Part shown: one piece after another, positions 1 to 27,741 of the stretch
How positions within the stretch are numbered: the stretch's first letter is position 1
Layout: each line of letters begins with the position of its first letter
Source of the DNA: a virus
Length of the DNA stretch: 27,741 bases
Strand: one strand, 5' to 3'
Virus record (IMG/VR): IMGVR_UViG_3300025430_000092
Span: 1-27,741 of that record
Notes under the pieces: model-generated
The model's input: only the letters and a program-made list of their open reading frames with translations
Told to the model about the DNA's origin: nothing
The model's database searches: none
Program-made: the position numbers and the translations under genes

Positions 1-217
1 TAGCAGATGACGGAAAAGTATAGGAGGTATTACCTTCCCACACAGGCACAAACGATGTACCTACCGCTGTTTGATAACCATAAATGTTTAAAACACTATG
101 ACCATAAATTTGACCGCGTGCAACTTGTAGCTCAAAAGGCTCGTATCTCGCTTGACGCGTAATGGAATTGAACTGGTTATTGGTACTTGGAGTACCATTT
201 GGGCTTTGGTTTGCCAT
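1..217 (-). CDS. Virion-block protein, N-terminal part (cut by window edge)
   Basis: The first 72 codons of a minus-strand gene are present and the rest lies beyond position 1. The start ATG at 217 has AAGGAG seven bases upstream. The visible part begins MANQSPNGTPSTNNQFN and then reads RYEPFELQVARGQIYGHS, a soluble, slightly polar sequence without signal or membrane segment. It is the last visible gene of the minus-strand virion operon and follows a hairpin at 241-258. Position in the operon suggests a structural or head-tail completion protein. I do not recognise the family with certainty. Confidence 0.8.
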   Translation of the reverse strand, partial: MANQSPNGTPSTNNQFNSITRQARYEPFELQVARGQIYGHSVLNIYGYQTAVGTSFVPVWEGNTSYTFPSSA

Positions 218-240
218 ATTAAGCTCCTTAAATTAAGAAA

Positions 241-258
241 TGGGGGCCGAAGCCCCCA
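241..258 (-). terminator. Hairpin with UUCG tetraloop between two virion genes
   Basis: Read on the minus strand this is a 7-bp stem TGGGGGC / GCCCCCA closed by a C(UUCG)G tetraloop, followed by ATTTCTTAATTT. The stem is very stable but the U-tract is poor. Only about 25 bases separate it from the next start codon at 217, so the downstream gene must be reached by readthrough, or the hairpin may mainly stabilise or process the mRNA. Confidence 0.6.
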
Positions 259-263
259 GGGGA

Positions 264-983
264 TTAATCTAAGTTACCGTATGGGTAAGTTGTCAAAGTA
301 CCAATGTTGTTGTCATTCTGAGCGTAGCGAACAATAAAGTTCAACTTACCGCCAGTAGGAGCTGCAACGCTTGTACCAGTGATAGACAACGTGAATACTA
401 TCTGAGACAAAAACGATGGGTTAGCACCGAGTGTTGGATTCTGAATGTCAGAAGTAGTAGCCAACATGTTCAACAAGTTAGTACCTGTGTATGTTGTTGT
501 CAAACGACCAGCAGTTCCAACGCCTGTGCTTGAAGAAATAACCGCTGTTGCGTAAGCAGGTGTGCCTGCTGCAGCTGTATAGCCGTTAGAAACAAACACG
601 CTTGTGTTAGAAAGTGTTGCGCCGGACTCACCAGTAATTGCCAAAGGATAGTCAACAATGATGTCGAGAATCTGGCTATTAATTGGTAAATACATTACCA
701 CGCCACGATACACCTGTGTAGACGCGTCCGCAGGGATTGTTTGAGTCGTTGGACCGTTAGCACTGTATGTGCTAGAAGGAGTATAAACAGTGCCGTTCAA
801 GTTAGGGATGTTGTTACCCCAAACAAATTGACCAGATCCACCGCTGTAACCAGCAGTACCAACAGTAGTGTTGGAGAGATCAATGTAGCAGTCTTGCTCT
901 AAAACTGTGTAACCAATATCGCGCAAAGCGCCAAAACGGTTGTCGCCCGATATGATTGGTCCTTCAAATGTACTGCGTCCCAT
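264..983 (-). CDS. Virion structural protein, 239 aa
   Basis: The 239-aa product is rich in Thr, Ser, Gly, Asn and Ala with alternating beta-strand-like stretches, as in many phage head or tail surface proteins. The N-terminus MGRSTFEGPIISGDNRFG is compact and polar. There are no catalytic motifs, no membrane segments and no cysteine cluster (one Cys near residue 32). AAGGA lies nine bases before the ATG. It sits downstream of the major capsid gene and the homing endonuclease, and upstream of another virion-type gene, so a virion role is inferred from context and composition. No specific family is assigned. Confidence 0.75.
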   Translation of the reverse strand: MGRSTFEGPIISGDNRFGALRDIGYTVLEQDCYIDLSNTTVGTAGYSGGSGQFVWGNNIPNLNGTVYTPSSTYSANGPTTQTIPADASTQVYRGVVMYLPINSQILDIIVDYPLAITGESGATLSNTSVFVSNGYTAAAGTPAYATAVISSSTGVGTAGRLTTTYTGTNLLNMLATTSDIQNPTLGANPSFLSQIVFTLSITGTSVAAPTGGKLNFIVRYAQNDNNIGTLTTYPYGNLD

Positions 984-988
984 GATTT

Positions 989-1081
989 TTAGTCCTTATG
1001 CAAAAGCCTCTTGTTAATCGTTGCATCGTCTGCTGGGCCAGTGGCAACAAGAGTGAATTCCCAGATGCCACTAATATACAC
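989..1081 (-). pseudogene. Probable C-terminal remnant of a virion gene displaced by the homing endonuclease
   Basis: Directly after the GIY-YIG stop codon, minus-strand codons in another frame read VYISGIWEFTLVATGPAD and continue for 12 more residues to a TAA at 989-991. This reads like a natural protein C-terminus rather than random sequence. It can begin at a GTG at 1081, but nothing resembling a ribosome binding site precedes it, and a TGA closes the frame a few codons upstream. I interpret it as the tail of a gene whose front was lost when the endonuclease cassette arrived. A real 30-aa GTG-started gene is the alternative. Its stop lies 5 bases before the next gene's start. Confidence 0.4.
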
Positions 1082-1821
1082 TAATTTTGGGGTGTGTCAA
1101 CAAGTTTTTTCTTTTTTCTTGCTTCCATCATTTTAGCTTTCCACACAGGGTCAGCCCATAGCGCTTTAGCCGCAGCTTTCTTAGCAGCTTTGACTTCTTC
1201 ACGGTTAGCAATCTCTTTATTGTTGGCGGTTTGTTTAGCCGCGTATTCTGGGTCAGCCCACTGCGCTTTTGCTTGAGCGCTTGTTTTAGCTTTAGATTCT
1301 TCTGTATTACGCGCTTCCTTGATGCTTTTAGCTAAGGTGTCACCTTGGGCTGCCCAAAGTTTTTTAGAGTTAACTGACTTGGTTTCAAGGGCTTCTGGAG
1401 TGTTTTGCGCTTTGATTTGCCCGGCTACTACTTTGGCGCGGTATTCTGGATCTTGCCAATGTTCTTTGGTAAAACGCCCATCGTTGGCTTTTTGTTCATC
1501 AGTTCTAACATGCCCTGTCGGACCTTCACCACCATCCGTTAAATTAAACAGTGGACCTTGTTTTAAGTCTCTGCGTCCGTAAAGTTTTATAAGTTCAATT
1601 TCTTTAACAAAAGCTGCTTGCTCATCCGGGGTCTCAAAAACTCGATCACATATTGGTGTTAAATTTAAACCGCGAAGATGCGATAAAAAATCTTGCAAAG
1701 GCTTATTGTGAGACCCCCTAGACCAATGGGACAAATCTCTGTCGCCTGTCCCTTTACCTACGTAGACCGGTTGTTGATGTTTGGTAGCTCTTGGATCACG
1801 ATACACATAAACATAAAACAT
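1081..1821 (-). CDS. GIY-YIG homing endonuclease with NUMOD-like repeats
   Basis: The 246-aa protein starts with a GIY-YIG-type nuclease domain (about residues 1-100). The first strand is FYVYVYRDP and the second VYVGKG (19-24), with Arg28 in the catalytic-Arg position, Glu74/Glu76 in the metal-binding helix and LFNLTDGGEG (91-100) carrying the conserved Asn. The rest is a Lys/Ala-rich DNA-binding tail with repeated W-x-D-P-type motifs near residues 122, 188 and 222, plus a variant near 156, typical of NUMOD3-like minor-groove modules in mobile phage endonucleases. AAGGAG precedes the ATG. It has its own promoter-like sequence, lies behind the capsid-gene terminator and interrupts the virion operon, so it is most likely a free-standing mobile gene with no virion role. 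Confidence 0.85.
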   Translation of the reverse strand: MFYVYVYRDPRATKHQQPVYVGKGTGDRDLSHWSRGSHNKPLQDFLSHLRGLNLTPICDRVFETPDEQAAFVKEIELIKLYGRRDLKQGPLFNLTDGGEGPTGHVRTDEQKANDGRFTKEHWQDPEYRAKVVAGQIKAQNTPEALETKSVNSKKLWAAQGDTLAKSIKEARNTEESKAKTSAQAKAQWADPEYAAKQTANNKEIANREEVKAAKKAAAKALWADPVWKAKMMEARKKKKLVDTPQN

Positions 1822-1845
1822 ACTTGACTCCTTATGAAAGACTCA

Positions 1846-1874
1846 AGTGTACCACAATGGACGAGGATTTGCAA
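1846..1874 (-). promoter_or_regulatory. Candidate promoter of the homing endonuclease gene
   Basis: On the minus strand, TTGCAA (1874-1869) and TACACT (1851-1846) are separated by exactly 17 bases, and a TG one base before the -10 gives an extended -10 (TGGTACACT). Each hexamer matches the sigma70 consensus at 4 of 6 positions. It lies between the capsid-gene terminator and the endonuclease RBS, so the mobile gene could be expressed independently of late transcription. Confidence 0.5.
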
Positions 1875-1913
1875 ATGTTTTTCTAAGTTGTTAGATTGTG
1901 CCTTTGATACGGG

Positions 1914-1943
1914 AAATAAAAAAGGCCCCTTGTGGGGGCCTTT
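1914..1943 (-). terminator. Rho-independent terminator after the major capsid gene
   Basis: Read on the minus strand: a 9-bp perfect stem AAAGGCCCC / GGGGCCTTT with a 5-nt loop (CACAA), followed by a U-rich run TTTTTTATTT. It begins about 29 bases beyond the capsid gene stop. This is the clearest intrinsic terminator in the late block and would limit late transcription into the endonuclease and distal virion genes. Confidence 0.85.
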
Positions 1944-1971
1944 AATTAAACTAAAAGTTTTAAATAGTAGT

Positions 1972-2874
1972 TTAATATGAACTAAAGATACCTAATGGAT
2001 CGCTCCAACCGAAGCTGTAACGCTCTCTAGATTTGTAACGCACGTTCCCCGTATCAAAATCACCATCCATGGAATTTTGTAGTGGAATACGCTCGAAGTG
2101 CTTAAGACCGTTTGGCACGTCAGTTGTCAGGAACCATGTGTTGGTTGATGTCAAGAAGTGGTTAACGGTGTAGCCTTCAGGAATAGCTCCGTTGTTCTTG
2201 ATCGCGTTAATGTCGTTGTTGTTTGTACCAACGCGCAATTCTGTCTCGAGGAGACGAGTTGCAACGAACATTAATGATGGGGGAACAATAAGTTTCTTAG
2301 GCTTAGCAGCGATCAAAAGTCCACGCTCGTCTGTCCAAGCAGCGATCTGGATAACGGCGGCTTCTAAGGAAGTCTCGTTCAAATCGGAAGGAGTTGTGAA
2401 TGTGTTGGCGTTTGTACCGCCATTGACTAATGGGTGAGCTGTAGAGAACAGAGCTTGTCCGTCACCGCCAGTGTAGGCAGCGTTATAACCGTTGTTCAAA
2501 ACTGAAGCTGCTTTAACCTGCTTGGTGTAAGCCATAGCGCGAGCAAGAGCCTTGGTATAACGTGCTGACAAAGAGTCATACAAGTTATCTTCAATCGCCT
2601 CTTCGGTGATTGAGAAGCCAAGAGCGATTGTCTCGTGGTTGTAGCGAGCTGTCCAAGCTTCCTGAGCATTGTCATAAGCAAGAGCTGAGCCCTCGTTCTT
2701 GACTGGTGCTGCAGAGAAACCTGACAGTTTTGTCTCTTCTTCGAATGAACGCTCAGAAGTCTCTGTTTCGTAGATTTCTTTGTGCTCTTCGCCGTATCTT
2801 GCGTACTCAAGTCCGAACAGTGCGTTCAATCCTGGGAGCAATTCCTTCAATAGTTGTGCGCGTGAAATAGCCAT
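1972..2874 (-). CDS. Major capsid protein (Mu gpT-like, HK97 fold)
   Basis: The 300-aa protein has the layout of Mu gpT-type major head subunits: an N-terminal region MAISRAQLLKELLPGLNALF, an acidic stretch (ETETSERSFEEE), a central helix with ALARAMAYTKQVKAASVL, the conserved patch ALFSTAHPL, and a C-terminal strand-rich part with NTWFLTTDVPNGLKHFER. It assembles the icosahedral shell around the scaffold encoded upstream. It sits at the 3' end of the terminase-portal-scaffold series and has a strong terminator behind it, which suits a highly expressed gene. The start has an RBS (AAGGAGCAC) just upstream. The family assignment is by eye; the capsid role is also supported by gene order. Confidence 0.85.
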   Translation of the reverse strand: MAISRAQLLKELLPGLNALFGLEYARYGEEHKEIYETETSERSFEEETKLSGFSAAPVKNEGSALAYDNAQEAWTARYNHETIALGFSITEEAIEDNLYDSLSARYTKALARAMAYTKQVKAASVLNNGYNAAYTGGDGQALFSTAHPLVNGGTNANTFTTPSDLNETSLEAAVIQIAAWTDERGLLIAAKPKKLIVPPSLMFVATRLLETELRVGTNNNDINAIKNNGAIPEGYTVNHFLTSTNTWFLTTDVPNGLKHFERIPLQNSMDGDFDTGNVRYKSRERYSFGWSDPLGIFSSY

Positions 2875-2889
2875 TTATGTGCTCCTTGA

Positions 2890-3789
2890 TTAAGCTGCTG
2901 TTGCGTTTAAGTAACCGTGGTAACCGAAGTTCCACTGTACTTGAACTTCTGGGTAACCGACGAAAGACAGTGCTGTACCGCTTGCAATAGTAACTGCTGC
3001 AGACAAAGTAACAGTTGTTGAGCTTACGTTAGTTACAGTTAAGAAGTTGCTTGCGAGTGCGCCAGTAACACCTGGAACAATCAACTGCATACCGGGGCTG
3101 ATCGCTGTATTAGCGGCAGTCAAAGTAAGAGTTGTGCTGGAACCAGATGTAGAACCAACTGCAGTAACAGTAACTGCTGTATCTGGAACAACGTTAACAA
3201 CACGGAAAGGTGCTGAAGAAGTAACACGTGTGTTACCTTGTGTGCCAGAAGTAACAACACCACCGGTCAAGCCCATTGCTGAGTCGCCAGTTGTAGTATT
3301 ACCAGAAGCTGAACCACCGTTAGAACCGTTAGTTACCAAGTACATGTTAGACCCAATGAAAGATGGGTTTACATAACCGATAGTAGCGCCGGGTGTGTTA
3401 GATACAGAAGATGTACCTTGTGTGAGCACAGCTGCTTGGAATACAGCATAAGGATCATCCACAACATAACCTTGCAGACTGTTAGGTCCATAGATTGTGT
3501 TAGTGATTGTGTTAGCTGCATAGAACTGTGCACGGACTGTCTGGCTCATTGAGTTGACGTATTGAGCGCCAACAAAAACACCGATAGTACCAGCAACAGG
3601 TGAAGACGCCGCGCCAAGAGTTGTGACGACTAATGAACCACCACTTGCTGTAACGACATCGCCGTCAAACATGTTGTAGCCATAGCCAGAAGCGATAGGG
3701 ATGAGTCTGGTAGAACCAGAAAACACTCTACCACCAGACAGGCTTACAGGCTTTAGACCGTAAGCTGCAGGAACGATAGGATATGCCAT
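2890..3789 (-). CDS. Capsid decoration-like virion protein with an inserted beta-rich domain
   Basis: The N-terminal part MAYPIVPAAYGLKPV, with SGYGYNMFDGDVV at 34-46, matches a family of small phage head proteins encoded next to the capsid gene (pattern: ...P.G..PV..L.G...... IA.GY....f.GD.V). The same family usually ends with FRVV...P and then VQVQWN..yHGYLN. Here these parts are at about 195-203 and 280-294 and are separated by a Thr/Ser/Val-rich insert (about 204-276) with repeated TxTLTxA / TTVTLSAA strands that looks like an Ig-like or beta-sandwich module. A second Ser/Gly/Asn-rich linker spans 125-190. The likely role is a capsid surface or decoration protein. AGGAG lies before the start; the gene is 15 bases upstream of the capsid gene. 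Confidence 0.7.
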   Translation of the reverse strand: MAYPIVPAAYGLKPVSLSGGRVFSGSTRLIPIASGYGYNMFDGDVVTASGGSLVVTTLGAASSPVAGTIGVFVGAQYVNSMSQTVRAQFYAANTITNTIYGPNSLQGYVVDDPYAVFQAAVLTQGTSSVSNTPGATIGYVNPSFIGSNMYLVTNGSNGGSASGNTTTGDSAMGLTGGVVTSGTQGNTRVTSSAPFRVVNVVPDTAVTVTAVGSTSGSSTTLTLTAANTAISPGMQLIVPGVTGALASNFLTVTNVSSTTVTLSAAVTIASGTALSFVGYPEVQVQWNFGYHGYLNATAA

Positions 3790-3805
3790 TTAAAAACTCC
3801 TAAGT

Positions 3806-4264
3806 TTATTTAATACCAGCTCCAAAACTTCCGCCTCTTGAGCTTGTTGACTGCCTTTCGGAGAACAAAGTCGCCATGCGTGGGTCTTGGTTTTTCAAGA
3901 AATTGTTGTCTACGGAATCCATCTGAGCTCTGTTTTGGTTTTGGTAGTACTCGTCCATGGCTTTAACGCGTTCTGTTGGCATCTTGCAAAGCATGAGGCC
4001 TCCAATCTCCACGTTGCCGCTGGCGTTTCCTTCCAACATCAGTTCTGGATGGTCTGCTGCCTTGACCGGCTCCCAGCCATCTCTGCGTTTTCTAGACACA
4101 TTGGTGGGGTCCGCAATACTCATTACATGGGTAGCAATCCAGCGGAAAGACATACCTGGTATGGGTGTTGGATCGGGCAACTTACTCGATGGTGTGTACA
4201 CATATCGAGCCTCTTGTGTGCGTGTTTCTAAGTCACGGGGGGTACGGGTATTACTATTAGCCAT
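3806..4264 (-). CDS. Conserved head-block protein, 152 aa, function unknown
   Basis: A soluble 152-aa protein between the scaffold-like gene and the decoration-like gene. Visible features are a Pro-rich segment (KLPDPTPIPGMSFRWIATHV), a basic DPTNVSRKRRDGWEPV motif around residues 52-67, GGLMLCKMPTERV, and a Gly/Ser-rich C-terminus. It has no membrane segment or catalytic signature. The start codon overlaps the end of the scaffold-like gene by 8 bases, which suggests coupled translation and a shared role in head assembly. I do not recognise a named family; in related phages genes in this place are hypothetical virion-associated proteins. Confidence 0.75.
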   Translation of the reverse strand: MANSNTRTPRDLETRTQEARYVYTPSSKLPDPTPIPGMSFRWIATHVMSIADPTNVSRKRRDGWEPVKAADHPELMLEGNASGNVEIGGLMLCKMPTERVKAMDEYYQNQNRAQMDSVDNNFLKNQDPRMATLFSERQSTSSRGGSFGAGIK

Positions 4265-5222
4265 TTAATTTCTCCAATTTTAAAACTTCAGCTGCATACA
4301 CTTTGGGGTCCATTTTGAACTTCTTCGCCAGCGCAAGCTGGGTCGTAGTCAGTTGTATCTTCTTTGTTCCAGAAGAACGACTTGCAGGTGCGGTGACAGA
4401 CGGCGTCTTTTTTGGAGGATCAGCAGGCGGCGTAGTTTCTGCCGTAGCCTGTCCAAACATATCTGGAAAGGTCTTTTTGATGCGGGAATCAATGGCCTCA
4501 TAGTACTGATCAGTACGTGGGTCTACCCCCGAATTCACTAGTTTTTGATGCAGTCCTAGTGCGTAACTGGTTATATCTTCGAATCCTGGTTGACCGTACC
4601 ACTGGTTTTTGGCTTGCCAGCGCAAGAGCTTTTCATCGCGGTAAGGTTGTTGGACCTGTTGTGGAGCTGAATATACATCATTTCTATCTTCTTGTAAAGG
4701 GGTCGTTTTGAAATTTTTTGCTTCTTCTGAACGAAGTTTAGCAACTGTCAACGCCTCCTGGGCAGCAATAATGGCATCTGTGTCAAATGCTTCTTGCGCT
4801 GCTTTGTAGTCACGCCTGGCTTTATCAAGCTCTGCTTCCGCTGCAGTTTTAGCCATAGCCGTGTACTGCTCTGTGCCCGTGTTGACGTATTGTTTGAGGC
4901 GTTTGTTTTCCTCAAGCATTTGCTGAGCTATTCTTTCTAGCTCTGCTTTCTCTCGCGCCATAGCTTCTTTAGCACGTCTTTCGTCGTGCCTTGCATGGGT
5001 GAGTTCTTTAATTCTTTCTTGGGCACCCTTGGTGTACTGATTAATTTCTTCATCAGTGGGGTCCTCTACCTCACGGTCTAGTGGCCTGCGCCCACGATCC
5101 GCAGGAGGTGTGTCATCAACAACTTCAATTTCAAAATCGTCGTCATTGTTTGTCTCTAAGGGTTTACCCTTGTCTTCAATTTCGTCAGGAAATTTGAATT
5201 CCTCGCCTTTAAATTCTGCCAT
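4257..5222 (-). CDS. Scaffold-like coiled-coil head-assembly protein
   Basis: The 321-aa protein begins with a strongly acidic, disordered segment (FPDEIEDKGK..., DDDFEIEVVDDTP), followed by a long charged helical region at about 66-175 (RIKELTHARHDERRAKEAMA and onward, heptad-like). It ends with a Pro/Thr linker and a basic C-terminal helix (LALAKKFKMDPKVYAAEVLKLEKL). This acidic-coil-basic-tail pattern and the place between portal and capsid genes are those of internal scaffolding proteins, whose basic C-terminus binds the coat protein. AAAGGA precedes the ATG. Sequence similarity to a named scaffold family cannot be shown by eye. Confidence 0.7.
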   Translation of the reverse strand: MAEFKGEEFKFPDEIEDKGKPLETNNDDDFEIEVVDDTPPADRGRRPLDREVEDPTDEEINQYTKGAQERIKELTHARHDERRAKEAMAREKAELERIAQQMLEENKRLKQYVNTGTEQYTAMAKTAAEAELDKARRDYKAAQEAFDTDAIIAAQEALTVAKLRSEEAKNFKTTPLQEDRNDVYSAPQQVQQPYRDEKLLRWQAKNQWYGQPGFEDITSYALGLHQKLVNSGVDPRTDQYYEAIDSRIKKTFPDMFGQATAETTPPADPPKKTPSVTAPASRSSGTKKIQLTTTQLALAKKFKMDPKVYAAEVLKLEKLNG

Positions 5223-5232
5223 TGTTTTTCCT

Positions 5233-5670
5233 TTATGCGCGGGTTATGCCACGGGGATCATCTACAACGCCGTCAACCTGATCATCATTGATGAACCGGA
5301 ATTCATTGCCGTAAATCTTAAAACGCGTACCTGCATAGGTACGTACCATAATGAAATCACCTTCCTTACACCAAGGTCCACTAGGAAACTTGTTCTTGTC
5401 TGCGTACGCATCTGGCCCAACTTTTAAAACAAACAACACGGTGGTTGCATGTTCTTCTTGTTTGGCGTAGAAGTCTGGACGCTCAAGGTCTAGCTCAGTA
5501 CCGTCAATTTTTTTAGAAACTTGGGGTACGCTACAAAGCAACCGATACCCGGATGGGCTAGGAAGCAGTGTTGCTTTATCCTCGTCTTTCTCTGGCGGTT
5601 TGGTAATTTGTTCAATTACCTCGACCGTTGGTTTGAGCTTTAACCGCTCAGGGAGTATGAGTTCACTCAT
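5233..5670 (-). CDS. GroES/cpn10-like co-chaperonin
   Basis: After a charged N-terminal extension (1-35), residues 36-138 follow the cpn10 pattern. GYRLLCSV stands where GroES has its first strand, followed by a mobile-loop-like segment (50-75). Next come TTVLFVLKVGPDAYADKN (GroES: G.VLAVG.G), WCKEGDFIMVRTYAGTRFKI (GroES: VGD.V.F..Y.G....), GNEFRFINDDQVDGVVDDP (GroES: E...I.E.DILA.V). The length of 145 aa exceeds the usual 95-100 because of the extension and a longer loop. Phage co-chaperonins such as T4 gp31 replace host GroES so that GroEL can fold the capsid protein; a head-block location fits. It overlaps the 64-aa gene upstream by 8 bases. No GroEL is seen. Confidence 0.75.
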   Translation of the reverse strand: MSELILPERLKLKPTVEVIEQITKPPEKDEDKATLLPSPSGYRLLCSVPQVSKKIDGTELDLERPDFYAKQEEHATTVLFVLKVGPDAYADKNKFPSGPWCKEGDFIMVRTYAGTRFKIYGNEFRFINDDQVDGVVDDPRGITRA

Positions 5671-5857
5671 CTTGTTTTTCTACCTTTTCTAGCAGGTCAA
5701 GTAATAAACCCTCTGCGATGGCTAGACCCGAAATCACCCCGCAAAGTTTTTGATATTGATCAAAAGTGGTGCACTGACCTGTTGCTAAGTCGTCAGCGTA
5801 ATTGTTCATTTGGTCGCGTAATTGTTTGCGCAGCGCGCCTGCGAAATTGACTATCAT
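5663..5857 (-). CDS. Small helical protein coupled to the portal gene, 64 aa
   Basis: The 64-aa product (MIVNFAGALRKQLRDQMNNY...) is predicted helical and hydrophilic, with an Ala/Leu-rich second half (GVISGLAIAEGLLLDLLEKVE). Its ATG overlaps the portal stop (ATGA-type overlap at 5854-5857), and its own stop overlaps the co-chaperonin start. All three are therefore likely translationally coupled. Similar 60-70 aa proteins directly after the portal gene occur in many podovirus-like phages without known function; that comparison is from memory. Confidence 0.75.
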   Translation of the reverse strand: MIVNFAGALRKQLRDQMNNYADDLATGQCTTFDQYQKLCGVISGLAIAEGLLLDLLEKVEKQDE

Positions 5858-8481
5858 TTAGTTGGTTTCTCCTTGGGTTGTGGGGTAGGCTGATTAGCTT
5901 GCATCTCTTGTTCGTGCATACGCTGGACGTCGCTCTCATAGCCAGAGTGGTCCAGTCCTTTTTTGTGTTTGTACAAGTCCGCCGCACGATCTTTACGTTT
6001 TTCTTGGAATTGCCCAGCCTTGTTGAGCGCGTCAATTTGAATACGCTTATTGTCAGTATGGAGCATTCCTGCCTTGTGCATTGCGTCAACTTGGATGCGT
6101 TTATCGTCCATGTGCAGACGACCCGCTTTCTCCATTGCGTTAACTTGTATTTTCTGCCCTTCCATGTCTTGACGTGCTTTAAACTCCTCGGCTTTAAGCT
6201 GCGTGTTGGCCTGCGCCTGAGCTGCTTTAGCCTGTACTTCTTGCGCTTTAATGTCAACTTCTTTTTGACGAATCTGCAATTCTTGCTGTTGTAACTGAAA
6301 CATCGGATCTTGTTGTTGCTGTTGAGCCTGCTGTTGTTGAGCCTGCTGTTGATGTTGTTGAAGAACCGCTTGAGCTGCTTGCGCCATGGCTTGTGACATC
6401 TGATACTCGACCTGTGGAGAAATCTTGTGGTCTTCGTCATTTGGAGGAATCGCCATGCCCATTTGCGCTTCAATACGTTTCTTGTACTCTAAACCAACGT
6501 GTTCAGCAATGTGCGCCGTCATCGCGCCTTGAATCTTAGGTGCATTGGGATTCTGACCTATCAACTGCATAATCAGTGGATCCTGCATAGCAGCCATGTG
6601 CACTTTAATATGTGACTCGTGATCTTGATACTCAAACGCTTTAACCGGCTCCATCTTAAGTATGGAGATGTTCTCAGATACTGGATTGCTTGGCTTAATG
6701 TCGTCTGGTAAAGGTACGAGTTTGTCCGCACCCTTGATGCCCATTACTTCAAGCATGCGTCTGTGCAACTCTGGCAAATCGTAAATATCAGGCGCCATCT
6801 GTGCCATTTGAATCACAGCTTGGTACTGAACAACACGTTGCGACATAGTCGCTGCATTGGGGTCGCTGACAGGGATAATGTCTACGTTGTCGTAATCATC
6901 TTGTTTAGCTGTTTTAGACCCGTACTCAGGCTCATACTCGTAGTTAACAGGTGTGTCTTCTTTAATTAGCGCGGCAAGAAGTTTTAATTCTTGTTTGAAT
7001 GTGTAGTGCATGCGGGCTTGAACAGCCGACATAACTTTAAGTTGTCTTTCTAACAAAGCGAGCGTTGTGCCAACAGGTGCTTGGCTGGACATGTCGCTAA
7101 TTTGCATATCTGCAGTAGCGGCAAATCTACGCCCCTCTTCGACAATTTTGTCTAATAATCCGGCTAAAACTGCACTAGGCTCCTTATATGGGAGCGGTAA
7201 AATGTTATCTCTTAGCGGACCCGACGCAATATCAACGTCGCGGAATTCTCCTGGTGCAATGGGCGTGTCATCACCTTTAATGCGAAGGCCACGCGATTTA
7301 AGTCCTCCGGGGAGGTTAGATAAAGTTCCTGCGTCGACCAGTTGACGCATAATCGAGGTGGCGGATTTTGCGAAGCCACCGATAAGATGGAAGAGTCCGA
7401 AGCCATAGGCTCCAAATCCTGGGATGTATTGGTAGTGGACAAAGTGTTGTCGCTTAAGTCTGTTTTCATCATCTTCCTTCCAGTTGCGGCGTACGGACAG
7501 TACGTTATTACTACCTTTGATTAAGGTTACCACATATGGAAGTGCAATGCCAGTTTCTTCACCTTTGTCGTTTACATCTTCATAGCCTTTTAAATCTAAG
7601 TCAGCGTGAACTTCATAAATAACATAACGATCATCGTTTAAATCGTTGAATCCAGTTTCTTGATCTTTGGCTTTTTGAATCTCATCTCTTAACTGCGTAG
7701 CGTCAGGTAATTCAAAATCTAGGTAAAAACCCGCCTTTTGCAATTTTAAAATTTCATTCTTAGTCTTGCGCATCACGTGCGTCATGCGGTAGCAAGTGTC
7801 CATATCGGTCGTACCGTAAGGCAAAATCATATCTTCCGCAGGTACAAACATAGATGTTTGGCGCCCTAAAGTGATGTCATCATACACTTTTTTGAACGCT
7901 GAACCGGTTGCTGGAAGGGACCACAACATGCGCTCATGTTCGGGTCTAAACTCCACCATCACCTCAGTCAACTCGTAGTTCATGTCATCCTCAACCCGGA
8001 TGGCAGATTCTTTCTTGGCTGGCGTTTCTTTACCTAATATCTTAGTGCGAACGGGGCCTTGGGCGGGAAACATCTCGGTGATCGTTTCACTTTGGAATCG
8101 CACTACGGCTTCAGTAATCATTGGGTGGAAGACACCTGATGCTCCGTTCCAAGGCTCCGTTCTCTCTTCGTATTGGAGTCCCAAAAGCTTGAGCCCCATT
8201 ACATATGCTTTCTCCCATTCTTTGCGGGAATTTTTATCATTCTCAATATCGTTTGCCAAATCGTTGGCTAAAGATCCCATGACAGACTCTGGAATTTCTT
8301 CTGCTAAATTTTTATAGAAATCATTGCCTTCGCCGTCTGGCTTGATCTCCATCTCCAAGTCCCCTGCATGAATCTTGACCGCCTCTGGATCAACAACTTC
8401 AATCTCAATTGGTTCGTCAACATGACTTGGATCTGTGCCCTGCATGTCAGAGTAAAGTGATTTGTCTATATTAGTAGCCAT
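5854..8481 (-). CDS. Portal protein with Gln-rich repetitive C-terminal tail
   Basis: The 875-aa protein lies directly after the large terminase (8-base gap) and before the scaffold cluster, the standard portal position. The core (about 1-690) includes ERTEPWNGASGVFHPMI, RMLWSLPATGSAFKKVY, FVPAEDMILPYGTTD and HYQYIPGFGAYGFGLFHLIG, all characteristic of portal proteins of aquatic podovirus-like phages. It forms the dodecameric ring at the packaging vertex. From about 690 the protein becomes an extended helical tail with a poly-Gln segment (around residue 700-720) and three 18-residue repeats. AAGGAC precedes the ATG. The size is larger than the usual 500-750 because of the tail. Confidence 0.88.
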   Translation of the reverse strand: MATNIDKSLYSDMQGTDPSHVDEPIEIEVVDPEAVKIHAGDLEMEIKPDGEGNDFYKNLAEEIPESVMGSLANDLANDIENDKNSRKEWEKAYVMGLKLLGLQYEERTEPWNGASGVFHPMITEAVVRFQSETITEMFPAQGPVRTKILGKETPAKKESAIRVEDDMNYELTEVMVEFRPEHERMLWSLPATGSAFKKVYDDITLGRQTSMFVPAEDMILPYGTTDMDTCYRMTHVMRKTKNEILKLQKAGFYLDFELPDATQLRDEIQKAKDQETGFNDLNDDRYVIYEVHADLDLKGYEDVNDKGEETGIALPYVVTLIKGSNNVLSVRRNWKEDDENRLKRQHFVHYQYIPGFGAYGFGLFHLIGGFAKSATSIMRQLVDAGTLSNLPGGLKSRGLRIKGDDTPIAPGEFRDVDIASGPLRDNILPLPYKEPSAVLAGLLDKIVEEGRRFAATADMQISDMSSQAPVGTTLALLERQLKVMSAVQARMHYTFKQELKLLAALIKEDTPVNYEYEPEYGSKTAKQDDYDNVDIIPVSDPNAATMSQRVVQYQAVIQMAQMAPDIYDLPELHRRMLEVMGIKGADKLVPLPDDIKPSNPVSENISILKMEPVKAFEYQDHESHIKVHMAAMQDPLIMQLIGQNPNAPKIQGAMTAHIAEHVGLEYKKRIEAQMGMAIPPNDEDHKISPQVEYQMSQAMAQAAQAVLQQHQQQAQQQQAQQQQQDPMFQLQQQELQIRQKEVDIKAQEVQAKAAQAQANTQLKAEEFKARQDMEGQKIQVNAMEKAGRLHMDDKRIQVDAMHKAGMLHTDNKRIQIDALNKAGQFQEKRKDRAADLYKHKKGLDHSGYESDVQRMHEQEMQANQPTPQPKEKPTK
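5989..6150 (-). repeat. Three 54-bp tandem repeats in the portal gene
   Basis: Three successive 18-codon units encode IQVNAMEKAGRLHMDDKR, IQVDAMHKAGMLHTDNKR and IQIDALNKAGQFQEKRKD. The first two match at 13 of 18 residues and the third is more diverged. They lie in the helical tail downstream of the poly-Gln stretch and look like an expanded coiled-coil module. Confidence 0.85.
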
Positions 8482-8489
8482 GTTTGTCC

Positions 8490-10031
8490 TTAATAATACG
8501 CGTGTTGTCTACGCTTGAAATGTATGGGGTCGTCGCGTTCGTCCGAGTCAAGTTGAACAAACCCGCCTTGTCTAAATCTCATTAACGCTTGCGTGGTCGT
8601 ATCCACGTAGTCATCGTGTTCACCAACTGGAAATACTGCGATTTCCTCAATGACTTCTCTAGCCCAGCGTGTGTCTGGTGCCCACACGACGCCGGATGCA
8701 AACAAGTCAGACACGGCATTTAACCGCACCATCTTATCGTTGCCTCGGCTTGGATTTGTTTCTTGCACATGGATACCCATGGCTCTGAGTTCCTGTATCA
8801 GCGGTGCTCCAGAAGCTTTTTTCTCCACAATGAACGCGTCAGGTTCCCAATTCTTGTAGTGTTTAAGTGCAGCTTGTTTGAGATCCGGAAACGCCATTCT
8901 ATCCTTGAACGCATCTAATAGTATGATATGCGGGCGCATCTTTTCATACTCGTTAAAGAACACGCCCCATGTTGTGCATGCTGAATAGTCAGAACTATTC
9001 TTGGTTTCATACGCCGTATCCCAGGACTGGATCACGTATTCACACTGCGGAGGGTCTTCTTTATCCCAAATCTTCCACGATTTTCTGGGCACAATCGCTG
9101 ATGTGTCCGTCGTGGGTTGCTGCATGTACTGCGCATTCCAAAACTTGGGATCAATCGACGCTTTTGTTGTTTTTAAAACATCTAACTTCCACTGTTCAGG
9201 CCAAAGTGACTTCTCCTCTGGCGTATTCTCATTTAATATAGCAGGCAGCTCTACCAACTCCCAGGGCAGTGAGTCAGGATTCTTGATCTGGTAGTCCAAC
9301 AGTCGTCCCGTCAGGTCAAGCAGCGACCAACGCGTCATAATCACAATGATCGCGCCCCCCGGCATCAAACGTTGAAGCGGTCCTGTCTGGAACCACGACC
9401 ATGCGGTATCAAAAGCCAGTCTTGAATTTGCTTTAACGTCTTGCTCGGAATGGGGATCATCAATAACAAACAAATCAGCACCGCGACCGGCAAGAGCGCC
9501 ACCAACACCAGCAGCATAATACTGTCCGCCAACAGAAGTAGACCACTTACCAGCGGCTTTTTGGTCGTCAGCCACATTTGTGGCGGGGAAAATCTCATGG
9601 TACTCCTCCGATTCAATCAAGTTACGTACCCGGCGCCCGAAATCCTCAGACAAACCCGCCGTGTGAGTGCCCATGATAATTTTTTTGTCAGGGAATTTAC
9701 CTAAAAAGTAGGCGGGGAACAGATAAGAACTGAACTCAGACTTGCCCATACGTGGGGCAATGTTGATAATGACGCGCCGTTTCTTACCTTCAATCACATC
9801 TGTAAAGATCTTTGCCAGTTTCTTGTGGTGCGGTCCAATCTTGAACCCCGGATACACCGCAGATGCAAAACCAAGCATAGATTTCTCAGCAGATACCAGT
9901 CTTGCCCGGCGCTCTCGTACTTCTAAATCTTCAAATAGCTCCATTTTGTCCTGCAAGGACATCTTGGGCAGTGCTTTCATCAGCGCCTGCAGCTCGATTT
10001 TACTGAGCGTTGTCAGGTTCTGTAAGTTCAT
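8490..10031 (-). CDS. terL: Terminase large subunit (TerL)
   Basis: The 513-aa packaging motor carries both domains of phage TerL. ATPase part: Walker A variant IAPRMGKSE (91-99), Walker B LFVIDDP (187-193) and the coupling motif TRW (233-235). Nuclease part, RNase H fold: Asp338 in VIQSWDTAYETKNSSDYS, Glu403 in AFIVEKKASGAPLIQEL, and the acidic HDDYVDT near 472-478. It hydrolyses ATP to translocate DNA into the prohead through the portal and cuts concatemers. The first ATG overlaps the small-subunit gene by 32 bases without a clear RBS. A second ATG at 9980, with AGG six bases upstream, would give a 496-aa protein and may be the real start. Confidence 0.95.
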   Translation of the reverse strand: MNLQNLTTLSKIELQALMKALPKMSLQDKMELFEDLEVRERRARLVSAEKSMLGFASAVYPGFKIGPHHKKLAKIFTDVIEGKKRRVIINIAPRMGKSEFSSYLFPAYFLGKFPDKKIIMGTHTAGLSEDFGRRVRNLIESEEYHEIFPATNVADDQKAAGKWSTSVGGQYYAAGVGGALAGRGADLFVIDDPHSEQDVKANSRLAFDTAWSWFQTGPLQRLMPGGAIIVIMTRWSLLDLTGRLLDYQIKNPDSLPWELVELPAILNENTPEEKSLWPEQWKLDVLKTTKASIDPKFWNAQYMQQPTTDTSAIVPRKSWKIWDKEDPPQCEYVIQSWDTAYETKNSSDYSACTTWGVFFNEYEKMRPHIILLDAFKDRMAFPDLKQAALKHYKNWEPDAFIVEKKASGAPLIQELRAMGIHVQETNPSRGNDKMVRLNAVSDLFASGVVWAPDTRWAREVIEEIAVFPVGEHDDYVDTTTQALMRFRQGGFVQLDSDERDDPIHFKRRQHAYY

Positions 10032-10620
10032 ACTTGGCGCTGGTTGTTTCTACGATTAAAGTATCCGGTGCTTGTTCAATATCAACAACATCAACCACCC
10101 CCATGAAGCGATTGAGCTTTTCTTTGATACGCATTTCGAGTTCAGCGTCGGATAATTCGTCCTTTTTGATCTCGATTTTTTCTGTAAACAAACCAACTTC
10201 AGTAACTTTTCCCAGCAAAGTGAGTGCTTTTAGTCTAATATTTGCGTTAGAATTCTTGGTTTCTTCGACGATTTTGGCAACGGTATAACCCCGTAATTGC
10301 TTAGCTTGTTCAATAAACTCCCAATCATAAGCGGTCAACATACCAGTTAAATGGCGTACGGCTTCGGGAGTCTTAATAGAAACAAGTGCTTCTTTGGAAG
10401 CGTGTTCGTCGGTAGTTGTAATTAATTTTTGAAATGTTTTTCTGGCAGACGCGGTTTCGTGGGCCTCATCTATTTCGTCGTCCAGTGTAGCGCCAAGTTC
10501 AGCTAACCAGTCTATTGTTTTTACTTGGGCGTCGAGCACCTGCTGGGCTGACACAGCGTCCAGCTCAGTAAACCCCGACTTGGTGATGTCGGGCTCAAAT
10601 TGCACCAAATCTTCAAACAT
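10000..10620 (-). CDS. terS: Probable terminase small subunit (TerS)
   Basis: The 206-aa protein is encoded immediately upstream of TerL and overlaps it. Its central part is helical (TPEAVRHLTGMLTAYDWEFI, then QAKQLRGYTVAKIVEETKNS, then a repeat-like RLKALTLLGKVTEVGLF), followed by a charged helix and an acidic tail. This architecture recurs in the first gene of the packaging operon in aquatic podovirus-like phages and is taken to be the DNA-recognition subunit. Classical N-terminal helix-turn-helix residues are not obvious, so the name rests on position and overall resemblance. TTAGGA lies eight bases before the ATG. Confidence 0.65.
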   Translation of the reverse strand: MFEDLVQFEPDITKSGFTELDAVSAQQVLDAQVKTIDWLAELGATLDDEIDEAHETASARKTFQKLITTTDEHASKEALVSIKTPEAVRHLTGMLTAYDWEFIEQAKQLRGYTVAKIVEETKNSNANIRLKALTLLGKVTEVGLFTEKIEIKKDELSDAELEMRIKEKLNRFMGVVDVVDIEQAPDTLIVETTSAKYELTEPDNAQ

Positions 10621-10651
10621 TTGCGAAGTCCTAAAAACTTTCGATGTGCCG

Positions 10652-10681
10652 AGTATATAATACTTTTGAGTAATCGCGCAA
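10652..10681 (-). promoter_or_regulatory. Candidate late promoter for the packaging/virion operon
   Basis: On the minus strand, TTGCGC (10681-10676) lies 18 bases before TATACT (10657-10652), followed after about 30 bases by the small-terminase start. The -10 matches at 5 of 6 positions and the -35 only at 3. The overlapping plus-strand hexamer TATAAT (10656-10661) makes the -10 region symmetrical. Late phage promoters often need a phage factor, which would fit the poor -35. Confidence 0.35.
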
Positions 10682-10715
10682 GCGTTTGCTTCTCCTTGAT
10701 CTTCGGATCACTTTT

Positions 10716-10742
10716 ACCCCAGCTAGTCTGGGGTATTTTTTT
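10716..10742 (+). terminator. Terminator-like hairpin in the divergent region
   Basis: Stem ACCCCAG / CTGGGGT with a CTAGT loop is followed by A and seven T residues, a textbook intrinsic terminator for plus-strand transcription. A UUCG hairpin sits five bases upstream. No gene ends here on the plus strand, so it terminates a short leader or small RNA, or stops stray plus-strand transcription. Its arm is shared with the later hairpins at 11445, 12621, 13868 and 14573. Confidence 0.7.
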
Positions 10743-11093
10743 GGAATTTTTTAAAAAATTTTTGGGTTAGGTACTTAAGTATTACAGAATATTGATTTGC
10801 GCCTCACAAACAGTGTTGTCGCGGAGGGTGGCATGGTCACCATGAAAGGGGCTCTGGGGGTACGGTGGGGTTGACGGATACGGCAAAATACGCCGAAAAC
10901 GCCGTTTTCTGGGGTAAAACGTACCTCAAAGCCCTAGCAAAGCCCTTGATATAGATTACACCAAGGATAGAAAAAACCCTTTAAAATCAACGACTTAGCT
11001 CATGTCAAGGGTATTTGGTAGCACGTTGGGATACAATAGAGTCATCGGTTTAAGGAGTCATTCAGTCTCTACCGATTCATTTGGAGGTCAACT

Positions 11094-11453
11094 ATGACTA
11101 AAGCAACTACATCTATCTCTACTATCTTTGATCGTGCATTTGATAATCAAGCCGAGCTGTTCGCCCTACTCGGCGAGCATGGTATTACCACTAAGGAGGA
11201 AGCAAAGCCCCATGCTATCAAGTGGGCGGAGGGTCGTTTCAACGTACAAGCCCATGAGGGACAACGCGGAGGGATGACATTCGAGAAGGACACGCCCGCC
11301 TATAACGCTGTGAAATACGTCCTTCGTGTAATCTTTGAGCAACCCAAGACTGGCGGTGTTCGTGCCAAGACCGATGAGGTTGCGTTGTTACTCAAGAAAT
11401 TCAATGCGTTGAGTGCATCTGAGCAACGCCGTTTCTTGAAAGCACTGGGGTGA
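11094..11453 (+). CDS. First plus-strand gene, unknown 119-aa protein
   Basis: This is the first gene transcribed rightward from the divergent region, hence probably early. TTTGGAGGTC lies before the ATG. The 119-aa product has Thr/Ser residues at its N-terminus, then alternating helices (TTKEEAKPHAIKWAEGRF, YNAVKYVLRVIFEQ, VALLLKKFNALSASEQRRFL) and a basic, Gly-containing middle (AHEGQRGGMTFEKDTPA). It looks like a small soluble, possibly nucleic-acid-binding protein but has no motif I recognise. Its last codons (CTG GGG TGA) form the left arm of the following hairpin. Confidence 0.7.
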   Translation: MTKATTSISTIFDRAFDNQAELFALLGEHGITTKEEAKPHAIKWAEGRFNVQAHEGQRGGMTFEKDTPAYNAVKYVLRVIFEQPKTGGVRAKTDEVALLLKKFNALSASEQRRFLKALG

Positions 11454-11471
11454 AAATTAACCCGAGTTTTT
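11445..11471 (+). terminator. Hairpin overlapping the stop codon of the first early gene
   Basis: CTGGGGT and ACCCGAG pair with one mismatch around an 8-nt loop, followed by TTTTTC. The left arm includes the stop codon of the 119-aa gene. A second hairpin follows at 11479-11503 (GCGCAAGG / CTTTGCGC, 9-nt loop) and ends in TGTTCCTTTTATTG. About 34 bases then remain before the next ATG, with no promoter-like pair in them. Confidence 0.6.
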
Positions 11472-11536
11472 CCCGAGGGCGCAAGGGCGAGGTGTCTTTG
11501 CGCTGTTCCTTTTATTGTCAACCAGGAGAATCAACC

Positions 11537-11794
11537 ATGAACAATCTAAAAATCAACCTAGAACATACTGACACATACGGCGGTGAAGCGAACTATTCTT
11601 GGGTACGCCGAGAATCCCGAGTGCTCCCTGCAACTAAGGACGGAAAGCCGAGATCTGATCGGTCTATCGTTCAGATAGCTAAAAAGTGGGCGAACCTCAC
11701 GGGCGTAACGTGCCGAGTCGATGTGTACGGTGACATGCTCGCAATCTATCCACGTGGTATTGCCCACGTTGTATTCGTAACCTTTGGAGAATAA
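11537..11794 (+). CDS. Unknown small protein, 85 aa
   Basis: The start at 11537 is chosen over upstream codons because AGGAG lies seven bases before it and the upstream part of the frame is hairpin sequence. The 85-aa product starts MNNLKINLEHTDTYGGEAN and ends with beta-strand-like CRVDVYGDMLAIYPRGIAHV. A GGEANYSWVRRE patch (residues 15-26) recalls a widespread uncharacterised phage protein type beginning with ...YGGEANY.W. The next gene begins 2 bases after its stop. The function is unknown. Confidence 0.75.
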   Translation: MNNLKINLEHTDTYGGEANYSWVRRESRVLPATKDGKPRSDRSIVQIAKKWANLTGVTCRVDVYGDMLAIYPRGIAHVVFVTFGE

Positions 11795-11796
11795 CC

Positions 11797-12027
11797 ATGA
11801 AAGCAACCGTCAAACGCTTCAATCGAGGCGAGTATTTCGTCATCTTTAAAACACCATCACACCCCATTGGAGCCGTAGGTTTTAAACTGTACGGCTTTGA
11901 CAAACATTGGGTGTTGTTCAACCACTTAAACACCGAAATTAATTGTTGGACATCCAAGAAAAGCATGGTCGAATACTTAGAGAGTAAGACCGAGACCCAG
12001 TTACTAGAACTTAGCATTGCGAGATAA
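11797..12027 (+). CDS. Unknown small protein, 76 aa
   Basis: The 76-aa soluble product (MKATVKRFNRGEYFVIFKTP...) has a beta-rich first half and a helical C-terminus (SMVEYLESKTETQLLELSIA). TTTGGAGAATAACC provides the RBS inside the end of the previous gene. No family is recognised. It belongs to a string of tightly spaced small early genes. Confidence 0.7.
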   Translation: MKATVKRFNRGEYFVIFKTPSHPIGAVGFKLYGFDKHWVLFNHLNTEINCWTSKKSMVEYLESKTETQLLELSIAR

Positions 12028-12029
12028 CC

Positions 12030-12107
12030 TTGAAAACTTTCTTTATAACCACCGCCATCTACATTGTGGGCGGGCTAATCTTAATCGCAACTTACTACAA
12101 ACTTTAA
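12030..12107 (+). CDS. Possible 25-aa membrane peptide, TTG start
   Basis: A TTG two bases after the previous stop opens a frame reading MKTFFITTAIYIVGGLILIA and five more residues before TAA. Residues 4-20 are strongly hydrophobic and would span a membrane once. The RBS is weak (GAG six bases upstream), so expression would rely on coupling with the preceding gene. AAGGAG for the next gene begins at its stop codon. Tiny membrane peptides are common in phage early regions; the call rests on hydrophobicity and fit between neighbours only. Confidence 0.45.
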   Translation: MKTFFITTAIYIVGGLILIATYYKL

Positions 12108-12116
12108 GGAGTGAAC

Positions 12117-12260
12117 ATGCTTGAAATTACCCGATACATACCAGAGCTAGATACCACGCTAGTAACCGTTGTGCCTATGCCGAGCGGAGATGTTACCGAA
12201 TATCTACTGCACCGCTACGGTATTGACGCACTTACCTACATCGTAACCAGAACAATCTAA
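12117..12260 (+). CDS. Unknown 47-aa protein
   Basis: AAGGAG followed by TGAAC precedes the ATG. The 47-aa product (MLEITRYIPELDTTLVTVVP...) is beta-like and soluble, ending YIVTRTI. It has no recognisable motif. It sits with 9-10 base gaps between the putative membrane peptide and the next small gene, in the same apparent operon. Confidence 0.6.
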   Translation: MLEITRYIPELDTTLVTVVPMPSGDVTEYLLHRYGIDALTYIVTRTI

Positions 12261-12270
12261 GGAGATCATC

Positions 12271-12438
12271 ATGAGCAAATCATACACAATCAAAGACCGT
12301 ACATGGGCACGCAAAGCCAAAGAGACTATCCGCAACAAAGCCGAGACTCGGCGTGAAATCAGAGAGCGCATACAAGATGAGGACTTCAAGACTATCATGC
12401 GTAACAATGGCGTACTACCAATCAAAGGGAGCAGATAA
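12271..12438 (+). CDS. Unknown 55-aa very basic helical protein
   Basis: GGAGATCATC precedes the ATG. The 55-aa product is rich in Arg and Lys (RTWARKAKETIRNKAETRRE) and helical through about residue 45. Such charge suggests nucleic-acid or ribosome association, but there is no defined domain. Its stop is one base before the next ATG. Confidence 0.6.
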   Translation: MSKSYTIKDRTWARKAKETIRNKAETRREIRERIQDEDFKTIMRNNGVLPIKGSR

Positions 12439-12439
12439 C

Positions 12440-12607
12440 ATGAGTGCACCTGAATGGTTCAGCAAAGCCGTAGCCCTACGGCAACAACAATACCTAGAAA
12501 CTCTCACACCATATGCAAGGGAACAATACCTCAAAGCATGGCGAGAACGTATAGAGGAGACGGCTCGCCGTCAAACACTACGACAAGGGCAAAAGCCCTT
12601 GTTCTGA
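12440..12607 (+). CDS. Unknown 55-aa protein
   Basis: The start at 12440 (MSAPEWFSKAVALRQQQYLE) is preferred over an in-frame upstream ATG because GGGAGC lies in front and the upstream codons overlap the previous gene completely. The 55-aa product is one or two helices with many Gln/Arg (LKAWRERIEETARRQ). It is followed by a perfect 10-bp stem-loop at 12621-12644. No family is recognised. Confidence 0.6.
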   Translation: MSAPEWFSKAVALRQQQYLETLTPYAREQYLKAWRERIEETARRQTLRQGQKPLF

Positions 12608-12620
12608 AGGCACTTCAACG

Positions 12621-12644
12621 ACTGGGGTTACATTTAACCCCAGT
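12621..12644 (+). repeat. Perfect 10-bp stem-loop of the CTGGGGT hairpin family
   Basis: ACTGGGGTTA and TAACCCCAGT pair perfectly around a CATT loop. Unlike its relatives at 11445, 13868 and 14573 it is followed by TCTCCC rather than a U-tract, so it is a weak terminator at best. It may instead act as an mRNA-stabilising or processing hairpin, or as a DNA-level operator dyad. Confidence 0.7.
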
Positions 12645-12689
12645 TCTCCCAAACACGTTGCCAAATAGTCATTGGACAGCTTACCCACC

Positions 12690-12788
12690 ATGCTTATCAT
12701 GCGTAAAAACTACCGTGTCGCTCAGAACCCGCATGAATACTGGCGGTGTCCAGAACTAAACACACTATATAATAATAATAGAGATTAG
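12690..12788 (+). CDS. Possible 32-aa peptide
   Basis: A frame starting MLIMRKNYRVAQNPHEYWRC and ending at TAG in the AT-rich tract looks protein-like in composition, but it lacks a ribosome binding site. It could be the tail of a decayed gene or a chance frame. It is listed because the rest of 12608-13009 is otherwise empty. Confidence 0.25.
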   Translation: MLIMRKNYRVAQNPHEYWRCPELNTLYNNNRD

Positions 12789-13009
12789 ATATATATATAT
12801 ATGGGCGTGCATAAGTGGACACACCCTCGAAAGCTCGGCTTCGGCTACCCCCCCTTCACTTTATTTTTTTCGGGCTTAAAACGAACTTAACTTGGCGCAA
12901 GGCTAGTGTTTACGGGGCATACGACAAGCACAGTAGAATCCCTAGTTGCGACAAGTGTCGGACACAGTTATAATTTCGTGTACTTAACAATTAAATTTAG
13001 GAGCGTATT
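12789..13009. other. Non-coding stretch with AT repeat, hairpins and promoter
   Basis: The stretch opens with an (AT)7 run (12789-12802) that continues an AT-only-like tract from about 12762. It is followed by an imperfect hairpin GGGCGTG / CACACCC (12803-12826), a small hairpin CGAAAGC / GCTTCG, a C7 run and a T7 run. The promoter at 12946-12974 lies near its right end. I see no credible gene. The AT tract next to hairpins could be an unwinding element or merely a leader. Confidence 0.55.
12946..12974 (+). promoter_or_regulatory. Sigma70-type promoter with palindromic operator in the spacer
   Basis: TTGCGA (12946-12951) and a perfect TATAAT (12969-12974) are separated by exactly 17 bases. 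The spacer contains a perfect dyad GTGTCGGACAC (12955-12965), where a repressor would block polymerase. A related half-site GTGGACAC occurs at 12815-12822. Transcription would start near 12981 and read into the TTG-started zinc-finger-like gene. This is the best promoter in the window. Confidence 0.7.
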
Positions 13010-13654
13010 TTGTCAAACGATACCCACCTCACACACAAGACCTGCGCCAAGTGTGCGCTAAGCAAACCAATTAAAAGTTATAAATATAAGCTGACCTATG
13101 CACAGACAATAGCACGAGGGCACATCGGTAATTACCGCCTTGATGCGGTATCTAAATACTGTCACGAGTGCAGACCCAAACCAAAGCCATTGATAAAAAA
13201 ATCTTACCGTCAGATTGAGGAGATGGTGATTGACGGGGCGATTAAACCCGCGATAGCAGAGGCACATTTGCGCTATCGCGCCGAGCGTAAAAAGCAAAGG
13301 CTCTCACGTGTGCGTAAGAAAACATGGAACAAACTGTTCGCCCAAAGATGGGGCGAACTACTCAAACCCGTACGTGCCGAGATTAGAAAGCTAAACACTA
13401 CGCTAAAAAGAATATCTAACCGCCCGCATTTAACTGAGTATTGCATAACGTGTTTAGCAATACTTGAAGATGTCAGGGACACGATGGCGTATCGTAAGGA
13501 TGAGGGGGATAGGGATATACCCTATGAGGACTGGCGAGAGGCGTTCAGTCAGACCCATTTGCGATCTATGCGAGACGCATGGGTTGCAGTACCACAGAGT
13601 GAGCGAGGGTTTATTAGTGTTAACGAAATTTTAAAGGGGAAACTAAATGGCTAA
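13010..13654 (+). CDS. Putative zinc-binding, basic protein, 214 aa (TTG start)
   Basis: The start is TTG at 13010 with TTAGGAG seven bases upstream; no ATG gives a better fit. Two Cys pairs, C12-x2-C15 (TCAKCALSKP) and C51-x2-C54 (YCHECRPKP), form a likely zinc ribbon of the type seen at the N-terminus of phage HNH or recruitment proteins. Next comes a very basic helical segment (RYRAERKKQRLSRVRKKTWN) and a C-terminal helical part with CITCLAILED. No HNH catalytic triad is seen. A role as DNA- or RNA-binding regulator is inferred. It is the first gene behind the operator-bearing promoter. Confidence 0.65.
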   Translation: MSNDTHLTHKTCAKCALSKPIKSYKYKLTYAQTIARGHIGNYRLDAVSKYCHECRPKPKPLIKKSYRQIEEMVIDGAIKPAIAEAHLRYRAERKKQRLSRVRKKTWNKLFAQRWGELLKPVRAEIRKLNTTLKRISNRPHLTEYCITCLAILEDVRDTMAYRKDEGDRDIPYEDWREAFSQTHLRSMRDAWVAVPQSERGFISVNEILKGKLNG

Positions 13655-13862
13655 AGCTAAATCATTAAACATTACGGAGCGTTTACATAACGACATCTAC
13701 GCCTATGCGGTGATGCACAACCTGAAGATAAAGCAAGTGACAGAGATGGCGTTTGCTCAACTCTTTGGGAATTGGGAACGCCCGAACTACAAAGCAAACA
13801 ATAAACCCAAGCGGTATGTCATGGATCAAACGCCAGACAACACGCCTTGGACAGATCTGTGA
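13647..13862 (+). CDS. Small ribbon-helix-helix-like protein, 71 aa
   Basis: Residues 4-40 (AKSLNITERLHNDIYAYAVM, then HNLKIKQVTEMAFAQLFG) match the ribbon-helix-helix pattern: a short strand, helix A, a turn and helix B. This suggests a dimeric DNA-binding protein. The tail is basic and Pro/Asn-rich. The gene overlaps the zinc-protein gene by 8 bases and has AAGGGGAAA as RBS. It is a plausible candidate for the factor that binds one of the palindromes nearby, but that is only inference. Confidence 0.55.
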   Translation: MAKAKSLNITERLHNDIYAYAVMHNLKIKQVTEMAFAQLFGNWERPNYKANNKPKRYVMDQTPDNTPWTDL

Positions 13863-13867
13863 TAGTA

Positions 13868-13896
13868 ACTGGGGTTAATCGTAACCCCACTTTTTT
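13868..13896 (+). terminator. Terminator-like hairpin immediately before a gene RBS
   Basis: ACTGGGGTTA and TAACCCCACT pair with one mismatch around an ATCG loop and are followed directly by a T run to 13896. AAAGGAG for the next gene begins at 13897, so no promoter can fit between. The downstream genes can be expressed only if polymerase reads through. Confidence 0.7.
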
Positions 13897-13909
13897 AAAG
13901 GAGAAAGCA

Positions 13910-14263
13910 ATGAGTGATACATGGGAAAGAGTGCACCACGAAAAATGTGGGCAGTTTGATATTTACTTTTCGTGGACGTATGAGAACGATTCGCTTCGTG
14001 ACCATTACCCCGATGACTCGGATGACCAAATAAAGGAGATAGCAACCAAGATCAACCGAGGGGAGATGACGTGGTTCGTGGCTAAAGTGGAGGCGCACAA
14101 GTGTGGTATTGAACTTGCCTATGAGATTATCGGTGGCTGTCTGTACGCTGATCCCCTAGATTTTGTGAAGGACAACGATTACTACGCTGACCTAAAGGAA
14201 AACGTGATCGAGGAAGCGAGTGTTAAGTTAGTAGAACTATTTACCTATAAGGAGGATGTATGA
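13910..14263 (+). CDS. Unknown acidic protein, 117 aa
   Basis: The start at 13910 is chosen for the AAAGGAGAAAGCA sequence in front; an in-frame upstream codon would run through the hairpin. The product (MSDTWERVHHEKCGQFDIYF...) is acidic and mixed alpha/beta, with DHYPDDSDDQIKEIATKINR and a Cys/Gly patch HKCGIELAYEIIGGCLY. It resembles uncharacterised early proteins of similar phages. No catalytic motif is seen. Its stop overlaps the next start (ATGA). Confidence 0.75.
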   Translation: MSDTWERVHHEKCGQFDIYFSWTYENDSLRDHYPDDSDDQIKEIATKINRGEMTWFVAKVEAHKCGIELAYEIIGGCLYADPLDFVKDNDYYADLKENVIEEASVKLVELFTYKEDV

Positions 14264-14424
14264 ATATTGATTTAAGAATTATTTGGAAAGCGTTGGAGTG
14301 TTATCGGGAGGACTGCATACCCGAGGAAGAAGAAAACCCTGCGTATGACCAAGAGTGGAAAGACATATGTGAACAGATGGATAACATCAAGTCACTAATA
14401 AAAACCAAAGGAGAAACTAAATGA
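14260..14424 (+). CDS. Unknown 54-aa acidic protein
   Basis: AAGGAGGATGT precedes an ATG that overlaps the previous stop. The product begins MNIDLRIIWKALECYREDCI and contains EEEENPAYDQEWKDI, reading as a helical, acidic small protein. Its end overlaps the next gene's start by 4 bases. No family is recognised, but the RBS and the two couplings make it a convincing gene. Confidence 0.7.
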   Translation: MNIDLRIIWKALECYREDCIPEEEENPAYDQEWKDICEQMDNIKSLIKTKGETK

Positions 14425-14522
14425 ACCCATTTAAAGAACGTATCTTGCATGCGCTAGTCAACCTAGCGTTTGCCATTATTTTTGTCGTTACATTTTTTGT
14501 ATGGGTATGGACTCGTCTCTGA
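14421..14522 (+). CDS. Single-span membrane peptide, 33 aa
   Basis: The ATG overlaps the stop of the 54-aa gene and has AAAGGAGAAACTAA in front. The 33-aa product has a short basic start (MNPFKERILHALVN) and then a hydrophobic segment of about 20 residues (LAFAIIFVVTFFVWVW) ending TRL. It would be a one-pass inner-membrane peptide. A strong terminator follows 20 bases later. The function is unknown; such peptides in other phages affect host membrane functions or exclude superinfection. Confidence 0.65.
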   Translation: MNPFKERILHALVNLAFAIIFVVTFFVWVWTRL

Positions 14523-14541
14523 CGGGTGTCAGCTTTTTGTG

Positions 14542-14570
14542 GCGTGGGGGGATTTCCCCTACGCTTTTTT
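14542..14570 (+). terminator. Strong Rho-independent terminator
   Basis: A 9-bp stem (GCGTGGGGG / CCCCTACGC, one G-T pair) with a GATTT loop is followed by six T residues. It ends the unit containing the zinc-protein, RHH-like and membrane-peptide genes. A CTGGGGT-family hairpin follows just 2 bases later. Confidence 0.85.
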
Positions 14571-14572
14571 AA

Positions 14573-14598
14573 CTGGGGTGAAAATTAACCCCGCTTTT
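14573..14598 (+). terminator. CTGGGGT-family hairpin in front of the 137-aa gene
   Basis: TGGGGT pairs with ACCCCG around a GAAAATTA loop and is followed by CTTTTC. The block ACTGGGGTGAAAATTAACCC is also present at 11444-11463, so this is a true repeat. The next RBS (AGGAG) starts at once, leaving no space for a promoter. Confidence 0.6.
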
Positions 14599-14611
14599 CA
14601 GGAGAAAAACT

Positions 14612-15025
14612 ATGAATGAACTTTTACTTGCAATCTTTAAAGACATCGACACTCATATCAATACGGTGGTCGATAAACGTGTGTCTGAGATACTCGCAAA
14701 CCACGCAACACTCAACACAATTAACGAGGAGCTTTATGACAAGATTTCTAAGATAGCCAAACACGAGGTCAACTTGCATGAAGCGGAACACTCGCACCAT
14801 GAACGTAGCGACATAATTGAGGTGGCACATGAGGCAATGGATGAATATGACTTCAGTAGTGCATGTGGCGAGATCGTGGACGAAAGAGTAGACAGCAGAC
14901 TAGACGATGTGTTAGATGACGCTATCACAGAGAAAATAGACGAGGTGTTAGATGACGCTATCACAGAGAAACTTAACGACACCAAGTTCGTCATAACTGG
15001 TGGCACTATAACTACGGAGGTATAA
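14612..15025 (+). CDS. Acidic coiled-coil-like protein with duplicated unit, 137 aa
   Basis: CAGGAGAAAAACT precedes the ATG. The 137-aa product is strongly acidic and helical throughout, with His-rich HEAEHSHHERSD in the middle and a tandem pair of 12-residue units VLDDAITEKIDE / VLDDAITEKLND at about 100-123. The C-terminus turns beta-like (FVITGGTITTEV). It is probably an elongated oligomer. No known domain is recognised. It begins the unit that includes the MGYRSDV protein and the 317-aa protein. Confidence 0.7.
   Translation: MNELLLAIFKDIDTHINTVVDKRVSEILANHATLNTINEELYDKISKIAKHEVNLHEAEHSHHERSDIIEVAHEAMDEYDFSSACGEIVDERVDSRLDDVLDDAITEKIDEVLDDAITEKLNDTKFVITGGTITTEV
14909..14980 (+). repeat. 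Two 36-bp tandem repeats
   Basis: Two 36-base units lie in frame inside the 137-aa gene. The first 27 bases of each (starting GTGTTAGATGACGCTATCAC) are identical, while the last nine differ. The identity at synonymous positions indicates a recent duplication. Confidence 0.9.
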
Positions 15026-15026
15026 C

Positions 15027-15422
15027 ATGGGATACAGATCAGATGTAGCAGGGATTATCAAATTCAAATCCATTGAGGATAGAGAACGGTTCGTTGTGCT
15101 TGCGAAGGCGCATGGTGGACTCATAGCAAAAAACTTTAGTGATGAAGGATTTGCTGAGTGGACGTGGGATACGGACGAAGCACCGCACAAAGAAGATCCG
15201 ATCATGACTTTTGGATATAACGACGTTAAGTGGTACGAAAGCTATGACGATGTGAAATGCCACTACGATCTATGTAAGTATGCGGAGGAAACATTCGAGG
15301 CATCATGGCGCATCATGGCTGTTGGTGAGGACGGTCAAGAAGATGCACACGAAGGTGGCGATGACACCTATTCGTTAGATGAATACATCTACACAGTTCA
15401 CACACTCATCACAAATTTTTAA
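15027..15422 (+). CDS. Conserved phage protein of the MGYRSDV type, 131 aa
   Basis: The product starts MGYRSDVAGIIKFKSIEDRE, a start shared by many uncharacterised phage proteins from varied hosts (recalled, not searched). It has a mixed alpha/beta first half, aromatic-rich FAEWTWDTDEAP and DVKWYESYDDV segments, and an acidic end. The tail SWRIMAVGEDGQEDAHEGG resembles other members, in which a strand carries ...RIGED..D. It lies 1 base after the 137-aa gene; the RBS ACGGAGGT is in that gene's last codons. The function is unknown. Confidence 0.75.
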   Translation: MGYRSDVAGIIKFKSIEDRERFVVLAKAHGGLIAKNFSDEGFAEWTWDTDEAPHKEDPIMTFGYNDVKWYESYDDVKCHYDLCKYAEETFEASWRIMAVGEDGQEDAHEGGDDTYSLDEYIYTVHTLITNF

Positions 15423-15434
15423 CAGGAGGTAATT

Positions 15435-16388
15435 ATGTTTAGCAACAACATCAGAAACATCGGATCAGTTAACACCTACGCCAAGGCAAAGGTGTTCTTT
15501 GAGAACACAGCGCTACCCAAGTGGCGCACCAAGAAAATATGGGAGGACAACGAGCGCCCACTTTCAGGTAGACGTCAGCATCATTACCGCATCGTCAAGG
15601 TAGATCAAGCCTATGAGTTGCATTTATATCATCAAGTCATGGCTAGGTTTAGTCAACCCGATGCGGACGGTAATGAGTTACGCCAATACTCATACCACAG
15701 TAGCGTGACGAGTAAACAGTTTATGTATTACGTGGTGAACGTCGGGTTCGATCAAGCGTTCGCAACAAGTACATCGGAGGTTGCGCTCGTGCCTATACGT
15801 GGTGATTTAAGGGACACTCAATTACTATTCGATAACCGCAACAGGCTCATCGTTGATCGCTCGACACACATGCAGTTGTACCGTAGCGTATCAACAGACG
15901 AGGACAAGATGCGTAACAAAGCGGTGCGTGACTTCTTTAGACCGTTCGTAACTGTGTGCATGTTCAGGTTATCTGAGTACCTAGACAATTTCCTGTACGA
16001 CCACAACAAGGGCATCCCGTTTGGTCAGGGCTCAACGGTATCGTATGGTGAGCGTGAAAATATGCGTGACTTCTTTAATTGTCCTGACTCCGATGCGATA
16101 CGAGACATGGCGGTCAACACGATCATTCATGACAGCGCACAGCTAGTGTATGACAGCATGATGAGTAGGCGCATACACGACAAGCTAGGTTGGCAGACTC
16201 GCAAATTTTCTCGTGATCATCAACTTGAGATGCTGACTACCAACAACGAGCTAGTGACAGAGAAGCAACTAGAGAAGGCGTTGCTCGACCGTTTGGTACG
16301 CATCATAGGCAAACGTGTTAGTGGGAAGAAACTAATACCTAAGTTCTGCAAACCAGGGGATTTCCCCTATACCAATAATTTTTATTAA
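15435..16388 (+). CDS. Unknown 317-aa protein upstream of the MoxR gene
   Basis: AGGAGGTAATT precedes the ATG. The 317-aa product is soluble, rich in Arg, Asn, His and Tyr, with RNIGSVNTYAKAKVFFENTA, a His-rich SGRRQHHYRIVKV, a helical HDSAQLVYDSMMSRRIHDKL region and a basic C-terminus (IIGKRVSGKKLIPKFCKPGD). No Walker, HNH, nuclease or methylase motif is visible. It ends 104 bases before the MoxR-like gene. It could belong functionally with that module, since it is the last gene before the new promoter, but this is unproven. Confidence 0.75.
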   Translation: MFSNNIRNIGSVNTYAKAKVFFENTALPKWRTKKIWEDNERPLSGRRQHHYRIVKVDQAYELHLYHQVMARFSQPDADGNELRQYSYHSSVTSKQFMYYVVNVGFDQAFATSTSEVALVPIRGDLRDTQLLFDNRNRLIVDRSTHMQLYRSVSTDEDKMRNKAVRDFFRPFVTVCMFRLSEYLDNFLYDHNKGIPFGQGSTVSYGERENMRDFFNCPDSDAIRDMAVNTIIHDSAQLVYDSMMSRRIHDKLGWQTRKFSRDHQLEMLTTNNELVTEKQLEKALLDRLVRIIGKRVSGKKLIPKFCKPGDFPYTNNFY

Positions 16389-16393
16389 GGAGT

Positions 16394-16432
16394 TTGACAA
16401 GTTGTAAAAGGATTGACAATCCATGATATACT
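16394..16432 (+). promoter_or_regulatory. Promoter region of the MoxR/VWA operon
   Basis: TGATATACT (16424-16432) is an extended -10 with a 5 of 6 match. There is no consensus -35 at 17 bases; TTGTAA lies 19 bases upstream. Two TTGACA copies (16394-16399 and 16413-16418) lie 19 bases apart, the second inside a dyad GGATT-gac-AATCC (16410-16422). That dyad could be an operator. Transcription would start near 16439, just before a 20-bp palindrome. Confidence 0.5.
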
Positions 16433-16446
16433 AGAGTTCCCTTAGC

Positions 16447-16466
16447 GGTGGCACATATGTGCCACC
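16447..16466 (+). promoter_or_regulatory. Perfect 20-bp palindrome in the MoxR leader
   Basis: GGTGGCACAT is followed directly by its reverse complement. In DNA it is a perfect operator-like dyad; in RNA it gives an 8-bp GGTGGCAC / GTGCCACC stem with an ATAT loop near the predicted 5' end. It is followed by ATTCATTATCTTTATAGGAG, a poor terminator tail, so operator or 5'-end stabiliser are more likely roles. Confidence 0.7.
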
Positions 16467-16492
16467 ATTCATTATCTTTATAGGAGTTAGCA

Positions 16493-17620
16493 ATGAGAAA
16501 CTTTTTATCTTTCAAACAAGTGCAATCGTTAGTAGCAACTGTCGGACACAAGCGTACAGTTATTGTCGAGGGTGAGAATGGTATCGGTAAGACCGCGCTC
16601 TTTCATGCCATCAAGTCTATGCCACAGTTTGCCAATCACATCGCAGTCGATCCTATTGATTGCACACAACTATCTGACGGTAGCGTGTGGATGCCTGACC
16701 TTGATCGTGAGCATGGTGTGTCACGTGAGTTACCCAATGAGCGCTTCGGTGTCAACAAGACCAATCAGAAGGGTATCAACGGTAGCAAGCCGATACTAAT
16801 TGCGCTCGATGAGATTGCCAAGGCACCGCAGTTTATTAAGAACGTACTCGCACCGATCATCTACGAGAGACGTGTTGGTAACTATCATTTGCCCGAGGGT
16901 AGTGTGGTTGTGTGCTTCACCAATCTTGCAGTCGAGGGCTTAGGTGATTCGATACAGGCGCACTTGCGTAATCGTTTGACGTTCGTCAAGATGCGTAAGC
17001 CTACAGTGGACGAGTGGATCAATGACTATGCAGTTAACTCAGGTGTCAACGCTAACGTGCTTGCGTTCTGTCACAACTTCCCAATGGTGTTCGATTCATT
17101 CCTTGACTATGAGAAAGGCGGTAAGTATGAAGGCAAAGATCTCTCGAAAGACAATGGTTATATTTTTAATCCACGTAGCACTGCTGTTGCCTATGCTACT
17201 CCTCGAAGCCTCGTGTCGGCTAGTGATATTCTCAATGCAGGCGATGGGGTTTTGGACGATGATACTCTTGAATGTGCTCTTGTGGGTACTGTTGGTGCTA
17301 CCACTGCTGAGGCTTTAAGTTCATTCATTCGTTTCGGACGTGACATCTGTTCGCTTGATCGTGTGCTCGCTGACCCTGACAACGCACCGCTGTCTGACAA
17401 TCCTACTGCACAGCTTGTGCAAGTGTTCCAATTCGTATCACGTGTCGATAAGCGTGAGGATGCCGAGCAAGTTGTCAAGTATGTGTGGCGCATGAAGGCA
17501 GAGATGCAGTCGATCTTTGTGAATACGGTGGCGCAGTCTCAGCGTGTGGCTATCTACGCTACGTTGACTGAGTTCGGTAAGATGCTCAGCGCACACAAGA
17601 TCTACTTCAGCACCAAGTAA
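16493..17620 (+). CDS. MoxR-like AAA+ ATPase
   Basis: The 375-aa protein has Walker A GENGIGKT (27-34), Walker B ILIALDE (101-107), a sensor-1-like strand GSVVVCFTNL (Asn150) and Arg residues in AHLRNRLTFVKMRKPT for the arginine finger region. The layout fits the MoxR/CbbQ/CobS group, which works with VWA-domain partners to remodel proteins or insert metals. The C-terminal half is helical with acidic patches. It is the first gene behind a strong leader, and the partner VWA gene is two genes on, 200 bases downstream. TAGGAG precedes the ATG. Confidence 0.85.
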   Translation: MRNFLSFKQVQSLVATVGHKRTVIVEGENGIGKTALFHAIKSMPQFANHIAVDPIDCTQLSDGSVWMPDLDREHGVSRELPNERFGVNKTNQKGINGSKPILIALDEIAKAPQFIKNVLAPIIYERRVGNYHLPEGSVVVCFTNLAVEGLGDSIQAHLRNRLTFVKMRKPTVDEWINDYAVNSGVNANVLAFCHNFPMVFDSFLDYEKGGKYEGKDLSKDNGYIFNPRSTAVAYATPRSLVSASDILNAGDGVLDDDTLECALVGTVGATTAEALSSFIRFGRDICSLDRVLADPDNAPLSDNPTAQLVQVFQFVSRVDKREDAEQVVKYVWRMKAEMQSIFVNTVAQSQRVAIYATLTEFGKMLSAHKIYFSTK

Positions 17621-17622
17621 TC

Positions 17623-17826
17623 ATGAAAGGTATACATCTCCAGACTTCGCTCAATGTCACGATGCGTGACGGTAAACGTAAGATCATTGCGTACATCACT
17701 ATCATTGACGTTGCCAAGCATGCGATCATCGCTAACACAGAGGTTGAGGTTGATAGCGAGGCGGAGTTGGATGATGTGTACAACAGAATTGAATTGCTTT
17801 ATTCATTAACAAGGGAGGAACTATGA
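17623..17826 (+). CDS. 67-aa linker-gene protein in the MoxR/VWA operon
   Basis: The gene starts 2 bases after the MoxR stop and its stop overlaps the VWA start (ATGA), so it is part of the same unit. The product, MKGIHLQTSLNVTMRDGKRK onward, reads as three beta strands (IIAYITIIDV, HAIIANTEVEVD) and a final helix (ELDDVYNRIELLYSLTREEL). It has no recognised motif. It may be an adaptor or subunit of the module; that is inferred only from gene arrangement. Confidence 0.7.
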   Translation: MKGIHLQTSLNVTMRDGKRKIIAYITIIDVAKHAIIANTEVEVDSEAELDDVYNRIELLYSLTREEL

Positions 17827-19010
17827 GCTTTGATAAATTAACACCACAACAAAAGATACAGAAAGCCAACATCGACTGCATGCGACATCCCAAGTTCGCA
17901 TTGTTGTCAGGCGTTATCTGTATGGGTAAGTCTGAGGTCAAGGACGGCGTGCCAACTGCCGGTACCAATGGCAAGGACAAGTACTACGGCGCAGAGTTTA
18001 TCTCTGACTTCACACTCAAGCAGTTGCGTTATCTTGTATTGCATGAGAACTTTCACGTTGCGCTCAAGCATTGCGTGTTGCCGATGTATCGTGATCTCGA
18101 TAAGAAGTTTGGCGCACACATCAACAACATTGCTATGGACTTCTGTATCAACGGCATGATCGAGGAGCTTGACCCTGACTTCAAGTTCGTTGAGCGCCCC
18201 ACAAAAGTACCGCCACTTGTTGACGATCAGTTCAAGGGTATGTCTTACATTCAGATCTTGCAAGCGTTGCTCAAGGATGCCAATTTTGTTGAGTTGCAAC
18301 CAATCGACTCGCACGATAAGGGTGACGGCGATAACGCTACGGAGATTGACGGCGTACCCAAGGATGCAATCGCTAGGCAAGTAGACGATGCCAATCGTCA
18401 AGGCGAGATGCTTGTGCGTAAGATGGCGGGCAATGGTGCGGGTGGTCGTGACATCCTTGAGACTGCACGTGAGCGTCAGACTGATTGGCGTGAGGCGTTG
18501 CGTGAGTTCATTCAGACTATCTCATCAGGCGATGAGAACTCTAGGTTCTGTCCTCCCAACAAGCGTATGCTTGCGAGTGGGTTCGTGATGCCTTCACACT
18601 TCACCGAGTCAATGGGTGAGTTGACGATTGCGTGTGATACATCAGGTTCTATGCACCCTTACTACAGTTTGATCTTCGGTGAGATCGCTAAGATCTGTGC
18701 TGACGTTAAGCCTGACGGTGTGCGTGTGATGTGGTGGGACACAGAGGTGTGCGGTGATCAAGAGTTCAAGCCTCATGAGTACGACAGCATTGCAAACCTT
18801 ATGTCACCCAAGGGTGGCGGTGGTACTACGCCGACATGCGTTACCGAGTACATCGAGGAGAAGAAACTCAAGCCTACTGCATTACTGTGGTTGTCTGACG
18901 GTTACTTGTACTGCGATGATCCGGCGGTGCCATGCCCGTCTCTATGGGGTATCGTTGACAACACCGAGTTCGTACCGCAACACGGCAAAGTAGTTCGTAT
19001 TCAATCTTAA
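17823..19010 (+). CDS. VWA-domain protein with N-terminal HExxH metallopeptidase-like domain
   Basis: The 395-aa product matches the two-part DUF2201 arrangement. The N-terminal half has H74-E-N-F-H78 (LVLHENFHVALKH), followed by NNIAMDFCIN (102-110), where an Asp can serve as third ligand. The middle is acidic and linker-like (165-200). The C-terminal VWA domain has the MIDAS motif D272-T-S-G-S276 (LTIACDTSGSM), a Thr-rich loop GGGGTTPTC and WLSDGYLY. VWA proteins of this kind act with MoxR ATPases. RBS AGGGAGGAACT precedes the ATG. All residues needed for metal binding at both sites seem present. Confidence 0.85.
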   Translation: MSFDKLTPQQKIQKANIDCMRHPKFALLSGVICMGKSEVKDGVPTAGTNGKDKYYGAEFISDFTLKQLRYLVLHENFHVALKHCVLPMYRDLDKKFGAHINNIAMDFCINGMIEELDPDFKFVERPTKVPPLVDDQFKGMSYIQILQALLKDANFVELQPIDSHDKGDGDNATEIDGVPKDAIARQVDDANRQGEMLVRKMAGNGAGGRDILETARERQTDWREALREFIQTISSGDENSRFCPPNKRMLASGFVMPSHFTESMGELTIACDTSGSMHPYYSLIFGEIAKICADVKPDGVRVMWWDTEVCGDQEFKPHEYDSIANLMSPKGGGGTTPTCVTEYIEEKKLKPTALLWLSDGYLYCDDPAVPCPSLWGIVDNTEFVPQHGKVVRIQS

Positions 19011-19037
19011 TTTTTTAACCACAAAGGAGAAGCAACC

Positions 19038-19913
19038 ATGACAATAAGATACAACCTAGATACATGTGCAATGTTAGTAGAGTTCAACGCAAGCGTATGG
19101 ACTGCACGCAAGTTAGACAGGGGCGTGACCGATGAGGTCGTGTCCAATAAAAATGCGGGGGCTAAAGACTCTGCTCGTGTTAACAAGAACTTACTCGCAG
19201 GACGTGACGAGTTAGCGGACATTGTGCAGTACGTTGGTAAGATCCGCCAGTTCGTATACGACAACACGTTGCCTTGGAGTGACTCAGGTCTACGCATGTT
19301 GCCGACAGTTAACTTCATTAAGTTCTGTGAGAAGATGGCTGACTTCGAGGCTGACTTCACTAAGCTCGTACAAGACTTCGTGCAGATCTACCCCACGCTC
19401 ATTACGGCGCAGGCTATGGCGCTAGGGGATATGTTTAAGCGTGATGACTATCCAACTGCCAATGAGATCATGACTAAGTTTGCGTTCAGAGTTAACTACA
19501 TGCCTATGCCCGCGAGTGGTGACTTCCGTGTGGATGTGGGCAACGATGCACAGAAGTATCTACAAGAACAATTAGAACGTGTGGCACAAGAGCGTGTAGA
19601 CAATGCGATGGCGGACATCAAGCGTAGGCTAGGCGATCACCTCAAGCGTATGTCTGACAGACTGACAACTGACTATGTGGGTGGTGAGGCAAAGCAACGT
19701 AGGTTCCATGACTCCCTTGTGGATGGTGCGTTGGAGTTGTGCGATCTTACTAAAGCACTGAATGTGACGGGTGACAAGGCGTTGGAGGAGGCACGTCAAT
19801 CCCTTGAGCAAGCGCTGTTGCATAAAGATGCCAACGAGTTACGCAAGAACGAGGCGGTTCGTCAAGACACCAAGAAAGCGGTGGATGCGATCCTTGATAA
19901 GTTTAGTTTCTAA
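19038..19913 (+). CDS. Helical protein of the MoxR/VWA cluster, 291 aa (possibly DUF3150-like)
   Basis: AAAGGAGAAGCAACC precedes the ATG. The 291-aa protein is mostly alpha-helical, with early sequence LVEFNASVWTARKLDRGVTD and long charged helices from about 180 (LQEQLERVAQERVDNAMADI, then KRRLGDHLKRMSDRL). The phrase SVWTARKLDR with a following Thr/Val and Lys recalls DUF3150, a family found beside CobS/MoxR-type ATPases and VWA genes in mobile elements; I cannot confirm this without a profile search. It probably serves as the third component or client of the ATPase module. It ends 10 bases before the next gene. Confidence 0.65.
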   Translation: MTIRYNLDTCAMLVEFNASVWTARKLDRGVTDEVVSNKNAGAKDSARVNKNLLAGRDELADIVQYVGKIRQFVYDNTLPWSDSGLRMLPTVNFIKFCEKMADFEADFTKLVQDFVQIYPTLITAQAMALGDMFKRDDYPTANEIMTKFAFRVNYMPMPASGDFRVDVGNDAQKYLQEQLERVAQERVDNAMADIKRRLGDHLKRMSDRLTTDYVGGEAKQRRFHDSLVDGALELCDLTKALNVTGDKALEEARQSLEQALLHKDANELRKNEAVRQDTKKAVDAILDKFSF

Positions 19914-19923
19914 GGAGGTAGGA

Positions 19924-20130
19924 ATGTCAAATATAAAACTTTATCTTAATTTGCAACAAGCGTATTGGATAGCACAACATCGGATGCAAACAAACATTGA
20001 AGCAAAGGATTTTACTTATGCAATGACTTTCTATTTAATCTCTCTAATGTACGAGGATGAATTGTGGGATCTTCTTGAAAAATTAACTGCTGAAGATAGA
20101 CGCTATCTTTCTTCACTTTATAGGAGATAA
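19924..20130 (+). CDS. Unknown 68-aa helical protein
   Basis: The start at 19924 follows AAGGAGGTAGGA; upstream codons in the frame overlap the previous gene. The product (MSNIKLYLNLQQAYWIAQHR...) is helical, with many Tyr, Leu and Glu. Its AT-richer base use differs from the GC-richer MoxR/VWA genes directly upstream. No family is recognised. Confidence 0.65.
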   Translation: MSNIKLYLNLQQAYWIAQHRMQTNIEAKDFTYAMTFYLISLMYEDELWDLLEKLTAEDRRYLSSLYRR

Positions 20131-20132
20131 CA

Positions 20133-20480
20133 ATGCACGACAAACCTTGGGAGTCCGAACCCCATCATTTGCTGACCGAACACCTCGGCTATGTGATTGA
20201 GATCCAACGGCATGAACAGTTTGAGCATTTGTGTGGGTACATCTATTTGCCTGAGTCGCATCCTGATTACGGTAAGACGTATGATGAGATTGGTGTAGAT
20301 GTGCACGGTGGCTTAACGTTTTCCGAGAGTGGGAAATTTGGGTTTGACTGTGCACATGCGGGAGACTTTCAACCCGGTCTTACTCCTCGCCACCGTTTGA
20401 GCTATGAGGTTTATAGAACAGTTGACTATGTGTTAGCGGAACTGCACAAACTTGCAGAACAATTTGATAGGAGAAAGTAA
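20133..20480 (+). CDS. Conserved phage protein, HGGLTF type, 115 aa
   Basis: The product contains the pattern GYIYLPESHPDYGKTYDEIG, then VDVHGGLTFSE, then KFGFDCAHAGDFQPGL. This is a motif set found in many uncharacterised phage and bacterial proteins (recalled). The invariant His, Asp and Cys residues suggest a small metal-binding or enzymatic domain, but no reaction is known. TAGGAG precedes the start, which lies 2 bases after the previous stop. It is followed immediately by the next gene. Confidence 0.75.
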   Translation: MHDKPWESEPHHLLTEHLGYVIEIQRHEQFEHLCGYIYLPESHPDYGKTYDEIGVDVHGGLTFSESGKFGFDCAHAGDFQPGLTPRHRLSYEVYRTVDYVLAELHKLAEQFDRRK

Positions 20481-20687
20481 ATGAAAGTAACACCATACGA
20501 CACGGGCAAGATCAAGATCGGTATTTACTACGAACCGAAACACAACTACTACAACCACGACCAAGACTGGGTGCAGAAAGCACTGCTAGGTGTCGAGTCA
20601 TCGTGGACTACCGATACGGTTATCATCGCAACTATGTGGGGCACATGCCTTTACGCAATATTAGGACTACTTGCAAGGAGAAACTAA
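20481..20687 (+). CDS. Conserved small protein with C-terminal membrane segment, 68 aa
   Basis: The ATG follows the previous stop with no gap, and TAGGAGAAAGTAA gives the RBS. The N-terminal half KVTPYDTGKIKIGIYYEP resembles a recurrent phage motif (KV.PYDTGKVKIG..Y.P, from memory). The C-terminal part (TDTVIIATMWGTCLYAILGLL) is hydrophobic and ends ARRN, so the protein may be anchored with its N-terminus in the cytoplasm. The function is unknown. Confidence 0.65.
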   Translation: MKVTPYDTGKIKIGIYYEPKHNYYNHDQDWVQKALLGVESSWTTDTVIIATMWGTCLYAILGLLARRN

Positions 20688-20688
20688 C

Positions 20689-21189
20689 ATGACAACATTA
20701 CAGGATGCACTTAAAAAAGCTCTTGAGAAAGATGCAAACGAATGGGACAAAGATCAACAACGCATAGACAAGGAGAAACAAATGCCTAAACACATGTTCA
20801 AACCAACCAACAACGCGAGTCGTGCAACATTCCACTTCATCCGCGACAATCCTAACTTAACACAGAAAGAAATCTTGTTTGAATTAGGTTCTCGGGGGTT
20901 TAAAGAAAACTCAGTCTCATCTTTAATTACGCAGTTTATCCGTTCAGGTTACGTACAACGTGTTGATGGGAGACTCACTGCTTTGACTCAAGAATATAAG
21001 CCAGTCAAAATAAAATCTATGAAAAACAAAATAGGAAAAGTTATCCACAAGCCTAGCAAACCTAAAGTGCCCGACGCAATCCAAGCGATCATTGAAGATG
21101 CGTGGACACCAAGTAAAATATTAGACACATTGTCAATCGTGCAAGCCAAACAGTTGTATACTGAGCTTAAACAAATCTTTTCGAACTAG
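20689..21189 (+). CDS. Winged-helix-like DNA-binding protein, 166 aa
   Basis: The start at 20689 is chosen for AAGGAGAAACTAAC directly upstream. The N-terminal 50 residues are a charged helix (ALKKALEKDANEWDKDQQRI). Residues about 55-105 (FHFIRDNPNLTQKEILFELG, then SRGFKENSVSSLITQFIRSG and YVQRVDGRLTAL) fit a winged helix: two helices, a recognition helix, then a beta wing. A basic linker and a C-terminal helical domain follow. It is probably a transcription or replication regulator. The following untranslated region starts inside its stop codon. Confidence 0.65.
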   Translation: MTTLQDALKKALEKDANEWDKDQQRIDKEKQMPKHMFKPTNNASRATFHFIRDNPNLTQKEILFELGSRGFKENSVSSLITQFIRSGYVQRVDGRLTALTQEYKPVKIKSMKNKIGKVIHKPSKPKVPDAIQAIIEDAWTPSKILDTLSIVQAKQLYTELKQIFSN

Positions 21190-21360
21190 TATCGGGGTGT
21201 TTCACAGTTGCTAATAATGGCGGAGCCTAATAGATGTGAACCCATTAAACTGATTCGGTAGGCTTCCCCGATGCTTAAGTATTTTGGGCCTACCGAACCT
21301 CCTGCACCGCGAACCGAGGGGGCGTGGAATCTATTTATCCCCCTCACCATTTTTAAGGAG
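21188..21360 (+). ncRNA. Candidate structured RNA: H-type pseudoknot plus RBS-sequestering element
   Basis: Helix S1 pairs AGTATCGGGG (21188-21197) with CCCCGATGCT (21266-21275), 10 bp with one T-G. Helix S2 pairs TTCGGTAGGC (21254-21263) with GCCTACCGAA (21288-21297), 10 bp perfect. S1's 3' strand lies in the loop of S2, so both together form an H-type pseudoknot with 2-nt and 12-nt connecting loops. The long loop holds a further hairpin TTCACA / TGTGAA (21201-21206, 21235-21240). Next CTCCT (21299-21303) can pair with the RBS AGGAG (21356-21360), enclosing a GAGGGGG / CCCCCTC hairpin (21316-21345). This resembles a riboswitch or protein-sensing leader of the 155-aa gene. No known class was recognised. 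Confidence 0.6.
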
Positions 21361-21365
21361 TGCAA

Positions 21366-21833
21366 ATGAAAACAAAAGCAAAGTACAAGCAACGACCGCT
21401 TGAGAAAATACAGCACCAACAAGTGCAGGAAAGAATTGCAAAACTAGAGAAAGCATTAGCTGAGTCAGAACAAGAGAAAGCTTTTTTAAGTAAACGTGTA
21501 GAGTCAGTCTCAGAGGTTGCTGAGAACTACAAAAAAGGATGGGAAGAAGCAAGTGCAGATCAGAGTCGTTATAGATTTTTAAAAGGTCTTGAAGTTATGG
21601 TGTTAGATAATGAAGGCGCCAAGTACTTAAAAGAGGATGCACTAACTGAGTATTGCGACACACAACTTAAAGCTTTTCACGAAGCAATATACGGATCTTT
21701 TGGTAAAGGTTTTAGTGCCACGTGGTTGACAAAGCACAACACTCAAATTAACAACGCGCTTAGGAGAGTTGTAGCAAAGGAAGATTCTGGAGTATTTTTG
21801 GAAAACATATCACACCCAAGGAGTAAGAAATGA
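21366..21833 (+). CDS. Unknown coiled-coil protein, 155 aa
   Basis: The ATG at 21366 follows AAGGAG by five bases; a GTG two codons earlier is too close to the RBS. The protein has a basic start (MKTKAKYKQRPLEKIQHQQV), a long coiled coil to about residue 60 (RIAKLEKALAESEQEKAFLS), then a mixed region with YRFLKGLEVMVLDNEGAKYL and a helical tail. Similar phage proteins with ...RYRFLRE... after a coil are of unknown function. The structured leader immediately upstream suggests its translation is controlled. Confidence 0.7.
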   Translation: MKTKAKYKQRPLEKIQHQQVQERIAKLEKALAESEQEKAFLSKRVESVSEVAENYKKGWEEASADQSRYRFLKGLEVMVLDNEGAKYLKEDALTEYCDTQLKAFHEAIYGSFGKGFSATWLTKHNTQINNALRRVVAKEDSGVFLENISHPRSKK

Positions 21834-21943
21834 ATGACATACTAGATATACTATTGTTAATTGCTATACTTGGTTTAGCGTCTGTGTGGATAACGGCGGT
21901 GTTTTGTTTTGTAGTTATGATACTAGGGGGTTACGATGAGTGA
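21830..21943 (+). CDS. Membrane peptide, 37 aa
   Basis: The ATG overlaps the stop of the coiled-coil gene, with AAGGAGTAAGAA as RBS. The 37-aa product is nearly all hydrophobic (ILDILLLIAILGLASVWITA and VFCFVVMILGG), giving one long or two short membrane spans. Its 3' end overlaps the next gene by 8 bases. The function is unknown. Confidence 0.65.
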   Translation: MNDILDILLLIAILGLASVWITAVFCFVVMILGGYDE

Positions 21944-22244
21944 TAGTGGTAAAGGATCAACGCAAAGACCAACAGACTACAATAAATTTGCAGACAACTT
22001 TGATTTAATTTTTAGGAGCAAACAAATGGATGAACAAACAAGAGAAATAGATTTACAACTGGGCGACGCACTAGCAGAACTTGCATTATACAAAGACGCA
22101 ATAGATGAGGCGTGGGTGGTGTGTGATGATGTGGACAGTGGGCGTTACGGCGATGCGCTTGTACATGTGCAGAAGTTCTACGCCAAGATGGAAGCAATAC
22201 GTCAGTACAAAGCCAAAACTGTTGACATGGACGGGAGGTGTTAA
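21936..22244 (+). CDS. Small GSxxRP-motif protein, 102 aa
   Basis: The N-terminus MSDSGKGSTQRPTDYNKFAD, followed by NFDLIF, contains the compact GS..RPTD...F...FD.IF motif that recurs in very small phage proteins of unknown role (recalled). Here it is joined to a helical segment (QTREIDLQLGDALAELALYK, then DAIDEAWVVCDDV...). Either this is a two-part protein or a fusion of two formerly separate genes. It overlaps the membrane-peptide gene and its stop abuts the next ATG; GGGAGGT for that gene lies in its last codons. Confidence 0.65.
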   Translation: MSDSGKGSTQRPTDYNKFADNFDLIFRSKQMDEQTREIDLQLGDALAELALYKDAIDEAWVVCDDVDSGRYGDALVHVQKFYAKMEAIRQYKAKTVDMDGRC

Positions 22245-22454
22245 ATGCCTCGACCCAAAAGTGAAATTACAGGCGGTGTGTATGTCAGCATACGCATGAG
22301 CAAAGAACAGAAAGAAATGTTTAATGCAATAGGAGGAATAGAATGGTTAAGAAATTACATAAACAGACAGATCAGGTCAGAAAAAATTCAACTTGGCCTT
22401 TCCCCACGAGGCTCCTTACTCAAGAACCAAAACGAGTTAAGCGTAAGAAAGTAG
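22245..22454 (+). CDS. Small RHH-like protein, 69 aa, with a nested overlapping gene
   Basis: Residues 1-42 (MPRPKSEITGGVYVSIRMSK, then EQKEMFNAIGGIEWLRNYIN) look like a ribbon-helix-helix fold: a strand GGVYVSIRMS, a helix and a second helix ending in a basic patch. This suggests a DNA-binding dimer. The last 25 residues (RSEKIQLGLSPRGSLLKNQN...) are less structured. They share their DNA with an overlapping gene in another frame starting at 22343. RBS GGGAGGTGTTAA precedes the ATG. Confidence 0.6.
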   Translation: MPRPKSEITGGVYVSIRMSKEQKEMFNAIGGIEWLRNYINRQIRSEKIQLGLSPRGSLLKNQNELSVRK

Positions 22455-22486
22455 ATACAACAAAATTAGAGGAGGCAACTTTCTAA
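22343..22486 (+). CDS. Overlapping 47-aa basic protein in another frame
   Basis: A very good RBS, AGGAGG, lies six bases before this ATG, inside the 69-aa gene. The frame reads MVKKLHKQTDQVRKNSTWPF, continues with PTRLLTQEPKRVKRKKVDTT and ends at a TAA that shares its last base with the nuclease start (TAATG). The product is basic with a WPFP core. The strong RBS, the TAATG junction and the use of all the space up to the nuclease gene support a real gene that overlaps its neighbour by 112 bases. Confidence 0.6.
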   Translation: MVKKLHKQTDQVRKNSTWPFPTRLLTQEPKRVKRKKVDTTKLEEATF

Positions 22487-22779
22487 TGGGAATGACGCCA
22501 GAGGCTAAGGTCAAGAAACAAATCAGGGCAATCCTAGACCGAGTAGGCGCCTACTATTCAATGCCAATTGGTAGTGGGTTTGGTAATGCGGGCACGCCGG
22601 ATTTTCTGGTGTGCTACAAAGGTAAGTTCATTGCTATTGAAGCAAAGGCAGGTAAAGGTAAAGTAACAGCATTACAAGGGCATCAGCTTGGCAAAATTAT
22701 GCAAGCCGGAGGTGAAGCGTTTATTATCAATGATAAGAATATTGATCAACTAGAGGAGGTATTAAATGAAATCAGATAA
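22486..22779 (+). CDS. VRR-NUC domain nuclease, 97 aa
   Basis: The whole protein is a minimal VRR-NUC fold of the PD-(D/E)xK superfamily: Glu6, GTPDF with Asp39, IEAKAG with Glu52 and Lys54, TALQGHQLGKI with Gln64, then AGGEAFII. VRR-NUC nucleases of phages cut branched DNA, for example as Holliday-junction resolvases before packaging, or assist replication. The stand-alone size of 97 aa is typical of phage versions. GAGGAGGCAACTTTCTA precedes the ATG. It lies three genes past the GSxxRP protein and six genes upstream of the polymerase. Confidence 0.88.
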   Translation: MGMTPEAKVKKQIRAILDRVGAYYSMPIGSGFGNAGTPDFLVCYKGKFIAIEAKAGKGKVTALQGHQLGKIMQAGGEAFIINDKNIDQLEEVLNEIR

Positions 22780-23050
22780 CTATAAAGACTTTGTAGAAAA
22801 AATTGTGGGCGGTATGGATGACGATGAGAAGAAACACTTGCAGTTCATCACTACCAAACTTATCGCGTGCTACGGCAAGGACAGTCCGTTCAGCGCAGTC
22901 ATAGTATTCTCAGATGGCAACGACGGTTCGATTGCACTTGCCTCTGCTAATGCGAACTCCATGTTTGCGGCGGAGCTACTTCGGTTTGGTAACGACTATG
23001 CACAAGAGAACTTGATGAAGGACGCGCCCCCCAAGGAGATGTTTAACTAG
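22766..23050 (+). CDS. Unknown 94-aa protein after the nuclease
   Basis: The ATG lies 14 bases inside the end of the nuclease gene with GAGGAGGTATTAA upstream. The 94-aa product starts MKSDNYKDFVEKIVGGMDDD, has a beta-like centre (SAVIVFSDGNDGSIALASAN) and a helical part with AAELLRFGNDYAQ. No membrane segment or motif is recognised. The coupling suggests co-expression with the nuclease. Confidence 0.7.
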   Translation: MKSDNYKDFVEKIVGGMDDDEKKHLQFITTKLIACYGKDSPFSAVIVFSDGNDGSIALASANANSMFAAELLRFGNDYAQENLMKDAPPKEMFN

Positions 23051-23059
23051 GAGTAGCGC

Positions 23060-23191
23060 ATGGTAATTTATACACGCTTTAGTCAAAGTGCTGTTTTCGT
23101 ATGGCCCGCATTAGCGTTCAGTATTGAGGATGACTTTTGGATTGAGCTTGCATGGCTTGGTCTTGCTATAGGATTAGCTTATGAATCTTAA
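23060..23191 (+). CDS. Hydrophobic 43-aa peptide
   Basis: AGGAGTAGCGC precedes the ATG and the stop overlaps the next gene by 11 bases. The product MVIYTRFSQSAVFVWPALAF, ending with FWIELAWLGLAIGLAYES, has two hydrophobic stretches separated by an acidic SIEDD. It could be a small membrane-associated peptide. The function is unknown. Confidence 0.55.
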   Translation: MVIYTRFSQSAVFVWPALAFSIEDDFWIELAWLGLAIGLAYES

Positions 23192-23342
23192 TCAAGGCAA
23201 ATTGGCAGAGGGTCTTGTTGAAGAACTGCTAGAAGTGATACACAAATACGATGAGACGCTTTACATGGCAACTGCAATTGGTTGCTTGGAGTTGGTGAAA
23301 CAACAGTTAATTAACGAAGCTATGGAGGAAGATGATGACTAG
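23181..23342 (+). CDS. Small acidic helical protein, 53 aa
   Basis: The start lies inside the end of the previous gene; GGATTAGCTT is only a weak RBS. The product (MNLNQGKLAEGLVEELLEVI...) is one acidic helical hairpin with ATAIGCLELVKQQL. Very similar short proteins (LA..L...I.......A.AIG.LE.V) are frequent in phage early regions (recalled). Its stop overlaps the next start region, which suggests coupling. Confidence 0.6.
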   Translation: MNLNQGKLAEGLVEELLEVIHKYDETLYMATAIGCLELVKQQLINEAMEEDDD

Positions 23343-23649
23343 AAAAGAAATTTGGGAAGACATAGTAGTACCTATTGGCGGGGCAACGCTTTTTGTTATT
23401 TTGTTTGGTACAGTAATAGGGTCAATAATTTTGGCGCTTTACGCAGTATTTGGTCCAACGCCCGAGCAAAAGGCTGAGTTGAACAAACCAAGGATTGCCT
23501 ACAAGTTTGAAGACTGTGAGGTATGGATATTTGAAAACACACATTACGTTACAAGGTGTGGTAACCATACAGTAACCGAGCGCCATTACTCAGAGTCTTG
23601 TGGCAAAGCGTGCACGAGACAAAAAGTAGAAAGGATTGAAAATGAATGA
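23332..23649 (+). CDS. Membrane-anchored protein with Cys-containing outer domain, 105 aa
   Basis: Residues 12-42 (VVPIGGATLFVILFGTVIGS and then IILALYAVFG) form one long or hairpin membrane segment. The rest is a polar domain with four Cys (FEDCEVWIFENTHYVTRCGN, then SESCGKACTRQ), in line with disulfides in the periplasm. Two adjacent ATGs are possible; the first is coordinate 23332. GGAGGAAG in the previous gene is the RBS. Phages carry comparable small anchored proteins with a CxVYxF...YF..C pattern of unknown role. Confidence 0.65.
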   Translation: MMTRKEIWEDIVVPIGGATLFVILFGTVIGSIILALYAVFGPTPEQKAELNKPRIAYKFEDCEVWIFENTHYVTRCGNHTVTERHYSESCGKACTRQKVERIENE

Positions 23650-23878
23650 AATTTTATTAACGAGGTTTGGTATGTCAGACGTTCAGCACGATGTGATCGG
23701 CGTATCGGTAGATCAGGAGGATAAATTTATCAAGTTCAGCGCAGGCGGTGCTGTTAAACAAACCTTAACAGATCCATTGATGACTGATAACAACAAATCC
23801 ATTGGTCAGCGCAATATTGAATGGTTGCATGAGAAGTTGGATGAGTGGATTAATAAACAATTGGAACTCGACAAATGA
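23642..23878 (+). CDS. Unknown 78-aa protein before DNA polymerase
   Basis: The start ATG at 23642 has AAAGGA six bases upstream and is preferred to a TTG two codons earlier. The product (MNEILLTRFGMSDVQHDVIG...) is a beta-rich half followed by a helix (QRNIEWLHEKLDEWINKQLE). Its stop overlaps the polymerase start (ATGA), so the two genes are likely coupled. No family is recognised. Confidence 0.65.
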   Translation: MNEILLTRFGMSDVQHDVIGVSVDQEDKFIKFSAGGAVKQTLTDPLMTDNNKSIGQRNIEWLHEKLDEWINKQLELDK

Positions 23879-25845
23879 GCGCACCATACAAAACAATCCT
23901 GACGATTGATTTCGAAACACGTTGGGACAGTAAAGGGTACACGCTATCGAAGATGACAACTGAGGAGTACATAAGAGATGCACGATTCAAAGCTTTCGGA
24001 GCCTGTATACATGAGTACGGAACAGACAAAGTCACCCAGTGGTACAGAGGAGATGAACTACCACGCATCTTATCTACGTACGACTGGAAAAAGACTGCCA
24101 TTCTTGCCCACAACGCACAGTTCGACGTCTCGATCATCTCGTGGAAATACGGAATCAAACCCGCTTTTATCTTCGACACCTTATCAATGGCGCGCGCTCT
24201 ACGTGGCGTGGAAGTTGGAAACTCACTTGCAAGATTGGCTGAAGCATTTGGACTCCCTCCCAAGGGAAAGGCAGTACATTCAACGGATGGACTCGAACAA
24301 CTTAGTGAAATCGCTATTGAGCGAGAGTTGGCAGAATATTGCAAACACGACGTATACCTATGTGAACAAATTTTCGGACGGTTTATACAAGGTTACCCTA
24401 CTAAAGAACTCCGACTGATAGACATGACACTTCGTATGTATACGGAGCCTGTGTTGGAATTAGATAAACGCATGCTGATTGAAGCGCTTACAGATGAAAG
24501 GGATAAACGTGAAGGACTACTACAAAGGCTCGGCGTGGATGAGACTGCACTCGCTTCGAACAAGCAGTTTGCAGACTTACTTAAATCACTGGGAGTTGAC
24601 CCTCCGACAAAGATTAGTAAAACCACGGATAAGCAAACCCTTGCACTTGCTAAAAACGATGCACATTTCCAAGCCCTTCTCAATGGGGAGAATGAAGACG
24701 TTGCCCTCGTTTGTGAAGCTCGCCTTAAGGTTAAGTCGACTACTGAAAGAACTCGAGCGCAACGATTCCTCGATATCAGCCAACGCGGTGCATTACCGGT
24801 TCCGCTATCGTACTACGGAGCGAAGTCGGGACGTTGGACGGCGTCCAAAGGCTCCGCTATCAATATGCAAAACCTCAAACGAGGGTCGTTCTTACGTAAA
24901 GCTATTATGGCGCCCGAAGGTTATCAACTTGTCGTCGGGGATCTCTCGCAGATTGAACCGAGAGTACTCGCATGGTTTTCGGATTACGGAGACATGCTCG
25001 AAATTTTCAGGAGCGGTGCTGACGCTTACGCCTCGTTCGGCGCTCAGATGTTTAACATACCCGGACTCACTAAAGAAACTCATCCCGATCTACGGCAGTC
25101 TGCGAAAAGCGCGCTCTTGGGTTGCGGGTATGGTTTAGGTTGGGCATCGTTTGCTACGCAGTTACTCGTGGGCTTTCTTGGTGCTCCGCCAGTCAGATAC
25201 ACAAAAGATTTCGCAAAGAAGTTAGGCGTTGATAAAGAGTACGTTGAGAAGTTCTTGGACAACAAAGAAAACCTAGAGAAGATGGCGGACATCCCGCACA
25301 CATGTACAGATGGTGAACTGCTGATTCATTGCGTGGCGTCTAAAGCAATCATTGATATATACAGACGTACTGCTCAACCAGTAGTAAGTTTCTGGGAGAT
25401 GTGTCAGGAGATGATGGCGCGTTGTCTAATCAATGGCGAGGAGATGTCTTATAAGTGTATAATTTTCCGCAAAGGTGAGATAGAATTACCCAACGGTATG
25501 AAGCTCTTGTATCCTGATCTACGTCAGATCAAGGACGAGGATAAGAAGACACACTGGGTGTACGGCGAGGATGCGACTAAGCTGTATGCGGGTAAGATTA
25601 CGAACAACATCATTCAAGGTGTTGCGCGTATTGTGATGACGGACGGTATGCTCAGGGTACAAAAGAGATACCCCGTCAAGGGAACTGTGCACGACGAGTT
25701 AATCTGCGTTGTGCCGGATGAGGAAGCAAATGACGCTAAGACTTGGGTCTTGGCGCAGATGACTATGGAGCCACGGTATTTACCGGGCATACCCCTCAAC
25801 GCTGACGGTGGCGTTCACCGTAGATATGGGTTAGCAAAGAACTAG
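23875..25845 (+). CDS. polA: Family A DNA polymerase with 3'-5' exonuclease
   Basis: The 656-aa replicative polymerase lacks a 5'-3' exonuclease domain. The proofreading domain shows Exo I Asp12/Glu14 (TIDFETRW), Exo II AHNAQFDVSI and Exo III with YCKHD. The polymerase part has SYYGAKSGRWTASKG, motif A GDLSQIEPRV (Asp356), motif B Arg407, Lys411 and Tyr419, and motif C VHDE (His606-Asp607-Glu608). In motif B the residue equivalent to E. coli Phe762 is Leu415. The ATG overlaps the previous gene. The following metallopeptidase gene starts 9 bases after its stop. A helicase and primase are not in the window. Confidence 0.95.
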   Translation: MSAPYKTILTIDFETRWDSKGYTLSKMTTEEYIRDARFKAFGACIHEYGTDKVTQWYRGDELPRILSTYDWKKTAILAHNAQFDVSIISWKYGIKPAFIFDTLSMARALRGVEVGNSLARLAEAFGLPPKGKAVHSTDGLEQLSEIAIERELAEYCKHDVYLCEQIFGRFIQGYPTKELRLIDMTLRMYTEPVLELDKRMLIEALTDERDKREGLLQRLGVDETALASNKQFADLLKSLGVDPPTKISKTTDKQTLALAKNDAHFQALLNGENEDVALVCEARLKVKSTTERTRAQRFLDISQRGALPVPLSYYGAKSGRWTASKGSAINMQNLKRGSFLRKAIMAPEGYQLVVGDLSQIEPRVLAWFSDYGDMLEIFRSGADAYASFGAQMFNIPGLTKETHPDLRQSAKSALLGCGYGLGWASFATQLLVGFLGAPPVRYTKDFAKKLGVDKEYVEKFLDNKENLEKMADIPHTCTDGELLIHCVASKAIIDIYRRTAQPVVSFWEMCQEMMARCLINGEEMSYKCIIFRKGEIELPNGMKLLYPDLRQIKDEDKKTHWVYGEDATKLYAGKITNNIIQGVARIVMTDGMLRVQKRYPVKGTVHDELICVVPDEEANDAKTWVLAQMTMEPRYLPGIPLNADGGVHRRYGLAKN

Positions 25846-25854
25846 GAGAAGCAT

Positions 25855-26154
25855 ATGGAGATACCAAAAACATTCACAATCGGCAAGCACGCGTACAAGG
25901 TTGAGGTGCACAAGCACATACCGGGTACAGACTCGATGGGCCAGATTAAATACAACCAACGACTCGTTCAGATAGCAACGCACAGTTCGTATGATCTTAA
26001 GGCGCACCCCAAACGTGAGGTCATTGATACGTTTTGGCATGAGGTCACACACGCTATCCTCAAAGATATGGGGCACGACTTAGAGAGCAATGAGCGTTTC
26101 GTCAATGCGTTTGCAGATAGGTTAACAGATGTCATCGTCTCAGCAAAACTTTAA
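25855..26154 (+). CDS. Mini zinc metallopeptidase-like protein, 99 aa
   Basis: The core HEVTHAIL (62-69) is a HExxH zinc site, and Glu80 in ESNERFVNAFADRL is a fitting third ligand 14 residues later, as in SprT-like or ImmA/IrrE-like peptidases. The N-terminal part is two beta strands (FTIGKHAYKVEV, QIKYNQRLVQIA). The whole protein is the peptidase core without extra domains. A role in cleaving a host or phage regulator is possible, but no substrate is evident. CTAGGAGAAGCAT precedes the ATG. It lies between the polymerase and a nuclease gene. Confidence 0.75.
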   Translation: MEIPKTFTIGKHAYKVEVHKHIPGTDSMGQIKYNQRLVQIATHSSYDLKAHPKREVIDTFWHEVTHAILKDMGHDLESNERFVNAFADRLTDVIVSAKL

Positions 26155-26404
26155 GTTCCCCGATGAGGATGACTTCGCACACCTTGGCGACGAGGAGATG
26201 TTGATGCTCATGGAGTCGGCGGGTTATAAACTTGTAGAGCAAGGAACACCAAACTATATCAGCAACGTGTCAACATCGTGGGCTTTAAGTGCGCCAGCAC
26301 CTAATAACATGAACTATCTACTACCCTCTTGCCCTGATTTTATGCGTGTACGTGAAGCTTTTAAAATGTTTATGTACTTGCATGCTGATGTAAGTTATCG
26401 TTAA
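26129..26404 (+). CDS. Unknown 91-aa protein
   Basis: The ATG at 26129 overlaps the metallopeptidase gene by 26 bases, and the RBS is weak (AGG twelve bases upstream). The product starts MSSSQQNFKFPDEDDFAHLG and has an acidic helical half (DEEMLMLMESAGYKLVEQG) followed by Ser/Asn/Pro-rich sequence. A DEEML...GY pattern suggests a short recruiting peptide, but I recognise no family. Confidence 0.6.
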   Translation: MSSSQQNFKFPDEDDFAHLGDEEMLMLMESAGYKLVEQGTPNYISNVSTSWALSAPAPNNMNYLLPSCPDFMRVREAFKMFMYLHADVSYR

Positions 26405-26418
26405 CAACTAGGAAAACT

Positions 26419-27108
26419 ATGCACTCGAACCCTAACGTCAAACCAATCGCTTGGTCACACTCCGCCCTCAAAGACTTTGAAGGATGCGCAAGGCGCTACC
26501 ATGAAACTAAGATACTGAAGAAGTATCCGTTCGTAGAGTCCGAGGAAATGAAGTATGGAAACCTACTGCACAAAGCGGTGGAGAACTACATCAAAGGCTC
26601 AGCGGATTTGGACGAGAGGTTTGCGTTCATGCGCCCCATTGTGGACAAGCTAAAGGCTAAGAAAGGACGCGTGTCAGCCGAGACTAAGATGGCGCTCACC
26701 GCTAACCTTGAACCTTGTGATTGGTTTGATAAACGTGTTTGGGTAAGAGGGATTGCGGACATGCTAATCATTGACGATGAAGATCTAACCGCATGGGTAG
26801 TTGACTGGAAGACTGGCAACAACAAGTACCCCGATAGGGATCAGTTGGCGCTTATGGCGTGCATGGTGTTTAAGCTACATCCGCACATCAGGAAAGTAAA
26901 CGCCGCCTTGATGTTTGTGTTGAAAGATGATATGGTTAAGATGTCTATGACGCATGAGGAATCAGGTGCGAAGTGGTGGGAGTTTCGTGAGCGCTACCGC
27001 AAGTTGCTTGACTGCGTAACCGCAGATGTATGGAACCCCACACAGACCCCGCTTTGTGGATGGTGCCCGGTCAAGACATGTGAATTTAATACTAAACGAA
27101 AAGATTGA
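26419..27108 (+). CDS. RecB/Cas4-like PD-(D/E)xK nuclease with Fe-S cysteines
   Basis: The 229-aa protein has the order of the PDDEXK_1 group: SHSALKDFEGCARRYH (Cys23), YGNLLHKAVENY (His51), VRGIADMLIID (Asp114), WVVDWKTG (Asp129, Lys131), and RDQLALMA (Gln142). The C-terminus has LCGWCPVKTC (Cys213, Cys216, Cys221). Four Cys spaced C-...-CxxCx4C fit the [4Fe-4S] cluster of Cas4 and AddB-type nucleases. It is expected to resect DNA ends for recombination or host DNA degradation. AGGAAAACT precedes the ATG. It may supply exonuclease functions that the polymerase lacks. Confidence 0.88.
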   Translation: MHSNPNVKPIAWSHSALKDFEGCARRYHETKILKKYPFVESEEMKYGNLLHKAVENYIKGSADLDERFAFMRPIVDKLKAKKGRVSAETKMALTANLEPCDWFDKRVWVRGIADMLIIDDEDLTAWVVDWKTGNNKYPDRDQLALMACMVFKLHPHIRKVNAALMFVLKDDMVKMSMTHEESGAKWWEFRERYRKLLDCVTADVWNPTQTPLCGWCPVKTCEFNTKRKD

Positions 27109-27129
27109 CACCCGTTGAAAGGAAACAAA

Positions 27130-27369
27130 ATGGTTACACGCAAACGTGATTACAAAAAAGAATACAAACGTGATTTGGAAACCGGCAAGTCCGGGCCGGG
27201 TTCTGACCAACATGAGCGCCAACGTGCACGCAGGATGTACGACAAGGAAGGCATCGACAGAACAGGCAAAGACATTGATCACGTTAAACCACTACGCAAA
27301 GGCGGTAAGTCAACCAAGGGTAACTTAAGACTGCGTTCAAGGAGTAACAATCAAGGTGACAACAAGTGA
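27130..27369 (+). CDS. Small HNH-type nuclease-like protein, 79 aa
   Basis: The ATG at 27130 follows AAAGGAAACAAA. The basic N-terminal half (RKRDYKKEYKRDLETGKSGP) contacts DNA, and the second half reads DIDHVKPLRKGGKSTKGNLR followed by LRSRSNNQGDNK. This matches the HNH pattern DH..PL..GG....NL......N without zinc-binding Cys. Similar 70-80 aa proteins occur in many phages, sometimes near the replication genes. Its stop overlaps the following GTG start. Confidence 0.75.
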   Translation: MVTRKRDYKKEYKRDLETGKSGPGSDQHERQRARRMYDKEGIDRTGKDIDHVKPLRKGGKSTKGNLRLRSRSNNQGDNK

Positions 27370-27686
27370 TAAAAATAGGTACGACAGTTAACAATGTAAC
27401 GCCCGTTTATACTTTTGCAAGTGACGTATCTATACATCCGTATCAGATAAATGAAACCGCAAGTTGTCTACAAGAACATGAGCTTGCGGGTTCACTATTT
27501 GAAATGAAGATAGATGATGTGATTAACTTGTGGTTAGCTAAATACGGCAACGAATGGGTAGATGTTTTTGAAGTTAAGCATGACAGTTATTACAAATATG
27601 TTTACGCAAGACTTAAAGCAGTAAGCGAACTAGAACAACACTACTTAACAGACCGCTCGAAGTTTGTATGTAGGAAACCAGATTAA
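27366..27686 (+). CDS. Unknown 106-aa protein with GTG start
   Basis: GTG at 27366 overlaps the previous stop (GTGA), and AAGGTGACAACAA stands in front. The protein starts MIKIGTTVNNVTPVYTFASD and becomes helical with INLWLAKYGNEWVDV and VYARLKAVSELEQHYL. It is soluble and not recognised. The AT-rich base use is like that of the small early genes. Confidence 0.65.
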   Translation: MIKIGTTVNNVTPVYTFASDVSIHPYQINETASCLQEHELAGSLFEMKIDDVINLWLAKYGNEWVDVFEVKHDSYYKYVYARLKAVSELEQHYLTDRSKFVCRKPD

Positions 27687-27702
27687 AACAAAGGAGAAGT
27701 AA

Positions 27703-27741
27703 ATGGCAAAAATAAAAACAGTAACAATGAACTCGACGCAA
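27703..27741 (+). CDS. Start of a further gene, cut by the window edge
   Basis: AAAGGAGAAGTAA precedes an ATG that reads MAKIKTVTMNSTQ before the window ends. This is too short to identify. The good RBS makes a real gene likely, and the position after the nucleases suggests replication or recombination. Confidence 0.7.
   Translation, partial: MAKIKTVTMNSTQ

Follow-up and report, generated by a model that had tools for sequence, protein, structure and literature searches.

The window analysed here is the whole stretch of an IMG/VR virus record (27,741 bases). Structural genes, among them a terminase and a portal-size protein, are located on the minus strand. The plus strand carries the early genes, two of which encode a MoxR-like ATPase and a VWA protein. 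According to the terminase, the nearest database phages are Pelagibacter phage HTVC027P, DSL-LC04 and Planktothrix phage Pag-Yong1, at about 50% identity. No nucleotide-level match to the early block was found in the phage collection. Viral relatives were collected by a scan with the window ATPase, which gave 80 viral contigs, and the group, a freshwater one, was found in more than 100 IMG/VR contigs overall (relatives are denoted here by L numbers). No integrase (PF00589/PF00239) was found in 11 contigs, some of them incomplete, and no ATPase relatives were found among genome contigs. Thus, a role in lysogeny is doubtful. The features of the early region are listed in Table 1.

Table 1. Features of the early region and their positions in the window
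Feature	Position	Strand	Basis
Rho-independent terminator-like hairpin, TACCCCAG..CTGGGGTA and T7, outside the repeat family	10715..10735	+	
Candidate -10 TACAAT with TTGGGA before it, early-block promoter	11032..11037	+	Sequence; homologous TGTGGTATACT-type elements in relatives
G1 (119 aa), the first early gene and putative palindrome reader	11094..11453	+	Best tracking family; column analysis; out-of-sample residues; AlphaFold2 model
G1 residues 65/66/74, tracking the arm	Codons about 11286-11291 and 11313-11315	+	
Site B, CTGGGGTGAAAATTAACCCGAG, overlapping the G1 stop codon, then TTTTT	11445..11466	+	
Site C, CTGGGGTTACATTTAACCCCAG, perfect dyad without U-tract, 5' of the Zn214 gene	12622..12643	+	
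Sigma70-like promoter TTGCGA-17-TATAAT, 5' of Zn214	12946..12974	+	Consensus match only
Zn214, CxxC..CxxC early protein	13010..13654	+	
Site D, CTGGGGTTAATCGTAACCCCAC, directly 3' of the 71-aa gene behind Zn214; T6 tract, then Shine-Dalgarno	13869..13890	+	
Site E, CTGGGGTGAAAATTAACCCCGC, directly 5' of the Shine-Dalgarno of gene 14612	14573..14594	+	
Candidate -10 TATACT, 5' of the ATPase gene; position F starts 14 nt downstream	16427..16432	+	Sequence
Position F, GGTGGCACATATGTGCCACC, palindrome with another arm sequence, downstream of promoter-like sequence	16447..16466	+	

The window contains 8 copies of the heptamer CTGGGGT where 1.8 are expected, and none of 100 dinucleotide shuffles reached 8. 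A preliminary description of this DNA had reported five hairpins with the same arm, confined to the early block. Four of them, at 11445, 12622, 13869 and 14573, have CTGGGGT as the left arm, and all four are indeed located in the early block. The hairpin at 10716 was withdrawn from the family. Its arms are reversed (ACCCCAG first), and its apparent counterparts in relatives (L061 at 2398 and L078 at 2776) are terminators whose arms are unlike the repeated arm of that genome; it is therefore regarded as an ordinary terminator. The RNA folding z scores of the four members are -2.2, -5.4, -2.7 and -1.8, respectively. Site B of the window contains one arm mismatch, and in L088 its stem is perfect (CTCGGGT..ACCCGAG). 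The U-tracts described before are present (TTTTT at 11445, TTTTTT at 13869, TTTT at 14573 and TTTTTTT at 10715), and 12622 has none (TTCTCC). At 13869 and 14573 the next Shine-Dalgarno begins only a few bases past the T-run, so that a promoter does not fit there, in agreement with the description. A common repeated signal thus stands, as had been proposed, at points suited to a control of transcription into the following gene.

Relatives were surveyed for arms where the contig extends far enough upstream of the ATPase gene. In almost every relative with a complete early block, one palindrome is repeated three to eight times, and its arm is specific to the genome; dinucleotide shuffles give one or two copies, at most two. 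Fourteen arms were seen: CTGGGGT, ATGGACA, GCGGACA, GCAGACA, GCTGACA, ACAGACA, ACTGACA, AGTATCA, CAGGTGC, GTGAGAC, GGGAACA, GTGGGAC, TGTGGAG and TGTGGTC. L069, L078 and L081 were apparent negatives until the GC filter was dropped, and they carry the less GC-rich arm AGTATCA; L013 shows no clear repeated arm even after the filter was dropped. The close relatives L088, L012 and L014 retain the CTGGGGT family and have an extra copy 5' of the ATPase gene. Pattern searches in contigs of 45-66 kb found the sites in no region but the early block, and hardly ever outside the group that uses the arm in question. A search for other phages with GGTGGCACA arms gave single copies only, and no match was found in Rfam.

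The copies occupy corresponding positions among the genomes. Position A is within or before the first gene G1, B is 0-26 nt past the G1 stop, and C is 5' of the Zn214 gene. Position D is usually 2-16 nt past Zn214, and in the window it is past the 71-aa gene behind Zn214. Position E is mostly 20-57 nt 5' of gene f9 (14612 in the window), and F is 5' of f5, f2 or the ATPase gene. At position F, L088, L012 and L014 carry a TGGGGT site and the window has a different palindrome, which is possibly a relic of recombination. Many sites end a few bases 5' of a Shine-Dalgarno. L035 and L039 each have one site 5' of the promoter, a place that would also suit an activator. The sites are also points at which gene content changes, for example between the window and L088 after site D. 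The dyad GCGGACACCGATGTCCGC in gene f2 was dropped as a family site, since it is also present in genomes with other arms.

Copies within one genome change in concert, and this includes copies in coding DNA. In the aligned sites, an exchanged core of about 20 bp lies inside conserved flanks that are not homogenised. Copy A in G1 overlies an 'AD..SA' protein motif, and in several groups its synonymous codons follow the arm (GCG GAC..TCC GC, GCA GAC..TCT GC and GCT GAC..TCA GC). This is a sign of selection on the DNA palindrome itself. Spacer lengths in one and the same genome differ by one base, which is unusual for a rigid dimer site.

Protein families were compared for their agreement with the arm, with ATPase similarity allowed for. 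G1 similarity tracks the arm best (partial r 0.58, the next family 0.31), and part of this tracking could be linkage, since position A lies within G1 and B adjoins it. Pairs of otherwise similar phages behave as natural swaps. L060 and L062 are 97-99% identical in the ATPase, f3 and f5, whereas G1 is 38% identical, and their arms are GCGGAC and GCTGAC, respectively; G1 has Asp66 in L060, and Asn66 and Tyr74 in L062. L035 and L063 share 94% identity in the ATPase, whereas G1 is alignable over the C-terminal third only, and the arms are TGTGGAG and GCGGAC. L060 retains one GCTGAC site 5' of f5, which is probably a relic. Three N-terminal types of G1 were distinguished, and a C-terminal motif is common to types I, III and some of II. 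The types correspond to the site form: type III is found with 18-bp TGTGG sites, type II with GTGAGAC, GGGAAC and GTGGGA, and type I with the rest.

In type I, after correction for overall identity, residues 66, 74, 65 and 71 of the window protein are among the G1 columns in closest agreement with the arm; they are located where the predicted helix 68-81 begins. Residue 66 was picked in the first genome set and then checked out of sample on new contigs from three further scans with G1 profiles. In the new contigs, residue 66 is Asp in 31 of 32 GCGGAC genomes, Gly in all 17 GCAGAC genomes, and Asn in 3/3 GCTGAC/ACTGAC genomes, with Tyr at 74. Residue 65 is nearly always Arg where the first arm base is G (His in L067/L161), and Gln, Thr or Tyr where it is A. 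L120, with Asn66 and GCGGAC, is an exception, and L008 (ATGGAC) is outside a one-to-one code. Many contigs are close relatives, and thus the independent arm changes are few. On a tree built without the tracking columns, residue 66 gave three supported independent pairs, all concordant, and the sign test (p 0.25) falls short of significance because the independent pairs are too few. As the sites and G1 change together, part of a putative recognition code can already be read from the sequences.

G1 has no family match in Pfam, PHROG or PDB. An L5-Rep-like identity of G1 would be neither supported nor contradicted by these library searches, as the absence of a match is no proof. The AlphaFold2 model of G1 has a pLDDT of 80.7, and the models of types I and III show the same order of elements, namely three helices, a beta hairpin, a helix and two C-terminal helices. 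A Foldseek search of the PDB with the G1 models gave no significant match (best E 1.9 for type I and 0.16 for type III), and therefore a DNA-binding fold stays a candidate only. Rows of the MarR-type fold (MexR, MftR) were below noise and were set aside. A winged-helix fold is possible.

From these results we consider it likely that the CTGGGGT hairpins are dyad-symmetric DNA sites (half-site CTGGGGTTA) for G1, which would be an autoregulated early repressor with dispersed, stoperator-like operators. G1 would be made first, from the early promoter. It would then bind as a dimer to the dyads downstream of the early promoter and between the early genes, and the bound G1 would reduce or shut off the expression of the early block, including that of G1, through a block of initiation and a roadblock to elongation. 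We infer that G1 binds the sites, that it does so as a dimer, that the target is DNA rather than RNA, and that binding represses. Repression is preferred because an activator could hardly work from most of the sites, which lie downstream of promoters and between genes.

The palindromes may instead be read as RNA. G1 or another phage protein might bind the mRNA hairpin by the Shine-Dalgarno and regulate translation or RNA stability. The many sites that end shortly before a Shine-Dalgarno, likewise in Pag-Yong1, are in line with this, as are the good RNA folding of the hairpins and the one-base spacer changes, which are easy in a loop. The variable half-site positions, however, show no covariation and are paired below chance. 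At the first flanking position, GCGGACA sites show Watson-Crick pairs in 32 of 124 cases, against 47.6 expected if the halves are independent, and GCAGACA sites show 12 of 37 against 18.3. In the small set of GCTGACA sites (n=17), pairing is above expectation at the second and third flanking positions. Where variation is allowed, the halves vary independently, which argues for DNA half-sites over an RNA stem. Mismatches in the arms are more often A.C (25 counted, many from one coding copy) than G.T (6). Stems are fixed whereas loops vary freely, also within one genome, and copies are found within genes and upstream of promoters. Taken together, control through an mRNA hairpin seems unlikely. 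Leaky intrinsic terminators, possibly with antitermination and with arms kept alike by recombination, are rather more improbable. U-tracts follow three of the four family members in the window, and a T-run (four or more T in the 11 nt that follow) is enriched on the sense strand, with 62 of 227 distinct copies (27%) against 13 of 227 on the opposite strand. The remaining 73% of the copies, however, lack a T-run, and a GC-rich stem followed directly by a U-tract is a property of single copies, such as 13869, and not of the family. The concerted change of the core within its flanks, the copies in coding DNA and an arm that tracks residues of a protein are also against this explanation. Termination or antitermination at the RNA level, which the preliminary description had proposed as the general rule, is therefore not retained, given the scarce T-runs, the genome-specific arms, the coding copies, the free loops and the lack of covariation. 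A terminator role is possible for particular copies, namely the one after G1 and, in the group of the window, those at 13869 and 14573. From the lack of covariation and the few T-runs, the sites are read as pairs of DNA half-sites, and the palindromes are probably DNA docking sites and not a family of terminators.

Another linked phage protein could also read the sites, with G1 merely linked. Zn214 is an early CxxC-bearing protein with sites C and D on either side, and it was considered as the reader. It was rejected, as it is about 26% identical between the window and L012, although both use CTGGGGT and their G1 proteins are 95% identical; its partial r with the arm is 0.20. A reader other than G1 is thus very improbable. 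Dispersed palindromes are also used by ParB/parS-like systems, and the sites might function in recombination or in the maintenance of the DNA (its partition, replication or packaging) instead of gene control. The likeness to ParB/parS and the changes of gene content noted above would fit such a function, but the sites occur only in the early operon, at gene junctions and near promoters, and we regard it as hardly probable at all.

The proposed G1 operators resemble several known systems in part. Lambda N/nut (boxB) and HK022 put are phage-specific hairpins of early operons. BoxB occurs at one or two sites, where the stem is recognised together with a defined loop, whereas the present sites have variable loops, fixed stems and three to eight dispersed copies. 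In the PeSL early promoter/stem-loop cassettes of T4-type phages, stem-loops are repeated between early genes; unlike these, most sites here have no promoter, and their sequence changes in concert with a protein. The Cluster A mycobacteriophages (L5, Bxb1) have stoperators, many short sites between genes and mostly without a promoter, and the genome's own motif varies together with its repressor (PMC6550527). In the window group, numerous short repeats are likewise scattered over the intergenic intervals, and their sequence is genome-specific and varies with the putative reader. Stoperators are 13-bp asymmetric sites, mostly in one orientation; in the temperate phages that carry them, they are bound by an immunity repressor which is a monomer with two domains (PMC9283540, PMC6550527). 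In contrast, the present sites are symmetric dyads whose short centres vary, a small early protein without a library match is the candidate reader, and no integrase was found in the 11 contigs. Because of the symmetric sites, and of a reader that is unrelated within the tests made, we do not count the system among the stoperators. The SAS/ESAS elements of Cluster K mycobacteriophages are repeats and inverted repeats at gene starts; SAS has an invariant 13-bp sequence, GGGATAGGAGCCC, accompanied by 17-bp repeats with variable spacers, and no reader is known (PMC3203893). The motif here differs from GGGATAGGAGCCC, and it changes from genome to genome together with a candidate reader. A literature search of a partial library found no paper describing this palindrome/G1 system.

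With this proposal, a hairpin repeat that had no explanation can be tested as a regulator-operator system of a freshwater phage group, in which natural swaps already suggest which G1 residues read which bases. If it is true, the arrangement of temperate mycobacteriophages, in which dispersed operators differ by genome and co-vary with their reader, has a further form, whose sites are symmetric and whose early protein appears to be unrelated. A further and more speculative thought, which we hold to be possible but doubtful, is that a phage group in which no integrase was detected, with at least 14 operator specificities, each matched by the first early protein, would represent superinfection control, that is, heteroimmunity without lysogeny, with a readable residue-to-base code and an undescribed protein family.

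The cultured Planktothrix phage Pag-Yong1 offers a test system. No repeated dyad was detected in the 50 kb examined of HTVC027P, DSL-LC04 and 023Pt_psg01. In the 50 kb examined of Pag-Yong1, 20 GGTTCA..TGAACC dyads were found, nearly all with a 3-nt centre, and many of them follow a gene by 4 nt and precede the next one by about 22 nt. The first early gene of Pag-Yong1 ends in the G1 motif (hhalign E 4e-8, 32 columns), and this G1-motif protein is also present in two further records.

Relatives (for example L061 at 2646-2725, L069, L081 and L013) share a conserved hairpin in the leader of G1, the first early gene and the proposed reader of the repeated palindromes. This hairpin lies close to where early transcription presumably begins. 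Downstream of this hairpin, a GC-rich hairpin and T-run abut the G1 Shine-Dalgarno sequence. Some compensatory changes are found in these leader hairpins. The leader of the relatives resembles an attenuator or a put-like leader. The arrangement is absent from the window group, the genomes using the CTGGGGT arm. Additional hairpins adjoin palindrome copies B and E of the window (see table), and relatives also keep a second hairpin downstream of site B.

Features located in the window and in close relatives
Feature	Position	Strand	Remark
Second GC-rich hairpin	window 11478-11504		adjoins site B
Second GC-rich hairpin	window 14541-14565		adjoins site E; with T-run
tRNA-like gene, four-base anticodon (catc)	L012 4542-4619	minus	ARAGORN
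tRNA-like gene, four-base anticodon (catc)	L014 1034-1111	minus	ARAGORN

Between divergent genes, a stretch on the plus strand (window 10640-10742), conserved also in L088 and L012, contains the GATCUUCGGAUC hairpin followed by a terminator at 10715. An Rfam search with this hairpin stretch gave no match. The stretch possibly corresponds to a short transcript.

A perfect 20-bp palindrome with a different arm is located at window 16447-16466, where the close relatives have a TGGGGT site, and it is possibly a relic of recombination. L060 (4886) and L031 (just after 9941) each have one site with the arm of a different group, and such lone foreign-arm sites are an expected outcome of recombination.

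The CxxC..CxxC early protein gene Zn214 (window 13010-13654) shows only about 26% identity between the window and L012, whereas conserved neighbour genes exceed 90%. The sequence difference suggests very fast change or replacement. The tRNA-like genes of L012 and L014 are positioned close to the start of the early block.

Follow-up and report, generated by a model that had tools for sequence, protein, structure and literature searches.

What occupies the space between two genes of the plus-strand early operon in an uncultured freshwater phage, and what does it do there? The window, which is the whole stretch of DNA analysed here, is a 27,741-base IMG/VR virus record. The initial annotation had reported a gap of 176 nt at this locus, and the gap was found again from the upstream stop codon TAG (21187-21189) to the ATG at 21366. 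It holds a structured RNA of ~160 nt (about 140-165 nt across the family). The features of the locus are collected in Table 1.

Table 1. Helices, loops, motifs and genes at the locus (positions in the window)
Feature	Position	Strand	Remarks
S1 5' strand, PK1, AGTATCGGGG	21188..21197	+	pairs 21266-21275; first two bases within the upstream TAG stop
S1 3' strand, PK1, CCCCGATGCT	21266..21275	+	near-total sequence turnover, pairing retained
S2 5' strand, PK1, TTCGGTAGGCTT	21254..21265	+	pairs 21286-21297
S2 3' strand, PK1, GGGCCTACCGAA	21286..21297	+	
P2 outer helix 5' strand, CAGTT	21205..21209	+	pairs 21248-21252; conserved in the window clade
P2 outer helix 3' strand	21248..21252	+	
P2 inner helix 5' strand, AATGG	21216..21220	+	pairs 21242-21246
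P2 inner helix 3' strand	21242..21246	+	
P2 terminal loop, invariant core, family consensus AAGCCTAGTAGATGCGA	21224..21239	+	
LR 5' strand, AATAGAT, in the P2 loop	21229..21235	+	pairs 21329-21335
LR 3' strand, ATCTATT, in the PK2 loop L3	21329..21335	+	
P4 5' strand, CCGCG, PK2	21307..21311	+	pairs 21323-21327
P4 3' strand, CGTGG, PK2	21323..21327	+	
P5 5' strand, GAGGGGG, PK2	21316..21322	+	pairs 21339-21345
P5 3' strand, CCCCCTC, PK2	21339..21345	+	last helix of the RNA
Putative anti-SD, CTCCT, in the spacer before PK2	21299..21303	+	family consensus YUCC
Shine-Dalgarno AGGAG of the next gene	21356..21360	+	start codon 21366
Upstream gene, MarR-like winged-helix protein, up to 172 aa	20671..21189	+	likely start M7; Pfam MarR_2 sub-threshold; relatives found
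Downstream gene, 155-aa coiled-coil protein	21366..21833	+	function unassigned
VRR-NUC/Hjc-like nuclease	22486..22779	+	in relatives, the commonest direct downstream neighbour of the RNA
Family A DNA polymerase	23875..25845	+	always on the same strand as the RNA

The 5' part of the RNA is an H-type pseudoknot, PK1. Its two 10-bp helices, S1 and S2, lie exactly where the initial annotation had placed them, and its first loop contains the hairpin P2. The 10-bp core of S2 (TTCGGTAGGC, 21254-21263, with GCCTACCGAA, 21288-21297) is lengthened by two wobble pairs, out to 21265/21286. The S1/S2 pairing was picked separately for each sequence in a register-fixed search with shuffled controls, and its significance was therefore taken from the shuffle test. 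The best S1+S2 pseudoknot score was 52.1 in the window, compared with 13.0 in 60 dinucleotide shuffles (0/60). The mean score of 40 non-redundant homologues was 50.4 versus 15.0, and only 1 of 2,400 shuffles equalled or exceeded the observed value. A chance origin of the helices, which had been judged unlikely from the single sequence, is thus disfavoured by both tests. Across the family, the mean helix length was 10.5 bp for S1 and 11 bp for S2. The family alignment showed that the sequences of both helices turn over almost wholly and that their register is constant: S1 ends 29-38 nt 5' of AGAT, and S2 starts 17-26 nt, usually 19-20 nt, 3' of it. Compensatory changes were also seen between close relatives (C-G to U-A in S1 of L004/L012; G-C to A-U in S2 of L009/L015). 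The minimum free energy fold without pseudoknots was unremarkable (z = -1.16), because the element is pseudoknotted; ordinary single-sequence folding would therefore miss it.

The 3' part is a second pseudoknot. At this position the initial annotation had described a 7-bp G/C hairpin. The helix GAGGGGG/CCCCCTC does exist (P5), but it is not a simple hairpin; together with CCGCG/CGTGG (P4) it forms the H-type pseudoknot PK2. The loops of PK1 and PK2 are tied together by LR, a 7-bp long-range helix that had been overlooked. Its strands in the family are AGTAGAT, from the P2 loop, and ATCTACT, from the PK2 loop. Invariant unpaired bases (GCC, G, GA) flank LR on both sides, as expected for a core that serves binding or tertiary contacts. 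The family order is S1 5' strand, P2 hairpin (loop AAGCCTAGTAGATGCGA), S2 5' strand, S1 3' strand, loop, S2 3' strand, YUCC spacer, P4 5' strand, A, P5 5' strand, P4 3' strand, AATCTACTT, P5 3' strand, SD and start codon. An alternative pairing inside the element, AGCCTA/TAGGCT, was rejected because it is broken in L009.

Homologues were collected in several ways. Close relatives were located via the flanking proteins and a DNA pattern. The downstream polymerase gene was used as bait and gave 80 phage loci, and a leader profile detected distant homologues in ~20 of them. Two exact patterns gave 82 matching contigs, and 14 further loci lay outside that list. The extra matches of another pattern, CAGTTGCTAAT..CCTAATAG, were unrelated sequence and were discarded. 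Overall, the RNA was present in 137 loci (some of them pieces of the same contig) on about 100 IMG/VR contigs, with 74 distinct RNA sequences and never more than one copy per locus. These counts are lower bounds because the collection scans used exact patterns.

Covariation was scored for S1, P2, LR, P4 and P5 on a MAFFT alignment of 32 sequences. The results showed that 22 of the 33 pairs changed on both sides. The score was 0.301 versus 0.144 in shuffles (0/500), and slid controls did not exceed 0.116. Kinship among the sequences inflates covariation counts, which is why slid and shuffled controls and a non-redundant set were important. MAFFT alone misaligns S2, which is absent from the 33-pair score and was therefore judged by the register-fixed search with its shuffled controls. 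In the inner helix of P2, all 5 counted columns had two-sided changes, and 82% of cells were paired. LR was paired in 99.6% of cells, with double changes at 3 of its 7 pairs (A-U/G-C/U-A, G-C/A-U, U-A/C-G). P4 (98% paired) had double changes at 4/5 pairs, and P5 (99% paired) at 3 pairs. Loss of the helices or a lack of compensatory changes among homologues had been named in advance as evidence against the proposed structure; the homologues keep the pairing and carry compensatory changes. On comparative evidence, and short of chemical probing, we take the fold to be established.

A fold of this stability could act as a stability or insulator element. The isolated duplex energies of S1, S2 and P5 are -16.8, -19.1 and -13.6 kcal/mol, respectively, and the compact fold sits at an intercistronic site whatever its neighbours are. 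The tandem pseudoknots would block 3'-5' exonucleases or other RNases and separate the expression of the flanking genes. A nuclease block, however, needs no strict conservation of the P2 loop, LR and UCC, and we consider such a stability or insulator element improbable.

The RNA was then compared with known classes. Rfam 15 covariance models gave no match at the gathering cut-off in the window and 13 relatives, and permissive Rfam scans gave chance-level matches only. The architecture of two pseudoknots and a third helix matches nothing in Rfam 15, in agreement with the initial annotation, which had recognised no riboswitch or ribozyme class. A search of open-licence papers found no description of this RNA; it may already stand, with no function assigned, in one of the large catalogues of candidate phage RNAs. 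Translational leaders with pseudoknots are known, and the present RNA is a new class, larger and differently built. Like translational riboswitches, it has a conserved and covarying fold just upstream of a ribosome binding site. As in the SAM-II, preQ1-II/III and SAM/SAH riboswitches, a pseudoknot lies directly 5' of the SD in an mRNA leader, and SD sequestration is possible. Unlike these riboswitches, it matches no covariance model and has tandem pseudoknots with a 7-bp loop-loop helix; its downstream genes span no single pathway, and a ligand is only hypothetical here.

Resemblances to other structured RNAs were partial. PK2, a compact G/C-rich H-type pseudoknot of about 40 nt, recalls the type III antitoxin ToxI. 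ToxI consists of H-type pseudoknot repeats, whereas PK2 is a single copy with no repeat array and is locked to a second pseudoknot. Identity with ToxI was rejected, as there is one copy per locus and no ToxN-like family among the neighbours scanned. The phi29 pRNA (about 170-nt) is likewise a phage-encoded structured RNA, but the loop-loop helix is intramolecular here, the location in a replication operon argues against a pRNA, and there was no Rfam match. A tRNA-like structure was discarded: ACCA follows P5 in the window, but ACTT, ACTA and CATC stand there in relatives, and ARAGORN found no tRNA. S1 and S2 do have the P3/P7 order of a group I intron, without its conserved sequence; the element lies between complete ORFs, no Rfam intron matched, and this candidate was also rejected.

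Over all loci, the RNA was co-oriented with the VRR-NUC/polymerase genes by 241 to 0 counts. The directly downstream gene was drawn from at least seven unrelated families. It is the VRR-NUC/Hjc-like nuclease in most members and, in several clades, a member of a coiled-coil family. L009/L013 lack the 155-aa gene, and the RNA there precedes a 37-aa membrane peptide. In L154, L187 and L209 the RNA precedes a RecB/Cas4-like PD-(D/E)XK exonuclease; no close polymerase relative was found on these contigs, which possibly represent a different phage lineage. In L204, L205 and L211 its position is 3' of the polymerase gene, ahead of a small PHROG-unknown protein. The genomes of L204 and L211 encode AAA/DUF2201 proteins that share only about 30-40% identity with those of the window, and the RNA copy there is independently placed.

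The T4 gene 32 autoregulatory element is a phage mRNA pseudoknot 5' of a DNA-metabolism gene. The present RNA is likewise a phage mRNA pseudoknot upstream of such a gene, but it is much larger, has no single gene partner and is absent from many relatives with the same polymerase. The autoregulatory leader suggested by the initial annotation, if taken as control of one fixed gene (T4 gp32/gp43 type), is unlikely because of the seven or more downstream families. A regulator encoded elsewhere is compatible with these data.

On the upstream side, the stop codon of the preceding ORF overlaps the S1 5' strand in 39/54 members and is nearby in nearly all others. A stop within or beside S1 could point to readthrough or recoding stimulated by PK1. 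However, an indel shifts the post-stop frame between the window and L004, in-frame stops follow, and the genes upstream show no relationship to one another; a ribosome positioned at the stop would also already occupy S1. Readthrough was rejected on the unconserved frame and appears highly improbable. As the stop lies within S1, a terminating ribosome would be expected to unfold PK1, and the RNA could thereby also sense upstream translation.

Wherever the available sequence reached far enough, the start codon was located 14-32 nt (mostly 20-23) 3' of P5, and an SD is present in all members but one. CTCCT and AGGAG, pointed out in the initial annotation as a pairing anti-RBS and RBS, are both present in the window. 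The proposed order of fold, anti-RBS and RBS holds in most of the family: in 36 of 39 non-redundant members, UCC lies in the 10 nt preceding P4, and the complementarity of the UCC spacer to the SD exceeded that of shuffled spacers (0/1000). In L150 and L072, UCUC replaces UCC and still matches GAGA in their own SD. L128 (4163-4310, minus strand) is the only member with neither a spacer UCC nor a recognisable SD, here before the VRR-NUC start. The pairing itself did not covary across members (10.35 observed versus 10.64 with partners permuted), and a covarying anti-SD was rejected. Since SD swaps among members do not lower the complementarity, sequestration of the SD by UCC is plausible rather than demonstrated.

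The distribution of the RNA was patchy, and it was missing from near-complete relatives of 62-63 kb. In RNA-less relatives the VRR-NUC start mostly overlaps the preceding gene (gap -1/-4), so the RNA with its own SD replaces translational coupling. L053 has the order DUF3310, RNA, coiled-coil, VRR-NUC, while L055 (G004, around 7000-7400) has DUF3310, coiled-coil, VRR-NUC without the RNA and with the early module described below. The two loci are a natural comparison of the RNA absent or present just before the coiled-coil gene, and they indicate a discrete cassette that can be absent. At least nine presence changes were counted on the polymerase tree, for which sampling is biased towards RNA carriers. 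A relative of the upstream gene in MW202879 was not followed by such an RNA, and the RNA model did not match KPP25 or Rhizobium phage RHph_TM3_14A. The PK2 pattern gave no match in GTDB (84,980 bacterial and archaeal species, each represented by one genome), and blastn of the leaders of the window and L047 against 50,697 phage records gave chance matches only.

We believe that a cis-acting translational leader of a new RNA class is the best explanation, with a probability of roughly 0.45. Control of translation in cis is favoured because a ribosome binding site constantly follows the locked fold, irrespective of the gene. The fold, its conservation, its patchy occurrence and its position are shown by the data: the RNA fills the space between the stop codon of one ORF and the ribosome binding site of the next. 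In the mechanism that we infer, including the effect on translation, the trigger and the partner, the RNA would act in a polycistronic early mRNA as the 5' leader of any following ORF. The locked fold would present or hide the SD just 3' of PK2, with the UCC upstream of PK2 probably pairing with it. Translation of the next ORF would then depend on the folding state of the RNA, for which a ligand, a protein or ribosomes terminating at the S1 stop are candidate triggers. The SD-adjacent position before unrelated families, the replaced coupling, the UCC/SD complementarity, the conserved fold and the constant strand all count for this leader. Against it count the UCC-SD pairing without covariation, the accessory nature of the RNA, and the varying target gene, which a leader of specific regulatory logic would not usually have; the juxtaposition with the SD could also come from genome compaction alone.

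Some of the same observations would suit an autonomous phage noncoding RNA that is excised from the mRNA and acts in trans, e.g., as a decoy for a host or defence protein or as a replication scaffold. The accessory distribution fits it: the RNA is a single-copy cassette, cleanly present or absent, next to unrelated neighbours. The invariant unpaired loop bases amid freely changing helices and the placement downstream of the polymerase gene in L204, L205 and L211 are consistent with it. But the RNA is never away from an SD, except in L128, and never on the opposite strand, and with the upstream stop so often in S1, translating ribosomes would disturb its 5' end. A function in trans is therefore unlikely in our view.

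A processive antiterminator acting on RNA polymerase in the replication operon was also weighed. Like the HK022 put RNA and EAR, the RNA is a structured sense RNA in a phage or bacterial operon that is independent of gene identity (for put, PMC9378689). It is always in the sense orientation, mid-operon and upstream of the polymerase gene in most members, and its neighbours are interchangeable. Unlike put and EAR, with which no shared sequence or structure was found, it is SD-adjacent, a close apposition that antitermination does not predict. Moreover, no strong terminator-like site occurs on the plus strand from the RNA to the end of the window, and some members carry the RNA downstream of the polymerase gene. 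We consider an antiterminator quite improbable.

The window also carries an early module (15435-19913) that encodes an AAA ATPase (16493-17620), a DUF2201 metallopeptidase/VWA protein (17823-19010) and a DUF3150-like protein (19038-19913). The PHROG label 'HNH endonuclease' on the DUF2201 protein looks wrong. The module accompanied the RNA in nearly all of the large contigs tested. The AAA protein was found in 16/16 searched RNA-bearing contigs of at least 44 kb (in two, only distant homologues, about 30% identical) and in 1/8 RNA-less contigs longer than 40 kb. G004 has the module without the RNA, and RHph_TM3_14A has AAA/DUF2201 homologues without it. Because of these exceptions, the co-occurrence of module and RNA may reflect lineage history, and it does not show that the two are functionally linked. 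Further upstream, the coding strand switches near 10.6-11.1 kb, with a minus-strand block below (264-10620) and the plus-strand early genes above; a terminator-like hairpin, TACCCCAGCTAGTCTGGGGTA, followed by a T run, lies at 10715-10735.

Because phage genomes are tightly packed, an RNA of 160 nt that many phages preserve through compensatory mutation must repay its cost. In the most far-reaching reading, it would be a new viral regulatory RNA class in which two H-type pseudoknots, locked by a loop-loop helix round invariant unpaired bases, sense a small molecule or host factor and switch the translation of phage DNA-metabolism genes during infection. We regard this fuller picture as somewhat unlikely. 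As a compact test system, the locus could show how ribosomes deal with a pseudoknot placed between a stop and a start codon. If a ligand or protein target exists, the RNA would reveal an unrecognised signal during the infection of freshwater bacteria.
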